Positions 1 to 64,000 of a stretch of 64,000 nucleotides of DNA are shown here, piece by piece. The stretch is from a virus. The notes beneath the pieces were generated by a model. It was not told the DNA's origin and did no database searches. It was given only the letters and a program-made list of their open reading frames with translations. The first letter of the stretch is position 1, and each line of letters begins with the position of its first letter. The position numbers and the translations under genes were made by a program. The DNA is taken from positions 88,441 through 152,440 of the IMG/VR virus record IMGVR_UViG_3300035210_000189. One strand, given 5' to 3'.

Positions 1-146
1 CATTTAGGGTTGGCTATTGTCCTCACCCCTTTTTTTGGATACCTACGTTAAAAAAATTAAAAAAAGGTCTTGAATACGGTTGAAAGGTTTGCTAGAATGG
101 CTACATTGAATGAGACGACAGCTTCAATGTCACTCAGAATTGTAAC
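1..146. other. Window edge, no gene seen
   Basis: No open frame with a ribosome site is visible. A perfect 8-bp hairpin (103-110 with 123-130) lies just upstream of the first tRNA-like element and may belong to the same RNA. Confidence 0.4.
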
Positions 147-268
147 GCGGGTGTGTGAGTGTAATAGGAGAGTTGGCCTTCCGTCCTTGAATAAAGGTTG
201 CTCTACCGTTAAGGCGTGCGTGCCTTGCAACATCGGTAACGTAGGTTCAAATCCTGCCATCTGCACCA
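147..268 (+). ncRNA. tRNA-like element 1, ends in CCA
   Basis: The 3' half is that of a tRNA: a T stem 241-245/253-257 around TTCAAAT, an acceptor strand 258-264, discriminator A and CCA (266-268). The best 5' partner is GCGGGTG at 147-153, giving seven pairs with two G-U. The interior is too long (122 nt) and folds into other hairpins, such as 217-221 with 226-230-type AAGGC/GCCTT, rather than a standard D and anticodon arm. It may be a degraded tRNA, a class II tRNA with an insertion, or a tRNA mimic. The 5' end is uncertain. Confidence 0.4.
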
Positions 269-399
269 AATTGTTGTTGTGTTGAAACTTGTTTTATGCT
301 ACAATGATTTAAGTTGAGAATTAACCGAAATGCTGGATCATTTCTGTTAAAAGTAGGTGATTCAGGTAGACCTAGCTTCTTCTCTTACTCTGAACCAAT

Positions 400-473
400 C
401 GGTGAAACGCTCAAATGGTGAGCAAATGGTGTTGTAACCATACTCGTGGGTTCAAGTCCTACTTCACCGGCCA
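400..473 (+). tRNA. tRNA or tRNA pseudogene with abnormal anticodon arm
   Basis: A cloverleaf is nearly complete. The acceptor is CGGTGAA/TTCACCG (7 perfect pairs), the D stem GCTC/GAGC (409-412, 420-423), the T stem GTGGG/CCTAC around TTCAAGT, discriminator G, and CCA at 471-473. The anticodon stem that pairs best (426-430 with 437-441) leaves only six loop bases, or eight if the last pair opens, so the identity cannot be read safely. A four-pair stem with an eight-base loop would expose TGT (Thr-like) or GTA (Tyr-like). It could be a frameshift-type tRNA, a decoy or a decayed gene. Confidence 0.55.
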
Positions 474-479
474 AATTAC

Positions 480-508
480 TTGATTGTTGTGATGACTTGT
501 GGTATAAT
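480..508 (+). promoter_or_regulatory. Sigma70-type promoter for structured RNA
   Basis: TTGATT (480-485), 17 bp, TATAAT (503-508). It starts right after the tRNA-like gene and faces the hairpin modules, with no convincing ORF immediately downstream. Confidence 0.65.
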
Positions 509-529
509 CATCCCATCAAACGAATTCGG

Positions 530-681
530 AGCCTTCGCCATAGAGGGTTGGACAGCAGCGGTGTCGCGGGCAAGCTGTCACGAAAGGTGAGAATCAACTC
601 CCTTTCATAGTAATGAAGTGCATCAGAGATGAGTTTTTCTCTTGATTAAAACGCTTGGGTGAAGCGGCCTTTGTTACGAAC
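530..681 (+). ncRNA. Structured RNA module 1
   Basis: A stretch without a credible ORF but rich in hairpins: GACAGC/GCTGTC, CTTTCAT/ATGAAG and CATC/GATG. Its 3' part carries the repeated block GATTAAAACG followed by hairpin CGCTT-GGGTG-AAGCG (652-666) and GCCTTTGTTACGAAC. That block recurs in modules 2 and 3 with compensatory changes. Function unknown. Confidence 0.5.
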
Positions 682-695
682 TTGATTGTCAATTA

Positions 696-754
696 GCGAA
701 GGAATTATAGTCCTAGTGGCTATGATTAAAACGGTTAGGTGGACTGGCCTTCGT
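696..754 (+). ncRNA. Structured RNA module 2, three-way junction
   Basis: An outer stem GCGAAGG/CCTTCGT (696-702, 748-754) closes two hairpins. These are ATTATAG/CTATGAT (704-710, 720-726) and CGGTT-AGGTG-GACTG (732-746), separated by a TAAAA linker. The second hairpin covaries with those of modules 1 and 3. The shape resembles a tRNA reduced to acceptor, one long arm and one T-like arm. Confidence 0.5.
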
Positions 755-772
755 TAAGACCAAATTAAAAGG

Positions 773-801
773 TTGTTATTTACAGGTGGTTGATGTATAA
801 T
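773..801 (+). promoter_or_regulatory. Sigma70-type promoter
   Basis: TTGTTA (773-778), 17 bp, TATAAT (796-801). It drives module 3 and probably the small gene at 1040. The leader starts AAACGAATACGGAG, almost the same as the leader after the promoter at 480-508. Confidence 0.6.
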
Positions 802-836
802 AGCGGTCAGTTAAACGAATACGGAGAACCACTTAA

Positions 837-890
837 ATGGTTCTGAATGGTAGCGGTGGTCGGGCGAGCCATTGTAAGAAGGAGAGGTGA
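837..890 (+). CDS. Possible 17-residue leader peptide
   Basis: ATG follows a CGGAG ribosome site by eleven bases and reads MVLNGSGGRASHCKKER before TGA. It precedes structured module 3. Nothing else supports translation, and an overlapping frame from 847 is longer but lacks its own ribosome site. It is listed only because leader ORFs recur in this window. Confidence 0.2.
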   Translation: MVLNGSGGRASHCKKER

Positions 891-909
891 TTTCTTAGTC
901 CCTCTCTTA

Positions 910-975
910 GCAACAAGGGCATTGTGGGTGCTGTTTTCCTCGATTAAAACGGTTGGGCGAACCGGCTCTTGTTGC
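910..975 (+). ncRNA. Structured RNA module 3
   Basis: Outer stem GCAACAAG/CTTGTTGC (910-917, 968-975), eight perfect pairs, closes a region with GATTAAAACGG and hairpin CGGTT-GGGCG-AACCG (950-964). Compared with modules 1 and 2, the stems change on both sides and keep pairing, while the loop stays RGGYG. It sits in the leader of the 1040 gene. Confidence 0.5.
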
Positions 976-1039
976 AAACCCTATTCCAAAGAGTTGTCGA
1001 TGACAGCTTTTTTTCTTTTTAACAGTGATGGAGATTGTC

Positions 1040-1252
1040 ATGATTGAGAATAACGAATTTGCAACTGAGTATGCTGGTCAGCTTGTTTCTTACCTGACGG
1101 CTGAGCAACGACAAGCTGTCTTTGCTCATATTGAAACGTTGTTTGATAAAGATGCCATTGCTTGTATGAAGGCTGATGCTCAGCAGATTGTTGAAATGCG
1201 TGCGGATATGGATCGTCGTCTTGCTGCAATGGACGCAAAAACAGCAGTATAA
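1040..1252 (+). CDS. Small helical protein, unknown
   Basis: A 70-residue acidic, probably all-helical protein (MIENNEFATEYAGQLV...). I chose ATG 1040 because GGAG lies six bases upstream; the upstream ATG at 1028 has no ribosome site. No family recognised. It is the only convincing ORF among the RNA elements and shares its transcript with structured module 3. Confidence 0.7.
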   Translation: MIENNEFATEYAGQLVSYLTAEQRQAVFAHIETLFDKDAIACMKADAQQIVEMRADMDRRLAAMDAKTAV

Positions 1253-1267
1253 GCTACACCTTTTTAT

Positions 1268-1342
1268 TGCCGAATAATCATAGGGGAAGCAGGTAACTGT
1301 GTAATCTATGATGTCGTAGGCTAGTCCCTACTTCGGCGGCCA
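1268..1342 (+). ncRNA. tRNA-like element 3, non-cloverleaf
   Basis: Acceptor TGCCGAA/TTCGGCG (1268-1274, 1332-1338; one G-U), discriminator G and CCA at 1340-1342, with a T-like arm GTAGG/CCTAC (1316-1320, 1327-1331) around a six-base loop. In place of D and anticodon arms, one long arm is formed by a perfect 7-bp stem ATCATAG/CTATGAT (1277-1283, 1306-1312) enclosing CAG-GTAA-CTG. It would not read a codon in normal fashion and resembles a tRNA mimic more than a tRNA. Confidence 0.45.
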
Positions 1343-1480
1343 GATTTGCTGTAGGCTCTTGTAGCCTGTCCGACCGGGTTGTGACCGGGCAGAACCAGAC
1401 GGTTCCCACCTTTGGGTGGAGTCGATAAGGCATAGGTAATCGGTTCCTATTACAGTGATGAATTTTAGAAAGAAGAAGTT
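1343..1480 (+). ncRNA. Structured noncoding stretch
   Basis: No ORF. Hairpins AGGCT-CTTGT-AGCCT and CCACC-TTTG-GGTGG and further inverted repeats follow each other closely. It may be the 3' part of one RNA that includes the tRNA-like element. No terminator is seen before the next gene. Confidence 0.35.
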
Positions 1481-1662
1481 AAAAAGACGAAGATAAAAAG
1501 ATGAAGATGTAATTGCAAGCGGCTTGAACCGTGCGAAGAAAGAGGAAAGGCTTACGTTCCTACTTGCAACTTTTAATTAAACTTAAAGAGAGATATAGAT
1601 TATGCCTACATACGAGAGAATCTGGACACGATTATAAAATGTTAACCCTAGGAGGGTCAATT

Positions 1663-1833
1663 ATGTCCAGAAGTGTAAAAGGTAGTAAAGGTTGTGGTTA
1701 TGAGTATTGGTCGAAACGTCCAATGTGCTATTCTTCTCCCGGTCGTTGGGCCAAGCAGAAATGCCATCGGATTGAAAGACAGCAAGACAAAGATTTGATT
1801 AGAGCTGAACTTAAAGATTGTCACGATCTTTAA
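1663..1833 (+). CDS. Small conserved phage-type basic protein
   Basis: 56 residues from ATG 1663, preceded by a perfect AGGAGG. The pattern MSRSVKGSKG..YEYWSKRP...PGRWAKQ..HRIER recalls a family of small proteins found in many large tailed phages; this recognition is from memory of the pattern. Lys/Arg-rich, so nucleic-acid binding is possible. The longer frame from 1531 has no ribosome site and is rejected. Confidence 0.75.
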   Translation: MSRSVKGSKGCGYEYWSKRPMCYSSPGRWAKQKCHRIERQQDKDLIRAELKDCHDL

Positions 1834-1995
1834 TCGTTCACACAGAGCAAGACCTGCATTAAGCTAAGACTGGCAGCTTGATACGGGAATTATACCGGCC
1901 CAGCGGTTTAGCAGAGCGATAGGAGCAATCCTTGACCGTAGAAGCAGTGATAATCGGTGACTTGGTGGTGGAAATAGCAACCACATAGTACAAAA
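1834..1995. other. Noncoding gap before terminator
   Basis: No ORF on the + strand. Short inverted repeats such as GGTCAAGG-type pairs are present. It may be the structured 3' untranslated region of the preceding gene. Confidence 0.3.
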
Positions 1996-2021
1996 AAAAG
2001 ACTTCTTCGGAAGTCTTTTTT
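1996..2021. terminator. Bidirectional terminator
   Basis: AAGACTTC-TTCG-GAAGTCTT with A-run and T-run on either side, between convergent genes. Confidence 0.85.
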
Positions 2022-2027
2022 GTTTGT

Positions 2028-2660
2028 TTACATTTTAAATTTTCTTTTGTTTTCACTTTTTGGCTTTGGTGTTTCTCTGTTGGCTAACAAATTAATCCAC
2101 TGCGTGTCTTCACGGCCTTGTTTGTCAGCACCATGATACAATTTCACATCACCAAACAATTTCGAATCTTCAAGTATTTTTGATAATTCTGGTATGGTGT
2201 AGTAGCTGAAAAACCTTCCTTTTGGATCGCTAGATTCACCTTCACCACTTTTGAAGCTTGCATAGATCTTTCCGCCTTCTTTCATGCTGTCAGCAATTTT
2301 CAATAAAGTGGTTTTCAATTCTTCTTTGTTCAAGTGCAACAATGACGCCATACACCACACACCATCAAACTCACATTTCCAGTTTATTTCTGAGAAGTCT
2401 TTGTGTTCAACTTGTACACCAGAATTGCTTTTTGCTATTTCAACTAGTTCTTTGGAAGCATCCATGCCTTGCACATTGAAGCCAAGATTTTTGAAAGCGA
2501 TTAAATCACGTCCTGAACCACAGCCAGCGTCTAAGATCTTTGCCCCAGCAGGCATGTTCTTGGTAAATTCCTTGTGGAGATCGGATATGTCCAAGTTGAT
2601 AGTGCTTTGAGCATATTCATCAGCATTCTTATTGTAGTAATCTATTGTCTCTTTATTCAT
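2028..2660 (-). CDS. Class I SAM-dependent methyltransferase
   Basis: 210 residues with the Rossmann SAM-binding motif I ILDAGCGSGRDL (about residues 42-53), an acidic strand-2 end (GMDAS) and the post-motif region FDGVWCMASLLHL typical of the Methyltransf_11/25 group. The C-terminus is Lys-rich. The substrate cannot be told; small-molecule or protein methylation fits better than DNA methylation, since no DPPY or PCQ motif is seen. It stands alone against the direction of its neighbours and ends at a shared terminator. Confidence 0.85.
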   Translation of the reverse strand: MNKETIDYYNKNADEYAQSTINLDISDLHKEFTKNMPAGAKILDAGCGSGRDLIAFKNLGFNVQGMDASKELVEIAKSNSGVQVEHKDFSEINWKCEFDGVWCMASLLHLNKEELKTTLLKIADSMKEGGKIYASFKSGEGESSDPKGRFFSYYTIPELSKILEDSKLFGDVKLYHGADKQGREDTQWINLLANRETPKPKSENKRKFKM

Positions 2661-2705
2661 AATTATCTTTATTGTTGATTATTTACATTGTACCACATTT
2701 TTTTG

Positions 2706-2734
2706 TTGTTTAAAGGTTTGGAAAGTGCTATAAT
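2706..2734 (+). promoter_or_regulatory. Sigma70-type promoter
   Basis: TTGTTT, 17 bp, TATAAT (2729-2734), upstream of the gene at 2767. Confidence 0.65.
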
Positions 2735-2766
2735 CTACGCATACAAACACACAAAGGTGCTTTACC

Positions 2767-3033
2767 ATGATCAGTGAACGAGTTTCGGTTGATAACTATG
2801 TAGTTCGTTTCTACACCAAAGTAGAAGATGCCCGTGATGCTGCAAAATACGAACACATGCAAGTATGCCAGTATGGTCATGATAACCGTTTTGTTATCAC
2901 TCCTGACAAAGATGCTGAACATCCAGAATTGATTGATACCACGGGCGTCATTTTCAGCCAGCGTTCGCAAGAAAATGATGGTCAGGTAAAGCTTTGGATG
3001 ACTGAGTTTGTTGCTGAACTCACCGTTGTCTAA
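2767..3033 (+). CDS. Unknown 88-aa protein
   Basis: A compact mixed alpha/beta sequence beginning MISERVSVDNYVVRF. No family recognised. It is monocistronic, with its own promoter and the terminator at 3078-3110. An AAAGGTG ribosome site precedes the ATG. Confidence 0.75.
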   Translation: MISERVSVDNYVVRFYTKVEDARDAAKYEHMQVCQYGHDNRFVITPDKDAEHPELIDTTGVIFSQRSQENDGQVKLWMTEFVAELTVV

Positions 3034-3077
3034 GTAGGAACTGCTGGGGAGCAGGTAAGACCATTAGGAGCCGTTGT

Positions 3078-3110
3078 AAAAACCTCGCACATGTGAATGT
3101 CCGGGGTTTT
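3078..3110 (+). terminator. Rho-independent terminator
   Basis: AAAACCTCG paired with CGGGGTTTT (one G-U) followed by T's. Confidence 0.65.
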
Positions 3111-3130
3111 TTGTTGTCTATAAATAAGTA

Positions 3131-3159
3131 ATGACATTTAAAAACACCTTTGGTATACT
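3131..3159 (+). promoter_or_regulatory. Sigma70-type promoter
   Basis: ATGACA (3131-3136), 17 bp, TATACT (3154-3159), upstream of the gene at 3192. Confidence 0.6.
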
Positions 3160-3191
3160 GCACCCATACTAATTAATTCGGAGTAACGACA

Positions 3192-3413
3192 ATGACCAGT
3201 AAACTTAACAAAAAAATTGATGAAGAAATGGCAACCTTTATGGCTAAGATGGAAGCTGGATTTACACCTGACGCTGCTTTTAAAGCTGTTCTTCGACGTA
3301 TCCTTAAAGAACAAGACCGCGATACTCGCCATGCGTGTGCAGAGGCTGTTATGCAGACTTATAGCACGGGTGAAGCTCATGATGCTTGTATAAATTGCAA
3401 TACGTTTGATTGA
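3192..3413 (+). CDS. Unknown 73-aa helical protein
   Basis: Mostly helical and charged, starting MTSKLNKKIDEEMATFMAK, with a C-terminal CINC pair that could bind metal. TTCGGAG ribosome site at the ideal distance. Monocistronic with terminator at 3445-3470. Family not recognised. Confidence 0.75.
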   Translation: MTSKLNKKIDEEMATFMAKMEAGFTPDAAFKAVLRRILKEQDRDTRHACAEAVMQTYSTGEAHDACINCNTFD

Positions 3414-3444
3414 TATAAGCACACAAGATAATGTCTATATTAAA

Positions 3445-3470
3445 AGAGCCGACGAAAGGCTCTTTTTTTC
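3445..3470 (+). terminator. Rho-independent terminator
   Basis: AGAGCC-GACGAAA-GGCTCT followed by a T-run. Confidence 0.85.
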
Positions 3471-3530
3471 GTTTAGCCCTTTTATTTGTTAGTATTTGAT
3501 ATATAATAGTTGCAAACTAAGGAGTGTATT

Positions 3531-4214
3531 ATGTTTAAATTAATGGCGGTTCTTTTCTCGGGATTATTCCTTACTGGTTGTGCCGTTCATGACATCGGTA
3601 AAACATTGGACAGAAAGAAAGATAATTATTCCATTCTTGAAACTGTTCATGAGCCACAAAACAATTTGAACTATGTCCGGTTTGAAAGTCGTAAAACAGA
3701 TGGAGCAGACACTTACTTTACTGTTTCCAGTGGTGTTCAATGGAACGATGACTATGTGGTCGCTTTAAAAACCACTGAAAGTGAGAATGATAAGTTTGCC
3801 TGTCTTGATGCATGTGGGGTTGTCTTTATCAAGAAACATAAAACAGCACCCGTGCCTGAATGGCGTCACCGTGTCAGTAACGAGCCTGTTATTTTGTTAG
3901 GGGCTTCTGATGAAGTTGACGAAACGTTTGTTTTTAAATCAATGGACATTGATGTTTCTGCTATCAGTGCTGACATTACACCTTATCCAGTTTATGCAGT
4001 TCCTACAACGATTGTTGAGAATAATGCAGAAGGTGGCCCTGTTTATGGGAATGACGGTAAAGTGATTGGTATCATTTCTGGCTTCGTCAACACAGTGGAT
4101 GATACAGGTGAACGATTAACCTATCTGGATGGTTTTGATTCTGGTTATTTTGCTTTGTATATTCCATACAGTGAATTGATTAGAGCATGGGATTTAGTCA
4201 AACCTGTTAAATGA
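3531..4214 (+). CDS. Lipoprotein with degenerate trypsin-like fold
   Basis: 227 residues. Hydrophobic N-terminus and lipobox LFLTGC (lipidated Cys17), so it should be exported and lipidated. The C-terminal part has the chymotrypsin-family active-site surrounding EGGPVYGNDGKVIGIISG, but Glu167 stands where the nucleophilic Ser would be, and no catalytic His is seen near SGVQWNDDYVV. It is a paralogue of the protein at 5662, sharing SGVQWN.DYVV and KTAPVPEWR. Probably a non-catalytic binding protein of the periplasm. Start ATG 3531 follows AAGGAG; the frame open from 3510 is ignored. Confidence 0.7.
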   Translation: MFKLMAVLFSGLFLTGCAVHDIGKTLDRKKDNYSILETVHEPQNNLNYVRFESRKTDGADTYFTVSSGVQWNDDYVVALKTTESENDKFACLDACGVVFIKKHKTAPVPEWRHRVSNEPVILLGASDEVDETFVFKSMDIDVSAISADITPYPVYAVPTTIVENNAEGGPVYGNDGKVIGIISGFVNTVDDTGERLTYLDGFDSGYFALYIPYSELIRAWDLVKPVK

Positions 4215-4230
4215 TTAGTGGATATTTAGA

Positions 4231-4252
4231 AAAGGACTGCAGAGTCCTTTTT
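4231..4252 (+). terminator. Rho-independent terminator
   Basis: AAAGGACT-GCAG-AGTCCTTT plus T-run; the same stem is reused at 5577. Confidence 0.85.
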
Positions 4253-4335
4253 TATTGCTTAAATTTTGGTTTTTATTTACTTATAGCGTGCTTTATGTTA
4301 TGATAAGCCATCTAAATCAATAGGTAATCGAGCAA

Positions 4336-4920
4336 ATGAACCCAATTCCATCCGATATCTACAAATCCATGATTCTTAGCAATCCTTCCATTCATAAGTG
4401 GCGTATGGATTGTTTGTTTACTATTTTCTTTGATGCGAAATCACACTTTTCGTTTTCGACAGATGGTCATATCGTGCCCGCTTTTGATTTAAAACCGAAT
4501 CAATCAATGAACCACGATCCTAAGCCTTATGCGAAAACCTTGAAAGGATCTAAGCTTTCTAAAAAAGAGATTGCATTTCGTAAAGAATATGAACAAAAAC
4601 TTTATCTTTTTATTGAAGCCAACATTGATGAGATTTCCAAATCTCCGGCTCATTTCAATGAACGTCATCGAAGCTATGATAACAACTATCCAGCAAGCGT
4701 TATTACAAAAGAATCACTGTTTTTCAATTTGCCTAAAAAGGTTGCTCCGGTTTGGATTGAAGAACTAAAATTCATTGCCCAAAATGGATCTTCGGCTTTG
4801 TGGAGAGAGTTTTGTGGTGAATATGGTTCGACTGATGATAACACGATTTGGAAAAGTCAAGAAGCTCATGAGCTGCACCGGAAAATTTGGTCAATTGTTA
4901 AACAACTTGAGAAGGCATAA
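4336..4920 (+). CDS. Unknown protein, paralogue of the next gene
   Basis: 194 residues, no signal peptide, no recognised domain. Aromatic-rich beta region near residues 25-55 and a helical C-terminus containing DDNTIWKSQEAHELHRKIW. The product of 4926 shows the same layout (..CLFTIFFDAK.. with ..VFFCKGTG.., and DDNTIW with SDTAIW), so the two are probably diverged tandem duplicates. Five bases separate them, so they form a two-gene operon ending at 5577. Confidence 0.7.
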   Translation: MNPIPSDIYKSMILSNPSIHKWRMDCLFTIFFDAKSHFSFSTDGHIVPAFDLKPNQSMNHDPKPYAKTLKGSKLSKKEIAFRKEYEQKLYLFIEANIDEISKSPAHFNERHRSYDNNYPASVITKESLFFNLPKKVAPVWIEELKFIAQNGSSALWREFCGEYGSTDDNTIWKSQEAHELHRKIWSIVKQLEKA

Positions 4921-4925
4921 TTAAT

Positions 4926-5564
4926 ATGACAACTGTACATGATTGTGTTAAAGATGCTATGATTAACTATAATTCAATTTTTGCCACTCGTTGGCATGTG
5001 CTTAAGCATGTATTCTTTTGCAAGGGGACAGGCTATCAATGGTCTGGCGACAGTATTTATTGCACAGCTCAAAGCTCTGATCGACGTTGGAAGGTAAGTC
5101 GCAAAGCACCACTTTCTGTTCGTGATTTCATGGTTTTTTTTGATGAACAAGAAAGTAAACGGAAAAATAATACAAATTATCCATTTCAAAAAGATGATGC
5201 TGTGGTTGCTTTGAATCGTAAATTTCTGGCGTTCCATGCTAGTTTCTTGGTTGAACATATAGATGAATTGGTTGATAGCCAGATTGCTATTACTGATGAT
5301 GATTTGCCTAAAAAAATTCACATTGATGGTGGCAATAGTTTGTTTTGGCATCCACCAGAACAAATGGCAAAAGATTGGCGAGACGCTTTGGTCGAGGTCG
5401 GTACCATTATGTTGGAACTTATCAAAAATCATTATGCTAATGGTGATGACAGTGATACGGCTATTTGGTCTTGCAACGTGACCAAGAAAACTTACTTTCA
5501 AATGAAAGAACACGTTGAGTTGGTCAAAACAAAACAATATAAAGCCAAAAAGAAAAAAGCTTAA
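4926..5564 (+). CDS. Unknown protein, paralogue of the previous gene
   Basis: 212 residues, beginning MTTVHDCVKDAM and ending in a Lys-rich tail (KAKKKKA) that could contact nucleic acid. Weakly similar to the 4336 product throughout (WSGDSIYC, WRDALVEVG, SDTAIWSC). No known family recognised. Translation is probably coupled to the upstream gene. Confidence 0.7.
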   Translation: MTTVHDCVKDAMINYNSIFATRWHVLKHVFFCKGTGYQWSGDSIYCTAQSSDRRWKVSRKAPLSVRDFMVFFDEQESKRKNNTNYPFQKDDAVVALNRKFLAFHASFLVEHIDELVDSQIAITDDDLPKKIHIDGGNSLFWHPPEQMAKDWRDALVEVGTIMLELIKNHYANGDDSDTAIWSCNVTKKTYFQMKEHVELVKTKQYKAKKKKA

Positions 5565-5576
5565 TCATTAACTATT

Positions 5577-5598
5577 AAAGGACTGAATAGTCCTTTTT
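5577..5598 (+). terminator. Rho-independent terminator
   Basis: AAAGGACT-GAAT-AGTCCTTT plus T-run. Confidence 0.85.
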
Positions 5599-5600
5599 TG

Positions 5601-5629
5601 TTGCTTATCTTTTAGTTTTTTGATATAAT
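5601..5629 (+). promoter_or_regulatory. Sigma70-type promoter
   Basis: TTGCTT (5601-5606), 17 bp with a T-rich spacer, TATAAT (5624-5629), for the lipoprotein at 5662. Confidence 0.7.
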
Positions 5630-5661
5630 AACGACCTCATAAACCAACATAGAGAGTAATC

Positions 5662-6387
5662 ATGTTCAGACATATCGTTATTGCTACGATTACCAGCTTG
5701 ATTGTTGGTTGTTCGTTTAATCCCTTCAATTCAGAAGCTGAACGAGCAAAACAGCCCATTGATGGACTTAAAAACTATAATGTTGTGCAAGACGCCAGTG
5801 TTAATATGGGCGGTAGAGAACTGAGCTTTATCACTTTTGAGAAAACTGTTGAAGTTGTGGTTAATCAAAATGGAAAGATGATTAAAGACTCTCAATCACA
5901 ATATGCCAGTGGTGTTCAATGGAATGAAGATTATGTGGTGACGACCAAAAATGTCGATTTTGCAGACGGGTCTGTTCAGCCATGTATCAAAGATTGTGAG
6001 ATTCAATTTATCAAACGAAAAGCAACCGCTCCGGTTCCTGATTGGCGTTCTCATGTTGTTAATGAGCGAATCACCTTTGTAGGGATTGAAAGTGAAGCTC
6101 GTTTTCGTGCTGAATTTGGCATGGATTTGAACGTTAAAACCTATACTGAAACCAATACCGGCACGTTGCTCAATGTAGCCGATAATCAAATTGTTAACGG
6201 CATGTCAGGTGGTCCAGCTTATGGTCTGGATGGTAAAGTCGTTGGTATTTTGACGGGTTCGACTGAAACGATAAATCTTCGTAATTCAACCAATCGTAAT
6301 TTGAGTGGACGTGGTGAACACTTGTCAGTCTATCTTTCTTATGAAGATGTTCAGAAAGAATGGGAAAAATTTCAACAATCACATTAA
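5662..6387 (+). CDS. Lipoprotein with trypsin-like fold, Ser retained
   Basis: 241 residues; lipobox SLIVGC (Cys17). The sequence GMSGGPAYGLDGKVVG around Ser182 matches the G-x-S-G-G-P block of chymotrypsin-fold serine proteases. In the His position the sequence reads YVVTTKNV, so a classical triad is not evident. Paralogue of the 3531 lipoprotein, which has lost Ser as well. It could be a protease using another His, or a binding protein. Its presence beside a phage-encoded Lgt suggests an envelope role. Confidence 0.7.
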   Translation: MFRHIVIATITSLIVGCSFNPFNSEAERAKQPIDGLKNYNVVQDASVNMGGRELSFITFEKTVEVVVNQNGKMIKDSQSQYASGVQWNEDYVVTTKNVDFADGSVQPCIKDCEIQFIKRKATAPVPDWRSHVVNERITFVGIESEARFRAEFGMDLNVKTYTETNTGTLLNVADNQIVNGMSGGPAYGLDGKVVGILTGSTETINLRNSTNRNLSGRGEHLSVYLSYEDVQKEWEKFQQSH

Positions 6388-6411
6388 TTATTTTAATATT
6401 AGGAGAATACA

Positions 6412-6621
6412 ATGGAAGCTAAACTTAAAGAATATCAAGCGATGACTGAACGTTTTCGTGTGTTGGAAACCGAAATCCTGACATCCATTCAAGCCGTGGG
6501 AAAAGCCAAAGGCTTTAATTGGTCGATTCACTCTATTTCTAATTTGTTTGTTGGTGCTGACTACGTTTCTTTTAAAGTCAATGGTCTGCCCAAACGTCTT
6601 GAAATGCATGAGGTTGTTTAA
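6412..6621 (+). CDS. Unknown 69-aa protein
   Basis: Helical N-terminal half (MEAKLKEYQAMTERFRVL) and a beta-like C-terminal half. AGGAG ribosome site. It follows the lipoprotein gene by 24 bases and is likely cotranscribed. No family recognised. Confidence 0.7.
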   Translation: MEAKLKEYQAMTERFRVLETEILTSIQAVGKAKGFNWSIHSISNLFVGADYVSFKVNGLPKRLEMHEVV

Positions 6622-6651
6622 TATCCATCATTTTAATTAAAGGTTTTCTCC

Positions 6652-7434
6652 ATGAAAAATATTATCAAAAACCATTTAAAAAAATTATTTGAAGAGACTT
6701 TTAAACTTCCAGTTCATAAGATCCTTTTCTCTAAAAATAAGTATAATTCTCAAATTTTTGCCGGTAATGTTTATTATGGCGACAATAAAAAATTAAAATA
6801 TAAATTTACGACAACTCCTATCAATGAAGACTCATTTACAACTAAGTTAGTTATTCCAACTGATGATGATTTGTATCAATCTGATTATTTTTCTGGTTTG
6901 ATTGAAAATCATGTCATTTATCAAAAAGTCAGAAGTTGTTATAATTTAAACCATAAGTACAAACAGTTTCGCCTTGATGAATATGAATCTCCTATTGTCA
7001 TCAAGCAGACTGTCAAAAACAACAAAGTCGAAGTTACTCATGATTTTCAATTACATATTTTCTCTGTGAATGGTTTGAATTCAAAGTCTGTTTTAGAAGG
7101 TCAGTTGGACACTAATATTTTTCTTGAATGGACAGATAATAACCTCATTAATGTTCGTGATCCTTATTTGAAACAAAATATTCATTATCCTAACAAGCGA
7201 CGTATCATTGCTTTTCAGGGGCATGGTGATCAAAATATGGAGCAAAATGAAGATACTTACAATTTTATTTTAGATATTATCCATCAAAACTTTATTCACT
7301 TTATCGCTTATCATCAACGTGGCACTGTACCTATTGATGAAATGACAATTGAAGAAGTTTACAAGACAAATCATACGGAATTAAATTATAGATTCATTTC
7401 TGAAAATCTTGTTCGGGATATGGTTTTGATTTAA
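6652..7434 (+). CDS. Unknown 260-aa protein with M-x-x-I tail
   Basis: A cytosolic-looking alpha/beta protein rich in Lys, Asn and aromatics. It ends ENLVRDMVLI, matching the C-terminal rule seen in more than twenty other products here (Met at -4, Ile last). The rest is not obviously similar to the 46-58 kb array, so it may be a distant relative or an unrelated carrier of the same tail. AAAGG ribosome-site region; probably cotranscribed with the small gene upstream. Confidence 0.7.
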   Translation: MKNIIKNHLKKLFEETFKLPVHKILFSKNKYNSQIFAGNVYYGDNKKLKYKFTTTPINEDSFTTKLVIPTDDDLYQSDYFSGLIENHVIYQKVRSCYNLNHKYKQFRLDEYESPIVIKQTVKNNKVEVTHDFQLHIFSVNGLNSKSVLEGQLDTNIFLEWTDNNLINVRDPYLKQNIHYPNKRRIIAFQGHGDQNMEQNEDTYNFILDIIHQNFIHFIAYHQRGTVPIDEMTIEEVYKTNHTELNYRFISENLVRDMVLI

Positions 7435-7446
7435 TACTGTATTTCG

Positions 7447-7475
7447 TTGCTTAAATCCAAAAAATACGGTATAAT
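7447..7475 (+). promoter_or_regulatory. Sigma70-type promoter
   Basis: TTGCTT (7447-7452), 17 bp, TATAAT (7470-7475), for the pair at 7508 and 8037. Confidence 0.7.
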
Positions 7476-7507
7476 CAGGCTATTAAATTAACTAAGGTCA
7501 TCATATC

Positions 7508-8044
7508 ATGAAAACTAGTCTTCGCCTTCTTCTCTCTGTTTTGGCTATTACATCGACAATGGCTTTTGCAGATACTCCTGTTGAAAAAGGGTTAAGCCTT
7601 GAAAAGTTTAGCTATCAGGGCATTGGTTTTAAAGACAGCAAGACTGACCTCGTTGCTAAACGTTTTGAATGCAATGCAATGTCGTGCAAACGTAAAGAAA
7701 AAGATACCAACATTGATGTTGTGTTTACGGATGATAGAATTCAAATTATTGATGCAAGAACTCGCTATAACAATCACATTGATTGCTCAGTTAATCAGCG
7801 TGAAATTAAAAAGTTTTTGACGGACACCTATAATTTTGAATATCTGAATCAAGACAGCACATTCTTGGGAATGCACATGAGCAGTAATGATGTAGGTGGT
7901 AACATCCCTACCACTAATGGATCAATTTTTGTTAACGTTTCTTGCATGAACGACCCTAAAATCAACATGGGTTATGTGAATACTCGGTTTAATCTCAAAG
8001 ACATTTCAGCTCAGAGCTTCAAGGATTCTTTCAAATATGAATAA
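7508..8044 (+). CDS. Secreted periplasmic protein, unknown
   Basis: 178 residues with a clear type I signal peptide (MKTSLRLLLSVLAITSTMAFA, cut before DTPVEKG). The mature part has several Cys that may pair, and repeated beta patterns. No family recognised. The stop overlaps the start of the PRTase-like gene (ATGAATAA), so translation is coupled although one product is exported and the other is cytosolic. Confidence 0.75.
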   Translation: MKTSLRLLLSVLAITSTMAFADTPVEKGLSLEKFSYQGIGFKDSKTDLVAKRFECNAMSCKRKEKDTNIDVVFTDDRIQIIDARTRYNNHIDCSVNQREIKKFLTDTYNFEYLNQDSTFLGMHMSSNDVGGNIPTTNGSIFVNVSCMNDPKINMGYVNTRFNLKDISAQSFKDSFKYE

Positions 8045-8576
8045 AATAAGCAGCAATGGTTCTGTGCATCATCTTATTGATTTGAAATCAAGGGAGGCTA
8101 TGCACCTTTATTACGGTTTAAAGAACAGGTTTGAATATACTGTTGAGAACCGTGAAGAAGTCGTCAAAACCATTGCTGATGACATTCGTGATTTTGTATT
8201 GCAATATGATTTTGTGGTATACCCAGAAAGCAGTGCTTCGTTTATCAGTGATGTGTTGAGTCAGATTGATATTTCAACGTATCAAGTGGTGAAAAACTCT
8301 ATTGAGAACGTCAGAGTGTTTTCAAACACACTTAACCTGCAGAAGAAAGAACGCGAAAGCCATGAAGAACGATTTGCCTTGATGGGGCCAAAGTTCAAAA
8401 TCAACCAGATGAAGTCAACTCAACGTGTTAAATATGAAGAGGTTATTTTTGACAAGCTTGACTTACCAGAAGGTCGAGGGCTTATTGTAGATGATAGCCA
8501 CTTCTCAGGCACTACATACCGAGCGTTGGTAACTGTGACTGGCATTGAAGATTTCTTGGCAATCTTTTCAAAGTGA
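8037..8576 (+). CDS. Phosphoribosyltransferase-fold protein
   Basis: 179 residues. The C-terminal segment RGLIVDDSHFSGTTYRAL matches the PRPP-binding loop of type I phosphoribosyltransferases (hydrophobic strand, DD, then S/T-G-T-T). Upstream, VVYPESSASFISDVL fits the fold's first glycine/serine loop position. The nucleobase substrate cannot be assigned, and such phage proteins often lack a defined hood domain. It would act in nucleotide salvage or as an NAD/nucleotide modifier; this is inference. It overlaps the secreted-protein gene by 8 nt. Confidence 0.6.
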   Translation: MNKISSNGSVHHLIDLKSREAMHLYYGLKNRFEYTVENREEVVKTIADDIRDFVLQYDFVVYPESSASFISDVLSQIDISTYQVVKNSIENVRVFSNTLNLQKKERESHEERFALMGPKFKINQMKSTQRVKYEEVIFDKLDLPEGRGLIVDDSHFSGTTYRALVTVTGIEDFLAIFSK

Positions 8577-8586
8577 CGACAAAACA

Positions 8587-8610
8587 AAAAGGAGCCTAAG
8601 CTCCTTTTAT
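8587..8610. terminator. Bidirectional terminator
   Basis: AAGGAGC-CTAA-GCTCCTT with flanking A and T runs between convergent genes. Confidence 0.8.
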
Positions 8611-9474
8611 TATTTGATGACGACACAATTGTTTCGAAATTGAATCATAATTCATAACCATTATTCCAATCACCAACATTGGAACACATAATAGTTGACC
8701 TGTTGTTAACCAACCAAAAGCAATATAGCCTAGATTGGCATCGGGTTCTCTAACAAATTCGACTGAAAATCTGAATATCGCATACATGATCATGAACAAT
8801 CCACAAATAGATCCTTTTGTTCTTTCTTTCATCGAATACGCTTTCAATATGAAAAATAAAACAACACCTTCTAATATGGCTTCATAAATTTGTGATGGAT
8901 GTCTTGGTAATGATCCTGCATTTTGAAATACTATTCCAAATGGCCCATCTGTTACCTTCCCCCATAGTTCTCCATTGATAAAGTTGCCTAATCGACCTTC
9001 TGCTAAACCTATGGGAGCTGTTAATGCTATAATGTCCATACATTTCAAAAACTGTATTTTATATTTTCTAGCATAGATCCAGACGCCAATGACTAATCCT
9101 ATTAATCCACCATGAAAAGAGACGCCTCCTTTCCATAAGGCAATAATGTCGATAGGATGACTGAAATAATGTTCCAGTGGATAGCCTTGGTATATGATGA
9201 GATACAAAAGCCTTGCACCAATGATCATACCAAATACGGCATATAGAATAAGCATGTAAGCATCGTCTTCTTTTAATTTATTGTCTATTTTTGATATATC
9301 TTTGACCATTTTTATTCTAGCAATCACGATGGTTGTTAGGAACAAAAGCCCATACCACTTGATACTAACGATTTTAAGATCAATAGCCACTGGATTAATT
9401 GGATAGTTTTTTATAATCAATGTTAAAAATATTCCGAATAGAAATAATATTGCTATATTTGTTTTTGTTATCAT
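8596..9474 (-). CDS. lgt: Prolipoprotein diacylglyceryl transferase
   Basis: 292 residues, full length for Lgt, with about seven hydrophobic helices. Family landmarks are present: GGVSFHGGLIG, then the signature GRLGNFINGELWG (about 160-172), HPSQIYEA and R..VEFVREPD near the end. The enzyme moves a diacylglyceryl group from phosphatidylglycerol to the lipobox Cys of exported prolipoproteins in the inner membrane. At least four lipobox proteins are encoded in this window (3531, 5662, 22254, 37533), so substrate supply and enzyme may be matched. An lgt gene on a phage is unusual. Own transcript, against the direction of its neighbours. Confidence 0.92.
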   Translation of the reverse strand: MITKTNIAILFLFGIFLTLIIKNYPINPVAIDLKIVSIKWYGLLFLTTIVIARIKMVKDISKIDNKLKEDDAYMLILYAVFGMIIGARLLYLIIYQGYPLEHYFSHPIDIIALWKGGVSFHGGLIGLVIGVWIYARKYKIQFLKCMDIIALTAPIGLAEGRLGNFINGELWGKVTDGPFGIVFQNAGSLPRHPSQIYEAILEGVVLFFILKAYSMKERTKGSICGLFMIMYAIFRFSVEFVREPDANLGYIAFGWLTTGQLLCVPMLVIGIMVMNYDSISKQLCRHQIIKGA

Positions 9475-9638
9475 TAAAGAATCCTTTTAAGGCTTATAGA
9501 TTAACATCTTCTAGAACAATATCAAATTAAACAATATTGACATTAACAAAACAATAAACATTTTACTAGATAACCTCTATTTGACAGCATTTTTAAGTGG
9601 TGGTAGCATGATATTAATATAACATTAGAAGTATAACT

Positions 9639-10232
9639 ATGAACAAGTTATTATGTATACCAGCTTTGATTGTTTTAATGACAGCGGCACCTGTAAACGC
9701 AGATTACAGAATGGTGGTTGGTTTAGAGCAAAACTCTGGTGGTGGACTGGCTAATGATTCTATTGTGTTCAAAACAGCTTCTACACCACCTGTTGAAGCA
9801 CCAACAGATGATTATTCTATCTTTGGCATTTATGAGTCAGTTGCAAGAGCGATTGTTAACAATAAAAATCCTGTCACAGTAATGACATATGAAAATGTCA
9901 AAGATGTCTTTACTGCTGGGTATAACCTCAATGAATATAAACGTCTTCAAGATTTTGGATATGGATACGGCCTTATGGGGGCTTATGCTTTCAATACTGA
10001 CCTTAGTTTGAGCAATCTGATTAATTTACATGAGGAAGGTTATAATTTGATTAGATTAGGTGAAGCAGCTTATTATATTCAAAATGTGTATGACATGCCT
10101 TTTAAACAAGGACTTACTAAAATTATAACTTCTTATAAGGCAAGTTGTTGGAATACATTAGATGAAGCATTTACACAAATGGATATTTCTGCGTGGGATA
10201 ATTATGCAGCTCAGCGAAATTGTTTAAAATAA
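9639..10232 (+). CDS. Secreted protein, ADYRM group
   Basis: 197 residues; signal peptide ending APVNA, mature protein starting DYRMVVGLEQNSGGG. The secreted protein at 15090 starts its mature part with DYRMNVKFSDPSS, so the two share a short N-terminal module although the rest differs. The C-terminal domain here is helical with two Cys. No family recognised. Confidence 0.7.
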   Translation: MNKLLCIPALIVLMTAAPVNADYRMVVGLEQNSGGGLANDSIVFKTASTPPVEAPTDDYSIFGIYESVARAIVNNKNPVTVMTYENVKDVFTAGYNLNEYKRLQDFGYGYGLMGAYAFNTDLSLSNLINLHEEGYNLIRLGEAAYYIQNVYDMPFKQGLTKIITSYKASCWNTLDEAFTQMDISAWDNYAAQRNCLK

Positions 10233-10298
10233 TTTGAAACCATTCGTACTTTTGTGATATAATAAGGCCACACATAAAGGACAAAGAGGATAAATATC

Positions 10299-10445
10299 AT
10301 GTTGAAATGTCTGTTTGGTTTGAACTGTAACTTTGTTTATTTTAAAGATACCATTGTAGGTGGTGGTCTTGATGGAAGTGTTGTCATGTCAGTTTATAAA
10401 TGCACAGTGTGTAATCGTGAGAAGAACCAAGAATATTCTCGTTAA
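10299..10445 (+). CDS. 48-aa Cys-pair protein
   Basis: A short gene with promoter (TATAAT 10258-10263), AGAGGA ribosome site and a terminator directly after the stop. The product begins MLKCLFGLNCNF and ends YKCTVCNREKNQEYSR. Two Cys pairs (C-x5-C and C-x2-C) could form a small zinc knuckle. Resembles short Cys-rich phage proteins in general; no function known. Confidence 0.65.
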   Translation: MLKCLFGLNCNFVYFKDTIVGGGLDGSVVMSVYKCTVCNREKNQEYSR

Positions 10446-10453
10446 CATTAAAA

Positions 10454-10473
10454 AAGGTAGCCTAGGCTACCTT
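10454..10473. terminator. Bidirectional terminator
   Basis: AAGGTAGCCTAGGCTACCTT, perfect inverted repeat between convergent genes. Confidence 0.75.
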
Positions 10474-10484
10474 CTTTGTTTGAC

Positions 10485-10787
10485 TTATTCTTTCTTCAAG
10501 TCTTCGACATTATCTCTGAGATATGTCTCTTTTCTGCTGGCTTTTAATTCATCCCATTTTTTATTCTGGTCTGCATTTAACACGCCTTGTATGTCTTTGT
10601 CTTCTGCGAGACGATGTTTTTCATGTATGTCTCTAAGCTGAGTTTTTTGACTTTCTGTCAATTTTAAATCTTGATAATACTTACCAAAGAATCCTTCAAA
10701 CCAGTTGTCACTTGTGCTTGGCCCAGCGAAAGCGACTGATGATGTAAGTAGTGCTGCTCCCATAATAGCGATGAGTGATTTATTCAT
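10485..10787 (-). CDS. Periplasmic Spy/CpxP-like (LTxxQ) protein
   Basis: 100 residues from ATG 10787, preceded by GGAGG. Signal peptide ends SSVAFA. The mature part has LKLTESQKTQLRDI followed about 25 residues later by the weaker second motif VLNADQNKKW, the pattern of LTxxQ envelope-stress chaperones (Spy, CpxP), though shorter than those. Two more proteins with this pattern lie at 41657 and 41997. Role as a periplasmic chaperone or stress regulator is inferred from family resemblance. Confidence 0.6.
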   Translation of the reverse strand: MNKSLIAIMGAALLTSSVAFAGPSTSDNWFEGFFGKYYQDLKLTESQKTQLRDIHEKHRLAEDKDIQGVLNADQNKKWDELKASRKETYLRDNVEDLKKE

Positions 10788-10897
10788 AAACGTCCTCCTA
10801 ATTATTGGTCTTACTAATATTAGCATAGAAAAAACAAAAGTCAATAGCAATCATTCGCATTTATGTTGCTCTATTTCCTATGTTAGAGGCAAAAACA

Positions 10898-10926
10898 TTG
10901 AACTTTTCCTTATTTTTTGGTATAAT
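10898..10926 (+). promoter_or_regulatory. Sigma70-type promoter
   Basis: TTGAAC (10898-10903), 17 bp ending TTTTTTGG, TATAAT (10921-10926). Confidence 0.75.
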
Positions 10927-10956
10927 ACAAACACTCAACAAATTGGAGATAATACT

Positions 10957-11280
10957 ATGGTCAGCTTCTTGAAATACGCCTTCACCATCAAACCTGAATT
11001 CGTTTCCGAACTGACCGATTCATTTAAAGAATTTGACTGGCTACAAGAATTTATTTCGGTAGAACCTTGTGGTAAAGTCACTCTTTTTGATATTCAAGAT
11101 GGTCAAACTGAAGATGCGATTACTCAGGTGATGGGTTCGTTGTCGCCAGAAGGTGTTGCCAGCATCCATTGTGACATCATTGCATGTGAAATGAATGAAG
11201 TGGTTCGTTGCCGTGTTAAAGATGGTCAAGTTGTGAAACAGTATGCTTGCGATTTCGTTTGGAGTGCAACGCCAGCTTAA
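10957..11280 (+). CDS. Unknown 107-aa protein
   Basis: Mixed alpha/beta protein beginning MVSFLKYAFTIKPEF, with three Cys in the second half. ATG 10957 follows TTGGAG; the longer open frame upstream crosses the promoter and is rejected. Monocistronic with a terminator at 11308. No family recognised. Confidence 0.75.
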   Translation: MVSFLKYAFTIKPEFVSELTDSFKEFDWLQEFISVEPCGKVTLFDIQDGQTEDAITQVMGSLSPEGVASIHCDIIACEMNEVVRCRVKDGQVVKQYACDFVWSATPA

Positions 11281-11307
11281 TCAATGTAATTATTGAAGAC
11301 AAAAAGA

Positions 11308-11333
11308 AACCGCCATGAGGCGGTTTTTCTTTT
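11308..11333 (+). terminator. Rho-independent terminator
   Basis: AAACCGCC-ATGA-GGCGGTTT plus T-run. Confidence 0.85.
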
Positions 11334-11341
11334 CGTATCTC

Positions 11342-11888
11342 TTAAACTCCATGTTCCATGAAGTAATCAATCAATTGTTTAGCTGAAGTTATACTCGCTT
11401 CATCATATGAGTACACATTTTCGTATTCATACATCATCACTGAATATGTATCATCTTCGTTTCTTAGGATAAACCCGTCACGATATTCTATGCTGCCATT
11501 GGGTTCTAAGATTTCTTCTTCTTCGTTATTGAATTCTGCAGTAGACTGAGTTTCTTTGTGGGTAATTACTCTCTTTTTTTTCGTAAAGATGGTTTTAACA
11601 CCTTCAATCTCAATGATAAATTCAGGTTCCATTAAACTTTTGTAAGCCTGTGCATAATCAGGATGATTTCTATACGGTTCATTGTTTGTCTCAATGTAAT
11701 CAAAGGCTTCTTTCCGACTGGAAAACTCATCAGATATATAGGTCATTCTATCTGTGACACCTTCAACAATTGTTCCGTAAAAAATTACGGTGTATGTTCC
11801 TTCGGCTTCTTCTACCGTTAAGTCATTAAACATGCCAGCTTTGATCGCTTTAATTAAATTTTTCAAATTATCAGATGTTGTTGAAAGA
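11342..11888 (-). pseudogene. 3' part of a gene split by a tnpB element
   Basis: This segment encodes the C-terminal ~180 residues of an acidic protein (from LSTTSDNLKNLIKAIKAG to YFMEHGV). Reading back across the insertion, 11888 joins 13085 in the same frame and yields ...NTAFD-I-LSTTSD..., so the parent gene ran from 13185 to 11342. The open frame continues into the element by chance but has no start there. The protein family is unknown; several EEEE stretches and a T-K-K-K-R segment are notable. Confidence 0.8.
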
Positions 11889-11965
11889 ATCCCCCTTCCT
11901 TCAGGTAGGGGATGAATTTCAACCATGCTCTTGACTTTTGTTATTTTCTCAATATAATCAACCAC

Positions 11966-13048
11966 ATGATTAAAACATTCCAATATAAAATTAAAACTGG
12001 GAAGATTAATTCTTCCGATTGTCGCTGGCTTTCTCAAAAAGCCAGTTCCATTAACTATATCTGGAATTATTGCAACGATGCCCAAAAGCATAAACTTAAA
12101 TGGGACAGTCAAAAAAAGTGGTTAAGTGGTTTTGATCTTAGTTCCATGTGCGGTGGTGTATCAAAAGAAATTGGCTTACATTCACAAACAGTCCAAGCTG
12201 TTTGTGAAGAGTATGCCAATAAACGCAAAGCAAAGAAAAAAGCCTATTTACGTTATCGTAGTTATAAAAAATCACTGGGTTGGATTCCTTTTAAAACAAC
12301 GGGAATTAAGTTTGATCCTGATAATCAATCTTTTACCTATCAAAAACGTGAGTTTAAAGTGTGGTATAGGCGTGAGATTCCGGCTGATACCAAGATTAAA
12401 AGTGGTAGTTTCTGCCAAGATAATTTAGGCCATTGGTACATCAACATCGTTGTTGATATACCCGAGGTTAAACGCACTCAAAAACCGACTGCAGAAGTGG
12501 GTATTGACCTTGGCTTAAAAGATTTAGCTGTTCTTTCGGATGGGAAAGTCATTCCTATCTTCAAATACTATCGAAAAAACGAGAAAAGACTTGGATTGGC
12601 TCAACGAGCCAATAAGAAAGGTCAAGTTAAAAAAATACACAAGAAAATTGCTAATTCACGAAAAGATTCAGCGTTTAAAATCGCTAATGATCTTGTGAAA
12701 AATTACGCTTTAATTGTGGTAGGAAACGTGAGTCCATCAAAACTTGGTAAAACCAAAATGGCTAAGTCAGTTTATGATGCAGGTTGGACACTTCTAAAAA
12801 AGCAGGTTGAGTATTTAGCGATTACGCACCAATCCGTATTTTTAGAAGTGAATGAAAGTTTTACAACCCAAGCTTGTTCGTCTTGTGGAAATAGGACGGG
12901 GCCGAAAGGCTTAAAAGATCTTGGAATAAGAGAATGGAAATGCCCAGTATGCAATACTGTTCATGACAGAGATGTAAACTCTGCGAAAAACATTCTCCGT
13001 ATCGGACATGATACGCTAGAAGTAGGAATCCCCTTCCTTACCGCCTAA
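11966..13048 (+). CDS. tnpB: TnpB, RNA-guided endonuclease of the element
   Basis: 360 residues, usual length. N-terminal OrfB_IS605 helix-turn-helix region, RuvC-I VGIDLGLKDLAVL (Asp181), zinc ribbon C304-C307/C326-C329 (CSSCG...CPVC), and RuvC-III HDRDVNSAKNIL (Asp336). At the RuvC-II place, where most TnpBs have Glu in a VVEDL-type strand, this one reads VVGNVSPSKL (Gly253). The subgroup with GNV often keeps a Glu in the following strand (here FLEVNES, Glu294/297), which may replace it. Start 11966 matches the usual short IKTFQYK N-terminus. Confidence 0.9.
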   Translation: MIKTFQYKIKTGKINSSDCRWLSQKASSINYIWNYCNDAQKHKLKWDSQKKWLSGFDLSSMCGGVSKEIGLHSQTVQAVCEEYANKRKAKKKAYLRYRSYKKSLGWIPFKTTGIKFDPDNQSFTYQKREFKVWYRREIPADTKIKSGSFCQDNLGHWYINIVVDIPEVKRTQKPTAEVGIDLGLKDLAVLSDGKVIPIFKYYRKNEKRLGLAQRANKKGQVKKIHKKIANSRKDSAFKIANDLVKNYALIVVGNVSPSKLGKTKMAKSVYDAGWTLLKKQVEYLAITHQSVFLEVNESFTTQACSSCGNRTGPKGLKDLGIREWKCPVCNTVHDRDVNSAKNILRIGHDTLEVGIPFLTA

Positions 13049-13084
13049 CGGCGGCAAACATTTTTAATGTTTGAGGTGGGGAGG
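13020..13084 (+). ncRNA. Candidate omega RNA 3' scaffold at right end
   Basis: The last part of tnpB and the following 36 bp hold the two hairpins of the right end. By analogy with known IS200/IS605 elements this would be the guide RNA scaffold, with the guide read from the flank at 13085 onward (ATGTCAAAAGC...). Analogy only. Confidence 0.45.
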
Positions 13085-13185
13085 ATGTCAAAAGCTGTAT
13101 TCATGTATTCTTCATTTTCAAAGATCTCATATTCAACAATTCGACCTTTATCATTCTTTACAGGTTTAATTTTAAGAGTTCTCAT
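13085..13185 (-). pseudogene. 5' part of the split gene
   Basis: Start ATG (13183-13185) with GGGAG ribosome site, one base after the stop of the 13187 gene. Encodes MRTLKIKPVKNDKGRIVEYE and on to ...NTAFD, then meets the element. Translation would run a few codons into the element and stop at 13045. Joined to 11342-11888 it makes a protein of about 215 residues. Confidence 0.8.
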
Positions 13186-13186
13186 T

Positions 13187-13726
13187 TCACTGCTCCCATT
13201 TTTTATTATCAGAAATTTTTTCTTGAATTTCTTGAACTTCTTTGATTGTAAGATCTTTTGAGTTAATCTCAACCTTCAACATGGAGTGTAGTTTTAACAA
13301 AGACTCATTAACAGCTAAAAACAAAATGCTGTTACTGATAAGATCTTTGTCTACTTGTCCACAAATGAAGGGATCATTCGTTTTAAATTGTTTAAACCAT
13401 TTATTTTCAAAATAACTAAATGATATTGACAATTCTTTTGTGTCTTTATAGAGATGTTGGAGTTCGTCTTCAAAAAGACTGTAATCTAATTTAAAAACAG
13501 TATCATTCATTGAGCAAATAGGTAATTCAAGATTAGATACAAGCATTCTAGCCACTTCTTTTGCAAGCATTAAGCTGTTAGTACTTTTTGAATTAATGAA
13601 GTTCATCAAATGAGAAGATGCTTCGTTTTTTATTTCAATGGCATTTATTATTTCATGTATTCCGCGAATATCAAAAAAGACAGCTCCAATTTGTTGAATC
13701 AAAAAGTTGTATGTTTTTTGTGTCAT
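13187..13726 (-). CDS. Unknown helical protein
   Basis: 179 residues from ATG 13726 (MTQKTYNFLIQQIGAVF), chosen for the GGAA eight bases upstream; ATG 13738 is an alternative. Largely helical with heptad patterns. It is the first gene of a two-gene operon whose second gene is the one split by the tnpB element. No family recognised. Confidence 0.65.
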   Translation of the reverse strand: MTQKTYNFLIQQIGAVFFDIRGIHEIINAIEIKNEASSHLMNFINSKSTNSLMLAKEVARMLVSNLELPICSMNDTVFKLDYSLFEDELQHLYKDTKELSISFSYFENKWFKQFKTNDPFICGQVDKDLISNSILFLAVNESLLKLHSMLKVEINSKDLTIKEVQEIQEKISDNKKWEQ

Positions 13727-13918
13727 GGTTATTTCCATTGCGATGAAATGTATGGCTATTATACAGTGTGTACACTCCTTTTGCACGAAAAATTCGTCAA
13801 CATATTAATGAAAATTGTATAAAAGCTATTCGCCTATACTTTATACTTGTTTTTTCTTTCTGGTGGTTGAAAAACTTAATTTTTATGATAATTTATTCAT
13901 TTCAAATGAGGATTTTTT

Positions 13919-14281
13919 ATGGCTTTGATTTTATACAGTAACGGTGAAGCTTCATTCATCAAAAAAAGTATTAACCCAGAATATTTTGAAGACGATGGCA
14001 GATTAAATCTTGTATTCCTTCAAGCGACTCTTGAAGCAGAAGACATTAACACAATCTTTATAGATGACCCAGAAACTGTGTTGACTATTGGTGAAGGTGA
14101 TATGGAGGGCCATTACACGATGTTTCTTTTTGATAATGAAGCTGACTTCAAATTCCTACCTGTTAATCAGTTCATGACCGATGTAGCCTTGCAAGTGGGT
14201 ATGATTCCACCTGACACTGACATTAAAGGTACTGTTATCTGTTTAGAGATTGATGAACTGGGAATTCCACTACCTTTATAA
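13919..14281 (+). CDS. DUF3846-like protein, copy 1
   Basis: 120 residues, MALILYSNGEASFIKK... The segment NEADFKFLPVNQFMTDVALQVG followed by DIKGTVICLEI resembles the 'N-E ... l-P-v-N ... a-t ... i-x-G' pattern of DUF3846 proteins common in phages and plasmids. It is a clear tandem paralogue of the product at 14350 (same MAL start, FIDDPE/FFEDPE, NEAD block). Function unknown. Confidence 0.7.
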   Translation: MALILYSNGEASFIKKSINPEYFEDDGRLNLVFLQATLEAEDINTIFIDDPETVLTIGEGDMEGHYTMFLFDNEADFKFLPVNQFMTDVALQVGMIPPDTDIKGTVICLEIDELGIPLPL

Positions 14282-14349
14282 TTTGACTAACATTTGTTGA
14301 ATTTCCATTATGTTATGTTATTATTTAAGTAACAACATGGAGTTGAACA

Positions 14350-14694
14350 ATGGCTTTAGTCATTTTTGAAGACGGCACAGCGAATAGTGCCAATGCAGTA
14401 GAACAACCAGAATTTTATGATGAACTTGGTAGACCTAATCAAATGTTCATGCAAAGTATTTTAGAAACATCGAATATTGGTGCCTTATTTTTTGAAGACC
14501 CAGAAGCTGTTATTAATTATCAAGGTGAATCTTATTCATTACTTTTGATAGATAATGAAGCTGATGTTAAAGGCTTACGTGTCAATAAGTTTGCCACTGA
14601 TATAGCTATTAGAGTTGGATTAATAGAAAAAGATGAGGTTATATTAGGTTCAGTTATGTTTGTAGCCGTTACAGAATTAGGTCCAATGGAGTAA
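14350..14694 (+). CDS. DUF3846-like protein, copy 2
   Basis: 114 residues. Shares MAL.....G, Y(D/E)...GR.N..F.Q..LE, the DPE.V block and DNEAD...L.VN.F.TD.A.(Q/R)VG with the 13919 product. Both have their own upstream region and could be expressed separately. DUF3846 assignment is by pattern only. Confidence 0.7.
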   Translation: MALVIFEDGTANSANAVEQPEFYDELGRPNQMFMQSILETSNIGALFFEDPEAVINYQGESYSLLLIDNEADVKGLRVNKFATDIAIRVGLIEKDEVILGSVMFVAVTELGPME

Positions 14695-14715
14695 TTTTTT
14701 TTATAGGAGATGTAT

Positions 14716-14970
14716 ATGAGTGTGTTTAAAATTGAAGCAGATGGTAAGATGCATGTGTTTAATTTAGTAAAGTTTAATATGTATGACAATCGTGGTAATG
14801 GATATGTTTTACATACTGATAATTCAGATCAGTTGGCTGTCTTATCTGTTGGACAAAATATTGATAAATTAGATATTCAAGAAGGAGCTGGACAAGTTGC
14901 CAGAAACCTTATGGTAAAAGAAATAAATGATAAGACATTGACACTTGTACACCACTACTTTGTAAAATAA
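14716..14970 (+). CDS. Unknown 84-aa protein
   Basis: Beta-rich small protein starting MSVFKIEADGKMHVFNL. ATG 14716 sits six bases after AGGAG; ATG 14710 is too close to it. Follows the DUF3846-like gene by 21 bases and is probably cotranscribed. No family recognised. Confidence 0.65.
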   Translation: MSVFKIEADGKMHVFNLVKFNMYDNRGNGYVLHTDNSDQLAVLSVGQNIDKLDIQEGAGQVARNLMVKEINDKTLTLVHHYFVK

Positions 14971-15089
14971 TAACAATAAAGATATATAAATAAAAAGGCC
15001 ATCTGGTCTTTTTTCTTTTGTCATTAGCACTAATTGACATGCAATAGAAGTGTATTATAATGTTATTACAACAACTACCGTAACCTATT

Positions 15090-15629
15090 ATGGACACTAA
15101 ACAACTCTTTTTATTTGCTCTTATTGGCGTCTTACCTATATCATCTTTTGCTGATTATAGAATGAATGTTAAATTTTCCGATCCTAGCTCTATTTCGTTT
15201 GGAGCAGTGTCCAATCCCGGTGAAGGAACTCCTGAAGAGCCACCAACAGATCCAGAAGACAGTTGCCCCACTAATTTTCCACAGCCAACAATGGCTAGTG
15301 GTTTTCCATCTATTGTAAAAAGTGGAGCAAACGTTTCATATAGTGTTCAAGTTACATCAGCCGGTGGATATTCAACGTATGCAGAAATAACAGGTGGAGA
15401 ACGATTTGTTAAAATGTTAACAACATCTGTTAGTGGTGTTGATTATGGTAATGGTGCTCTTTATGCTGGCACAACGCAAGGTTGGTTAGTTAAGACAGGT
15501 CAAACTATTAATGTGGTTGTGACCCCAATAGCTTATGATATGCAAGAAGGGACGCCTTGTCCAATTACTGGAACACCTTTTACATTGATTAATAAGACAC
15601 ATGCCCAACTTTATTCAGAAGCACAATAA
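15090..15629 (+). CDS. Secreted protein, ADYRM group, with Ig-like region
   Basis: 179 residues; signal peptide ending SSFA, mature start DYRMNVKFSDPSSISFG as in the 9639 product. A Pro/Glu linker (EGTPEEPPTDPED) leads to a beta-rich domain with two Cys (DSCPTNF and PCPITG) that looks Ig-like or fibronectin-like by its alternating strands. Possibly an envelope or surface decoration protein; low certainty. Confidence 0.65.
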   Translation: MDTKQLFLFALIGVLPISSFADYRMNVKFSDPSSISFGAVSNPGEGTPEEPPTDPEDSCPTNFPQPTMASGFPSIVKSGANVSYSVQVTSAGGYSTYAEITGGERFVKMLTTSVSGVDYGNGALYAGTTQGWLVKTGQTINVVVTPIAYDMQEGTPCPITGTPFTLINKTHAQLYSEAQ

Positions 15630-15646
15630 TTCAAATGACTACAATT

Positions 15647-15670
15647 AAGAACCTTTCAAGGTTCTTTTTT
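15647..15670 (+). terminator. Rho-independent terminator
   Basis: AAGAACCTT-TC-AAGGTTCTT plus T-run. Confidence 0.8.
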
Positions 15671-15741
15671 GTTAAGTTGATAGCCTTTTATTTGTGTGTG
15701 TGTTATAATGCCATCACATAAACAGACAATGAGCACTTAAA

Positions 15742-16077
15742 ATGATGAACCTTACGCTTAGTTTCGACCAACAACGTAAACGCTTTGAACGTCACCACAA
15801 AAAAATCTCGCCTATTGCTTGCGATTATACTTGGGAAGATGATGGTTTTGCGGATGCCAATATTAATACTGTTTTTCTTGGTTGGGCAATGGCAGTTACT
15901 GCTCATAATCAAGACGAAGTTGATTTGAGCTATGATCCTACTGATGGTTGGCGGATTGTTTCATCCATGAGTGGTTTTACTGTTCGCTCTCCACAATTCA
16001 AACCTTATACAACATTGGATCAGGCTGTGGAATGGGTGAAAGAACAAGGTCTGTTGATTGTCAATATTGATGACTAA
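15742..16077 (+). CDS. Unknown phage-type small protein
   Basis: 111 residues. Pattern FERHHKKISPIACDYTWEDD...VFLGWAMAVTAH resembles short proteins that recur in large phages, with a 'nt...gW..a' core, but I cannot name the family. Start ATG 15742 or 15745. Promoter-like TATAAT just upstream; terminator at 16103. Confidence 0.65.
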   Translation: MMNLTLSFDQQRKRFERHHKKISPIACDYTWEDDGFADANINTVFLGWAMAVTAHNQDEVDLSYDPTDGWRIVSSMSGFTVRSPQFKPYTTLDQAVEWVKEQGLLIVNIDD

Positions 16078-16102
16078 TTCAATCTTCTAATTGTAGACAA
16101 TA

Positions 16103-16127
16103 AAAAACCCGGCTAATGCTGGGTTTT
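16103..16127. terminator. Bidirectional terminator
   Basis: AAAACCC...GGGTTTT hairpin between convergent genes. Confidence 0.75.
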
Positions 16128-16132
16128 ATTTT

Positions 16133-16642
16133 CTATTTAATATTCCATTTTTCTCTGCAAACATGCCTTATTCTTTCAATCTCATCTAGGAACCATTGAT
16201 AATCAGTAGCTAGGTAGATCTTGTATTTACCATTCTTCCCATACCAGTTAAAGTGAATAAATGGTAATGTTGAGTGAACCAATAAGTTGAGAAGATCTTT
16301 GTTTTGTCTAAGTTTGCATCTTAAACCTTCCAAGATATCTTCAACTTCTTCAGCAGTCAATCCTGTTGTTCTTGGATTCAACTTATCCAGTTCATCACCG
16401 CGTGTCTTAGCTTCATATCCATACAGCGAACGCAATTCATCATATTGCTGACCAGACCAAACCCATGCCCAGTAGCCTTCCATTGATTCGAAATGACCAT
16501 GTTTGGGATGATTGAATGGATGGTGTGAAAAATTGCTTAATGACTTCCCCAGTTTTGTCTTTCCTTTGGAAGCTGCATTGATGAATAGAATGCCATCATT
16601 ATCTGGCGAAATATCTTCTTCGTTTAAAATAGTCAATGTCAT
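16133..16642 (-). CDS. NADAR-like protein
   Basis: 169 residues. The N-terminal part KLGKSLSNFSHHPF...HGHFESMEGYWAWVWSG...GYEAKTRGDEL follows the NADAR/YbiA layout: S-N-F, a P-F strand, (S/T)-x-E-G/H-(Y/W), then a G..AK..G helix. NADAR proteins hydrolyse N-glycosidic bonds of ADP-ribose-related compounds and can reverse nucleic-acid ADP-ribosylation. The assignment rests on pattern only; the C-terminus (YLATDYQWFLDEIERI) is not diagnostic. Confidence 0.45.
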   Translation of the reverse strand: MTLTILNEEDISPDNDGILFINAASKGKTKLGKSLSNFSHHPFNHPKHGHFESMEGYWAWVWSGQQYDELRSLYGYEAKTRGDELDKLNPRTTGLTAEEVEDILEGLRCKLRQNKDLLNLLVHSTLPFIHFNWYGKNGKYKIYLATDYQWFLDEIERIRHVCREKWNIK

Positions 16643-16718
16643 TGTTAATAACTCCTAATCGCTTTACTAACAATAACACAGATTTTATTCTTTTCAATTT
16701 TGAAAGGTGAGGTCAGAC

Positions 16719-17165
16719 TTATTTTTGTGTGGTGTCTTTTTGAGTTTTCGCTTCAAATTTTTTGAATTTATTGATGGCTACATTCATTTCATCTTCAAGC
16801 TTCTTACGTTTTTGTTCATCAATGATGTGTTGATCAAGTTTTAATTTTGGTCTTTCATTGAGATCTTGAATACAATCGGTAATCCAAGGGATGAATACAC
16901 CATGTCTGACAGCCTTAATAGACTTCCAAATGAACACTAAGGTCATTACACCTGCACCAACGCAACCCAATGTAAACAGCACCATAGATGCAAGGAAGTA
17001 GAGTGGAAAAAAGAAAGCAGACTCAGCCACAAAGCTGATACGGATAATGAATTGGAGCATGAAGCCAATCACCATCATTGCCATTGACAGACAGAAGACA
17101 GTGCTTTTGACTGAATTGTCTACTAACATCCATTCCGGTATTTTTGATTTCAGGTCTATGCTCAT
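16719..17165 (-). CDS. Two-TM membrane protein
   Basis: 148 residues from ATG 17165 (GAGGATCG ribosome site). Two long hydrophobic spans around residues 20-40 and 50-80, then a Lys/Glu-rich cytoplasmic C-terminus with coiled-coil character (EQKRKKLEDEMNVAINKFKKFEAKTQK). No family recognised. Confidence 0.7.
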   Translation of the reverse strand: MSIDLKSKIPEWMLVDNSVKSTVFCLSMAMMVIGFMLQFIIRISFVAESAFFFPLYFLASMVLFTLGCVGAGVMTLVFIWKSIKAVRHGVFIPWITDCIQDLNERPKLKLDQHIIDEQKRKKLEDEMNVAINKFKKFEAKTQKDTTQK

Positions 17166-17236
17166 TTTTCGATCCTCGTTAAATACTGCAATTGTATCAA
17201 ATATAAACACTTATTGCAATAGATTATAACAATGTA

Positions 17237-17749
17237 TTATATCACTAACATGTTGGCTAGAGTTAACCTTTGATTGAAATCAACACTGTTGAAATCATAC
17301 ACACCAATAACATCTAGTTCTGGTAGCAGATCTCGAATGTCTTGTCCTTCTGGTTGTTTTGAACGCATATAAATATTTAACAAATTCTTATCAACACTTG
17401 GATAAAAATGACTGGTATATCCATTTCCGTCTCTTACATAATGATAAATGACCTTAGACAGTTCCAAATGATTTTCGTGCTTTACATCAGCATAAAAAAT
17501 CCATAACACGTCACCATTTAACTTGTTGTAAAAAGAAAATCGTAAGCTTTTAAATTTTCCATTATCAAAAAGAGCATCACAGTCCCTAGACATACCATCA
17601 AAAGACAGTTTTAATTTAATGGTATTAAAATTCATTGTTTCTTTTAAAGGCATACCATTAGCATCCTGTTCGCACAGGACTTCAAAATAACCGGGAAGTC
17701 CCCATTTATTTTTATCTTCAAAATCAGTGAGTGTAAATTTTTCGTACAT
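17237..17749 (-). CDS. M-x-x-I tail protein, B group
   Basis: 170 residues, ending VIGVYDFNSVDFNQRLTLANMLVI. The block G-V-Y-D-F-(N/T)-S...F..R(L/V)(T/S)LANM..I is shared with the upstream gene product and with 31459, 32178 and 42958. Its start overlaps the stop of the preceding gene by one base (TAATG), so the two are coupled. Beta-rich core; function unknown. Confidence 0.75.
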   Translation of the reverse strand: MYEKFTLTDFEDKNKWGLPGYFEVLCEQDANGMPLKETMNFNTIKLKLSFDGMSRDCDALFDNGKFKSLRFSFYNKLNGDVLWIFYADVKHENHLELSKVIYHYVRDGNGYTSHFYPSVDKNLLNIYMRSKQPEGQDIRDLLPELDVIGVYDFNSVDFNQRLTLANMLVI

Positions 17750-18261
17750 TAGATTAATACCATATTAGCGAGGGACACTCGTTGTTTAAAAGATTCACTG
17801 GTAAAGTCATAGACTCCTGTGATGTGTATTTCTGGTAAAAGTTCTTCCATGACTTCTTTATGGCCTGTATGTCTTGCCATTAGCACCTTAATGAGATCTT
17901 CTTCCAAAATAGCTCCTAGTCTATGTCTATCACCTTCATGATGACGCCTTCCTGTTTTACTGTAAACAAAAGACGTTCTCACGAAGTTTAGATCTTGATC
18001 AAAGAGAATGCTGAGATTTTTTGTGAAGTTTTTATTATGAAAAGAAAAGTGAAGTCTTTTAAGTTCAAACTCATCAGAAAATGAAGCACTGCAGACTTCA
18101 TTCAAACCATTAAAAGATAAACCTGTTTTAATATCAAGATTTTTTATTTCTTTATGTTTGGTATAAATATCAAATTTTTCTTTCGCCAATGACACAAGAC
18201 GAATAACCAGTCCCGTTTTATTGACGGTCAGGAAATTTGAAATAACGGGAGCATTTACCAT
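17749..18261 (-). CDS. M-x-x-I tail protein, B group
   Basis: 170 residues from ATG 18261 (AGGTG ribosome site). Contains LFDQDLNFVRTSF, the same D-x-D-L-N-F hairpin motif seen in all members of the 46-58 kb array, and ends HITGVYDFTSESFKQRVSLANMVLI. It therefore links the B group to the array family. Transcribed away from the tandem repeat at 18319. Confidence 0.75.
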   Translation of the reverse strand: MVNAPVISNFLTVNKTGLVIRLVSLAKEKFDIYTKHKEIKNLDIKTGLSFNGLNEVCSASFSDEFELKRLHFSFHNKNFTKNLSILFDQDLNFVRTSFVYSKTGRRHHEGDRHRLGAILEEDLIKVLMARHTGHKEVMEELLPEIHITGVYDFTSESFKQRVSLANMVLI

Positions 18262-18318
18262 AGATAACACCTTTTAATAGTAATCGTCAGTTTATCACAA
18301 TTAAGCAAAGATAATCAA

Positions 18319-18455
18319 GCATTATCAATAGACCGTCAGTTGATTTCACCTATGATAAGAATATCCGTGCAGTCTTCATTGAGCATTATCAATAGACCGT
18401 CGGTTGATTTCACCTATAATAAGAATATCCGTACAGTCTTCATTGAGCATTATCT
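18319..18455. repeat. 64-bp tandem repeat, 2.1 copies
   Basis: Unit 18319-18382 is repeated at 18383-18446 with four or so substitutions, then begins a third time. Each unit carries CTAT(G/A)ATAAGAATATCCGT with a -10-like TATRAT. Located between divergently transcribed genes, so it may hold operators or paired promoters. Confidence 0.85.
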
Positions 18456-18520
18456 TTAAATAAGTCTTGTGGTGGATTGATAAAAGCATTATAATGAGCC
18501 ATCTTAAATTATGAAGGATA

Positions 18521-19075
18521 ATGAAAATGCCCCCTGTTATGAAGCTTAAAAAAGATGACCTATTCGTTGTGACCACTGACATTGCTGGTTCGGCTATCAA
18601 GGCTGGTCATATTGTATTTGTCCATAAAGGTGGTGCTAATCCGATTATGGCACGCTTCGATGAGGTTACTAGTAAAACGGTTTCTTACAAGAAAGAAGCC
18701 ACTGCACACTTCATGAAATACCTTCGTCCAGCGACAGCCGCTGACATCAAGGGCGATTTTGCTGATTGTGTCATTTTGAAGAATGATGAACATGAAACCC
18801 ATCGTGGTGTTGCTTTCAATACCGTAGTAGGAATTAATAAAAAACCTGTCTTTGCTATTGCTAACACAGGTGTGGGCGGTATGACGACTGTTGAGCTTCA
18901 TGATACAGACAAAGCCACAGAAATCATGGAAAAGTTTCGTCAACTGTTGAATGCACATTCGACGACTGGCAAAGATGACTTGGATGAATTCGTTTACGAA
19001 GGCTTTGTAAACTTCCTTATGCATGACAGCAAAATCATGAATGTCGAAACTTACGTCAAGTATCGTTACACCTGA
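18521..19075 (+). CDS. Unknown 184-aa protein with KOW/SH3-like start
   Basis: The N-terminal segment KLKKDDLFVVTTDIAGSAIKAGHIVFVHKGG looks like a small beta-barrel, followed by an alpha/beta domain and a helical end. ATG 18521 or 18527 (AAGGA upstream). No family is certain. Lies divergently from the tail-protein pair across the 64-bp repeat. Confidence 0.65.
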   Translation: MKMPPVMKLKKDDLFVVTTDIAGSAIKAGHIVFVHKGGANPIMARFDEVTSKTVSYKKEATAHFMKYLRPATAADIKGDFADCVILKNDEHETHRGVAFNTVVGINKKPVFAIANTGVGGMTTVELHDTDKATEIMEKFRQLLNAHSTTGKDDLDEFVYEGFVNFLMHDSKIMNVETYVKYRYT

Positions 19076-19244
19076 TAATCGGCTATTATTCTGCCAAAAA
19101 ATAGGATGTCTACGGATGTCCTTTTTTTCATCAACCACATAAATCCGTTTTAGCCACATACCATGATGTTATATTATCTTAACTTTTCGTTGATCTATAT
19201 CAATAAATAGTGTATAATTCTAATATCATTAAGGTGCCTAAATT

Positions 19245-20243
19245 ATGCATAGCTTCCATTCTCATCACTCTCACGACGAACATGCCCACGACACGGTGAA
19301 CGTGGCAAACCATGATCATTGTCCTAGTCTCCACATTCATGAAATCAATAAGCAAAAATCCAGTGGCCGCAAAAAGCTTGCCATTATTATGGGTATTACC
19401 TTTGCTTTTGCGATTGTTGAAATGATTGGTGGTTGGTTTTCTGGTTCATTGGCTTTGATTTCTGACGCATTCCATATGTTAACCGACTCATCTTCACTGA
19501 TGTTGGCTTTAATTATGGCAATTCTTGCCCAAAAGCCCGCCGATGATAGATATTCCTATGGACATGGACGTTGGGAGATTATCGGGGCATTACTGAATGG
19601 TTTATTCATGATTGCAGTGATTGTCTTCTTGGTCTATGAAGGCATTGAACGTATTATTAATCCAAGGCCCGTTGAATCGACTACCATTATTTGGATTGCT
19701 TCCATTGGATTGGCTATCAATATCTTTGCAGCATGGTTATTGCACTCACACAGCCACTCATTAAACACCCGAGGTGCCTTTCTCCATGTGCTTGGTGATT
19801 TACTGGGTAGCGTTGCCGCTATTGCTGCAGGTGTAATTATTTATTTCACTGGCATGACCGTCTTTGACCCGATTATTTCTATTGTGGTTGCTCTTATTTT
19901 GGTTGTTCCTACTTACAACTTGTTGAAACAAACAGCCAGAATTATCTTAGAAGGCGTGCCAGAACATATTGATTATGTCGAAGTTGGTAAAAATTTGAAT
20001 GAAATTCCTAATGTTATCTCTGTCCATGACCTCCATATTTGGTCTATGACTTCTGAACATATCTCATTGTCTGCACACGTTGAAATTTCTAGCATGAATG
20101 AATGGGAAACAGTATTAGCTGATATTCAATTGATGTTATCTGAGAAGTTTCAGATTAATCACATAACCTTACAACCCGAAGTACATAAAGAAGATTTAGA
20201 AAACAATCATGATGAAGTTGACGAACATCATCACGCTCATTAA
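19245..20243 (+). CDS. Cation diffusion facilitator (Zn2+/H+ antiporter)
   Basis: 332 residues, full length for CzcD/ZitB-type CDF proteins. Very His-rich N-terminus (HSFHSHHSHDEHAH) and C-terminus (HDEVDEHHHAH), six hydrophobic helices, and intact transport sites SDAFHMLTDS in helix 2 and LHVLGDLLGS in helix 5. The cytosolic C-terminal domain has VHDLHIWSMTSEHISLSAHV. It would export zinc or related metal from the host cytosol. Such a gene on a phage is unusual. Own promoter region (TATAAT near 19213) and ribosome site AAGGTG. Confidence 0.9.
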   Translation: MHSFHSHHSHDEHAHDTVNVANHDHCPSLHIHEINKQKSSGRKKLAIIMGITFAFAIVEMIGGWFSGSLALISDAFHMLTDSSSLMLALIMAILAQKPADDRYSYGHGRWEIIGALLNGLFMIAVIVFLVYEGIERIINPRPVESTTIIWIASIGLAINIFAAWLLHSHSHSLNTRGAFLHVLGDLLGSVAAIAAGVIIYFTGMTVFDPIISIVVALILVVPTYNLLKQTARIILEGVPEHIDYVEVGKNLNEIPNVISVHDLHIWSMTSEHISLSAHVEISSMNEWETVLADIQLMLSEKFQINHITLQPEVHKEDLENNHDEVDEHHHAH

Positions 20244-20308
20244 ATAACGCTTTTAACTGTCCGTTTTTTGTGATATAATCGCTGTATTATCAATAACGGA
20301 CTTTTAAC

Positions 20309-20587
20309 ATGAACCTTTTGAAATACTTGTTTGACTGGAACAACCACCCAATCCGCATTCTTTATGTTCTCATTCCCATTGTTATCCTTAAATTTGGCTA
20401 TTTACTGGCCTATTCCATTGCACAGATTAATGTAAATAACGATTGGCTTCCACTGTCAGTGACCATACTTGGTTTTATTATTCTGACGGTTTGTGTATGG
20501 CCTCTATTTAAGATTATTCGTGATAAGGAAGCCGAAAACAAATTAAAAGAACAGCATAAAAAAGATGAAAATGATCAAAAAAATTGA
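20309..20587 (+). CDS. Small two-TM membrane protein
   Basis: 92 residues with two hydrophobic spans (about 18-40 and 47-67) and a highly charged Lys/Glu tail (KEAENKLKEQHKKDENDQKN). TATAAT at 20274-20279 upstream. Resembles small phage inner-membrane proteins in layout only. Confidence 0.7.
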   Translation: MNLLKYLFDWNNHPIRILYVLIPIVILKFGYLLAYSIAQINVNNDWLPLSVTILGFIILTVCVWPLFKIIRDKEAENKLKEQHKKDENDQKN

Positions 20588-20623
20588 CCTTTTTATTTTT
20601 AATTGATATACTAACTACCTAAA

Positions 20624-20645
20624 TTAAACAGATAGATCTGTTTAA
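20624..20645. promoter_or_regulatory. Palindromic operator candidate
   Basis: TTAAACAGAT-AG-ATCTGTTTAA, perfect 10-bp arms, just downstream of a -10-like TATACT in the leader of the 20681 gene. No T-run, so it is more likely a binding site for a dimeric repressor than a terminator. Confidence 0.5.
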
Positions 20646-20680
20646 CAATTAACAGCCTGCAACATCTTGGAGTTTATTAA

Positions 20681-21013
20681 ATGACTAACGCTACTATTAA
20701 AATTGATAACAAAGAAATATCTACACTGGCGGCAGAATGGCTTGATGCTATTGAAACCATTCCAAACGAAAGTATTTATTCAAAAATGAAAGTTCGTGAA
20801 GAGTCCATGAATTTGTGGAATATGTTCCGCAACAACTGTGATGTGCTGGTTAATGGCGATGTTTCCATTGTTGTGACCGAAGTTGACATCATGCAAAAAT
20901 CGAAGGCGTATGCGGTGTTTGTTCACTCTCTGCCAGAAAACATTCGAGAGTTGTTTAATAGCAAGTTTGAAAACTTTTGGGACGCTGTTTGCACCCATAT
21001 GGTTCTAAAATAA
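20681..21013 (+). CDS. Unknown 110-aa protein
   Basis: Acidic helical protein (MTNATIKIDNKEISTLAAEW...). TTGGAG ribosome site. It carries the palindrome at 20624 in its leader, which suggests regulated expression. Terminator at 21030. No family recognised. Confidence 0.7.
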   Translation: MTNATIKIDNKEISTLAAEWLDAIETIPNESIYSKMKVREESMNLWNMFRNNCDVLVNGDVSIVVTEVDIMQKSKAYAVFVHSLPENIRELFNSKFENFWDAVCTHMVLK

Positions 21014-21029
21014 AATAGAACTCGAAAAA

Positions 21030-21055
21030 AAAGCCTCTTCGGAGGCTTTATTTTT
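21030..21055. terminator. Bidirectional terminator
   Basis: AAAGCCTC-TTCG-GAGGCTTT with flanking A and T runs. Confidence 0.85.
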
Positions 21056-21950
21056 TGAAGATTAAATCTAATTGACCTTCATAATCATTGATGTTAGGCA
21101 ACCCATCACAATTGTAATCAGCATTGAAACTACTGCCAATGTTTGAGAAGTATCTTTTTTCCATTACACACTCATAATCTTTTGGTGATTTTGTTGTTCT
21201 TACAACGACTACATTAGGGACATTGAGTAAGGTAGTGGAATGCACACCGTCCATTCTAAATTTCAAAGTTTGCGTTAAGCTTTCAATGATATAGTTTTCT
21301 GGATATACATCGTTTTCTTGATTTCTTGTTGAACCATTACCTTTATAGATGTCTCTTTGGGATTTATACACGTCATCACTGTAATCAAAATCAATAGAAA
21401 TGTTCAAGTTACCTACTGAGCTTGCTAATTCTGTTGTGTTTGTTACCATTGTGATGTCTTTATTCTTATTCACACCTGTATATTCAACTGAATATCTTTT
21501 ATGGTTTCCACTTTCTATCAGTGGTGGATTAGTTTTCAGTTCAAATGATATCACTGGTGCCGAGTATGCTGGTTTGTTTTCAACCATTTCATAGTTTTCA
21601 TTAGGTAGTAACGACTTTAATGCTAAACTTGTTTTTGTTTTTTCCATGTCTGATATAATAACTCTTCTCAGTGGTGGCGTAAAACTGTCATCAATAGTAT
21701 AACGTCTACCTTGTAAAAGCTTCTGTTCCTTCTGTCTATACAACTCAGGATCAATTTTGTCGATAGCGGTACTTAGCACTTCATCTTCAATACCCACAAA
21801 AGAGTCTTTCTTTACTGTTTCAACGGTTTCAACTGGTTTTGCATGATTGATACCTTCAATTTCAACTTCTTTCTCTTTGCTGATGCTGTAATATAAAACA
21901 CCCGCTACAATTATTACTGGTACCCATATTAACACGTCCTTCTTTGCCAT
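21048..21950 (-). CDS. Membrane-anchored periplasmic protein
   Basis: 300 residues. One N-terminal transmembrane helix (VLIWVPVIIVAGVLYYSI) with no cleavage site, then a large polar region with beta character and a Cys pair near the end (YECVMEK, YNCDGLP). No family recognised. Own transcript; the 300 bp upstream are noncoding. Confidence 0.7.
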   Translation of the reverse strand: MAKKDVLIWVPVIIVAGVLYYSISKEKEVEIEGINHAKPVETVETVKKDSFVGIEDEVLSTAIDKIDPELYRQKEQKLLQGRRYTIDDSFTPPLRRVIISDMEKTKTSLALKSLLPNENYEMVENKPAYSAPVISFELKTNPPLIESGNHKRYSVEYTGVNKNKDITMVTNTTELASSVGNLNISIDFDYSDDVYKSQRDIYKGNGSTRNQENDVYPENYIIESLTQTLKFRMDGVHSTTLLNVPNVVVVRTTKSPKDYECVMEKRYFSNIGSSFNADYNCDGLPNINDYEGQLDLIFKK

Positions 21951-22230
21951 CTTAAATTCCTATATGTGCTCTTTAAATAAGACCATATATTCATTATAAT
22001 GTCAATATATTCTTATTTATATAAAGTCATTTTTGAGCATTATATTAGTCATTAAATGGTATGATTTGCAATAAAACTGTCATCTTATAAATTTAACTTT
22101 TCTTATTTAATTGAGGATTAACGATATAATTGCTTTTGATGGTTATTAAACGATTACTTATTGAAAATATTTTTAAATTTATTTTTGTTTAATTGGCGAT
22201 ATATACCATTTATTAAATTTAAAGCAAAAA
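21951..22230. other. Noncoding AT-rich gap
   Basis: About 280 bp with no supported gene. It holds the leader/promoter of the 21950 gene and AT-rich sequence. A minus-strand frame reaching 22363 is a shadow of the lipoprotein gene. Confidence 0.5.
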
Positions 22231-22252
22231 AAAGAGCCATCAGGCTCTTTGT
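22231..22252 (-). terminator. Terminator of the lipoprotein gene
   Basis: AAAGAGCC-ATCA-GGCTCTTT flanked by A-run on the + strand (T-run on the - strand). Confidence 0.8.
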
Positions 22253-22253
22253 T

Positions 22254-22511
22254 TTACTGTTTTGGTATATAGACTGGAACGGGTAATGTTTTACCATCGA
22301 AGCAACGATGTGGGCCAGCCAAATGCCAAACCTTTTCGTCATCTTGTGTTCCAATGTATTCACAATTTTCTATCTGGAATTTCTTATAGCTGAAACCATA
22401 ACCTGTCGTCTGCAACTTATTATCACCGAAGCTGCTGTCATTGACGGCGTTAGCACAACCTGTTAACAAAATACTGCCTGCGATCAAAACTCCATACATT
22501 AACTTATTCAT
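22254..22511 (-). CDS. Small lipoprotein
   Basis: 85 residues, lipobox ILLTGC (Cys19). Short mature domain with three Cys and a Pro-rich end (KTLPVPVYIPKQ). AAGGAG ribosome site. Substrate candidate for the Lgt at 8596. Confidence 0.75.
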   Translation of the reverse strand: MNKLMYGVLIAGSILLTGCANAVNDSSFGDNKLQTTGYGFSYKKFQIENCEYIGTQDDEKVWHLAGPHRCFDGKTLPVPVYIPKQ

Positions 22512-22621
22512 TGAAACTCCTTTTAGTCGTTAACAACTTTATATTACAATTAAAGAATTAAGTCAACTACTAATCAAAGTTTTAATGAACATTTTCAATG
22601 ATATATTGTTAATAACAGTCT

Positions 22622-23068
22622 TTAACTAACGACTTTTTGAGACTTGCGAAGTTCTTTCAGTTTATGCTCAATCTTGCCTTTTTCGAAATTACAATCCATG
22701 CACATCGTTTGTGTATTGGCGATATTGTCAGCCCCACCCAGAGAACGAGCTAAAATGTGATCATGCGTCATTAATACTTGTTGTCCATTATCACGAACAG
22801 CCCACAAGTTAATATGATACTTTGCATCCATATGATGTCGTTCCATTGCAAAGAATGCACCCTTAACACCACAATCAACACATTCGATACCATGTGTTGC
22901 AAATGTGCGAAGACGAAGTGAAGACAGTTTAATTGGTTCGCCATCAAAAGAAATACGTTTATCACGCTCTTTGTATTCAATCCCAGTAGAACCGTCATTG
23001 TGTTCTCGGATAGCTTTGAGTGTTTTTTCAATGTCGCACTTTTTCAGTCGAACATAGTTAGTAGCCAT
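22622..23068 (-). CDS. HNH endonuclease
   Basis: 148 residues. Zinc Cys pairs CVDCG and CMDCN flank the HNH core LMTHDHILARSLGGADNIANTQTMC, with DH, the G-G-x-x-N and the final N-x-x-K-G of the family. The N-terminal 50 residues are a helical/binding extension. Free-standing, as phage homing or packaging-type HNH enzymes are. Whether it is a homing enzyme cannot be told; no split host gene is adjacent. Confidence 0.85.
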   Translation of the reverse strand: MATNYVRLKKCDIEKTLKAIREHNDGSTGIEYKERDKRISFDGEPIKLSSLRLRTFATHGIECVDCGVKGAFFAMERHHMDAKYHINLWAVRDNGQQVLMTHDHILARSLGGADNIANTQTMCMDCNFEKGKIEHKLKELRKSQKVVS

Positions 23069-23113
23069 GAATTGTGTTCCTTTAATTTGTTCAATTAAAC
23101 AATTATAACAAAA

Positions 23114-23168
23114 AACTGGCCGTTAAGCCAGTGATTAATGAACAAAAAATCGCCATCAGGCGACTTTT
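23114..23168. terminator. Two terminator-like hairpins
   Basis: ACTGGCC-GTTA-AGCCAGT and TCGCC-ATCA-GGCGA, each flanked by A/T runs; they separate the HNH gene from the next minus-strand gene. Confidence 0.6.
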
Positions 23169-23514
23169 AAGGTTTTGCTGGTTTCCATCTTGGATTTACA
23201 TCTTCAAGCTTACTTTCAGTGATAGTTTTAGGCTTGTAAGATTCAGTTATGAATGCACCCATTTCCTTGCCGTCAAGTTTGTAATTAGTTTTGTTCGCTA
23301 CTTTTTCAGCGTCAACTTTGTATTCTTGTCCTCTGAATTCAACTCTTGCAGCAACTACTGGACTTTTTTCATCGTATTTCAAGCCATCAATTTTGACTTT
23401 TCCTACTTCAATAGCACCTGTTTGAAGATCAACCAAGCATTCTTTCTGGATGTTTTTACCATCGGCTCTTGTTTCAACAAATGAAGCCTTCTTTTTAACG
23501 TCAGTCTCTTTCAT
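23167..23514 (-). CDS. Unknown 115-aa protein
   Basis: Lys/Glu-rich, beta-hairpin pattern (IEVGKVKIDGLKYDEKSPVVAARVEFRGQ broken here for length: strands at about 35-65). No signal peptide. Starts MKETDVKKKASFVETRADGK. No family recognised. Confidence 0.65.
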   Translation of the reverse strand: MKETDVKKKASFVETRADGKNIQKECLVDLQTGAIEVGKVKIDGLKYDEKSPVVAARVEFRGQEYKVDAEKVANKTNYKLDGKEMGAFITESYKPKTITESKLEDVNPRWKPAKP

Positions 23515-23571
23515 TTTTCAATCTCTTGTTTTTTATCATTATAGCATATTTAAAATATTCCTCAAATCACC

Positions 23572-23600
23572 TTGCCGATTTTTTACGTTTCTGTTATAAT
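23572..23600 (+). promoter_or_regulatory. Sigma70-type promoter
   Basis: TTGCCG (23572-23577), 17 bp, TATAAT (23595-23600), for the operon 23631-25111. Confidence 0.75.
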
Positions 23601-23630
23601 CCATTCATTAAATCACATGAGGCTTTACCC

Positions 23631-24119
23631 ATGAATACTGTACGTCTTGAAGTCGTTATTAATGCCTTTCAAAATATTCCTGATCTTGCTCCCAGTGACA
23701 TTGAAAGCTTAGGAATTGTCTTGGATATGGTGGCCCGTAAGAATTTTGCGGGTGCATCCTACAGCCTTAAAAATGTTGCGTCCGCTCGACACTTCTATCC
23801 AGAAGAATATCGTGTGCATATTGCTTTTTGTAAAGCGATTAAGCTTGAATTGATGGCTCTTGGCAAAGAACATTATCATCAAGAAATTGCTAAACGCATT
23901 GATTTTCTTTTTAATAGCACTTATTTCACGCCTGACATGCCGGTTTTGCTTCCAGCACTCAGCTATGACAGTAAAAAAGTGTTGAATGTTGAAAAACTTG
24001 AAGAAGCTGTTGCTTTTTATGATAACCGTAAAGAAGAATTTGATCCTGTTATTTCTCGTATTCTTCAAGAAATTGATGTTAATCATAACTTGATGAAAAA
24101 TTATTTGAAGGATGTCTAA
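23631..24119 (+). CDS. Unknown helical protein
   Basis: 162 residues from ATG 23631 (MNTVRLEVVINAFQNI). Mostly helical. First of three closely packed genes (24121, 24563) expressed from one promoter. No family recognised. Confidence 0.7.
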   Translation: MNTVRLEVVINAFQNIPDLAPSDIESLGIVLDMVARKNFAGASYSLKNVASARHFYPEEYRVHIAFCKAIKLELMALGKEHYHQEIAKRIDFLFNSTYFTPDMPVLLPALSYDSKKVLNVEKLEEAVAFYDNRKEEFDPVISRILQEIDVNHNLMKNYLKDV

Positions 24120-24120
24120 T

Positions 24121-24570
24121 ATGGATATCACCACACAAAAACTTAAGGCACAGCATCTTAAAAGTTTAAATGAAGCTCTTGTGATTGCTGAAACCATCGC
24201 AAAAGAACGAACGTCAAACATTTGTTTTTATGCAGGATCGAATCGGGTTGAAATGAATCGGATGATTGCTGCCAACAATGCAGAGTGTTCAAAGTTTAAT
24301 GCCGTCTATGGCAAATTCTTTGACCATTTTGAAGCTCAATTTCTGGATGATGTTGATATTGAGCCGTTTACACAAGAAGACATTAAAAATATGGAGCAGT
24401 TGTTTCAAATTAAAATTGATTCCATGAATAAAGCCAAAGATGACTTAATGCGTTACAGCACTGACAATATGGTGTCTTTCAGTGTTTCCACAGAAGTCAG
24501 TCGAATTACATTTGTGTTTAAAGATATTGTTGATATTATTAAAGAACATTACATGGCTAAACATGAATAA
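24121..24570 (+). CDS. Unknown helical protein
   Basis: 149 residues from ATG 24121, nine bases after AAGGATG. Helical with a motif NRVEMNRMIAANNAE. Starts right after the stop of the previous gene and overlaps the next by 8 nt (ATGAATAA), so the three are translationally coupled. Confidence 0.7.
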   Translation: MDITTQKLKAQHLKSLNEALVIAETIAKERTSNICFYAGSNRVEMNRMIAANNAECSKFNAVYGKFFDHFEAQFLDDVDIEPFTQEDIKNMEQLFQIKIDSMNKAKDDLMRYSTDNMVSFSVSTEVSRITFVFKDIVDIIKEHYMAKHE

Positions 24571-25111
24571 AAATATTGAAAAAATAAAAAGACAGATGAA
24601 TAAACCCCTAGCAAGCAATGGTGTGTCCCTTGTTCGCTGGGGTGGGTTAACGATGGTTCGCCAGAAAGGGAACTATGGTCGATATACATTCCATGCGGCA
24701 CCAGAACGCTATGGTTTTTATGCTTTCTTATTTCCATTTATTGATTTATTCCTTATCAGTTCCACTAAAAAAACTGAGTTTAATGCTGGTGTTCGTAAAG
24801 AATTTCATGCGATTGGTGGTGTTATCTGGACGCATATCAAGCCGGATGACGCTTCGATGATTCTTGATGTTCATGGGGATTGGTTTAAAGTTGATGTCTC
24901 TAATTTGAACAAGATGGTTCAGAAGGCATTTGCGGTTGAAAGCTCTGTTGTTCAATCGGATTACTTCTTTGAAAATCACGAAACAAGAACCCCTTGGAAA
25001 TGCTATGAAGGCAAAGAATTAAAGGTTCAAAGGGTCAATGCTTATGGTGGTTATGGCCGTATGACTGACAATTTGGAGGTTTTTGTTTGCCGTGATACCA
25101 AGATTTCTTAA
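24563..25111 (+). CDS. Unknown protein with hydrophobic central segment
   Basis: 182 residues from ATG 24563. A short hydrophobic segment (YGFYAFLFPFIDLFLI) near residues 50-65 may be a membrane-associated helix. N-terminal Lys-rich stretch, C-terminal Gly/Tyr motif YGGYGRMTDNLEVFV. Coupled to the preceding gene. No family recognised. Confidence 0.65.
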   Translation: MNKNIEKIKRQMNKPLASNGVSLVRWGGLTMVRQKGNYGRYTFHAAPERYGFYAFLFPFIDLFLISSTKKTEFNAGVRKEFHAIGGVIWTHIKPDDASMILDVHGDWFKVDVSNLNKMVQKAFAVESSVVQSDYFFENHETRTPWKCYEGKELKVQRVNAYGGYGRMTDNLEVFVCRDTKIS

Positions 25112-25138
25112 TTTTTTCTATAAAAGTGATGAACGCTA

Positions 25139-25167
25139 TTGTCTGTTTATAGATTTTTTGCTATAAT
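25139..25167 (+). promoter_or_regulatory. Sigma70-type promoter
   Basis: TTGTCT (25139-25144), 17 bp, TATAAT (25162-25167). Confidence 0.75.
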
Positions 25168-25198
25168 ACACTCAATCAAACAGAAAAGAGAGTTTACT

Positions 25199-25513
25199 AT
25201 GAACGGCTTCCATGTTTTTGATCTAACATCGGCACTCTTTGACACACCTACTCCACAACCAGACGTGTATCTTGAAGTGCGTCTTCAATTTAATAGCAAC
25301 CAAGAAATCGAAACTGTTAACTTTCAAAGCTTGAATGTTTTCAACTTTGTTGCTGATTCTGTAACTGTTCTTCGTTGGAAACACATTTCCGAACTGGATG
25401 GTGAAAAAGACCTTTTGAGTGATGGCACCAGTTTGGACAGCATGAATAACTACTTTTCTGAACTTGAAGCTAATGCTCGGAAAGCTGAGAAAGCTGCAAA
25501 AAACAAACGCTAA
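25199..25513 (+). CDS. Unknown 104-aa acidic protein
   Basis: From ATG 25199 (MNGFHVFDLTSALFDTP). Acidic with a Lys/Ala coiled tail (ANARKAEKAAKNKR). Cotranscribed with the strongly basic protein 13 bases downstream, which could suggest a partner pair. No family recognised. Confidence 0.7.
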   Translation: MNGFHVFDLTSALFDTPTPQPDVYLEVRLQFNSNQEIETVNFQSLNVFNFVADSVTVLRWKHISELDGEKDLLSDGTSLDSMNNYFSELEANARKAEKAAKNKR

Positions 25514-25526
25514 GAAGGAATATATT

Positions 25527-25721
25527 ATGACGCCTGAACAACGTATCCTGCATGGTCAACGTGAAAGCGACGATGATGGCTTTACTTATGTCGCTGGTAA
25601 GCACAAAGCTGGTCGTGTTAAACGCACTCGTAACCGCAACTCGACTGCTCGCAATATGCGGAATGACAAGCGTTCTGTTAAAGCCGCTGAAATGAAACGC
25701 ATGTTGAAAGAATCTTTCTAA
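25527..25721 (+). CDS. Small strongly basic protein
   Basis: 64 residues; the central part HKAGRVKRTRNRNSTARNMR is Arg/Lys-rich, so nucleic-acid binding is likely. AGGAATATATT ribosome site. Terminator immediately after. No family recognised. Confidence 0.7.
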   Translation: MTPEQRILHGQRESDDDGFTYVAGKHKAGRVKRTRNRNSTARNMRNDKRSVKAAEMKRMLKESF

Positions 25722-25723
25722 AT

Positions 25724-25746
25724 ACAAGGCTTTCGGGCCTTGTTCT
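25724..25746 (+). terminator. Rho-independent terminator
   Basis: ACAAGGC-TTTC-GGGCCTTGT plus T-rich tail; same stem design as at 26310. Confidence 0.75.
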
Positions 25747-25778
25747 TTTCCCATTATTATTTTATTGAGGTTTTCTTT

Positions 25779-26303
25779 ATGGAACTTACAGCTTCTCAGG
25801 TTGAACAAAAAATCCCAAAACGTCAAAAACAGGTTTCTACCTTTGTAGATACAGTTATTAATCCTTTAACTGCAGACGAACGTCAGCAATATGAATCTGT
25901 TGACATGCAAGCTTCTACAATGCCTTTGTTTTCAGTGACAGAAGGTGAACACAATTACATTTATTCTTTCAATCGCCTTGTTTCACAGATTAATGCTGAG
26001 ATTAAGTCACGAAAAGACTTTTTTGAAAAACAACTGACGATTTTTGTCTGCCCGATTTTGATTGCTGTCTTTGTTAAGGTGCTAAATTATTTCAATCAAA
26101 CTATTGAACCTACCAACACCTTCAATTTTATGCTTGGACTTCTTTTTGCTGTTGGTGTATACTGCACTGCACAAACGATTTATCGCCATCCATTCAAAGC
26201 CATTAAGAAACTGAAAGCTATCAAAAAAATGGTCTTTGATAGCAGCCCAGACTATCTTGCTGAACTTGAAGCAGCGGCGAAGAAACCAGTTATCAATATT
26301 TAA
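25779..26303 (+). CDS. Two-TM trio protein 1
   Basis: 174 residues. N-terminal soluble part with LFSVTEGEHNYIYSFNRLV, two transmembrane helices (about 88-105 and 115-135), and a C-terminus ending EAAAKKPVINI. The three consecutive genes 25779, 26361 and 26932 share (F/L)SV..G(E/D)(H/R)NYIYSF, the two helices and the ending K-P-V-hydrophobic. Family unknown; a membrane complex of three related subunits is possible. Confidence 0.75.
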   Translation: MELTASQVEQKIPKRQKQVSTFVDTVINPLTADERQQYESVDMQASTMPLFSVTEGEHNYIYSFNRLVSQINAEIKSRKDFFEKQLTIFVCPILIAVFVKVLNYFNQTIEPTNTFNFMLGLLFAVGVYCTAQTIYRHPFKAIKKLKAIKKMVFDSSPDYLAELEAAAKKPVINI

Positions 26304-26309
26304 TTTTAG

Positions 26310-26332
26310 ACAAGGCTTTCGAGCCTTGTTTT
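26310..26332 (+). terminator. Terminator-like hairpin inside the trio
   Basis: ACAAGGCT-TTCG-AGCCTTGT with a short T-run between trio genes 1 and 2; may reduce read-through so that each gene has its own level. Confidence 0.7.
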
Positions 26333-26360
26333 AACTCATATTCTTCCGTAGAGGTTTATT

Positions 26361-26870
26361 ATGTCAAAAAACATCGCTGTTACTGAAATTCCGGTTGAAT
26401 CAAAAGAAGTTAGATCCTTCATGCTGTCTGATATTAAAGTACTTTCAGACACTGACCGTGCTGGTATTGACCAATTGGCTGCTGTTAAAGTCAAAGAGCC
26501 TCTGTTTTCGGTTGTGGAAGGTGATAGAAATTATATTTACTCGTTTTCTAAGGTTTTTGCGGGAATTAAAAAAGAACATGCAAAATTGAAAGATCGAAAG
26601 TTTAATATGATTATGTGTTGTGTTATTAGTCTGATTGTTGCTAGTGGCTGTCTTTTGTTTTTAAAATTTAATGGCCCTTCTCCAAATTCTGATATCTTGG
26701 GCGTTGGTGCCTCTTTTATTTTCATTGTTTGCTTGTGGGATTTGATTACAACCCGTTATACAAAAATGATTAACAATCTTAATGACAAGAAAACCTATGT
26801 GTTAACTGAAAGTCAGGACTATCTGCAACAACTCAAAAAAGAAGTTCAAAAACCAGTACTCATTATCTAA
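26361..26870 (+). CDS. Two-TM trio protein 2
   Basis: 169 residues. LFSVVEGDRNYIYSFSKVF, two hydrophobic helices (about 80-100 and 110-128), ending VQKPVLII. Paralogue of its neighbours. GAGG ribosome site. Confidence 0.75.
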   Translation: MSKNIAVTEIPVESKEVRSFMLSDIKVLSDTDRAGIDQLAAVKVKEPLFSVVEGDRNYIYSFSKVFAGIKKEHAKLKDRKFNMIMCCVISLIVASGCLLFLKFNGPSPNSDILGVGASFIFIVCLWDLITTRYTKMINNLNDKKTYVLTESQDYLQQLKKEVQKPVLII

Positions 26871-26931
26871 CCAATGTTTTAAAATAGCTTAAATATTTAG
26901 CACTCCACGAATCTTATTGAGGTTTATATCC

Positions 26932-27456
26932 ATGAAAGAAGTTACCGAACAGTCAATTGAACAAGTTATTCCAGAACCAACGCCCGAAATCCACTCGTTT
27001 GTTGGGTATAACATTCAGTTGCTCAGTGAGCTAGATCGTGAACTTTATGCTGACTTAGAGAATTTGGATGATAAAGAACCTTTGCTTTCTGTTTCTAATG
27101 GTGAACGCAATTATATTTATTCTTTCACAAAGGCGGTGAAAGCAATTGAAAAAGAAATCCTGTCAATAGAAAACAGTTTTTGGGGAGCCGTGGGGGCTAT
27201 TTTTTGTGCTTTACTGCTCTCTATTTTTGTTTTTTTATTGCTCTTTGGTGGAAAAGGTAGTGTTCATGAGTTAGCACCAGTTTTGGGAGTCTGTCTTGTT
27301 GCCGTAGTTATTTGTTCAATTGTTCATTTGGTTAAGTTTAAATACCTTAAAAAAATTAAAGAACTTAAACAGAAAAAAACCTTAGTTTTCACTTATGGTC
27401 AAGATTACATTAAAACTAAAAAAGAAGAATATAAAAAGCCAGTGGTTGTTGTTTGA
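26932..27456 (+). CDS. Two-TM trio protein 3
   Basis: 174 residues from ATG 26932 (GAGG ribosome site; ATG 26917 has none). LLSVSNGERNYIYSFTKAV, two hydrophobic helices, ending YKKPVVVV. The final residues of all three paralogues are a Lys-Pro followed by four hydrophobic residues, a second C-terminal signature in this window distinct from M-x-x-I. Confidence 0.75.
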   Translation: MKEVTEQSIEQVIPEPTPEIHSFVGYNIQLLSELDRELYADLENLDDKEPLLSVSNGERNYIYSFTKAVKAIEKEILSIENSFWGAVGAIFCALLLSIFVFLLLFGGKGSVHELAPVLGVCLVAVVICSIVHLVKFKYLKKIKELKQKKTLVFTYGQDYIKTKKEEYKKPVVVV

Positions 27457-27474
27457 TTTTATTGCTTACTTTTC

Positions 27475-27500
27475 AAAGCCACTTCGGTGGCTTTTTTATT
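27475..27500 (+). terminator. Rho-independent terminator
   Basis: AAAGCCAC-TTCG-GTGGCTTT plus T-run, closing the trio. Confidence 0.85.
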
Positions 27501-27592
27501 AACTAAATTTATTGAAAATTGATCCCTTATGCCTTTGTGGTTGATTTTTTTTATATTTTGTGTTAAACTCAAATACTATTTGGAGTTCCTTT

Positions 27593-29101
27593 ATGTCAAA
27601 AATCACCACAGAAGATTGCAAATCATTCCTTTTGGATCTATATAAAGACATAAAAGTCGTCAATTGGAAACGAATTCGTAAATTTAAAGACGAAAATGGT
27701 GATGTTTGTCGAGAATTTAAGCACTCTGATGGTATATCCGTTACTTTAATCGAAAAAAATGGTCAATTATCCGTTTTAATCCCGCAGGATTATCAAGTAT
27801 TACTGTCCAGCAAACCAATCAGCAAAACGACTGTAAACACCGAAAAACCTAAGAATGTTTCGATACTATCATTTGCGGATGAAAGTGATAAAGAACACTT
27901 AAAAAAAACAGTATTTACGCTATTTGATGATGCTCAACAAAAAGTAGCTAAACGATTAGTGAATGCTTTCGTAAAACCAAAAGAAGATCCAGTTGAGCCT
28001 GATTCGAGTGCAAAAGGCTTTCAAGCGATTCCCAATCTTATCTATTTCTCTTTCCTTGAAGATGCCAATCCAGATGAATCTGAATACTTGGAAGAAATTG
28101 CTGCAGGTATGAATTTTAAGGCTCCGATGAGAGATATTGCTGTCTTTTTTATGCCTAGCACCGTTAAATCATTTTGTGACCATATTTCACCCTTGATAGA
28201 GGCGTTCCTAACACTTCCACTGTATGAAGTCGAAGAGATGTCTTTTAAAATTAATGATTGTGATACACCCCTTAGTGTGACTGATGTATTTGAAGAACTT
28301 TGCAAAGCAGGATTTGTGTATAACCCAGATGGTTGTGCTTTGAAAAACTTGTTTACTCAATATCACATGGTGCCTACTGAACCTGTTATTGATTTAAATG
28401 ATAAGACTGCAGAATACAAAAAAGGTTTTTTGTCTGCACTGAAAAAAGATGACGTTACTAAAATGAAAGCATTAATTGATTCAGGTATGCCACTTAATTT
28501 CAAAGTGGGTGGTCAATCGCTATTAGGTAAAACCATGCATGAGAACAAACTGGAATGTTTTAAGTATCTTTTAACACTCTATTCTAATACGGCTAATACT
28601 GGCAATGGTGCTGTTGAACAGGTGTGGGAGCATGTCTGGTGGCCGAGTGATTGTTCTCGATACTTTATGGCTAATGCTTTCTATGACTTTACAGATTCCA
28701 ATAAGAATGCACATCGTCATTTAGTGACGACATTGGTTCACCATACTGCCTATTTTGAAAAAATGAAAGAGATCGTTAATCCAGAGCTTTTCTCTGTTGC
28801 TTGTTTGGAAACTACATTAACCTATGATAGAGCTTATCCGGTTTTCAAGGATTCTGTTAAAAAAGCAATAGTTGAATATCCAGCAACTGTTTCATCCAGT
28901 AAAGAAATGGTTGAGCAACTTGAACATGGGTTTATTATTCCACCTATTTTAGAGCTTTTAGCGAGTAGTTCTTGCACCTTTGATAATAAGACTGTCTTTG
29001 AAGTTGTTCAGGCTAAAATAGACAAAATAGGACACGACCCAAAGGGCTATCGTGATAAAATTGAAATCTATAAAGCATTCTTGAAGAAGTATTGTCGTTA
29101 A
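27593..29101 (+). CDS. Large protein with ankyrin-like segment
   Basis: 502 residues from ATG 27593 (TTGGAG ribosome site). Residues about 280-330 (FLSALKKDDVTKMKALIDSG, then GQSLLGKTMHENKLECFKYLL) read like one to two ankyrin repeats; the rest is not recognised. Ankyrin repeats mediate protein binding. It is one of the longest genes of the window and is monocistronic. Confidence 0.65.
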   Translation: MSKITTEDCKSFLLDLYKDIKVVNWKRIRKFKDENGDVCREFKHSDGISVTLIEKNGQLSVLIPQDYQVLLSSKPISKTTVNTEKPKNVSILSFADESDKEHLKKTVFTLFDDAQQKVAKRLVNAFVKPKEDPVEPDSSAKGFQAIPNLIYFSFLEDANPDESEYLEEIAAGMNFKAPMRDIAVFFMPSTVKSFCDHISPLIEAFLTLPLYEVEEMSFKINDCDTPLSVTDVFEELCKAGFVYNPDGCALKNLFTQYHMVPTEPVIDLNDKTAEYKKGFLSALKKDDVTKMKALIDSGMPLNFKVGGQSLLGKTMHENKLECFKYLLTLYSNTANTGNGAVEQVWEHVWWPSDCSRYFMANAFYDFTDSNKNAHRHLVTTLVHHTAYFEKMKEIVNPELFSVACLETTLTYDRAYPVFKDSVKKAIVEYPATVSSSKEMVEQLEHGFIIPPILELLASSSCTFDNKTVFEVVQAKIDKIGHDPKGYRDKIEIYKAFLKKYCR

Positions 29102-29110
29102 TAGATTATT

Positions 29111-29680
29111 TCATCCAAAATAATCCTTGTATCTCTCATACCTATCAATTAAAGCTTTGGCTACACGATTATCAGTTTGTTGTGCAGCCAAGATCTTAGC
29201 TTGATCTAATTTGAAACTAAGCCATACACTGTGAGCTTGATCGGCTGTATCATAGATTCCTAAATACTTTTGACCATTTCCAAGCGTTCCACACCTTGAT
29301 TGATATTGATTACCATGTTTAGAAACACCAACAGGAAGGTTTTGCCCAGCTTTTTCAGTAATAAAAACATTAACAACACTACTCACAAATACGCAAGTTT
29401 CAGGTCCATATTCTTTGTTGTTAGGAAAGAGTAAATCTTTATCCAATTGCTTTCCATCCCAATCTTGTGTTTCCATCCACATCTTAAATTGTGTAAAATA
29501 TTTCCAATCTTCAATTACATAACAGTTTGCGTAGGCTGGATGTCTAGCTATTTCATAATCATTATAACACCGACATAGCATATCTTTCCATTTACGAAAG
29601 TATGGACAAGTCCATGCTGATGTTCTTGTTGTATAGTCAGCATCATTGACACCAACACCGTAAATCAATTTTTTGCCCAT
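29111..29680 (-). CDS. HNH/AP2-type homing endonuclease-like protein
   Basis: 189 residues. N-terminal zone with W.CPYFRKWKDMLCRCYND, then the HNH-like core LDKDLLFPNNKEYGPETCVFV, followed by an AP2-like DNA-binding segment (VGVSKHGNQYQSRC...KYLGIYDTADQAHSVW). This order is typical of phage HNH homing enzymes with AP2 domains. It lies in reverse between unrelated genes, which fits a mobile gene. Confidence 0.7.
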   Translation of the reverse strand: MGKKLIYGVGVNDADYTTRTSAWTCPYFRKWKDMLCRCYNDYEIARHPAYANCYVIEDWKYFTQFKMWMETQDWDGKQLDKDLLFPNNKEYGPETCVFVSSVVNVFITEKAGQNLPVGVSKHGNQYQSRCGTLGNGQKYLGIYDTADQAHSVWLSFKLDQAKILAAQQTDNRVAKALIDRYERYKDYFG

Positions 29681-29779
29681 GATATCACCTTAATTTTTAA
29701 CAATTCATAAGTTTCATTACATGTTAACTCACAAATATTGTATAGCAATTCTTTTTTTTTGTTTTTTTTATGATTAAAA

Positions 29780-29805
29780 AAAAGCCCCACTACTGTGAGG
29801 CTTTC
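29780..29805. terminator. Terminator hairpin
   Basis: AAAGCC...GGCTTT hairpin with A-run before it; serves the minus-strand gene at 29823. Confidence 0.65.
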
Positions 29806-29822
29806 TGTTTTAGGTGATTTGA

Positions 29823-30539
29823 TTACAGGAAGTGAGCAGCACTTTTTGGAGTCAGCTCATAACCATAGGATTTCAAAAACTCCTTATCAAATGCAATGAT
29901 TTGATCGCGGTTTTCAGTGAAATGTTCAGGCTCTTCAATTTTGTTGGCTGGGATGGCCGTTGCACTGAATATGTTGCCATACAGTTCAACCAGTGCCATT
30001 TGATTAGCATCAATGGTGCCAATCATGTGAATAGGCGTTGGATCGAGTTTTTGTTCCCAACCAATAATATCAGTTTGACCATTAACCAGACCAGACATCG
30101 AATCAATGGCGGCGACCATCAAAGCAAAAGCATTTTCTGGCATAGAGCTTGTTTCGTCTGTCATATAGCCGAACAGAGATACCTTTTCACCTTCGTTGGG
30201 AACCAAAGTCACTTTCTTACGCGATTTTGCGACACTGCCATAACGATATTTGCGATAACCATCAATCATGTTTTTGTAGGCATCTGCTGGCTTACCATCC
30301 ATGTGACCTTGAAAAAGTTCCAGATAAGCCGGTAGGTTCTTCATCATCTTGTTGGTAACACCCAAGCAGACATGATCAGAAGAGTGGTGATAGTTGGACA
30401 CGATAATCTTATCAGTCAGGCTGTAGCTCTTAGGCACTCGCTCAGCAGCATGCAGACCAAGACGACGTTGTTCTTGAAACAAAGGGATATTATCACGATC
30501 AATGTCATGACGAATGGCGATTAGAACTTGATTACCCAT
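29823..30539 (-). CDS. Unknown 238-aa protein
   Basis: Alpha/beta protein starting MGNQVLIAIRHDIDRDNIPL and ending LTPKSAAHFL. His pairs (NYHHSSDH) around residue 50 could bind metal. Higher G+C (near 45%) and different codon choice from the genes around it, which suggests separate ancestry. No family recognised. Confidence 0.7.
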   Translation of the reverse strand: MGNQVLIAIRHDIDRDNIPLFQEQRRLGLHAAERVPKSYSLTDKIIVSNYHHSSDHVCLGVTNKMMKNLPAYLELFQGHMDGKPADAYKNMIDGYRKYRYGSVAKSRKKVTLVPNEGEKVSLFGYMTDETSSMPENAFALMVAAIDSMSGLVNGQTDIIGWEQKLDPTPIHMIGTIDANQMALVELYGNIFSATAIPANKIEEPEHFTENRDQIIAFDKEFLKSYGYELTPKSAAHFL

Positions 30540-30690
30540 TTTTGTATCTCCGTTGGTTTTGATGTGTCTATTTTACTTAAAATGAATAAGGATGTACAGT
30601 TTTTTATTCTTTTTGTATGGGCATTATTTATCTTTTATTTTTAGCCTTGATGTGATATACTTGTAATCATTTTATCTTAGAGGCATAGCC

Positions 30691-31443
30691 ATGACCAACA
30701 CATTCAGAGAAACTATTTCTTCTGTTCTTACACTTAGTGATAGTAGTCTTGTCTTGATGGATGAGCTTTTTTCTTTACGTGAGGAATTAAAAAGAAAAAT
30801 ATGTAAAGGTATTTCTGATATTGAACAGGCATTGTCGGTGGATTTTAGCTATTCTGTGATGGATTCTGTTGATTCAGTGACCATTACCGATCATTATAAA
30901 GAAAAACCAAGTAATTTCCAACATCAACCAAAATGGATGATACCTAATGATGATAAAGTCTATAATTACAAGATGACACGTTATCAACAACATGGACAAA
31001 AGGTATTTAAATTTGAAGGCGATAAAACGATAAAACTAAGAGCAAAATCATTTGCTTTTGATTTGCCACAATCAAATTCTTCCATTTTTTATCTTACATT
31101 TGACGATTATTTTAATGTGGTGTCTGTTGTTTTTGTATCGTCTACAAAAGACATGGGTAAGTTTTCTATCAAAAAAATCAGTTTACAATTTAATCAGCAG
31201 TTGAAGTTGACGCATTATGAATATAAGCATGAAAGTCTTAGAGAGCGATTTGAGCGAACTATTAAAAAAACTTCTGATAGATTAATGAGTCTTGATGATG
31301 AAATTATTTTATGGCAACTATTTTCAAATCGGTCAGATGACATTAAAGAGCTTATTCCTGAGTATTATATTCCATCTGCTTATAATTTTAAGACACAAGA
31401 ATTTTCGGATCGTTTAAACGTACTTTCTATGTTAATTCTTTAA
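30691..31443 (+). CDS. M-x-x-I tail protein, B group
   Basis: 250 residues. Ends LIPEYYIPSAYNFKTQEFSDRLNVLSMLIL (split: PEYYIPSAYNF then FSDRLNVLSMLIL). Beta region contains FYLTFDDYFNVVSVVF, equivalent to the D-x-x-(L/F)-N hairpin of the array family. First of three consecutive tail genes. Confidence 0.75.
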   Translation: MTNTFRETISSVLTLSDSSLVLMDELFSLREELKRKICKGISDIEQALSVDFSYSVMDSVDSVTITDHYKEKPSNFQHQPKWMIPNDDKVYNYKMTRYQQHGQKVFKFEGDKTIKLRAKSFAFDLPQSNSSIFYLTFDDYFNVVSVVFVSSTKDMGKFSIKKISLQFNQQLKLTHYEYKHESLRERFERTIKKTSDRLMSLDDEIILWQLFSNRSDDIKELIPEYYIPSAYNFKTQEFSDRLNVLSMLIL

Positions 31444-31458
31444 AACAGGTGCATTAAT

Positions 31459-32163
31459 ATGTTAACTGTTACAAAAACTGACATCAAAGATCAAGAGCTT
31501 GTCAAAAAGTTCTTGATGCCACCCGACTATATATCTTATGATGACTTCATTGATCACTGCATCAATCAGATTACTGTAAAAGTTCAATCTATCATGGATG
31601 ACCTTAGTATTAAAATGAACGCTCGATTAAAATTTGGCTCACATTCATTTTTGGATGGACTTGATGATTCGCTTATCATCGCTTTAATGAAAATCTGTTT
31701 TAAAAAAGAAGTTGTTGATGGACAGATTTTTTGTGTTGCCAATTTCAATGGGATTTTGTCATTTGAATGTGGAACCTTTGATTTCAAATTTAATCAATCT
31801 TATTCTTATTTCCATGTCATAGTTAATGAAGAACTCGAATTAACTGCTTTCGAATATTCATCTGTCGTTTATGATAGCCAAAATGTTAACAAACGAGTTA
31901 ACTTAAAATTCGATCAGAATGCGAACCTTACTGAATATTTGTATAAAGTAGACTCTAGTTTTTTTGGATGGTCTGTTGAGCGTTTAAAAAGTAAAAAGAT
32001 GTTGTGCCCTTATGCTGATGAATTGTTTCTACATAATTCAATTGCTCACCGAACACCCTTGATGAATGATCTGTTTCCTGAGCTTTCTATAATTGGTGTC
32101 TATGATTTTTCGTCACCTGAATTTAAACGTAAACTAACTTTATTTGAAATGTCATTAATTTGA
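31459..32163 (+). CDS. M-x-x-I tail protein, B group
   Basis: 234 residues, ending LFPELSIIGVYDF then FKRKLTLFEMSLI. Shares the tail block with its neighbours and with the 17 kb pair. The beginning is poorly conserved. Its stop lies 15 bases before the next start. Confidence 0.75.
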   Translation: MLTVTKTDIKDQELVKKFLMPPDYISYDDFIDHCINQITVKVQSIMDDLSIKMNARLKFGSHSFLDGLDDSLIIALMKICFKKEVVDGQIFCVANFNGILSFECGTFDFKFNQSYSYFHVIVNEELELTAFEYSSVVYDSQNVNKRVNLKFDQNANLTEYLYKVDSSFFGWSVERLKSKKMLCPYADELFLHNSIAHRTPLMNDLFPELSIIGVYDFSSPEFKRKLTLFEMSLI

Positions 32164-32177
32164 TTACGGAGACTATT

Positions 32178-32798
32178 ATGACTGAACTTGAACATTATAT
32201 CCAATCCAAAAAGAATGATATTAAAGAAAAAATTTATAATTGTATTTTAAAGATAGATCAGCACTTCAATATTAAACTAGATTATGATTTAACAGACGTT
32301 GGTAATGATATTATTATTAAAGGTGTTGATGAGTATTCTTTTACTGTTTCAAAATGGTTTCAATCAAAGATCAATCCTTGTAATTTATTGAAATTTAATT
32401 GTGCTGGATTTCCTTTTGTCCTTCCTAATAGTCATAAGATGATTTTTTTCATTAGGTTTAATGATGATTTTGATATTGAACAAGCTCAATTTAGAACTTC
32501 CTTTTTAACTAAGAAAGGTAATATCACTGGACTAAAGATTTTTTTTGACAAATCCCTTGAGTTGGGTCTTATCGAGAATAGTTATATTCCAAGTGGTGGT
32601 GGCAAAAGCAGTTATAGTTTAAAAACATCAGAATTGATGTGTCCATTTTTAGATGAGGTTATTTTGTTTCGACTGTCTTACAACACAAATGAAGAGGTTA
32701 AAGAACTGTTGCCAGAATATTACATCCCGTCAGCTTATGATTTTAATTCTGTAGAATTTGCAGATCGTCTGAAAGTGTACAGCATGTTGACACTTTAA
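32178..32798 (+). CDS. M-x-x-I tail protein, B group
   Basis: 206 residues from ATG 32178 (ACGGAG ribosome site). Closely similar to the 42958 product: VDEYSFTVSKWFQ with EEEYSFPIYKWFQ, and LLPEYYIPSAYDFNSVEF with LLPEFFFPSAYDFNSVDF. Ends FADRLKVYSMLTL. Confidence 0.75.
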   Translation: MTELEHYIQSKKNDIKEKIYNCILKIDQHFNIKLDYDLTDVGNDIIIKGVDEYSFTVSKWFQSKINPCNLLKFNCAGFPFVLPNSHKMIFFIRFNDDFDIEQAQFRTSFLTKKGNITGLKIFFDKSLELGLIENSYIPSGGGKSSYSLKTSELMCPFLDEVILFRLSYNTNEEVKELLPEYYIPSAYDFNSVEFADRLKVYSMLTL

Positions 32799-32858
32799 TA
32801 TTGACTGTTTTTCTTAGGTGGTATACAATAACGAGCTACTTCAACTACGAGGTGATCT

Positions 32859-33416
32859 ATGTCGGAAGAATCCATTAAAATTTATTTCAGTGCTGATACA
32901 TATAACTCAATCGAAGAATTTAAAAAAGATGTACTTGCTAATTTTACAACCATTTTGACAGAATTGTCAGCTATTTTTTATGTCGATAGACATATTGATG
33001 TAGACAATTTCAAACCTTTATTTAAAACTGAAACAGTTTATAAAGTCGCTCATCATATTTCAAGTAAAACCATTAATTATGTGCTTATTTTAAATCAACC
33101 ACATTTCAAGTTGAAAGATAACATCTTTGTAGGTGATCTTCAGCTCAAAGATATTACATTGAATCAACACTTTGAACTCGATCATATTAATCTGCAATAT
33201 TTCTTGTCTGATGTTTGTGTGAAACCCCATGTTTTTGAGTTAATCAAAATTAAGCATTCCGTAAAAGAACAAGATAATGATATTCGAGTGCAATATGGTA
33301 TAGACAGTTCAAACAATGAACAACTTGTTATTAATGGCCCTTTGAAAGAAGCTGTCGATCAGGCTGTTATTTTATTTCAAAAAGTTAAAACTAATCTAAT
33401 GGAGAAATCAGTGTGA
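32859..33416 (+). CDS. Unknown protein, paralogue pair 1
   Basis: 185 residues. N-terminal pattern (I/L)..S.D...(S/T).E.FK......F and later VDNFKPLFKTE are shared with the next product (DDLKPVVKPV), so the two are diverged tandem duplicates. No M-x-x-I tail. Overlaps the next gene at GTGTGA. Confidence 0.7.
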   Translation: MSEESIKIYFSADTYNSIEEFKKDVLANFTTILTELSAIFYVDRHIDVDNFKPLFKTETVYKVAHHISSKTINYVLILNQPHFKLKDNIFVGDLQLKDITLNQHFELDHINLQYFLSDVCVKPHVFELIKIKHSVKEQDNDIRVQYGIDSSNNEQLVINGPLKEAVDQAVILFQKVKTNLMEKSV

Positions 33417-33949
33417 ATAGAGACTTAATTATATCAGTAGATGCCAATTTATTTCCAACTGCAGAAGACTTTAAAGCCCATATGTATGGTGTATTTGAAA
33501 AAGCCAAGCCTTCTATTTTTGATATTGTTGGTCAATCATTCGAGATGAATTTTGATGACCTAAAACCAGTTGTTAAACCGGTTGCTGTTAAAAAAGATTC
33601 CAATGTCCCAAAGATGACATGGACATACCAGATGACTTTTGATAATCCTGTACCATTTAAAGCTCAGTTAGATCTTGGAATGAAATCAAACTTTGAAGTA
33701 AGCATTGATGAATCATTTAAACCTTCCGGTGGTCTTACTTTATTCTCAACTCATGATGGTGTGAGCGTAGACTTTCAATCAATTAAAATTTACTTTTCTG
33801 CTGATAGTCCATTCAGGATAATCAAAATTAAGTATAAGAAATCAATCACTGATGATGTGGTTAGTCATGAGGAAGCTTTTGATGGCACAGTGCTTGAAGC
33901 AGTTAATCGAGCGAAAGAGTTCTTTGCCAGTGTTGATTACTCTTTTTGA
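33413..33949 (+). CDS. Unknown protein, paralogue pair 2, GTG start
   Basis: 178 residues starting at GTG inside the stop of the previous gene (GTGTGA), with GGAG ten bases upstream, so translation is coupled. Contains IDESFKPSGGLTLF, reminiscent of the VDxxLNF hairpin of the tail proteins, and KIYFSADSPF echoing the start of its neighbour. Confidence 0.7.
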   Translation: MNRDLIISVDANLFPTAEDFKAHMYGVFEKAKPSIFDIVGQSFEMNFDDLKPVVKPVAVKKDSNVPKMTWTYQMTFDNPVPFKAQLDLGMKSNFEVSIDESFKPSGGLTLFSTHDGVSVDFQSIKIYFSADSPFRIIKIKYKKSITDDVVSHEEAFDGTVLEAVNRAKEFFASVDYSF

Positions 33950-33999
33950 AATAGCATTTTAATATGTTAAAATAGATTAAAATAACAAAGAGAACTATT

Positions 34000-34677
34000 A
34001 TGAACCACAAGCTAGTTACCATGAATAAATTTGTAGAAACTGCAACCGCATTAAAAAGTGATTTATTGAATTTAAACAGAGATGTCAGCTTAGATGAATT
34101 TAAACAAACTTTTCATAAATTTGGGTTGGTTGTTGATGACGGTCAGTATGAGCTTTTCAATATGTATCATAAAGCACACATGTTTCCTATGATGGCAGAA
34201 GGTATGGTTGTTAACACAGTAACTATAAGTGATGGTCATTATAATGATCTTAACACACCGCCAGAACTACTCAGCTTTCAACCTATCACTGATGGATCAT
34301 CTTCTGCTGTATTGAAAGAAGACATCTTAAAAAGATTAGAAGTTTATCAAGCGGACTTTAAAGACATCAAAAAAATACCAAAAGAAAGTGTTATGGGTAA
34401 AATGAAAGACAATATGTTTGTAGAAGCTTACGAGGCTGTTCAAAAGGATCTTTCTAAGTTATTCAATAAACATGGTGTAACCACTAACTATGAAGCTAAC
34501 AAAGGAATAATTAAAGCTGCTAAACAGATTGACAAGTTTCCAATAGCTACTTCTGTTAGCGTTAATAACCTTGTGTCTCGCAGAATTCAAGAAGGTCTTT
34601 TACTTGAAGCACAAGTGTCTAAAAACAACATTAAACCAAGTGAACCTAGTAACAAAAAAGGAATATTCATTGCTTAA
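34000..34677 (+). CDS. Unknown helical protein
   Basis: 225 residues, mostly helical, starting MNHKLVTMNKFVETATALK. No family recognised. Own AAAGAG ribosome site and a terminator directly after the stop. Confidence 0.7.
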   Translation: MNHKLVTMNKFVETATALKSDLLNLNRDVSLDEFKQTFHKFGLVVDDGQYELFNMYHKAHMFPMMAEGMVVNTVTISDGHYNDLNTPPELLSFQPITDGSSSAVLKEDILKRLEVYQADFKDIKKIPKESVMGKMKDNMFVEAYEAVQKDLSKLFNKHGVTTNYEANKGIIKAAKQIDKFPIATSVSVNNLVSRRIQEGLLLEAQVSKNNIKPSEPSNKKGIFIA

Positions 34678-34684
34678 CAACAAC

Positions 34685-34706
34685 GCCCATTTCGATGGGC
34701 TTTTTT
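34685..34706 (+). terminator. Rho-independent terminator
   Basis: GCCCAT-TTCG-ATGGGC plus T-run. Confidence 0.85.
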
Positions 34707-34772
34707 GTATCCTTGAAATGTGAGTAAACTTATATTATAATGAGAACTACTTAACCAACCTCGGAAACAAAA

Positions 34773-35015
34773 ATGCACACTCGCAATACACTTCATTTGA
34801 ATGACCAGCAACTTGACCTTATCGAAAACATTCTTTCTACTACACAGCTCGATATTACGGATGATTTCGTTGTTGAACAACTTGTCAATGAAGGTATTAT
34901 GCGTTATCCCGCCGAACAAGTTATACAATATCGATCATTCTATCTGAGCAATCAATGCTGTGATTCTCAAACACCTCTCCGTCATGGAAGAATAACATCG
35001 AATAAAGCCGCTTGA
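34773..35015 (+). CDS. Unknown 80-aa protein
   Basis: Helical N-terminal part (LNDQQLDLIENILSTTQLD) that could be a small DNA- or protein-binding helical unit. TATAAT-like sequence at 34735 and CTCGGAAAC ribosome region. Terminator at 35032. Confidence 0.65.
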   Translation: MHTRNTLHLNDQQLDLIENILSTTQLDITDDFVVEQLVNEGIMRYPAEQVIQYRSFYLSNQCCDSQTPLRHGRITSNKAA

Positions 35016-35031
35016 TATTTTGTATTTCATT

Positions 35032-35062
35032 ATCCTCATGTTTGTGAGGATTTTCTTTTTTC
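35032..35062 (+). terminator. Rho-independent terminator
   Basis: ATCCTCA-TGTTT-GTGAGGAT plus T-run. Confidence 0.8.
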
Positions 35063-35166
35063 TAATGAATATTCTTTATAAATCCTTATTATTTCGAGGA
35101 TTTCTTATTGAAAATATTATTTTTAGTGTTATCGTGAAAAGAAGCAAACGTAACTATTATAATATT

Positions 35167-35748
35167 ATGGATCAATTAGCAGAGTTATTTACAAAGCAAA
35201 CCTATCAAGAAGATGGCATTACACAAGGACAAGTAATTAGTCTTGCCAAGCATCACAAAAAAACACATTCACAAATCATACTAAGCCTTTCTAAAATTGA
35301 AGGCTTAAATTTGATTGAGTCTGTCGATTCTTTTGCAAAAAGAAAAATAAACACAAGAAACCAAGAAGGATACCTTTTCAAAGACGGGTCTGTTCTGGTA
35401 AAATCCAATGGCACCTTCGTTGCTTTCACGATTGATGAAAGTTCTTTATGGTTAAGAGGACTTGGCACACAGCCTTTCGATCTTGCTGCAGTTTATGCTG
35501 GTGCCGCATTTACCCTTCGATCTGGTGTGTCGTTTTCAGTCGTTGAAATTGATATTGCAAAAAATTTACCATTGACAATAAAGCTAGATAATGATCAGTC
35601 TATCATTGTATACAAAAATGATGGTAAATCAGACAATTATCAGTTCTCAGCTTATGATTTACTGCTTGTCACTCAAACAGATAGTATCTTTCCTGCTGCT
35701 GGTGGGAACAAAAGAAACACGAATATTTTATCAATGCTGTTGAAATAA
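35167..35748 (+). CDS. Unknown protein, variant M-x-x tail
   Basis: 193 residues from ATG 35167 (MDQLAELFTKQTYQEDG). Residues 1-45 look like a winged-helix (ITQGQVISLAKHHKKTHSQIILSLSKI), the rest is beta-rich. No ribosome site precedes this ATG, and a TATTAT -10-like hexamer ends seven bases before it, so the mRNA may be leaderless. Ends NILSMLLK, which fits the tail rule (Met at -4) except for the final Lys. Confidence 0.6.
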   Translation: MDQLAELFTKQTYQEDGITQGQVISLAKHHKKTHSQIILSLSKIEGLNLIESVDSFAKRKINTRNQEGYLFKDGSVLVKSNGTFVAFTIDESSLWLRGLGTQPFDLAAVYAGAAFTLRSGVSFSVVEIDIAKNLPLTIKLDNDQSIIVYKNDGKSDNYQFSAYDLLLVTQTDSIFPAAGGNKRNTNILSMLLK

Positions 35749-35790
35749 GTAACACTTCATGCTATAATTGAGAAAAATTCGGAGATGATC

Positions 35791-36147
35791 ATGTTAAAGA
35801 CGCTAAGTAGACTGTTCAGCACAGAAAAACGTGTGCTCGCTGTTGTTTTCAATGATGGTAAAGTATTAATTTTCAATGAGAAGAACTTGGAACGCAATTC
35901 TCATCTATCCACTTATGTTACCGATGACCTCAAAATCGTTGGGAAAGAAGCGGAAGGTGTTCAGTCAGCAAAGATTGATTACTATGATGGTATGATTGCT
36001 ATGCCAGAACAAACATTGTATTCAATTCCTTACGACCAAGAGAAACGTCCAGACACTTCGCCACTACTGCCAAAATCGGTGCGTAACGCGGTATGGAACT
36101 TTCTGGAAGGTGCAGAAGATAAAGTTCAAATAAAAATGGCGTCGTAA
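35791..36147 (+). CDS. Unknown 118-aa protein
   Basis: From ATG 35791 (CGGAG eight bases upstream). Starts MLKTLSRLFSTEKRVLAVVF and contains DYYDGMIAMPEQTLYSIPYD. No family recognised. Confidence 0.7.
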   Translation: MLKTLSRLFSTEKRVLAVVFNDGKVLIFNEKNLERNSHLSTYVTDDLKIVGKEAEGVQSAKIDYYDGMIAMPEQTLYSIPYDQEKRPDTSPLLPKSVRNAVWNFLEGAEDKVQIKMAS

Positions 36148-36160
36148 GGCGTCTTTTTTA

Positions 36161-36189
36161 TTGCCTAAATTTGGTAATTTTGTTATAAT
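36161..36189 (+). promoter_or_regulatory. Sigma70-type promoter
   Basis: TTGCCT (36161-36166), 17 bp, TATAAT (36184-36189). Confidence 0.7.
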
Positions 36190-36219
36190 TCATCCACACA
36201 AACCACAGAGTTAATCAGC

Positions 36220-36639
36220 ATGATTATCTACCATTGGACAACGGTTAAACAAGCACTCAAAGCACTTCAAACAAATACACTCGTAAAACGCCGTTGGGGT
36301 CATTTCATTCCCGAGGTTGGTGCTATTGTGAAAGGTACTAGTTGGTCACAAGAACATTCTAAGTGGCAATGCGACCATCCAGTATGCTTCATGCTTGACG
36401 CTTCCAAAATCAGCAATGAAAAATATCATATCAATGGTAATCAAACCTATCTCAGAACCCAAGGCATGATCAATAAAGACTTTGATCCTAATGCTTGGCA
36501 GTATGAAAGCAACATTCCAGACGAATGCTTTGTGGTTGGCGATATTGTATCGCTCAAAAAGAGCCTAATCGGGATGTGTTTTGCGGATGGTGTTCCAATG
36601 TCTATCAAGAACGAAGTTCAGGCCGCATTTGGCATTTAA
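36220..36639 (+). CDS. ADP-ribosyltransferase-like protein
   Basis: 139 residues. YHWT near the start (His), KGTSWSQ in the middle and PDECFVVGDI near residue 115 follow the H-(Y/S)-E order of ART-fold proteins, in which the Glu segment is typically E-x-x-V/L. Similar short proteins occur in other phages. If active it would use NAD+ to modify a protein or nucleic acid. The call is by motif order only and could be wrong. Confidence 0.35.
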   Translation: MIIYHWTTVKQALKALQTNTLVKRRWGHFIPEVGAIVKGTSWSQEHSKWQCDHPVCFMLDASKISNEKYHINGNQTYLRTQGMINKDFDPNAWQYESNIPDECFVVGDIVSLKKSLIGMCFADGVPMSIKNEVQAAFGI

Positions 36640-36704
36640 ACCTTGTTTACGTGGTCATTCTTTGGTATAATAACTTACTTTCAAAGAGCTTAGGAGCTTT
36701 TACA

Positions 36705-37232
36705 ATGCCAACTAAATACATTCGTCATCAAGATCGCTTTGTTGTGTTTCACGAAAAGATTGTTCATAGTGACATGGCCCATCGTCTTTTCGGTCATGAC
36801 AAGTTGATTCATGGTGCAGGATTTATTAAGCTTGTTCTTGAGGAAGACAAAATTCAAGCGAAGTGCGAGGGTAAGAGCGAATCATTGCGTGTAGGCACTC
36901 GACGTGATGACCACACTCATGTCTTGAATGCCATCGGTGTTGAGAACAATGATGAAGTTGAACATGCTAAATACGTCATCTGGCGTGGTAAGGCTGTTAT
37001 CTTCTCTAACGAGTTGGAACACAAAGCTGTTGCAGAAGCCGCTTTCTTGGGCAGTTCGGATTGTGAGAGTGCTGGTTTCATCAAGTTCATCTTTACAGCG
37101 GCTGGTAAAATCAAAGTCCACTGCTACGGTGAAAGCATGAGTCTTGGTGTTTCGGCTCAGAAAGGTGATGATAAAACGATTGCCGATCTGATGGGTATTC
37201 CACAAGCTAGCCTGCATGTAAGCCCACGGTGA
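36705..37232 (+). CDS. Unknown protein with internal duplication
   Basis: 175 residues from ATG 36705 (TAGGAG). Two ~80-residue halves repeat the same pattern: KYIRHQDRFVVFHEKIVHS...GAGFIKLVLEEDKIQAKCEG and KYVIWRGKAVIFSNELEHK...SAGFIKFIFTAAGKIKVHCYG. Each half ends near an AIGV/LMGI segment. Higher G+C than neighbours. No family recognised. Confidence 0.75.
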   Translation: MPTKYIRHQDRFVVFHEKIVHSDMAHRLFGHDKLIHGAGFIKLVLEEDKIQAKCEGKSESLRVGTRRDDHTHVLNAIGVENNDEVEHAKYVIWRGKAVIFSNELEHKAVAEAAFLGSSDCESAGFIKFIFTAAGKIKVHCYGESMSLGVSAQKGDDKTIADLMGIPQASLHVSPR

Positions 37233-37262
37233 TTTGTTAGTATTTAATACGGAGTTTTGACG

Positions 37263-37481
37263 ATGACGAAGCCACTGAATAAAAATGTGCAGTTTGTGAA
37301 GGTTAAATCTGGATGTGCTGTTGCAGCCGATATTCCTTATCGTGTAAAGACGTTTGGTGATAAAGAATGTGTGGTTATCATTGATAAAAAAGCAAACACC
37401 ATGAGTAATGATGTTTTGTATCAAGACATGGATTGCTACAAAGCTGATCAGCAAGTAAAGTTGATGCAAGCTCGACGGTAA
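37263..37481 (+). CDS. Unknown 72-aa protein
   Basis: From ATG 37263 (GGAG nine bases upstream). Small basic beta-rich protein, MTKPLNKNVQFVKVKSG... Likely cotranscribed with 36705; terminator at 37504. Confidence 0.65.
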   Translation: MTKPLNKNVQFVKVKSGCAVAADIPYRVKTFGDKECVVIIDKKANTMSNDVLYQDMDCYKADQQVKLMQARR

Positions 37482-37503
37482 TTGCTGTTTATTGATAACA
37501 AGA

Positions 37504-37528
37504 AAGGTAGCCTGAGCTACCTTTTTTA
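37504..37528. terminator. Bidirectional terminator
   Basis: AAGGTAGC-CTGA-GCTACCTT with T-run, between convergent genes. Confidence 0.85.
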
Positions 37529-37532
37529 TTTT

Positions 37533-38141
37533 TTAATTCATTAAACCTTTAATTATATACACTGGAAATAGTATTATATATCCAACTATTATGAATGGAA
37601 AGGCGATTGTCATTCCAAGAGCACGACCTATTTTACTCATAGTTGAGGGTTTGCCACTAGATTTATCAAAATTCTCTACTTTAATTTCATAGTTGTATAT
37701 TTTTTGTTCTTTTTCTTCAATTGTAGATGTTTTATCAAGCATTCCTTTATTTAGCTGGCATCCCGTCTTTGTTATTTTAAAATCCACTGTTTCAGTGTAA
37801 GACAAAGATTCACTGTTATAGATATCTTGTAGTTTTGATTCCTTTAATACTGTTTTAACAGTTCCTTTGTAATCAGTTTCAGCATTAGTTTTACAATCTT
37901 CCTGATTATAGAAAGCACTGACTTTCTTTATCATTACAATTTCATTTTTTGAGTTCTTTCTATATTCAAAGTTGTCACCATTTTTATTCACGTCAGTTAA
38001 GTTGACAACTTCTTCCTTTTTATCATTCATTTTTTTATCGTAAACTACGATTTGTGGTTTGCCAGCACAACCAACTATACTCATTATTGTTAATGCCACA
38101 GTAGTCATCTTAAATCCATTTTTTATGCTTTTAAAGTTCAT
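37533..38141 (-). CDS. Lipoprotein with C-terminal TM helix
   Basis: 202 residues from ATG 38141 (TTGGAG). Lipobox SIVGC after a short hydrophobic stretch; Lys-rich periplasmic domain with an EDCKTN/TGCQLN Cys pair; C-terminal hydrophobic helix (TIAFPFIIVGYIILFPVYII). The combination of lipid anchor and TM helix is unusual. Functionally unknown. Confidence 0.65.
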   Translation of the reverse strand: MNFKSIKNGFKMTTVALTIMSIVGCAGKPQIVVYDKKMNDKKEEVVNLTDVNKNGDNFEYRKNSKNEIVMIKKVSAFYNQEDCKTNAETDYKGTVKTVLKESKLQDIYNSESLSYTETVDFKITKTGCQLNKGMLDKTSTIEEKEQKIYNYEIKVENFDKSSGKPSTMSKIGRALGMTIAFPFIIVGYIILFPVYIIKGLMN

Positions 38142-38210
38142 TAAAAACTCCAAGGTTATCTTATATATACTATTATATAGCATACAATAATACTTATAGC
38201 AAACCAACAA

Positions 38211-38238
38211 AAAAGCTAACACGAAGTTAGCTTTTTAT
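38211..38238 (-). terminator. Terminator hairpin
   Basis: AAGCTAAC-ACGA-AGTTAGCTT with flanking A and T runs, downstream of the 38256 gene. Confidence 0.75.
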
Positions 38239-38255
38239 TTGTTTCTTAATGATAA

Positions 38256-38918
38256 CTATATGTTAGCAAGTAATATGAAGGGTGAAAGTAGTATTCCACC
38301 AACCACCATAGCAACGCCTATAAAATAATAAGGTAATGACGCTTTCCAAGATTCTATTTTGTATAAAAATTTATCAATATAGCTGGCTTCAGCCGTAATT
38401 TTATAACTGTACATATTTGGCATAGTTTTATAGCACTCATTTACAGTAATAAAAAAGCTATCGTTTATATTATTTATTTGTTTTAATGTATCATCGTAAT
38501 TATTTTTACACTCTTCTAGATTTTCATTTTCATAATGATATTTCAGTTTAACTATATTTCCAGCCAATGTTTCAGTTGTTATAGTTTTTGAGTTTTTATG
38601 ATAGTTAGAAGAATTGAAACCAATGGAACTGTTGAATCTATTACCGCTACCTTCTCCAGCAGTAGTCCCAACATGGACAAAAAAATTAAAAGTTAACATC
38701 CATATTAATATTGCTATTTTTGTTTTTTTAAAGGATGAAAAGAAACTGTCTAAAAAAATTACAAATGGTCTTAATGTAAATCGGTAAGTATTGTATATTA
38801 TCTTTACACATATAAATTCAAATACATTATAAAATAAATCCCATAATCCCAACCTGTCTAATGATTTACCAACATCAGCAGTTAAGATCTCTTTTATTTT
38901 ATTTATTATTTTTTTCAT
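38256..38918 (-). CDS. Membrane protein with periplasmic loop
   Basis: 220 residues. A hydrophobic helix around 70-88 (IAILIWMLTFNFFVHVG), a polar region with two Cys (LEECKNN, NECYKTM), and a C-terminal hydrophobic helix. The region NYDDTLKQINN...CYKTM...YSYKITAEAS shows the same layout as the Cys-pair region of the adjacent lipoprotein, so the two may be related partners. The start overlaps the stop of the exonuclease gene (ATGA). Confidence 0.65.
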   Translation of the reverse strand: MKKIINKIKEILTADVGKSLDRLGLWDLFYNVFEFICVKIIYNTYRFTLRPFVIFLDSFFSSFKKTKIAILIWMLTFNFFVHVGTTAGEGSGNRFNSSIGFNSSNYHKNSKTITTETLAGNIVKLKYHYENENLEECKNNYDDTLKQINNINDSFFITVNECYKTMPNMYSYKITAEASYIDKFLYKIESWKASLPYYFIGVAMVVGGILLSPFILLANI

Positions 38919-39889
38919 GGTTTTAAACTCGTTTTAGGTTTAATTTTGTTTTCCAATGGTGGATCTACTTCAATAGCTACTTCTGGCGTTGGTTTACTAT
39001 TTAACTTCTCTAACAACTTTACTGTGTAATAAGCATCATTCCCACTGTTGTGCAGTTCTTTCTTTGTATACTCTATTCCATATTCAGTTAAGAGTTCATG
39101 AAGGGGTTTTTGTTTACCGTGAAATGTTTGTGTATCCAAAATATTTAATTGACTGTAATCATCAAGCCATATGCCATGAATGTTAAATAATTTGATGTCT
39201 TCTTGATGAGAGTGAAATAAAGCATAATCAGCAATGGATAATTGATTTTTAACAATATCTGTCATCTTGTCTAATGAGATAATTTCCGTTTCGCCATATC
39301 TAAATCTTTTTTGTAGGCTACTATCACTCTTGGTCTGGTAAGCCGTATCAATGAGATAATGTTTGGATATCATGTTGTCGCCTTGCTTAACGGTCATCCC
39401 CATTTCAGTAATCAACGACTTCTTATGAGAAAACTCAAAATCAATGGAGACAATTCTTTTCTGTTCTATGTCTTCTGGCATTTCTCTGAGGTGTTTATCT
39501 TTTAACGCTAGTCTTGATTTTTTAAGTCTATCTAACACTCTAATACTGTTGCCATCTTTCATTTTTTGTGAGATGGCTCTTTTAACATCAATTAAATTAT
39601 TTACTTTAAAGTGTTCCATTTCTTTGTATATATCTGGATTGGCTACACCCACTCTTTTTATTTTGAAGCCTCTTTCTAGTTTAATGGAACCTAATAAAAT
39701 TATTTTCTCAAAGTCATCTTGCGAGATATGAACTTCATCTGTTGCTTTCGGCAAATAAAGATTTTCAACATTGAGATTATTGAAAATATTCATGTCGCTG
39801 TAAAAAGCTAATATTTGTTTTTGAAACTTTGGATTCTTGGTAGTATTGATGAAAGCTTTGCGTATTTTGTTTGTACTGTAATAGTTCAT
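38915..39889 (-). CDS. DEDDh 3'-5' exonuclease-like protein
   Basis: 324 residues from ATG 39889 (no clear ribosome site; the frame is open further upstream). The C-terminal half holds an exonuclease domain: Exo I IVSIDFEF (D-x-E), Exo II ADYALFHSHQEDIKLF (D), and Exo III HNSGNDAYYT (H-x4-D). This is the DEDDh order of RNase T/PolC-epsilon and Gfd2-like nucleases. The N-terminal 150 residues are unrecognised. Could degrade RNA or DNA during takeover of the host. Operon with the membrane protein downstream. Confidence 0.75.
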   Translation of the reverse strand: MNYYSTNKIRKAFINTTKNPKFQKQILAFYSDMNIFNNLNVENLYLPKATDEVHISQDDFEKIILLGSIKLERGFKIKRVGVANPDIYKEMEHFKVNNLIDVKRAISQKMKDGNSIRVLDRLKKSRLALKDKHLREMPEDIEQKRIVSIDFEFSHKKSLITEMGMTVKQGDNMISKHYLIDTAYQTKSDSSLQKRFRYGETEIISLDKMTDIVKNQLSIADYALFHSHQEDIKLFNIHGIWLDDYSQLNILDTQTFHGKQKPLHELLTEYGIEYTKKELHNSGNDAYYTVKLLEKLNSKPTPEVAIEVDPPLENKIKPKTSLKP

Positions 39890-40029
39890 GTTTAAGTATA
39901 TATCTATTTGTTTATTACATTGTACCATTAAAGCTAAATAAGAAAAGTTGCGGATATTTTTTCGCATTTAATTCTTGCGTTTATTCTCATTATTTACTAT
40001 AATAATTTAATTATTTTTAGGAGTTCATC

Positions 40030-41025
40030 ATGTCAAAGATCTTAACTGGCGATAGGCCAACAGGTTCACTTCACCTTGGACATTTTGTAGGTTCGCTACG
40101 AAACCGAGTAGAACTGCAGTACCTGCACCAGCAAACGATCTTGATTGCTGACAATCAGGCATTGACTGACAACATGGGTAATCCTACCAAAGTGCGTGAT
40201 AACGTCATTGAAGTCGCCAAAGACTATCTGGCTTGTGGTATTGACCCGAATATGACTACGATTTGTGTTCAATCACATCTTCCAGCTATTGCCGAACTGA
40301 CTTTGTTGTATCTAAACCTTGTCACTGTCTCTCGCTTAGAACGGAATCCTACCATTCGTGATGAGATTAAAGCTAAAAATTTCGAACGCAGTATTCCAGC
40401 AGGGTTCTTAGCGTATCCCGTTGCACAAGCGGCAGATATCACAGCGTTCAAAGCTGACCTTGTTCCAGTCGGTGAAGACCAGCTTCCGTTAATTGAGCAA
40501 GCGAATGAGATTGTTCACAAGCTTAATACCCAGATAGGTTTTGAGATTGTACCTGCGATCAAAGCTCTTACATCGACAGTAGGACGACTGCCAAGCTTCG
40601 ATGGTAAGTCTAAAATGAGCAAATCGCTCGGTAATACTATTAATCTATACGCAAGCATGAAAGACATTCAAAAAGCCGTCAATTTGATGTTTACTGACAG
40701 CAATCACTTAAAGGTTGAAGATCCCGGCCAAGTAGAAGGTAACGTAGTGTTCACCTACCTTGATGCTTTCGATCCTGATGTTGATGAGGTGGCGAACCTT
40801 AAAGAGTTCTATCAACGTGGAGGGTTAGGTGATGGCACATTGAAAAAGCGTCTGGTTGGTGTTTTAGAAACGGTGATTGCTCCTATCAGAGAGAAACGTC
40901 TATTGTTGAATAACCAGCATGATTTTGTGCTTGATGTCTTGAAGCAGGGGACATTGAAAGCCTTAACAGAAACGAACCAGAACGTCAATGAAATTAAGGA
41001 CGCTTTTGGGTTTTTCAAGTTCTAA
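40030..41025 (+). CDS. trpS: Tryptophanyl-tRNA synthetase
   Basis: 331 residues, full length. GSLHLGH (residues 12-18) is the HIGH motif and KMSKS is at 195-199; GEDQ.P.IE and the P-T-I-R-D segment are as in bacterial TrpRS. Closer in style to the TrpRS form of Firmicutes (KILTGDRPTG...) than to the E. coli enzyme, as judged by eye. It charges tRNA-Trp with tryptophan. TTAGGAG ribosome site. Immediately downstream is the promoter of the minigene transcript. Codon and base composition slightly richer in G+C than neighbours. Confidence 0.93.
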   Translation: MSKILTGDRPTGSLHLGHFVGSLRNRVELQYLHQQTILIADNQALTDNMGNPTKVRDNVIEVAKDYLACGIDPNMTTICVQSHLPAIAELTLLYLNLVTVSRLERNPTIRDEIKAKNFERSIPAGFLAYPVAQAADITAFKADLVPVGEDQLPLIEQANEIVHKLNTQIGFEIVPAIKALTSTVGRLPSFDGKSKMSKSLGNTINLYASMKDIQKAVNLMFTDSNHLKVEDPGQVEGNVVFTYLDAFDPDVDEVANLKEFYQRGGLGDGTLKKRLVGVLETVIAPIREKRLLLNNQHDFVLDVLKQGTLKALTETNQNVNEIKDAFGFFKF

Positions 41026-41054
41026 AATATTTTCAAAAATAGTGAAAAAAGTGC

Positions 41055-41083
41055 TTGCCACGATGAACGGTTTTCGGTATTAT
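41055..41083 (+). promoter_or_regulatory. Strong promoter of the minigene transcript
   Basis: TTGCCA (41055-41060), 17 bp, TATTAT (41078-41083), 30 bp after trpS. The transcript it makes has no ordinary ORF before the terminator at 41522. Confidence 0.75.
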
Positions 41084-41138
41084 AGACACATCAAGACGAG
41101 AACAAGAACCCTAACGAAAACAAACAGTTATACTAATC

Positions 41139-41169
41139 AAGTGCCCGAGGTGAACTACCGATGGAGTAA
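41139..41169 (+). CDS. Minigene 1: ribosome site + ATG-GAG-TAA
   Basis: CGAGGTGA (41146-41153) is an extended match to the 16S 3' end, seven bases follow, then ATG GAG TAA (41161-41169). The product would be Met-Glu. Start-stop ORFs with strong ribosome sites resemble the lambda bar minigenes, which release peptidyl-tRNA. First of three repeats with identical spacing. Confidence 0.5.
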
Positions 41170-41248
41170 GTAATCAAATTAGAGAATGAGACTATTTAAT
41201 ATGATGATACTAGCTTTAAACTAAACATTAACCACTTGACAATTAGAT

Positions 41249-41279
41249 AAGTGCCAGAGGTGAACTAGGAATGCCGTAA
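41249..41279 (+). CDS. Minigene 2: ribosome site + ATG-CCG-TAA
   Basis: AGAGGTGA (41256-41263), seven bases, ATG CCG TAA (41271-41279). The unit AAGTGCC..GAGGTGAACTA matches minigene 1 and is followed by a similar ATTAGA-AAT...GATGATA block. Confidence 0.5.
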
Positions 41280-41365
41280 TACACTAAAATTAGATAATTA
41301 AATTGATGATATAATATTAGAGTATAACAAACACATAAACATTCACTTTAAAATCGTTTAAAATG

Positions 41366-41397
41366 AAGTGCTCGGAGGTGAGCTGCCCATGCCGTAG
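41366..41397 (+). CDS. Minigene 3: ribosome site + ATG-CCG-TAG
   Basis: GGAGGTGA (41374-41381), seven bases, ATG CCG TAG (41389-41397). Flanking sequence has diverged (stop changed from TAA to TAG, loop bases changed) while the spacing and the two-codon design are kept. Confidence 0.5.
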
Positions 41398-41521
41398 TCA
41401 ACAACTATTAGATAATTAAACTTATTATAGATGATGATATTAGAATGGAAATGAATCAAGCGGTGCGGTTTTTTTAAGTGGCAATTTAACGCCCTCCACC
41501 AATTGATTAAAGCAACACGAA

Positions 41522-41552
41522 AAAGACCTAGGAATAGGTCTTTTTTTTTGCG
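41522..41552 (+). terminator. Rho-independent terminator
   Basis: AAAGACCTA-GGAA-TAGGTCTTT plus nine T's; the same stem is used at 42361. Confidence 0.9.
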
Positions 41553-41656
41553 TTCATATAGTAAAAAGTTCTTGCATTATATTTAAAAGTATGATCGACT
41601 CTTTACTTTTTGTATTTTTATAGTATGATGTTGAAGACCAACAGTAAGGAGGACGT

Positions 41657-41941
41657 ATGAATAAAAATACAGTTCCGATTGCTCTGGCGGCTTTATTGCC
41701 TGTTGCTTATGGAGTTAGAAGACTCATTAAAACTAAAGCAACTGAACAAACTGAAATGAATCAACTTCTCGGAGATCATTTCAAGGATGAATACAAAAAT
41801 TTGAAATTGACCTCCCACCAAAGAAAAGAGATTTATTCAGTTCTTAAGAATAAAGCTGCTGACGCCAATCATGACATTAAACACATACTTAATGATACAC
41901 AACTTAGTCTATACGAAAAAATTCGTAATAAACTTCATTAA
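41657..41941 (+). CDS. Spy-like LTxxQ protein with N-terminal TM
   Basis: 94 residues. An N-terminal hydrophobic stretch (VPIALAALLPVAYGV) may act as signal anchor. LKLTSHQRKEIYSVL and HILNDTQLSLYEKI match the two LTxxQ-type motifs of the other Spy-like proteins (10485, 41997). AAGGAGG ribosome site. Cotranscribed with 41997. Confidence 0.6.
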   Translation: MNKNTVPIALAALLPVAYGVRRLIKTKATEQTEMNQLLGDHFKDEYKNLKLTSHQRKEIYSVLKNKAADANHDIKHILNDTQLSLYEKIRNKLH

Positions 41942-41996
41942 GTATCAAATAAAACATGAAACAAATTTAACTAAATTAACTTTGGAGGCTACACTT

Positions 41997-42344
41997 ATGA
42001 AAAAATTACTACTTATTACTGCACTTACATCATTAATGGCTCTATCCGCTAGCTCTTTTGCAGCAGATACTTCAGGTTCTATGTATGGGGCGACTGATAG
42101 CATGAAGAATACCACGTCAGAAATGAAAGGCCACATGGGGGCTAAAATGATGAAAGGCAAGATGGAAGCTGATGCGGCTAGACTTAATCTAACCCCCGAT
42201 CAGAAAACAAAAATTGATGGTTTAATGAAAGAGAGCAAAATGAAACTTGATACCGACATCAAAGCTGTCTTAGATGACAAACAAAAAGTGGAATTTGATA
42301 AAATTCAAGCTGAACATAAAGAAGCTTGGTCAAAAATGAAATAA
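41997..42344 (+). CDS. Periplasmic Spy/CpxP-like (LTxxQ) protein
   Basis: 115 residues from ATG 41997 (TTGGAGG). Signal peptide ends SSFA. Met/Lys-rich middle (GHMGAKMMKGKMEAD), then LNLTPDQKTKIDGLM and a second motif VLDDKQKVEFDKI. Strongest match of the three to Spy-like chaperones of the periplasm. Terminator at 42361. Confidence 0.7.
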   Translation: MKKLLLITALTSLMALSASSFAADTSGSMYGATDSMKNTTSEMKGHMGAKMMKGKMEADAARLNLTPDQKTKIDGLMKESKMKLDTDIKAVLDDKQKVEFDKIQAEHKEAWSKMK

Positions 42345-42360
42345 ATAGTGTTTACAGAAT

Positions 42361-42388
42361 AAAGACCTAGCGATAGGTCTTTTTTTTG
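42361..42388 (+). terminator. Rho-independent terminator
   Basis: AAAGACCTA-GCGA-TAGGTCTTT plus T-run. Confidence 0.9.
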
Positions 42389-42398
42389 ATTAAAAATA

Positions 42399-42427
42399 TT
42401 GTTGTTTTCTTCGTGTTTTGGTATAAT
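42399..42427 (+). promoter_or_regulatory. Sigma70-type promoter
   Basis: TTGTTG (42399-42404), 17 bp ending GTTTTGG, TATAAT (42422-42427). Confidence 0.75.
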
Positions 42428-42460
42428 CAGTGTCATCTATTATTCCCTTGGAGCACTAAC

Positions 42461-42961
42461 ATGAACGAATTCATGACCCTTTTAAATACTTTCGCATCTC
42501 TCAAAATGACTGATCACTCCAACCTCACGCCGATGATTGATATTAAATTCAACGTGGCAAGTGAGCAATATTCCTTGGCTGCAAATCAAATTCGACAGAA
42601 TATTCAAAAAATGCAACAGCGTACTCCTAGTCTGGCCTACGAACATGCTGGCATTCAGTTTCTCGAAATGATTCATAATAGTATTCTTGATATGGATCAT
42701 AAATACCACAACGAATATATGATTGGTTTGTTTGAGTTGATTAAAAAGAACCTTTCAATGGCTAATTTAAATAATGAATTGCTCTCTTTTCAAGCTTATA
42801 GTCAAGATCTCAATAAACAAGAATCAAAAAACGCTTTGATTGACTTTATGAAGACTCTTAATAAAAAAGATTTTAAACATAAGCAAGCTGTAATCCTTTT
42901 TGTTGCTCAAATGTTGGCTACTCACGATTACTTGGTTTCGTTGAAGGATCAATATTTGTGA
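42461..42961 (+). CDS. Unknown helical protein, paralogue of 43669
   Basis: 166 residues from ATG 42461 (TTGGAG). Shares L(N/K)T..SLK, SLAA..IR..I, IQ(F/L)L.MIHN.(I/V)(L/I)D, LFELI...S and a C-terminal LK.QY(L/F) with the 43669 product. The two copies flank a tail-protein gene, so the block probably arose by duplication. Function unknown. Confidence 0.75.
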   Translation: MNEFMTLLNTFASLKMTDHSNLTPMIDIKFNVASEQYSLAANQIRQNIQKMQQRTPSLAYEHAGIQFLEMIHNSILDMDHKYHNEYMIGLFELIKKNLSMANLNNELLSFQAYSQDLNKQESKNALIDFMKTLNKKDFKHKQAVILFVAQMLATHDYLVSLKDQYL

Positions 42962-43602
42962 GTATGACTGAAGTCAACACTAATGGTTCAGTTTTTGACG
43001 ATTATTCCTCTATAATTTCTGATCTTCAGTCAAACTTGTTGAGTGTTATAGATAATGTTAATAGAAAATTTAACATTCATCTCACTGTTGATGTTAAAAA
43101 TAAAGGCAACACGATTATTATTAAAGGAGAAGAAGAATATTCTTTTCCTATTTATAAATGGTTTCAACATGGTGTAGCTTCCCATATACCTACTATTAAA
43201 TTGGATTGTCACACTTTTCCATTTTATCCGTATCAATTTAAAAACGCTACATTTTCGCTTTTAGTTGATAAAAATTTTAAACTTGTTTCCGCTCATTTTA
43301 AGGGGCGGGTTGTCATTGACAATATTATTTCACATTTCGTCTTGAAATTTAATCATCATCTGGATTTAACAGAAATCTTGGCTCAGACATTAGGTGTCCG
43401 TGTCAGCACAAAATATTCAATTGCTAAAGAAGGAAAACAAATCTGTTCATTGGAAGATGAAAACTTATTCTTTAAATTTTTTCTTCACAATAAATTAGAT
43501 ACTATTAATTTACTTCCTGAATTTTTTTTTCCTTCTGCGTATGACTTCAACTCAGTCGATTTTCAAGATCGTTTAAAATTGTTTGATATGATTATTTGTT
43601 AA
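42958..43602 (+). CDS. M-x-x-I tail protein, B group
   Basis: 214 residues if started at the GTG that overlaps the upstream stop (AAGGA fourteen bases before), or 212 from ATG 42964. Contains the hairpin LLVDKNFKLVSAHF and ends PSAYDFNSVDFQDRLKLFDMIIC, with Cys in place of Ile at the last position. Nearest relative in the window is 32178. Confidence 0.7.
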   Translation: MSMTEVNTNGSVFDDYSSIISDLQSNLLSVIDNVNRKFNIHLTVDVKNKGNTIIIKGEEEYSFPIYKWFQHGVASHIPTIKLDCHTFPFYPYQFKNATFSLLVDKNFKLVSAHFKGRVVIDNIISHFVLKFNHHLDLTEILAQTLGVRVSTKYSIAKEGKQICSLEDENLFFKFFLHNKLDTINLLPEFFFPSAYDFNSVDFQDRLKLFDMIIC

Positions 43603-43668
43603 CAAAATAAATTGTTGTTTTCGCTGTTTTCTGTTATACTTCACATCTCATTTTAATGGAGCTTTACC

Positions 43669-44163
43669 ATGAATCAACTCGTATCTTTGCTGAAAACGTT
43701 GAAATCTTTGAAGTTGAATGTTCGCACTGAAATGCCATCGGTGGATGATTTTCAGTTGTTGATTGCCACTGACAGTTGCAGTCTTGCGGCTCATCACATT
43801 CGTAAAGAAATCCAGTATCACCATGACCACAATAATCTGACAGATGATACCCATCAAATCCAGCTTCTCAAAATGATTCATAATCAGGTCATTGACAAAA
43901 GCATTGTTCAAAAGCAAGAGTATTTTGATAGCCTGTTCGAACTTATTCAATCAAATTCTGAGTTGAAGCCTATTTTGGTTTTTCACGAATTTAAAAATAG
44001 TGGTTACAAGCTGACCGAACCCGAACATTACGAAAAGTTTGTTAAGATGGGTCGAAGCTTGAACAACAAGGAATTCCAAAACAAAGAGCTTATCATTTTC
44101 TTTTGCTCTAAAATTCTGGAAACCAATGATGAAATTCAAAAACTTAAATCTCAATATTTCTAA
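43669..44163 (+). CDS. Unknown helical protein, paralogue of 42461
   Basis: 164 residues, MNQLVSLLKTLKSLKLNVR. See 42461 for the shared motifs. Own promoter region (TATACT near 43634) and GGAG site. No known family. Confidence 0.75.
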   Translation: MNQLVSLLKTLKSLKLNVRTEMPSVDDFQLLIATDSCSLAAHHIRKEIQYHHDHNNLTDDTHQIQLLKMIHNQVIDKSIVQKQEYFDSLFELIQSNSELKPILVFHEFKNSGYKLTEPEHYEKFVKMGRSLNNKEFQNKELIIFFCSKILETNDEIQKLKSQYF

Positions 44164-44276
44164 ATTTTTGACAGCAACATTAAGAAATATGTTGCATTAA
44201 ACTCTAAAATTAGGTATTATGAAGATCTTAAATCAAACAACGCAATTTTATTAACTTACTTAAAGGAGAACTCATT

Positions 44277-44297
44277 ATGTCTAAATTTTTACGTTAA
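44277..44297 (+). CDS. Six-codon leader ORF MSKFLR
   Basis: AAGGAG, six bases, ATG TCT AAA TTT TTA CGT TAA, 17 bases before the start of the 44315 gene. The ribosome site is stronger than that of the main gene, so it could couple or limit translation downstream. Confidence 0.4.
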   Translation: MSKFLR

Positions 44298-44314
44298 TTT
44301 AGAGGACTTTAAAA

Positions 44315-44644
44315 ATGAGCAAAACAATCCGCCGCAAAAACGAGATGACCAATTTCGGTAAACTCTTCATGTTCAGCGAACGTGATTTGGACGAAAACGG
44401 ACTGATCGAATACCATTGGGATAAAGCCTATGTTGGCTTGACCTTGGAAGAAGCGAACATCAAACGCAAGCAGTGGTTCCATTCCTGCAATGGGCCACGG
44501 TTCGATTACTGCCCCGGCAAAGCTTACCGTCAGGAATACAGGGCGAAAAGCAAGCAACAACTCAGGGAGCAGTTGAACACCCTCGATGACTACGAGGCCG
44601 TAGCTATCGACAAGCTGTGCAACGATTGGCGTTTCTGGATGTGA
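44315..44644 (+). CDS. Unknown 109-aa protein, G+C-rich
   Basis: Basic, aromatic-rich protein (MSKTIRRKNEMTNFGKLF...). Its first codons (MSK) copy those of the leader ORF. About half G+C, much higher than its neighbours, which suggests recent transfer. AGAGGAC ribosome site. Terminator after the stop. No family recognised. Confidence 0.7.
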   Translation: MSKTIRRKNEMTNFGKLFMFSERDLDENGLIEYHWDKAYVGLTLEEANIKRKQWFHSCNGPRFDYCPGKAYRQEYRAKSKQQLREQLNTLDDYEAVAIDKLCNDWRFWM

Positions 44645-44652
44645 TTAAAAGG

Positions 44653-44680
44653 AAGACCTTTTTCGAAAGGTCTTTTTTAT
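44653..44680 (+). terminator. Rho-independent terminator
   Basis: AAGACCTTT-TTCG-AAAGGTCTT plus T-run. Confidence 0.85.
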
Positions 44681-44697
44681 TTCTAAGGATTTATAAA

Positions 44698-45117
44698 ATG
44701 AAGAAAATTAAGGTTTATCGGTTGGAAAATATCAATAATCTTGGGCCATTTAGAGGTGGTCACAGGAATGAAGCTAACCTCTTGAAAGGTCATTTCGGCA
44801 TTCGCAATTGTCTGATTGACTATAAAGTCATGAAACCTCGGATGTTTAAAAAATTTGCTAAGAATGGTTGGCGGTGTGCTTGGAGTGTGGAAGAAGACTT
44901 CGATAACTGGCTTAATGACCATGCTGCCTATTTTGAGTCGTTAGGCTATTTTAAAGTGGCTTATGAGGTGTCTCAATACAAACTCTGTGGCGATCAAAAG
45001 CTTTTTTATATTGATGAAAAACTAGATGAGTATGTTTACTGTGATGTTGTAGGTCATCAGGTCTTTTTCAATCCAAAAAATGCATCAAAACTTAAACCCA
45101 TTCATCTTAATGCTTGA
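44698..45117 (+). CDS. Unknown 139-aa protein
   Basis: From ATG 44698 (AAGGA). Basic N-terminal half (GGHRNEANLLKGHFGIRN), C-terminal beta strands with YVYCDVVGHQVFF. The stop overlaps the -35 box of the frr promoter. No family recognised. Confidence 0.7.
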   Translation: MKKIKVYRLENINNLGPFRGGHRNEANLLKGHFGIRNCLIDYKVMKPRMFKKFAKNGWRCAWSVEEDFDNWLNDHAAYFESLGYFKVAYEVSQYKLCGDQKLFYIDEKLDEYVYCDVVGHQVFFNPKNASKLKPIHLNA

Positions 45118-45142
45118 CCTTATTGTCAGGTTTCTCTATAAT
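45114..45142 (+). promoter_or_regulatory. Promoter of frr
   Basis: TTGACC (45114-45119), 17 bp, TATAAT (45137-45142): near-consensus, one of the strongest in the window. Confidence 0.8.
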
Positions 45143-45178
45143 AGTTGTTTTGAAATCAACTATATATAAGGAGGACTT

Positions 45179-45199
45179 ATGAGTGGAGATGCGTCTTAA
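45179..45199 (+). CDS. frr leader ORF MSGDAS
   Basis: AAGGAGG, five bases, ATG AGT GGA GAT GCG TCT TAA. It has the best ribosome site of the region and ends 30 bases before a terminator-like hairpin. The layout (promoter, tiny ORF, hairpin with T-run, gene) is that of transcription attenuation or of a ribosome-occupancy sensor. Confidence 0.5.
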   Translation: MSGDAS

Positions 45200-45229
45200 A
45201 TCATAGCTACATTTATATTTGTTAACTGG

Positions 45230-45258
45230 CACTGAATGGTTTTCCATTCGGTGTTTTT
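45230..45258 (+). terminator. Attenuator-like hairpin before frr
   Basis: CACTGAATGG-TTTT-CCATTCGGTG (one G-U) followed by TTTTT, inside the frr leader and downstream of MSGDAS. No second gene lies between it and the promoter, so it should terminate part of the frr transcripts. Confidence 0.7.
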
Positions 45259-45287
45259 CTTATTTGTTTAATTTAAAGGAACTTATC

Positions 45288-45842
45288 ATGACTAATGTAA
45301 AAAAAGAAACACAAAAAGAATTATCAAAAGCCATTGAGTCGTTGAAAATTACATTGGCGAAAATTCGAACAGGTCGAGCACATCCCAGCTTACTGGATTC
45401 AGTCATTGTTGAACACCAGAATACAAAATCACCACTTAAACAAATGGCAACTATCGTTGTAGAAGACGCTCGCACACTCAAAGTAGTGGCATTTGACCCC
45501 AAATCAGTAGGAGCTATCACAAAGTCTATCTTGAACGCTGGACTAGGCTTAAATCCTTCAAATACTGGCACCAACATTTATGTTCCTCTACCTGCACTGA
45601 CAGAAGAAACACGCAAAATGTATATCAAGCAGTTACGTCAGAATATTGAAAGTGCTCGCATTGTTGTTCGTAATCTTCGTAGAGATGCTTTCACTGCCTA
45701 TAAGAAACAATTGAAGAATAAAGAAATCAACGAAAACGATGAAAAACGATTGAGTAATTCTATTCAGAAAGACGTTGATGAGACGATGGCTATTATTGAT
45801 GGACTATTAACTCAAAAAGAAAAAGAAATCATGGCTATTTAA
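45288..45842 (+). CDS. frr: Ribosome recycling factor
   Basis: 184 residues, full length (E. coli RRF has 185). KIRTGRAHPSLLD, VEDARTLKV.AFD, GLNPSNTGTNI.VPLPALTEE.RK and VRNLRRDA are the family blocks; the functional Arg of VRNxRRDA is present. RRF with EF-G splits the post-termination ribosome. The copy looks functional. It is unusual on a phage and lies 4 kb from the minigene array and from trpS. AAAGGA ribosome site; upstream ATG 45219 lies in the attenuator and is rejected. Confidence 0.93.
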   Translation: MTNVKKETQKELSKAIESLKITLAKIRTGRAHPSLLDSVIVEHQNTKSPLKQMATIVVEDARTLKVVAFDPKSVGAITKSILNAGLGLNPSNTGTNIYVPLPALTEETRKMYIKQLRQNIESARIVVRNLRRDAFTAYKKQLKNKEINENDEKRLSNSIQKDVDETMAIIDGLLTQKEKEIMAI

Positions 45843-45844
45843 TA

Positions 45845-45873
45845 TTGACTTTTTAAGTGTTATTTGTTATAAT
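45845..45873 (+). promoter_or_regulatory. Strong promoter of ncRNA candidate
   Basis: TTGACT (45845-45850), 17 bp, TATAAT (45868-45873). Confidence 0.8.
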
Positions 45874-45879
45874 CTCATA

Positions 45880-46290
45880 TTATTACGGTTATAAAAGATT
45901 TCAGTAATAGCTCCTGCGTGTGTTATTACTGGATGTGGAAAGCGGACGACAGCTAACAGTTTGGCCTTGAATTCTGTGTTGTTTTGCTTAAAAAATCAAA
46001 GGTAGTGTTCTGCTAAGGGATCTTTTGCAGAGGACATGAGCTTAAAAATGAGATTATGCACAGAAAGATGTGTAGTCAAAAAAAGACCGGCGAAGTGAGT
46101 TTAGTTCAGACAACCTTCGTGACATTACCCCGAGCTTTCCTAATTAAAAAGGAACCTCAACTGGATAATACAACTGAATTGTTTCCACCATGCAGGTTGT
46201 GTGTCAGGTCTTTACCAAATGGCTTTCATCGCCGCCTGACCCCTTATTTAAAAAGAAGGCTACTATTCATTTAGTGGCCTTTTTTATTTA
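45880..46290 (+). ncRNA. ~400-nt noncoding RNA candidate
   Basis: Between a near-consensus promoter and a clear terminator there is no ORF with a good ribosome site. The sequence is less AT-rich than its surroundings and has many short inverted repeats. A 72-codon frame (46056-46274) runs into the terminator and has no ribosome site. It does not show tmRNA or RNase P RNA signatures that I can see. A phage-specific structured RNA is the best reading. Confidence 0.5.
46256..46290 (+). terminator. Rho-independent terminator
   Basis: AAGGCTACTA...TAGTGGCCTT plus T-run, end of the ncRNA candidate. Confidence 0.8.
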
Positions 46291-46347
46291 TTGTTTGAAA
46301 AATATTGCAATATATGCTAAAATTCCTTATATTTTAAAGGTCTTATT

Positions 46348-47157
46348 ATGAATTTATTAAAGCAAATGTTATGTAATTCAACTGACAAACTTTCAGCCGA
46401 TTTTCATTCGGCTGTCGCAAAAAAGCTTGTTATTCTATTACAAAAAATCTGTAAAATTGACTTATCTAATATGGATGAGATACATCCTGATTATTTTAGA
46501 TATACACCAAGTCAATCAGCAGCTAATATTTTTTATGCTTTTGCTTATAAAGGAAAATCTGGTAAAGCTATTATAAGGCGAATTGATTCTCAACTTTCTG
46601 TTATTTTCTCATTTCGGCTGGCAGATGATTACCCTACGTTACCTGCGGGGGTTCGCTTTGTTGATATTACTGTCGATGACAACTTAAATTTACAATCTGC
46701 ATTATTTCAAAATAAATTTCACTTTGGTTGTGGAGTTAACACAAATCCAAATATTTTTCCAGCTACCATAGAATACGAGACTACTAGTAAAGGATCTTTA
46801 TTAATCAATAGGGAACTTGATAGTCAATGCAACCTAAAAACATCTATCACTTATACTATTTCAGGAGTAAATGATCGCTCATTAACACTCAATAGGGATG
46901 AAAATTCATCTAAATTTAACTTATTTTTTGAAAATGATGCTTCTTTTTACACTCCATTTTTAAAAATGATGGCGATTTGTTCTCAAAGACCACCTTTATT
47001 TTATTCTGTATTCAGTGAATATCCTTCTTATGTTGACTTAACATCAAATGGCACTGAATGCTTTCAATTATTGTTAGAAACCTATCAAAGTGAATATCAA
47101 AACCATGCTATTTCTCTCCATGATAAATTGTTATTGCTTGATATGGTCAATGTTTAA
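46348..47157 (+). CDS. Array protein 1, M-x-x-I tail
   Basis: 269 residues. Family layout: helix ending (V/L)ILLQKICKIDLS; strand pair; VRFVDITVDDNLNLQSALF (the VDxxLNF hairpin); near the end LFYSVFSEYPSYVDL; tail LLLLDMVNV. First of fourteen tandem paralogues. AAAGG ribosome region. No known domain recognised. Confidence 0.8.
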   Translation: MNLLKQMLCNSTDKLSADFHSAVAKKLVILLQKICKIDLSNMDEIHPDYFRYTPSQSAANIFYAFAYKGKSGKAIIRRIDSQLSVIFSFRLADDYPTLPAGVRFVDITVDDNLNLQSALFQNKFHFGCGVNTNPNIFPATIEYETTSKGSLLINRELDSQCNLKTSITYTISGVNDRSLTLNRDENSSKFNLFFENDASFYTPFLKMMAICSQRPPLFYSVFSEYPSYVDLTSNGTECFQLLLETYQSEYQNHAISLHDKLLLLDMVNV

Positions 47158-47186
47158 AAACGTATGTTAAATATTTGGAGTAACTA

Positions 47187-47966
47187 ATGAGTTTTAAAGA
47201 TGATATAAAAAAATTTAGCTATTGTGGATCTAATAATTTTCCAATAAAATTTCACATTGATATGAAAGAGAAACTGGCTGAACTTTTAAAGCTGGTCTGT
47301 AACATCGATCTTTCTATGCTGTCGCCTGATGAAAATTATTTTCAATTTGATAGGGATTTCAAACAACATCAAAAAATTAAGTATCATTTCAATTATACTG
47401 GCACTGACGTTGGTGAGGCGGAAGCACTTGTTATATTGAGTGGAGAACGATTTTTTGTATCATTTCAATTTTATAAAAAGGAAAAACATCCAAGCCTTCC
47501 AGCAGGAGCCTATTGTGTCGATATTGATGTAGATGAACAGTTGAGTTATATATTGGCTGAGTTTGAAATCCGCTATGATTTTGGATGGAAATTAGATAAC
47601 CCTAAACATCGTGCTACAGTCTTCTTTTATAAAGTTCTTGATAAAAATCTTAAATTAAGCACAGTTATCAATTGCATCAATCGGAATAGTCGTAAAACAC
47701 ATACCTTGCTTAAAACAAAAGATCTTCCAGCCTTGTTTTTTGAAAATAATCATCATTTTTATGACACACTGAAAGATATGCTTGAATGTTGCGAGATGCA
47801 ACCAAATTTGTTCTATTCTGTATTTTCAGAATACCCAGACCATATAGAACTAGCTTCCAACAGTGAAGCTGTCAAAAAGTTTCTCACCTTATACCATGAC
47901 CAATTTATACAGGATTCTTCGCTTGTAGAGTCAAGGCTTCTATTGCTCGAAATGCAGGCTATTTAA
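47187..47966 (+). CDS. Array protein 2, M-x-x-I tail
   Basis: 259 residues. LLKLVCNIDLSML, CVDIDVDEQLSYILAEF, LFYSVFSEYPDHIEL and tail RLLLLEMQAI. TTGGAG ribosome site. Closest to array protein 1 (both have SLPAG../TLPAG before the hairpin). Confidence 0.8.
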   Translation: MSFKDDIKKFSYCGSNNFPIKFHIDMKEKLAELLKLVCNIDLSMLSPDENYFQFDRDFKQHQKIKYHFNYTGTDVGEAEALVILSGERFFVSFQFYKKEKHPSLPAGAYCVDIDVDEQLSYILAEFEIRYDFGWKLDNPKHRATVFFYKVLDKNLKLSTVINCINRNSRKTHTLLKTKDLPALFFENNHHFYDTLKDMLECCEMQPNLFYSVFSEYPDHIELASNSEAVKKFLTLYHDQFIQDSSLVESRLLLLEMQAI

Positions 47967-48028
47967 TTTATTTTGATTGATATAATCGCTCTATTATGAT
48001 ATTATGTTGCAAATTATTGGAGTGTTTC

Positions 48029-48760
48029 ATGACTATTTTAGACGAGATAAAAACTTTAAAATATACAGATGCTGTGTCATCTTCATTTAACACTCTTATT
48101 CAATCAAAATTAATTACTTTGTTTCATAAATTGTGCCATATAGATGAGGAAACGCTAGTTTATGGGTTTTCAGTTCTTCTTTCTGGTATAGGTTCTATTC
48201 ACGCTTCTTTTAAATATGCAACAGTGGAAATCACCTGTAAAGAAGATCATATCAAAGTGGTTTTCTATTTTAAAAGCGATCAGTTTATTAAAGAAATCCC
48301 AGTAGGATCGCAAGAGTTGGTTGTTATTACTGATGCTGATATGAACTATAAATCAGCCACATTTAAAAGTGCTTTTTCCTTTGGAATACCTAATCAAAAA
48401 GGAACGCTCCAAATAGATAGATTGGTTGACATCAATTTTAATACGACAACATCATTGTCTTATGCCATCTCATGTTATGGCTTTGATTTGTATCGGTTTA
48501 ATTTAAAACATGAAAACTTGCCTAAAATTTATTTGAGCAATGATAATAACTTTTATACCCCCTTCTTAAAAATGATTGAGTATTGCTTTTATCAATCAGA
48601 CATTTTTTACAGTGTTTTTGATGAGTATCCTTCTCACCAAGATATTTTGACCTATGACTATGAGTTTAAAAAGTTTTTAAGAAACTACAATAAAGATTAT
48701 AAAAGTCGTAAGAAACTATTGAAGTCAAAGATTGCATTACTTGATATGCAGGCGATATAA
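48029..48760 (+). CDS. Array protein 3, M-x-x-I tail
   Basis: 243 residues from ATG 48029 (TTGGAG). LFHKLCHIDEETL, VVITDADMNYKSATF, IFYSVFDEYPSHQDI, tail KIALLDMQAI. From here to 54920 genes follow each other with 0-3 bases between stop and start. Confidence 0.8.
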   Translation: MTILDEIKTLKYTDAVSSSFNTLIQSKLITLFHKLCHIDEETLVYGFSVLLSGIGSIHASFKYATVEITCKEDHIKVVFYFKSDQFIKEIPVGSQELVVITDADMNYKSATFKSAFSFGIPNQKGTLQIDRLVDINFNTTTSLSYAISCYGFDLYRFNLKHENLPKIYLSNDNNFYTPFLKMIEYCFYQSDIFYSVFDEYPSHQDILTYDYEFKKFLRNYNKDYKSRKKLLKSKIALLDMQAI

Positions 48761-48761
48761 C

Positions 48762-49508
48762 ATGACCACTATTTATGAACAGTTAACCAACAAGGATTAT
48801 TCTGTTGAGCCTACGATTATTGCTCGTTTGATTGTATTGCTAAAAATTGTCTCAGGTGTTGACTTGTCAGGCCAAGATGCTGAGTTCAAACGTAATACGA
48901 TCATAACAGGTGGTTTTGTGACCATTGAGTTTCATTTTCCTAATGGTGTAGCTTCCGTTACGTCTAAAAAAGGCTTGCTGACGGCTGACTTCAAATTTTT
49001 GAGAAAGATGAAGGAAAACTTTCCTTTCAATGCGTGGCATTGTCAAATAGATGTCGATCATGAAATGAATTTTGAAAAGGCACGTTTTGAATATTATATC
49101 AGCGTCTCAAAATATAACTTAAACCGTGATGAAAGTTCAGCAGCGTATTGTGCCATTAAAATAAACCATGTTCTGGATAAAGAGCTTAACCGCTTTAATA
49201 CTGTTGAGTACAACAATTTGCATTCAACAACATTCAGAACCTATGCTGATATGTCATCAATTGGGCTAAATTCATATTTTTTAACGCCTAATAATGATTT
49301 TGAGCAACTTTTAATCAAATTTCTTGATTTCTTTAAACAAGATCCCCGTATGTTTTACAGTATTTTTACGGAATATCCTTCTTTTGTTCATGTCATTGAA
49401 CAGATGGAGAAAGCAAAAGACTTTTTAAATCTATTTCATGAACAATATATCAATGATATAGATATTTTAAAATCAAGAATGCTACTTATCGACATGCAGG
49501 CGATTTGA
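48762..49508 (+). CDS. Array protein 4, M-x-x-I tail
   Basis: 248 residues from ATG 48762, one base after the previous stop. MTTIYEQL start, LLKIVSGVDLSG, CQIDVDHEMNFEKARF, MFYSIFTEYPSFVHV, tail RMLLIDMQAI. Its ribosome site AGGCGAT lies within the previous gene's last codons. Confidence 0.8.
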   Translation: MTTIYEQLTNKDYSVEPTIIARLIVLLKIVSGVDLSGQDAEFKRNTIITGGFVTIEFHFPNGVASVTSKKGLLTADFKFLRKMKENFPFNAWHCQIDVDHEMNFEKARFEYYISVSKYNLNRDESSAAYCAIKINHVLDKELNRFNTVEYNNLHSTTFRTYADMSSIGLNSYFLTPNNDFEQLLIKFLDFFKQDPRMFYSIFTEYPSFVHVIEQMEKAKDFLNLFHEQYINDIDILKSRMLLIDMQAI

Positions 49509-49509
49509 T

Positions 49510-50289
49510 ATGAAAACAATCTATGATCGTATGTTAGAAAAAGAAGCTCGTATTTTTAATGAAGAGTTAAATTCTGTCATTATTCCAAAATTAGTTCATT
49601 TACTTAATCAGTTGTGTGATATTGATTTGAATGCAACAGGAACATGTTTTAAGCCTTATATGATCTATACTGGTTCTACCATTTATGATCACAATCTTAA
49701 AATTACTTACAGATGTCAATACTGTGAAGCAAGCGTGTCATTAAAAGATAATAAATTATCCGTATATTTTAGTTTTTTTAAGAAGAATTTAGATCATTAT
49801 AAAACACCTTTAAATGCAGATAGATGTGCTATTGATGTTGACCATCAGTTGAATTTTAAACAAGCTGTTTTTAATTATTATGCAAACTTTTCAAAGTTAA
49901 AAATTGATCGTCACTGTGATGGGCATGTATATAGTTCATTGAATATTGCTCGAACTTTTGATTCAAACTTCAATCAAACCAACACAGTAAGCTATTTGAA
50001 TGGGTTAACGGAAACATCAGATTATATTGATTTAAAGGACTTTGCTTTAAATCCAGTTTTTTTTCAAGCCAATAACCAATTTGATAAATTACTTGTAGAC
50101 GCTACAACCTTTTGCGAGTATAATCCAAAAGAATTCTACAATGTCTTTCCAGAATATCCAACCTATGTTGAGTTCATGACCAACATTGGAAAGGCTACTG
50201 CGTTTTTGAACCTTTTTTACGCACAATACACTGACGATGTTGAAATCTTAACATCACGACTTCTACTATTAGACATGCAGGCGATTTAA
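49510..50289 (+). CDS. Array protein 5, M-x-x-I tail
   Basis: 259 residues. MKTIYDRM start, LLNQLCDIDLNA, CAIDVDHQLNFKQAVF, EFYNVFPEYPTYVEF, tail RLLLLDMQAI. One base after the previous stop; ribosome site in CAGGCGATT. Confidence 0.8.
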   Translation: MKTIYDRMLEKEARIFNEELNSVIIPKLVHLLNQLCDIDLNATGTCFKPYMIYTGSTIYDHNLKITYRCQYCEASVSLKDNKLSVYFSFFKKNLDHYKTPLNADRCAIDVDHQLNFKQAVFNYYANFSKLKIDRHCDGHVYSSLNIARTFDSNFNQTNTVSYLNGLTETSDYIDLKDFALNPVFFQANNQFDKLLVDATTFCEYNPKEFYNVFPEYPTYVEFMTNIGKATAFLNLFYAQYTDDVEILTSRLLLLDMQAI

Positions 50290-50290
50290 T

Positions 50291-51046
50291 ATGAAAACAC
50301 TCTACGAACAATTCAGGAAATGTAAATTAGCCCTTAATTCTGATGTCGGTGATAATCCATTAATTTCAAAGAAACTTAAAGTCTTGTTTCATAAAGTTTA
50401 TGGCATTGATATTTCTGATGAATCTATACTGTTTAAAAAAGATATCGGATCTATTGGTCAAGAACTAAGTATTAGTTACAAATTTGAATATGGATCGGTT
50501 GATGTCTCCACTCAACAAGAGCAATTGGTTGTGAAGTTTTATCACAATGACAACTTTAAAGCTCCTTTTAAAGCTAATCGTTCTACTATTTCTGTGGATC
50601 ATGATTTAAATTTTGTTCGTGCTGAATATTGTATGTATTTTGCATTTTTAAACAGCGTTCTCCATAATAATGGTGGTTATGGTGGATACAACCAAATGAA
50701 AATCCAGCGGATTATTGATTTGAACGGTGCTTACAATTCTATCTCCTTCCGACATTCAGATGATGCAGATAGTGATTTATTTATTGATGTTGAACGGAGT
50801 AAGCTGGATGAACGCTTTTTTCAACCAAATACCAATTTAGAAGAAACATTCTATCAATTGATCGACTTTGTTACTGAACACCCACACGAATTTTATGCGA
50901 TATTTGATGGATATCCAAGTTTTTCTAAATGTGTTGACCATTCTGACGGTATTATTGATTTCGTTAATGTTTTTATTCATCAGTATTTTAGTGATAACGA
51001 AAGATTAAAACAAAACATGTTGTTACTTGATATGCAGGCCATATAA
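50291..51046 (+). CDS. Array protein 6, M-x-x-I tail
   Basis: 251 residues. MKTLYEQF start, LFHKVYGIDISD, STISVDHDLNFVRAEY, EFYAIFDGYPSFSKC, tail NMLLLDMQAI. The FKYG-type strand reads FEYGSVDVS. Confidence 0.8.
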   Translation: MKTLYEQFRKCKLALNSDVGDNPLISKKLKVLFHKVYGIDISDESILFKKDIGSIGQELSISYKFEYGSVDVSTQQEQLVVKFYHNDNFKAPFKANRSTISVDHDLNFVRAEYCMYFAFLNSVLHNNGGYGGYNQMKIQRIIDLNGAYNSISFRHSDDADSDLFIDVERSKLDERFFQPNTNLEETFYQLIDFVTEHPHEFYAIFDGYPSFSKCVDHSDGIIDFVNVFIHQYFSDNERLKQNMLLLDMQAI

Positions 51047-51047
51047 C

Positions 51048-51812
51048 ATGAAAACCATTTCTGATTATCTTTTTAAATGCAAACGTAATCTGACAACTAA
51101 CTTAGCTACTGATGTCAAACTTCGCATTGCGGTTAAGCTTGAAACATTACTTAACCAGTTTTGTGACATCGAACTTTCAGAAAATTCGCCTTCTTTTACA
51201 CCTAATGGTGGCATGGTAGGTCAAGAGATGGTTTCTTGCTATCAATTTAAATATGGTTCAGCCGATGTATCGACAAAAGATCAAAATCTGGAAGTTACTT
51301 TTTTCTTTAAAGAAAGTAATTTATTAAAAATTCCTTTGGGCACTAGTCGTTGTGTAGTTACTGTAGATCATGATTTAAACTTTAAAAAAGCAACATATTC
51401 ATATTATGTTTGCTTCTCAAAAAGAATTCTAGATTCAGACTACACTGATTTTGAACATTGCAATCTTCTTATTCAAAGGATTGTAGACGCAACTAACTAT
51501 TATAACAATATACTTTATCATAACACTCAATCAAAAGGCAAAGAATATAAGGATTTATTACAACATGGTCTTAATGAACGCTATGTGATTCCAGATTATG
51601 AATTTGAAATGATGTTTAAGAATTTCATTGTGTTTGCATGTACTAAACCATTTGATTTTTACGAAGCTTTTCCTGAGTATCCAAGTTATATGGATTTCAT
51701 TCATAAAATTGATCAGACTGTCGCATTTATGAACTTGTTTAACCAACAATACACAGCAGACCCAATACTGCTTAATCAAAAGATGTTACTTCTTGACATG
51801 CAGGTGATCTAA
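51048..51812 (+). CDS. Array protein 7, M-x-x-I tail
   Basis: 254 residues. MKTISDYL start, LLNQFCDIELSE, FKYGSADVSTKDQNLEV, CVVTVDHDLNFKKATY, DFYEAFPEYPSYMDF, tail KMLLLDMQVI. Closest to proteins 6 and 9. Confidence 0.8.
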   Translation: MKTISDYLFKCKRNLTTNLATDVKLRIAVKLETLLNQFCDIELSENSPSFTPNGGMVGQEMVSCYQFKYGSADVSTKDQNLEVTFFFKESNLLKIPLGTSRCVVTVDHDLNFKKATYSYYVCFSKRILDSDYTDFEHCNLLIQRIVDATNYYNNILYHNTQSKGKEYKDLLQHGLNERYVIPDYEFEMMFKNFIVFACTKPFDFYEAFPEYPSYMDFIHKIDQTVAFMNLFNQQYTADPILLNQKMLLLDMQVI

Positions 51813-52613
51813 TTGACAACTATTTATGATCACCTATTTTTATGCAATAAACTGAATGGCTTTAACAGTTCCCTCAATGATCAAATTATGTCTAAATTGG
51901 TTGTTTTGCTAGAACAGGTTTGTAATGTGGATTTGTCTGATGAACCAGCACTCTTTTTTCAAAATATAGCTAGTTTTGGAAAGGATGTTAGTATTGAATA
52001 TAAGTCCAAGTATGGGACGGCATCGTTATACACTAACAATAAAATGTTGGAAGTCATTTTTCTATTCACTCTAAAAGCATGTGATTCCCTATACATTCCA
52101 TTTAAATCAACTATTTGCGAAGTTAAAGTGGATAATGACTTAAATTTTAAGCAGGCAACTTTTAATTTTTTTGTTAACTTTTCTCACAACAACATCGAAC
52201 TTAAAGTCAATCCAAATAAATATGTTGGAACGGTATTGGTTACTAATCCTAAGTATTCAGCTATTCATATTAAACGTATCATTGATGAACATAGAATTAG
52301 TTCTAATATTATTACTTATAATAATTTTAAATGTAACAGTGGAGAATATATTAATTTAGGTAATATTGAGCTAAATAACCAATACTTTATACCAGACAAT
52401 GATTTTGAAAATTTATTTGTTAAATTCATTTTACTTTGTTCGAACAAACCAAAACAATTTTATACTGTTTTCATTGATTATCCTAGTTATCAAAATATTA
52501 TTGATCATAAAAAACATGCGGTTGAACTATTAAACCTATTCAGTGAACAGTATTTTAATAATTTTGAAACTTTGCAATCAAATATGCTACTAATTGATAT
52601 GGTGGAAATTTAA
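51813..52613 (+). CDS. Array protein 8, M-x-x-I tail, TTG start
   Basis: 266 residues, starting at TTG directly after the previous TAA (MTTIYDHL aligns with the other starts). LLEQVCNVDLSD, CEVKVDNDLNFKQATF, QFYTVFIDYPSYQNI, tail NMLLIDMVEI. The TTG start should lower its expression relative to the rest. Confidence 0.78.
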   Translation: MTTIYDHLFLCNKLNGFNSSLNDQIMSKLVVLLEQVCNVDLSDEPALFFQNIASFGKDVSIEYKSKYGTASLYTNNKMLEVIFLFTLKACDSLYIPFKSTICEVKVDNDLNFKQATFNFFVNFSHNNIELKVNPNKYVGTVLVTNPKYSAIHIKRIIDEHRISSNIITYNNFKCNSGEYINLGNIELNNQYFIPDNDFENLFVKFILLCSNKPKQFYTVFIDYPSYQNIIDHKKHAVELLNLFSEQYFNNFETLQSNMLLIDMVEI

Positions 52614-52614
52614 T

Positions 52615-53382
52615 ATGACGAATATTTATGAGGCGATGGTACACTTTAAAAAGACAAACGAACCTAACTGGGGTATGACGCCTTTGGTTAGCTCTAAACT
52701 TGCTTCATTGCTTCGACAGGCAACTGGCATAGAACTGCATGGTGATGAACCTCATTTTACTAATAACATTAGCGTATGTGGTTTGGAAGTGGCTATGGAT
52801 TACTTCTTTAAATATGGATCAGCCACTTTGAGTTTGAAAGATAATGAGTTGGAAGTAGGTTTTTACTTTGTTCGTAAAGATGACAATGCTTATCAACTTC
52901 CATTTAATGCTAAACAATGTAGAGTTTATCTTGATCGTGATTTTAATTTTAAATTCGCTGTTTTTAATTATAAAGTTAATTTTTTAAAATCTCTTTTAAA
53001 TAATCACAACCAAAGTTCTGTGTATGCTTCCATTAAGATTCAAAAAATTATTGAGCAGGATTCAACAACAAGAACTACTGTTGAATATCAAAACCTTCTC
53101 TCTAATGTAAAAGAACATACTTCGCTTCATGATAAAGGTCTGGATACCCATTTCTTTAATGCTGATGTTAAATTTGAATCGTTTTTAGCTAAATTCATGG
53201 ATTCTTGTGCCACACGACCATATCAGTTCTATGAATTATTTCCAGAATATCCAAACTATATTGATTTCATGGAAAAAATGCACAAAGCTGTTGAATTTTT
53301 AAACCTATTTAACTCCCAATACATTAATCAGTTTGATGTGTTAGAATCTAAACTTCTTTTACTTGAAATGCAGGCTATCTGA
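52615..53382 (+). CDS. Array protein 9, M-x-x-I tail
   Basis: 255 residues. MTNIYEAM start, LLRQATGIELHG, FKYGSATLSLKDNELEV, CRVYLDRDFNFKFAVF, QFYELFPEYPNYIDF, tail KLLLLEMQAI. Confidence 0.8.
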   Translation: MTNIYEAMVHFKKTNEPNWGMTPLVSSKLASLLRQATGIELHGDEPHFTNNISVCGLEVAMDYFFKYGSATLSLKDNELEVGFYFVRKDDNAYQLPFNAKQCRVYLDRDFNFKFAVFNYKVNFLKSLLNNHNQSSVYASIKIQKIIEQDSTTRTTVEYQNLLSNVKEHTSLHDKGLDTHFFNADVKFESFLAKFMDSCATRPYQFYELFPEYPNYIDFMEKMHKAVEFLNLFNSQYINQFDVLESKLLLLEMQAI

Positions 53383-53383
53383 A

Positions 53384-54160
53384 ATGTCTACAATACTGGA
53401 AAATATTGCAACATTAAAAAACAATCATTTTCCTGATGAGCTTAACGCCGTTATTCTCGCTAAGCTAACAATATTATTAAATATTACTTTTGGCTCTGCC
53501 TTATCCAGTGCTGGTAATGTTTCTTATCGTGAAATGGTAACTTATAATGACAATGACCAGATAGATATTTCATATAACTTTGAGTTTGGCGTTGCCTTCA
53601 TTTCTTTTTTTCGACCACTTAATCAACTCACTGTTTCCTTTTGTTGTTCTGTTAATATTGATAACTTATATCATAAAGATCTTAATTATTGTTTAACCGT
53701 TGATCCTAATCTTAATTTCGAGACGTTCTCTTTTGATAGATTCTTTGAGTTTTCGAGAGAACATAATGATAAACGTAAATATACATCTGTATGGTCAAAC
53801 TTGCTATTTGATATTAAAATGGATAATTTTTTAAATGTTAGCAAGAACTTTCTATATCGTAACGAAGAGATGTATACAATAGATGAAGATGATAAACAAA
53901 ATCTTTTTGATCATGGTTTGAATCCAGTGTTTTATCTTTCCAGTCGGCACTTTGATGAACTATTATTAAAGTTCTTAAATTATTGTATGAGAAATAAAAA
54001 AGATTTTTACTCTATATTTCCACACTATCCGACACAGATAAATTGTATGGAATCACTCAACAAAACAGTAGAGTTTTTAAATGTTTTTTGTGAAGAATAT
54101 ACAGACAATTTGTTAATTTTGGAGTATAATATTCTACTACTTGATATTCAGGCGATTTGA
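53384..54160 (+). CDS. Array protein 10, I-x-x-I tail
   Basis: 258 residues. MSTILENI start, LLNITFGSALSS, CLTVDPNLNFETFSF, DFYSIFPHYPTQINC, tail NILLLDIQAI. The only strict member with Ile instead of Met at -4; the most diverged core of the contiguous array. Confidence 0.78.
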   Translation: MSTILENIATLKNNHFPDELNAVILAKLTILLNITFGSALSSAGNVSYREMVTYNDNDQIDISYNFEFGVAFISFFRPLNQLTVSFCCSVNIDNLYHKDLNYCLTVDPNLNFETFSFDRFFEFSREHNDKRKYTSVWSNLLFDIKMDNFLNVSKNFLYRNEEMYTIDEDDKQNLFDHGLNPVFYLSSRHFDELLLKFLNYCMRNKKDFYSIFPHYPTQINCMESLNKTVEFLNVFCEEYTDNLLILEYNILLLDIQAI

Positions 54161-54161
54161 T

Positions 54162-54920
54162 ATGACGACACTTTATGAACAATTTAATGCAGTTCGAACA
54201 GCTCAGAAGAACTGGCTGTATGAACCGGACGTTCAACAAAAACTTATTGATATCTTTAAGATTATTTGTGATATTGATCTGTCTAATGAAACGACACCAT
54301 TTAAACCTGATGGCGGTTCTTTTGGTATGGAAATTGTTTATAACTATAAGTTTAAATATGGCAGAGTCTATGTTCAAACTGAGAAAAAAGAAATGCAGGT
54401 TATGTTTATTTTTGATGACCCCTATGATCTGACCATTCCATTTAGTCGTTCTTCAAGTTCACACCGTTGTACTGTCAAAGTCGATCACGACTTAAATTTT
54501 GTAGAAGGTCGATTTGGGTTTTATACATCTTTTTCAAATAGAACTCTAGATAGAGATGTTTCTGGATTTCTTATCCTCTGTTTTGAACGAGTCATTAATA
54601 GTAAACAATCATTTAATAGCATTGCTTATAGTCCTGATATGCTATCAGATAACTATCTAGATTTAATTCCACATCATCTTCATAAAAATTATTTAATTCC
54701 TAACATTGATTTTGAACAAGTATTCATGGAGTTCATGACTTTTTGTTCAGAGAATCCAGAAGACTTTTATAATGTGTTTGTTGAATATCCAAACTATGAA
54801 CAAATTATTAGTAATGTTGATAATTTTGTTCTTTTCTTAAACTTATTTAACCAACAATACATCGAAAACTCAGCACTTTTACAATCACGTATTTTGTTGT
54901 TAAACATGCAGACAATTTAA
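54162..54920 (+). CDS. Array protein 11, M-x-x-I tail
   Basis: 252 residues. MTTLYEQF start, IFKIICDIDLSN, FKYGRVYVQT, CTVKVDHDLNFVEGRF, DFYNVFVEYPNYEQI, tail RILLLNMQTI. Last gene before the Sir2 insertion. Confidence 0.8.
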   Translation: MTTLYEQFNAVRTAQKNWLYEPDVQQKLIDIFKIICDIDLSNETTPFKPDGGSFGMEIVYNYKFKYGRVYVQTEKKEMQVMFIFDDPYDLTIPFSRSSSSHRCTVKVDHDLNFVEGRFGFYTSFSNRTLDRDVSGFLILCFERVINSKQSFNSIAYSPDMLSDNYLDLIPHHLHKNYLIPNIDFEQVFMEFMTFCSENPEDFYNVFVEYPNYEQIISNVDNFVLFLNLFNQQYIENSALLQSRILLLNMQTI

Positions 54921-55001
54921 ATATGAGCTTAATATAATAAAGTAAATTGACATGTAGTTATTTTTAAATTAAACTTTCAAGACTTATATGAGGATAGTTA
55001 C

Positions 55002-55820
55002 ATGTTAGAACGTATATTTAAAGCAAAAGATGATTTCGATAAAGCCACTCTGTTAAAAGTCTCGGTTGATGATTATAAACCTAAGATCACTTTCTTTACA
55101 GGCTCTGGCATATCTCAGGAGAGCGGTTTAGAAACATTCAGGGCGGATGATGGTTTGTGGAGCAATCATCGTGTGGATGAAGTTGCAACGGCTCACGCCC
55201 TTCAAAAAGACTTTAAAAAGGTTAACAACTTTTTCAATGATCGACGTAAAGAAGTGATGGCCGCTCAACCTAATCGTTCTCATGAGATATTGAAAGAACT
55301 TGAAAAGTATTTTCATGTTGTCGTTGTCACTCAGAACGTTGATGACTTGCATGAGCGTGCTGGCAGTTCGTGTATCTATCATTTGCATGGCGAAATCATG
55401 CGTTCACGACCAGTTGGTAATGCCAAAGTATTCTATGACCAAAAGAAAGACATTAAACTGGGTGATAAGTGTATGTTGACCAAAGCACAAATTAGACCTC
55501 ATATTGTTTTGTTTGATGAAATGTTAGATGACAGTATTTTGTCTGACGCCAGAAAGCATATTAGAGAATCGGATGTCTTTGTTGTGGTTGGTAGTAGTCT
55601 TCAAGTTGAACCTGCCGCTTCATTGGTGGTAGAAGGCTTTGGTCTGAGGGATTTTATTTTGGTTGACCCAAGCACTGTCTTCATGAAATACAATGCTAAC
55701 TATGTGCATGTGAAAGAAAAAGCGACTGTGGGTTTGGAAATGATGTTACCGCAGTTGATTATTAAAGCCGACCAGATGAAAACTCAGTTTAAAGAAAATA
55801 AAGAAAGATTGAAAGTATAG
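55002..55820 (+). CDS. Sir2-family NAD+-dependent deacylase
   Basis: 272 residues. FTGSGISQESGLETFR (about 32-47), TQNVDDLHERAG (110-121), catalytic His129 in HLHGE, and GSSLQVEPA near 205 form the Sir2 NAD site. The usual zinc Cys tetrad is missing; only one Cys (DKCML) is in that region, so the small domain is reduced. It could deacylate proteins or cleave NAD+. It sits inside the paralogue array with gaps of 81 and 53 bp, unlike the 1-bp spacing of the array, so it looks inserted. Confidence 0.85.
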   Translation: MLERIFKAKDDFDKATLLKVSVDDYKPKITFFTGSGISQESGLETFRADDGLWSNHRVDEVATAHALQKDFKKVNNFFNDRRKEVMAAQPNRSHEILKELEKYFHVVVVTQNVDDLHERAGSSCIYHLHGEIMRSRPVGNAKVFYDQKKDIKLGDKCMLTKAQIRPHIVLFDEMLDDSILSDARKHIRESDVFVVVGSSLQVEPAASLVVEGFGLRDFILVDPSTVFMKYNANYVHVKEKATVGLEMMLPQLIIKADQMKTQFKENKERLKV

Positions 55821-55873
55821 TGTATTGTGTGTTATACTTGCGATAATCTTATTTTTTTGAAGGCTATTTCAAC

Positions 55874-56677
55874 ATGACAACGATTTATGACAAACTTTTA
55901 GTATTAACAAATAAAATTGTCGATATGGATGATCTAATTTTCAAGCTTGATAATGAGTTAGATTTAGAGATAACTTCAAATTTGATTACTTTATTAAATC
56001 TCTCCTGTGGCATTGACTTGTCACAGGTAGAATCTGCATTTAGCGACCACAGATTATCATTTGATGAGTTTAATGATTTAGAGATTTCTTATAAGTTTCC
56101 GTATGGCAATTCTTTTATTAGTGTAAACACAACATCTAAATCATTGGACGTGTCATTTTCTTTTTCAAATGAAGTTCCTATAAAATTATACAAAAATAAT
56201 GTGTGTTATCTTAATGTTGATCATAACATGCAGTTTGAAAAATGTGCATTTAAAAGAGTTATTCAATATTCTAAATCTACTGTCGGCCAACCATTTTCTC
56301 TGCCAGTTTGGGGTGTTTTAATCATCTATACTTCTATTGACAAAGATTTAAACAAAATGCATAAGTTACATTATCAAAACAACAAATTGTATTCAGTGGA
56401 CGAAAACAATTTGATCAATTTATTTGATCAAAATATTAATCATTTTTTTAAATCACCACCTAATGAGTTCGATGAATTGTTATTTAGTTTTTTTAACTTT
56501 AACAGTCTCCATTCTGTCGAATTCTATGAGGTATTTCCTGATTATCCAGATTACAACAATCTAATGAAATCAGTTGATTACCTTATTCAATTTTTAAATT
56601 TGTTTTTTACACAATATACTACTGATAAACATCTATTACATCGTAAAATAGAATTGCTTGAAATGAGATTAATTTAA
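55874..56677 (+). CDS. Array protein 12, M-x-x-I tail
   Basis: 267 residues. MTTIYDKL start, LLNLSCGIDLSQ, CYLNVDHNMQFEKCAF, EFYEVFPDYPDYNNL, tail KIELLEMRLI. First of three paralogues after the Sir2 gene. Own promoter likely in the 53-bp gap (TATACT). Confidence 0.8.
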   Translation: MTTIYDKLLVLTNKIVDMDDLIFKLDNELDLEITSNLITLLNLSCGIDLSQVESAFSDHRLSFDEFNDLEISYKFPYGNSFISVNTTSKSLDVSFSFSNEVPIKLYKNNVCYLNVDHNMQFEKCAFKRVIQYSKSTVGQPFSLPVWGVLIIYTSIDKDLNKMHKLHYQNNKLYSVDENNLINLFDQNINHFFKSPPNEFDELLFSFFNFNSLHSVEFYEVFPDYPDYNNLMKSVDYLIQFLNLFFTQYTTDKHLLHRKIELLEMRLI

Positions 56678-56678
56678 A

Positions 56679-57389
56679 ATGGATACTATTTACAATGAGA
56701 TCTTGAAGAGGAAAACGACCAGAAGCTTAGGGGACGACTTGACTTCGGCTATTAGTTTGAAATTAGTTAAACTTTTAAAAGCTTCCTGTAATATTGATTT
56801 ATCTGGTATAGAAGTGCCTTTTCAACAAACTGCTATTATTGATTTATCAGAGCTTAGTTGGCCGTTATTTGGTATTGCTCCTGATGGCACATTTTACATA
56901 ACTTTTCATTTTATTCATGGAGTGGTATCGCTACACCTTTATCCAGATAAACAAAGTTTAACATTGTCATTTGGCTTTAAGTATGATCATTTAGATTTTA
57001 TCCTTCCTAGTAATTCAAAATCTTGTAATGTAACGATAGATAACAATATGAATTTTATTGATTGCAATTTTGAAGTTGGTTTTTTATTTTCAACTGTGAC
57101 TTTAAATAATATTGAATCCAAAAGAATATTTGACATGGATTTTATCAATCCAGAAGATGTTCATAAAATAGAGGATGAAACAGATAGTCTTAATGAAATT
57201 ATCTATTATAATTATTTACATACATTAACGTCATATGAATTAGATCCATTATTGATAAATCATGATTTGTTAGTTCAATCAATTTTCACTAAATTAATGG
57301 GGTTACATTCAAAATATCCACATATTTGTTATTCAGGATTTGAAAATCACCTAACATTAAGGAACTATTTAAATGATAACAATTCATGA
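56679..57389 (+). CDS. Array protein 13, tail lost
   Basis: 236 residues. MDTIYNEI start, LLKASCNIDLSG, CNVTIDNNMNFIDCNF, then ICYSGFENHLTLRN where others have FY.VF.EYP, and stops at NYLNDNNS. It lacks the last ~45 residues, including the tail, and its end overlaps the next gene by 17 nt. This looks like a deletion that removed the gene's end up to the start of the next. Confidence 0.75.
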   Translation: MDTIYNEILKRKTTRSLGDDLTSAISLKLVKLLKASCNIDLSGIEVPFQQTAIIDLSELSWPLFGIAPDGTFYITFHFIHGVVSLHLYPDKQSLTLSFGFKYDHLDFILPSNSKSCNVTIDNNMNFIDCNFEVGFLFSTVTLNNIESKRIFDMDFINPEDVHKIEDETDSLNEIIYYNYLHTLTSYELDPLLINHDLLVQSIFTKLMGLHSKYPHICYSGFENHLTLRNYLNDNNS

Positions 57390-58116
57390 TTCCATGATGA
57401 AATTACAATACTTGGATAACCTTGATATTGGTTCATTATTTTATCCAAAATTTATTTTTTTACTCAAACAAGTATTTGACATTGATTTGACGAACGAACT
57501 CAATCCATTTCAGGAAGTTTCTCAAATGATTGGTAGTAATATTGATATTTGCTATCTATTTAAATATGGAAGCATTCTTGTATCTGCTCACAAAGAAAAC
57601 ACTGCTATTGGTGTATATATCACTATTACTGATAGTGTTATTAGTAATAAAATGCCTTACAAATCCACATCTTGCAGTTTAAAACTTGATCATGATATGA
57701 ATTTTATATGGGCATCTTTTGATATTAGTCTGGAATTTTCACGTTCGTACAATGATGAGTATAGCTTATTACAAATCAGAAATGTATTAAGTCCATCATC
57801 TCGTATTGTTAAAACATTCACTTATTCCAATCAAACGCAGTATTCAGTTTCAAAAGATTTGAAATCTTTTGGACTTAGTTCCAACTTTTTTACAGCCAAT
57901 AAAGAATTTGATGATTGCTTAATCGACTTCTTAACGTGCTGTTCAGTGACACCAAAACAATTTTATGACGAATTCACCGAATACCCCAACTATGATACGT
58001 TGATATCAACGGTTGAAGGCACTGTACAATTATTGTCTATATTTAACAAGCAATATATAGATGATAAAGATTTATTGAAATCACGATTGTTATTGACTGA
58101 AATGTGTTTGATTTAA
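57373..58116 (+). CDS. Array protein 14, M-x-x-I tail
   Basis: 247 residues. MITIHDSM start, LLKQVFDIDLTN, FKYGSILVSA, CSLKLDHDMNFIWASF, QFYDEFTEYPNYDTL, tail RLLLTEMCLI. Start lies inside the truncated end of the previous gene, so the two are coupled. Confidence 0.8.
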   Translation: MITIHDSMMKLQYLDNLDIGSLFYPKFIFLLKQVFDIDLTNELNPFQEVSQMIGSNIDICYLFKYGSILVSAHKENTAIGVYITITDSVISNKMPYKSTSCSLKLDHDMNFIWASFDISLEFSRSYNDEYSLLQIRNVLSPSSRIVKTFTYSNQTQYSVSKDLKSFGLSSNFFTANKEFDDCLIDFLTCCSVTPKQFYDEFTEYPNYDTLISTVEGTVQLLSIFNKQYIDDKDLLKSRLLLTEMCLI

Positions 58117-58171
58117 TTTTGACATTTTGTTGATAATTTGATAAAATCAGCAGATCATTAAGGAGTTCACC

Positions 58172-59275
58172 TTGTTTAATTTCTTCAAAAAATTCCGACA
58201 AAAAAACAAACTACGTGGTTTCTTGTGTGGAACCCACTCTGTTACTGTGTCACAAGTTGAAATTGAGTTTGGTAGAGTTATTACTTATTCCTGTTCTTTT
58301 TTGGATTACATCATTTCTTTTGATTACAATGATTATGCTGGTGTCATTAATCAGTTAGGTGTGAGCACTATATCTTACAAAAACACCGTTATTTGCAAAG
58401 AGCACCACAATTTAACGATTAGTGGGCTAACACCAGAAGATTATTTGAAAAAATATTTTCAAAAAGCAATTGATTACTCTCAGAAATTAGATATAAATCA
58501 TTTGAATATCATCTTGCCATTTTTTGAAACAAAAGCCTTTCATTACACTAAAAGCCTTGAAATTGGATTAGAATCTACTTATCCGCAAGGTTGTATTTAC
58601 AATGTAGCCTTAATGCAGGAAAAAGCACCTTATAACGCCTATCTTAATAGCCATTGTAATAAAGGTTGGACTAAATTTAAAATAGTCACCTACAATGATA
58701 CGGTTTTTAATTGTTTATACACCAATGAGTTTGGTTATCTGTTAAGACAAAATCAAATACAAATTTCTCAAATAGAAACAATATCAGCTCAAATTAGTAC
58801 CCTGCTTGATAACAGTAAACTCACGTTGGAAACTTACGAGCGTGATGCTGACAAAGTTTTCTTTAATGAAGAAAAAAAGACAGCCTTGTTATACCGAGTT
58901 ATCAATTCAGAAAAGGATTATCACGGATCTCATATGGACGCGGTTGATGAATTGTATAATTACACTTCATTACATCTATTCTGGGTGGTTGATTTTACGC
59001 ATAAAACTACGACACTTAATATTTTTGAGTATGCGTATGATGACCATACATTCATTAAAGAACACATTCATTCAATGGAAACTAGGTTTCTAGCGGAAAT
59101 GCTTGATTTAGCTTATTATGAAGACTTCTTTAACAAAACTGTTGATAAGTTAATACATTGTCATTATCCCAGCAGAAAGCTTATTGAGCTTTTGGATAGT
59201 GCAATAGATCTCGATGGTTTTGATGGTACGCTGACAGAAGAACAATACAATTTGTTTAAAATGATGACAATTTGA
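58172..59275 (+). CDS. C-group tail protein 1, TTG start
   Basis: 367 residues starting TTG after AAGGAG (MFNFFKKFRQKNK). Pair with 59353: both begin MFN(F/L)FK with basic residues, share SYKNTVICKEHHNLTISGL / LLNNVVIHQEPYNITLSKL and end LTEEQYNLFKMMTI / LTEEQYSVFSMYSI. The basic amphipathic N-terminus may touch membrane or nucleic acid. Tail obeys the M-x-x-I rule. Confidence 0.78.
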   Translation: MFNFFKKFRQKNKLRGFLCGTHSVTVSQVEIEFGRVITYSCSFLDYIISFDYNDYAGVINQLGVSTISYKNTVICKEHHNLTISGLTPEDYLKKYFQKAIDYSQKLDINHLNIILPFFETKAFHYTKSLEIGLESTYPQGCIYNVALMQEKAPYNAYLNSHCNKGWTKFKIVTYNDTVFNCLYTNEFGYLLRQNQIQISQIETISAQISTLLDNSKLTLETYERDADKVFFNEEKKTALLYRVINSEKDYHGSHMDAVDELYNYTSLHLFWVVDFTHKTTTLNIFEYAYDDHTFIKEHIHSMETRFLAEMLDLAYYEDFFNKTVDKLIHCHYPSRKLIELLDSAIDLDGFDGTLTEEQYNLFKMMTI

Positions 59276-59352
59276 TTAAAATTAACCTGTTCAGTTCATT
59301 TTGACATTCTTCTTTATTTTGATAAACTTTTTCAATTGATAAGGAGTTTATC

Positions 59353-60390
59353 TTGTTTAATCTATTTAAGTTTTTAAAAAACAATAAAAATACACCTTTT
59401 AAAGTGAATGGTGTTCGAGTTTCTGTCATAGTCACTCCAGCCATTTCATGTCAGCATATTAAATACGTTGCTTATCTGAGTGGTTTTGAAATTGTTTTTG
59501 AGTATTATGACTACTTGTATATAGTTAATAAAATAGGCCGCTGTCAGATACTATTAAACAATGTGGTTATTCATCAAGAACCTTATAATATCACCTTATC
59601 GAAACTAGATCCTAATAAATATATAAAACAGTGTTTTAAAAGACTAATTCATCATGTTAATCAATTAGATCATTTGAAATTAGCTAAGATTACTCCAATT
59701 TTTAACGTTGATATTTTTAACTATATAAGCAGTATTTCAATCCATACAATTCGAAAATTTAGAAATGTTGATATTTATCATCTGTCATTAACTCAGAAAA
59801 ATGATATTGAGATTCCCTATAATCTTCGATACAATGCTAGGGATTTAAATAACATTGAAATTGTTGCTTTTTCTGACACTCCTTTTTGTCATCTGATGTC
59901 TCGGGATAAATCTTCTCCTAAATTTATTGAGGCTAGCAACGCTATTTATGATAATAACCGTATTAGAAACCATCCAGAAAAGTATTCGTCTTTCAAACTG
60001 GGAGATAATTTTAAGAATTCTTTATATAATGCGACTTTAAATGAAGCTCTTGTGTATGTTGTGTTTAAAGACTCGCTTAGTTATTCCAACAATAAGATTG
60101 TTTTACATTTTTTTTGGCATGTTTCCTTTGCCACGCAAGCTGTTAATGTGGTTACTTTTATTTTTGATGATGAAAAATTCGTTGGTGAATGCAGTGAACC
60201 CATAGAATCAAGATTCATCGAGAACGATATTGATCTTGATTATTATAAGAACTTCCTTGAAATTTTTGTCGAAAAATTATTGCTTATTTATTTCCCTACA
60301 CAGAATCTGGCTGATTTTCTTAGTATCCCTGATTTTAATGGACGACTAACCGAAGAACAGTACAGTGTTTTTTCGATGTATAGCATTTAA
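59353..60390 (+). CDS. C-group tail protein 2, TTG start
   Basis: 345 residues, TTG start after AAGGAG. Paralogue of 58172 throughout (for example LHFFWHVSFATQAVN with LHLFWVVDFTHKTTT). Ends LTEEQYSVFSMYSI. Both use TTG with the same strong ribosome site, so the weak start codon seems to be kept on purpose. Confidence 0.78.
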   Translation: MFNLFKFLKNNKNTPFKVNGVRVSVIVTPAISCQHIKYVAYLSGFEIVFEYYDYLYIVNKIGRCQILLNNVVIHQEPYNITLSKLDPNKYIKQCFKRLIHHVNQLDHLKLAKITPIFNVDIFNYISSISIHTIRKFRNVDIYHLSLTQKNDIEIPYNLRYNARDLNNIEIVAFSDTPFCHLMSRDKSSPKFIEASNAIYDNNRIRNHPEKYSSFKLGDNFKNSLYNATLNEALVYVVFKDSLSYSNNKIVLHFFWHVSFATQAVNVVTFIFDDEKFVGECSEPIESRFIENDIDLDYYKNFLEIFVEKLLLIYFPTQNLADFLSIPDFNGRLTEEQYSVFSMYSI

Positions 60391-60471
60391 CAATTTCTTT
60401 AATTTAATTTATTTTTTCAAATTTCATGATAATATATACTTAATACTTAGAAATTTAAGGAGTCTTAAGTA

Positions 60472-60852
60472 ATGCCAGCTAAACATTTGTCTTCAAGTTA
60501 TTCCATAGAAGTCACTATTCCAGAATTTTCAGCTATAGAAGCCCGTGATAAAGCTGGGTCTGATATTCATGTTCGTTGGTTTGGGCTGAAATCTATACTT
60601 GAAGAGACTCTTGAGTTTTATAATATTCAGTATCACATCACATTCGGCACCACGATATTCTTTCATGTATTGACCGAAGATGAGTCTAATATTGAATTTG
60701 CAGAAGCTATTATTAATCAATATGCATCCAATCTTCCATTAACTGATATCATTGCTTTCATTGATGATAAAATCGGCATCAAAGAAAACTGTATCTCTCG
60801 CCTTGTGGCTGACAACGAGTTTTTGTTTGGCCTAAATGAAACATTCGATTAA
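60472..60852 (+). CDS. Unknown 126-aa protein
   Basis: Starts MPAKHLSSSYSIEVTIPEF. Alpha/beta, acidic, no tail motif. AAGGAG ribosome site. No family recognised. Confidence 0.7.
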   Translation: MPAKHLSSSYSIEVTIPEFSAIEARDKAGSDIHVRWFGLKSILEETLEFYNIQYHITFGTTIFFHVLTEDESNIEFAEAIINQYASNLPLTDIIAFIDDKIGIKENCISRLVADNEFLFGLNETFD

Positions 60853-60855
60853 TTC

Positions 60856-60884
60856 TTTACAACCCCGCAAAATATTGGTATAAT
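60856..60884 (+). promoter_or_regulatory. Sigma70-type promoter
   Basis: TTTACA (60856-60861), 17 bp, TATAAT (60879-60884). Expected start is at or next to an ATG (60891). Confidence 0.7.
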
Positions 60885-60890
60885 CACGTC

Positions 60891-60965
60891 ATGGAATCAA
60901 CGAACCACAATTGGGTGGTCAATCGTCTCCTAGGCTGTAACTGCCTGCCGTTCTCAATCTGGTAA
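60891..60965 (+). CDS. Possible leaderless 24-codon ORF
   Basis: ATG falls seven bases after the -10 box, so the mRNA would begin at the start codon. The peptide begins MESTNHNWVVNRLLGCNC. It lies in the 180-nt leader of the 61073 gene. Untested; it may only be leader RNA. Confidence 0.25.
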   Translation: MESTNHNWVVNRLLGCNCLPFSIW

Positions 60966-61072
60966 AAATTATGTTTCAAAGGCTTTCCCACCTTATGCAC
61001 TCTAATCAGTCGCATACCAAAGGTAACGAGAACAACTGACCAAACATGCACACTACTTATTGGAGATCTATT

Positions 61073-61459
61073 ATGTTCTATAACTACGCTCAGTTTAAAA
61101 AAGCAACCAAAATTCTGCTCGAAGAGATGAAAGCTGAACCATTTAAATTATCTGGACTTCGTTTGCGTCTTGTTCAATTGATGGGTTTCAGCACGGTTGA
61201 AGCGTATGAAGCAACTTTTAATCGTGAAGCTCCAAAGACGATTACAGTTGTCACTATTGCACCTCAAATGAATGTTTTCAAGAAGGATTTTACGGCTAAT
61301 GATGAAGGCCAGAAGAAGGCAGAATCCTATTTTGTTGAAAAAATTCTTGAAGTCGAACCAGACATGGATCAAAGTGAGATTGAATGCTTTCTTGATGATG
61401 GCTTCTACGCCAAAGGTCATACGGAATATCAGTTCCATATCGTTCATAACGACGATTAA
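61073..61459 (+). CDS. Unknown 128-aa protein
   Basis: From ATG 61073 (TTGGAG ribosome site). Starts MFYNYAQFKKATKILLEEM; resembles no family I can name. Long leader from the promoter at 60856. Terminator at 61491. Confidence 0.7.
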   Translation: MFYNYAQFKKATKILLEEMKAEPFKLSGLRLRLVQLMGFSTVEAYEATFNREAPKTITVVTIAPQMNVFKKDFTANDEGQKKAESYFVEKILEVEPDMDQSEIECFLDDGFYAKGHTEYQFHIVHNDD

Positions 61460-61490
61460 TTAACTTCGTCATATAAACGTTTCAAATTAA

Positions 61491-61518
61491 AAAGAACTGC
61501 CTCGAAACAGTTCTTTTT
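61491..61518. terminator. Bidirectional terminator
   Basis: AAAGAACTG-CCTCGAAA-CAGTTCTTT plus T-run, between convergent genes. Confidence 0.85.
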
Positions 61519-61535
61519 TTGTATTTTTGTATATG

Positions 61536-62576
61536 TCAAATGAACATTGCTTCAACAACTAACAATTCATTACCTGTTAATGGGCCTTCCAATGCAAACC
61601 CTAATTCTTCTCTGGTTTTTAAACTCACGCATTCCTTACACATTTCAGACAGCCACCATTTCTGAATACTTTCATTTTCAATGAAATGGCTTTTTAACAG
61701 TGTATACACATCAATCTTCGTAAGCATATCAGAAGCTTCCAACATAAGTATTTTTTGAAATTTTGCGTTGTCGTGCATAATTCTAGAAAATGAGAATTTT
61801 GACATATCGGCATCTACAAGGTTCTTAAAAACAATCATGTTTGTTTTTGGATTATCTTGGTCATACTCCTGAGCCTTCAAATAAAAGAATGTTTTGTCAT
61901 TAAAATTGACCTCCATAACACTTTCTTTCTGCAGCGATTCGTCATCAATGTATGTTAACCAAAACGTGTAAGATTCTTCAAAATCAATACCGCTGCCATT
62001 AAAATTAAATTCTAATGGTTTAATTCCGGTTTCTAGCATTTGGTATAAATGTTCACCAATAATTTTAATATTAGTTACTTGCATCTTTCCATCCTGCATT
62101 AAATGATAAGTGTCTTTTAATTTTTCATGAGGGTTAATCATGAAAAAGCCTTTATCATAACTGATATTTATAATTTTATTTATGTGAAACCCTATTCTGG
62201 TTAATGCTTTTCTGTCCATTTCTTTGTACATAGCTAATTGATTATCAAATTCAGATAGGAGTTTAATAATCGACATGTATTGTTGTCCATTTGATAGCAT
62301 TTTTGAATCGTAAACTTTCCCATAGACCATGAAATCGTCAATAAAAATCATGTGTATAATTTCTTCTTGATTGACGAACAAACAATCTTTGAATTCTTTT
62401 TCATTTTCTTTTTTGAATATGAGGTAAGAGCATTTAGCATTAACCTTATTTTCGATCATTCCAATATCTTTAAGGTATGACTCCTTAAAAAATTCTGGTG
62501 GCACGCTCACATAACCTACATCATCCAACGTCAGAGAATTAGGTTTTATGATGGCGTTGATTAATGTTGTTAACAT
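61536..62576 (-). CDS. Unknown 346-aa protein, variant tail
   Basis: Starts MLTTLINAIIKPNSLTL; repeated beta patterns and several D/E-rich hairpins. Ends LTGNELLVVEAMFI, close to the LTEEQYNLF.M..I end of the C group but with Met at -3. It may be a reverse-strand relative of the 58-60 kb pair. GAGG ribosome site. Confidence 0.7.
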   Translation of the reverse strand: MLTTLINAIIKPNSLTLDDVGYVSVPPEFFKESYLKDIGMIENKVNAKCSYLIFKKENEKEFKDCLFVNQEEIIHMIFIDDFMVYGKVYDSKMLSNGQQYMSIIKLLSEFDNQLAMYKEMDRKALTRIGFHINKIINISYDKGFFMINPHEKLKDTYHLMQDGKMQVTNIKIIGEHLYQMLETGIKPLEFNFNGSGIDFEESYTFWLTYIDDESLQKESVMEVNFNDKTFFYLKAQEYDQDNPKTNMIVFKNLVDADMSKFSFSRIMHDNAKFQKILMLEASDMLTKIDVYTLLKSHFIENESIQKWWLSEMCKECVSLKTREELGFALEGPLTGNELLVVEAMFI

Positions 62577-62727
62577 AATAGACCTCTTTATTTCAAAATA
62601 TCTTATATTGTATCAAAAATCCGTATAAATATCTATAATTATTCTATTTTTTTGGTGTGTTGACAATTGCACCCTTTCTTGTAATAATAATCGACTATTC
62701 TCAACAACAACCAAAAAGGTAATACCT

Positions 62728-63081
62728 ATGATTCTGAATAAATACGAGTTGGCTCAGGCTGGTGATCAGATCGCGTTTCAAGTGCTGGTTAAAATGAAAG
62801 ATGGCTATAATTATCAGCAAGGAAAAATTTATGATGGCAAGGTTGTTAAGCGTTACGAATCGGCCACTGATGTAGCCTTTGTGGGTGATGATGGCTCTAT
62901 TGTTGAAATAACAGTTGATCATAAGTATGGGGCAGAAAGTATTGAATTGATTATCAGTGATGATGATTTTGAAAAACGCAAAGAGGAATGGCTTGAAAAG
63001 GCTATTGAAGTCGCTAAAATCAATGCAGAAGAAGCGTTCACTAAACAAGTTAACTATCTCAAATCTGTTACGTTTCGATAA
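62728..63081 (+). CDS. Unknown 117-aa protein
   Basis: Starts MILNKYELAQAGDQIAFQV; beta-rich first half (KMKDGYNYQQGKIYDGKVV) and a helical Lys/Glu-rich second half. AAAGG ribosome region. No family recognised. Confidence 0.7.
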   Translation: MILNKYELAQAGDQIAFQVLVKMKDGYNYQQGKIYDGKVVKRYESATDVAFVGDDGSIVEITVDHKYGAESIELIISDDDFEKRKEEWLEKAIEVAKINAEEAFTKQVNYLKSVTFR

Positions 63082-63093
63082 TTGATATAGTGG

Positions 63094-63122
63094 TTGACCT
63101 CATTTTGTCATTTTGGTATAAT
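63094..63122 (+). promoter_or_regulatory. Sigma70-type promoter
   Basis: TTGACC (63094-63099), 17 bp ending ATTTTGG, TATAAT (63117-63122). Confidence 0.8.
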
Positions 63123-63156
63123 CAAGTTGTCAAAATAATTTAATGAGGTCATCACC

Positions 63157-63531
63157 ATGCCTTCCAAAATTACGGTAAATCCTGTTTATAGCAGCAAAAA
63201 AGAAGCCGAAATTGTTAAATTATGCAAATATCATTTTATTGACCGCTTGAACTTCTCTGGTGTTCAATATGACGCTATCTCTTTTGTTTCCGCTATCCTC
63301 AACGAAGCCATTAAACGCTTGGATACAAAACAATCCACTGTTGTTGAATTATCAGACACTTGCAAACCCAAATCTTTTGACATTTCAACCATTGAAAAAC
63401 ATGCCCATGAATTCCTTCATCACTTGCGTGAGCGTCAAATCTCACTGATGTTGCTTGAATACGTCAATAACCTTGTCAAATTAGCGATTGAAGCACTAGA
63501 CAAAAGCCTCAATCATTCAGTTAAATCTTGA
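63157..63531 (+). CDS. Unknown helical protein
   Basis: 124 residues, MPSKITVNPVYSSKKEAEI. Largely helical; no family recognised. Separate near-consensus promoter. Confidence 0.7.
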   Translation: MPSKITVNPVYSSKKEAEIVKLCKYHFIDRLNFSGVQYDAISFVSAILNEAIKRLDTKQSTVVELSDTCKPKSFDISTIEKHAHEFLHHLRERQISLMLLEYVNNLVKLAIEALDKSLNHSVKS

Positions 63532-63580
63532 TTAATAAGTCTCCATTGTGTATAATTCTATACCTTTGGAGCGTATTTTC

Positions 63581-64000
63581 ATGTCAGGTAAAACTCGGTT
63601 CTACAATCGGCAAGTGGCTGAAAGCTTGTCTGCACCTCATAACATCATCAGTATTGGCGAAAATGGCGATGGCTGGAAGCTTAATAGCTGTCATACCAAC
63701 GTTATTCGCTTGCTGTTTGATGACCTTCAAGAATACCTTGAAGAAAAATACACCTTATTCTCCGGTAAGCAGGCACAGGCTATTATTAAATGGCTTCAAT
63801 CCATTCCAGATGATTCTCTGGTTATTGTGCATTGCGAAGGTGGTGTAGCCCGATCAGCCGCTGTGGTTAAGTTCATGGTAGACAAGCTAGGTTATGAATT
63901 TGAAGCTGACCGTTATTGTAAAGGCGACTATTCCTTGATGAATGTCTTCGTTTATGATACACTAGTGGCTCAATATGAGTCTATGGAGAAATCACCTTGA
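63581..64000 (+). CDS. Dual-specificity-type protein phosphatase
   Basis: 139 residues from ATG 63581 (TTGGAG). Active-site loop VHCEGGVARSAAV gives the C-x5-R signature (Cys85, Arg91) followed by Ser, as in DSP/PTP-like enzymes. Compact, with no extra domain. Could dephosphorylate host proteins or small phosphates. The stop TGA is the last codon of the window, so the gene is complete. Confidence 0.8.
   Translation: MSGKTRFYNRQVAESLSAPHNIISIGENGDGWKLNSCHTNVIRLLFDDLQEYLEEKYTLFSGKQAQAIIKWLQSIPDDSLVIVHCEGGVARSAAVVKFMVDKLGYEFEADRYCKGDYSLMNVFVYDTLVAQYESMEKSP

Follow-up and report, generated by a model that had tools for sequence, protein, structure and literature searches.

A fourteen-gene array of a new protein family in an uncultured large phage, and the C-terminal tag it shares with other families

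The array and its relatives

The window, a stretch of 64,000 nucleotides, comes from a viral IMG/VR record (IMGVR_UViG_3300035210_000189, positions 88,441 to 152,440). Its plus strand carries exactly 14 paralogues between positions 46348 and 58116, a number on which six-frame ORFs agree with a search in which one array member was compared with the record of the window itself (14 matches, E 1e-167 to 2.5e-7). The genes of the array are the following.

46348..47157, +, array member 1, 269 aa, tail ...LLLLDMVNV
47187..47966, +, array member 2, 259 aa, tail ...LLLLEMQAI
48029..48760, +, array member 3, 243 aa, tail ...IALLDMQAI
48762..49508, +, array member 4, 248 aa, tail ...MLLIDMQAI
49510..50289, +, array member 5, 259 aa, AlphaFold2 pLDDT 90, tail within the last helix (244-257)
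50291..51046, +, array member 6, 251 aa, tail ...MLLLDMQAI
51048..51812, +, array member 7, 254 aa, tail ...MLLLDMQVI
51813..52613, +, array member 8, 266 aa, TTG start, tail ...MLLIDMVEI
52615..53382, +, array member 9, 255 aa, tail ...LLLLEMQAI
53384..54160, +, array member 10, 258 aa, variant tail ...ILLLDIQAI (Ile at -4)
54162..54920, +, array member 11, 252 aa, tail ...ILLLNMQTI
55002..55820, +, Sir2-family gene between members 11 and 12, non-member without the tail, Pfam SIR2 E 4e-37
55874..56677, +, array member 12, 267 aa, tail ...IELLEMRLI
56679..57389, +, array member 13, 236 aa, truncated, no tail
57373..58116, +, array member 14, 247 aa, tail ...LLLTEMCLI

The fourteen-gene tandem array proposed in the first-pass annotation is thus real, but it is interrupted by the Sir2 gene, which has the same neighbourhood in two relatives. 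The nine genes of members 3-11 are packed as described, with 0-1 nt between them rather than 0-3. Pairwise identity among the 14 members is 21-38%, which agrees with the view of old, diversified paralogues, and the only invariant positions of the 14-row alignment are M1, one Asp in the hairpin and the Y/F of 'FYxVF'. The M(T/K)T(I/L)Y start ascribed to every member does not hold for genes 1, 2 and 3, which begin MNLLK, MSFKD and MTILD, and the hairpin VDHDLNF occurs in the majority, the other members deviating from it. The counterpart of the truncated member 13 in the nearest relative is full-length and covers the whole profile.

Searches of IMG/VR with single proteins as queries identified three related contigs with 14, 7 and 7 array copies, and the counterparts of member 9, present on three other IMG/VR contigs, are 77-84% identical to it. 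The dN/dS of close orthologous array pairs is 0.10-0.34; the copies are mostly under purifying selection, and the diversification through host conflict that had been considered for this family finds no support here. The large-phage context was borne out, and a host-like Lgt is nearest to that of gammaproteobacteria (about 50%). A bacterial or plasmid origin of the array was rejected, no relatives being present in plasmids or genome_contigs with one member tried against each.

The profile search that the first-pass annotation had named as the refuting test for an undescribed family returned nothing: the array family has no sequence match in Pfam, PHROGs, NCBIfam or PDB. The weak Pfam/NCBIfam matches to DNA_PPF (0.007) and archaeosortase D (7e-4), obtained with one member each, were taken as chance. 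The AlphaFold2 model of member 5 consists of an N-terminal helix, a mostly antiparallel region of 7-8 strands and C-terminal helices, and Foldseek found no fold match for it in PDB or among viral models (BFVD). The array belongs to an uncultured large phage and encodes cytosolic proteins of a new family, its novelty being within the libraries searched.

A genome-wide C-terminal tag

The consensus of the array-family tail is K-D-x-L-K-[LV]-[IL]-[ED]-M-[ILV]-x-I-COOH, with Met exactly at -4. The tail noted earlier is real, but it is absent from member 13 and is not specific to the family, since some 22 families in this record and the related ones bear it. The common C-terminal pattern is found on 17-20% of ORFs in each of four records, i.e., that of the window and its relatives, all related to each other. 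Met stands at -4 in 42/224, 58/272, 63/262 and 54/234 of their ORFs, 6.3-8.2 times the expectation, and the full pattern ends 39-53 ORFs per record compared with about one on average at other offsets. Of the 220 clusters whose conservation extends over two or more records, 25 carry the tag, while 30 control offsets gave 0-4. The tail is a genome-wide C-terminal tag. It was found in none of 477 ORFs of Salicola phage SCTP-2 and in none of 212 ORFs from samples of two huge phages (LR756502, LR745206). Tagged proteins of the window outside the array include the following.

6652..7434, +, protein of another family, tail ...ENLVRDMVLI
17237..17749, -, B-group protein, tail ...LTLANMLVI
17749..18270, -, B-group protein, tail ...VSLANMVLI
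30691..31443, +, B-group protein, tail ...LNVLSMLIL
31459..32163, +, B-group protein, tail ...LTLFEMSLI, AlphaFold2 pLDDT 81.5
32160..32798, +, B-group protein, tail ...LKVYSMLTL
42958..43602, +, B-group protein, tail ...LKLFDMIIC
58172..59275, +, 367-aa protein of another family, tail ...YNLFKMMTI
59353..60390, +, 345-aa protein of the same family as the preceding one, tail ...YSVFSMYSI
61536..62576, -, 346-aa protein, variant tail ...LLVVEAMFI (Met at -3), its relative ending LLLIEAMVI

About 40-60 tagged proteins are encoded per 150-190 kb. Clustering after removal of the last 16 residues assigned them to some 22 families, of which fewer are independent, a few being distantly related: hhalign of the bodies joined only a few of the 22, and most pairs remained below 5% probability. 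The proteins of three tagged families are predicted to be multi-pass membrane proteins. Because the tail occurs on families without detectable body similarity, these membrane proteins included, it is no evidence of family membership, and the first-pass annotation's use of it to count the B-group into a superfamily with the array is not supported in that form. The superfamily itself is plausible, though the link is weak. The hhalign comparison of array and B-group gave 58% probability with the tail and 38.5% without it (E 3e-4, 231 pairs), and the AlphaFold2 models of both have the same order of secondary structure elements (helix, strand meander, helices). The tag forms the last helix in both models; in the B-group model this helix is preceded by a coil of about nine residues, whereas the array protein is without such a linker, and the ten-residue blocks covering its tag helix reach pLDDT 96 and 83.

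In each of the nine families tested, conservation was higher in the last nine columns than in the body, the Met column itself having been selected for. Tagged genes evolve faster than the others (dN/dS 0.21 vs 0.14 and 0.15 vs 0.10). At -1 and -7 the choice among synonymous codons matches that in the gene bodies, with all synonyms represented, and the tail is therefore selected at the protein level. No late-promoter signature was found on tagged genes, whose extended -10 elements are the same as those of untagged genes. Signal peptides were flagged in 5/181 tagged and 107/619 other proteins; most of the five can be put down to ORF starts placed too far upstream in packed arrays.

Possible role of the tag and rival readings

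We consider it on balance probable, by a small measure, that the tag is a docking or targeting helix with one common partner, which collects the tagged proteins at one place, much as T4 capsid-targeting sequences or the encapsulation peptides of bacterial microcompartments act; the docking, the sharing of the partner and recruitment as the purpose are what we infer here. The last 12 or so residues, a helix ending Met-x-x-Ile-COOH, would be recognised by a phage protein or through tag-tag self-association, and the array and other tagged proteins would be gathered at one site in the infected cell, possibly a viral compartment, a membrane-bound assembly or the prohead. More tentatively, the tag could be a dedicated address code by which one receptor sorts 40-60 soluble and membrane proteins to a viral compartment or assembly site. 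If true, the tag would be the first C-terminal sorting signal to operate across a whole phage, and the 14-gene array would form the largest family of its cargo. In the model of the array protein the tag sits in a confidently folded helix and may partly serve the protein's own fold. In the packed array the tag codons ATG-CAG-GC coincide with the stretch where ribosomes probably bind for the following gene, and this overlap may contribute to how uniform 'MQA' is there.

Tagged proteins could instead be internal head proteins that are loaded into the prohead and later ejected along with the DNA, like T4 IPI-III and Alt. Phage T4 loads varied proteins by a short terminal sequence, the first 10 residues of IPIII (PMC9026906), and the 14/14/7/7 array copies resemble the head paralogues of SPN3US, which number 2 to 20 between phages (PMC5694885). 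However, multi-pass membrane proteins would be unusual cargo, the T4 sequence is N-terminal and cleaved, the tagged genes share host-like promoter elements with untagged ones and have no separate late-type motif, and the contigs examined showed no recognisable head genes; a search for contigs extending past a 193-kb relative, meant to reveal such genes, found none. Capsid loading thus appears not very likely. It is quite unlikely that the helix serves self-association, joining tagged proteins to one another in hetero-oligomers or condensates in the way of microcompartment encapsulation peptides. Those peptides, which are terminal amphipathic helices, do form trimers and condense cargo (PMC12339742), and the hydrophobic face of the tag is oriented to roughly the same side in almost all 22 families, partly as a consequence of the motif definition; yet the amphipathic moment is only modestly above that of shuffled tails (0.33 vs 0.28, with 15 of 22 families above), and the array protein has no evident linker.

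A reading without any signal, in which the tag is the final helix of a single superfamily, very old and very diverged, and is kept for folding, draws on the weak profile links between the array, the B-group and two further tagged families (2 and 7) and on the element order common to the models. The presence of the same tag on membrane families, the low probability of most family pairs and the constant spacing of Met and Ile from the free carboxylate, for which recognition of the C-terminus is the easier explanation, make it unlikely. A degron or an adaptor-binding motif (Clp/Lon, sliding clamp, host polymerase) that controls stability or activity would fit the C-terminal position, the conserved terminal hydrophobic residue, the cytosolic nature of the proteins and the host-like promoters, but membrane proteins are among those tagged; the tag is not known to resemble ssrA-type or clamp-binding peptides, and we find this explanation very doubtful. 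Conservation of the 3' nucleotides for the start of the next gene or a terminator is the least credible, being close to negligible. The sequence ATGCAGGC does lie at about Shine-Dalgarno distance from the next ATG in the packed array, but 51/181 tagged genes lack any neighbour on their own strand within 100 nt, and as a general explanation of the tail a DNA- or RNA-level cause is refuted by the codon use at -1 and -7.

Comparison with known systems

The p32/C1QBP (MAM33) fold consists of a helix, a seven-strand antiparallel meander and C-terminal helices, and the models of the array and B-group proteins follow the same order. Foldseek matched the B-group model to it only at E 0.08-0.4 and a TM-score of at most 0.31, the 50 matches listed for the array protein do not include it, and there was no sequence match to p32 in PDB.

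Known phage targeting signals are few, comprising the short N-terminal sequence of T4 and, in nucleus-forming phages, a surface without a terminal signal. A free C-terminal tag on about one sixth of the genes would offer a simple, testable handle on the destinations of dozens of large-phage ORFans, and possibly a short tag for directing proteins. It also calls for caution, because common C-termini in such genomes can pass for family homology.

The capsid targeting sequence (CTS) of T4 internal head proteins, proposed as a general loading device (PMC9026906), is like the tag a short terminal sequence common to several phage proteins with diverged bodies. It is, however, N-terminal, cleaved and present on few proteins, while the tag is C-terminal, is not known to be cleaved and is spread over some 22 families, membrane proteins included; no T4-type N-terminal leader common to the tagged families was seen among the N-termini listed. 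As in the array, the number of paralogues varies between related phages in head families A and B of SPN3US/phiKZ, with a 20-member family in SPN3US (PMC5694885). The 14 members and 40 tagged representatives gave no consistent match to any Pfam/PHROGs family, be it family A (PF12699) or family B, the latter being covered as far as PHROGs includes it.

The encapsulation peptides of bacterial microcompartments, too, are terminal helices on otherwise unrelated cargo (PMC12339742). They are about 18 residues long and have a disordered linker, whereas the phage tag has about 12 residues fixed to the free C-terminus, and no BMC-domain shell protein was seen among the families listed, in one case the top 25, for 156 proteins from the 193-kb relative, whose record is incomplete. 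Phage-nucleus import by the PicA pathway resembles our proposal in that many phage proteins are selectively gathered in one viral compartment. Neither chimallin nor PicA, known from Chimalliviridae, is named among the PHROGs and Pfam families listed for the incomplete records. PicA import relies on a surface that is recognised, and neither terminus was found to hold a signal (PMC11087766), in contrast to the short C-terminal sequence described here.

The fourteen-gene array

The window corresponds to bases 88441-152440 of an IMG/VR virus record 152 kb long. The listing of open reading frames (ORFs) and a search with a single member as query gave exactly fourteen related genes, as proposed in the first-pass annotation. 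Genes 3 to 11 are packed even more tightly than it reported, with a measured spacing of 0-1 nt instead of 0-3, and the start motif and hairpin it ascribed to all members are present in most of them, not all.

46348-58116, plus strand: array of fourteen genes
55002-55820: Sir2-family gene interrupting the array
56679-57389: array member 13, a truncated copy missing its C-terminal part and the C-terminal pattern (tag)

The counterpart of member 13 in the nearest relative (G001) is full length and covers the whole profile, thus the copy in the present record may be decaying. The members share 21-31% identity with the first of them and 23-39% with member 5, leaving aside the latter's own orthologue at 85%. 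Tandem arrays of three tagged paralogues were observed in other stretches of the compared records (L009 13879-16302, L010 3478-5464, L012 15583-17698 and L022 261-2918), and the fourteen-gene array is therefore the largest of several.

No consistent match across the members was found in Pfam, PHROGs or NCBIfam, and the 14-row array profile matched no PDB sequence. A search of 50,697 phage records with one member found no relatives, and searches with another member found none in 72,556 plasmids or in the genomes of 84,980 species, the last search being sensitive to close relatives only. The AlphaFold2 model of member 5, built from 41 sequences, was confident (mean pLDDT 90.1, pTM 0.86) and had no significant Foldseek match in PDB or BFVD. 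The profile search named in the first-pass annotation as able to refute the family's undescribed status was thus carried out and did not refute it.

The first-pass annotation also joined the array to the B-group, the tagged proteins at 17, 31-32 and 43 kb. The predicted structures (B-group pLDDT 81.5) share the order of a long helix, mostly antiparallel strands and C-terminal helices, and in both the tag forms the last helix (residues 244-257 in member 5; 220-233, preceded by coil, in the B-group). Together with a weak hhalign link, this supports a single superfamily but is not proof of one. Weak hits of the B-group model were to p32/C1QBP (E 0.08-0.4, TM <= 0.31), a resemblance we treat as a lead only.

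IMG/VR holds three close records of 193, 179 and 162 kb, with 14, 7 and 7 array members, plus a 64-kb fragment. In comparisons of close pairs, almost every copy has an identity of 0.71-0.95 and dN/dS is 0.10-0.34, which points to mostly purifying selection, with copies gained and lost.

The virus lineage

The 193-kb record shares seven ORFs, RNA ligases among them, with the 440-kb Salicola phage SCTP-2, and encodes a T4-type RegB and RNA ligases, a content that fits a large tailed phage; the phage assignment rests on these shared or T4-type genes and on the IMG/VR call. The families listed for this record include no recognised terminase, portal or capsid gene, so it probably represents the non-structural portion of a larger genome. 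The four independent contigs (G000-G003) end near the same two places, which are either genome ends or unassembled repeats. The lineage encodes, besides the Sir2-family protein:

Window 40030-41025: TrpRS
Window 45288-45842: ribosome recycling factor
Window 8596-9474: Lgt, closest to gammaproteobacteria
L018 14738-15634: signal peptidase I
L010 8441-9022: NAD kinase

The presence of Lgt and the signal peptidase, along with numerous ORFs predicted to encode exported proteins or lipoproteins, suggests that the phage lineage may run its own lipoprotein maturation. TnpB-like ORFs were seen by eye in two records (window 11912-13048; L031 7921-8988). A strong host-like extended -10 element (TGnTATAAT) precedes many genes in G000-G003, tagged and untagged alike.

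A C-terminal tag across protein families

Inspection of all ORF ends revealed that the array tail also terminates many other genes. The tag consists of Met at precisely -4 and a hydrophobic residue at -1, in most cases Ile; hydrophobic residues also occupy -6/-7, and -5 is usually Asp/Glu. In the four records, which are relatives of one another with mechanically called ORFs, Met occupies -4 in 42/224, 58/272, 63/262 and 54/234 ORFs, 6.3-8.2 times expectation, and the full pattern occurs 39, 53, 51 and 46 times, compared with about once at other offsets. Counted once each, 25 of 220 conserved clusters carry the tag, versus 0-4 at thirty other offsets. Grouping by single linkage with the last 16 residues removed gave about 22 tagged families, five more groups with few or short members being excluded by judgement as chance; most families carry the tag on every member. 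Within them the last nine columns are conserved above the body; the Met column is excluded as evidence since families were selected on it, and the -1 and -7 columns count in most families. The tag was found on 0/477 ORFs of SCTP-2 and 0/212 sampled from two huge phages, and searches of an open-access library yielded no described precedent. In the huge phage LR745206 (L062, L064), 24/100 ORFs have Leu at -4 against 7.8 expected and ends resembling K-[IL]-x-x-[IL] recur, which may reflect a second, distinct C-terminal bias.

Signal, descent or nucleotide-level cause

Comparison of the bodies by hhalign weakly linked the array, the B-group and families 2 and 7, and linked families 5 and 10, with no other links, and three of the tagged families are each predicted to contain several transmembrane segments. 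At -1 and -7 the choice among synonymous codons matches that in gene bodies, and -6 and -5 show some shift, so selection on the tag acts on the protein. The 'MQA' codons of the packed array sit at the expected ribosome-binding site of the next gene, a possible reason for the uniform 'QA' in the array; as a general cause this was rejected, since for 51/181 tagged genes no gene on the same strand lies within 100 nt. The mostly unlinked bodies, the tagged membrane families and the codon usage all argue that the tag is a signal, more than shared descent alone. By simple hydropathy scans, also used for the transmembrane calls, signal peptides were flagged in only 5/181 tagged proteins versus 107/619 others, which suggests that tagged proteins are mostly cytosolic, though the phage encodes many exported ones. 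Tagged genes show faster evolution than the rest (dN/dS 0.21 vs 0.14; 0.15 vs 0.10), as might be the case for proteins at a host interface, yet they are still constrained.

We propose the tag as a candidate docking element with one common partner. Our first guess is that it would gather the tagged proteins in an intracellular assembly, and a capsid-loading signal is the second, because the membrane proteins in the tagged set, and the fact that tagged genes have no promoter type of their own, argue somewhat against capsid loading alone. The peroxisomal C-terminal signal is one analogue of such a tag. Others are the encapsulation peptides of microcompartments (PMC12339742) and the capsid targeting sequence of T4, which is N-terminal (PMC9026906). 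Import into the phage nucleus proceeds without a terminal signal (PMC11087766).
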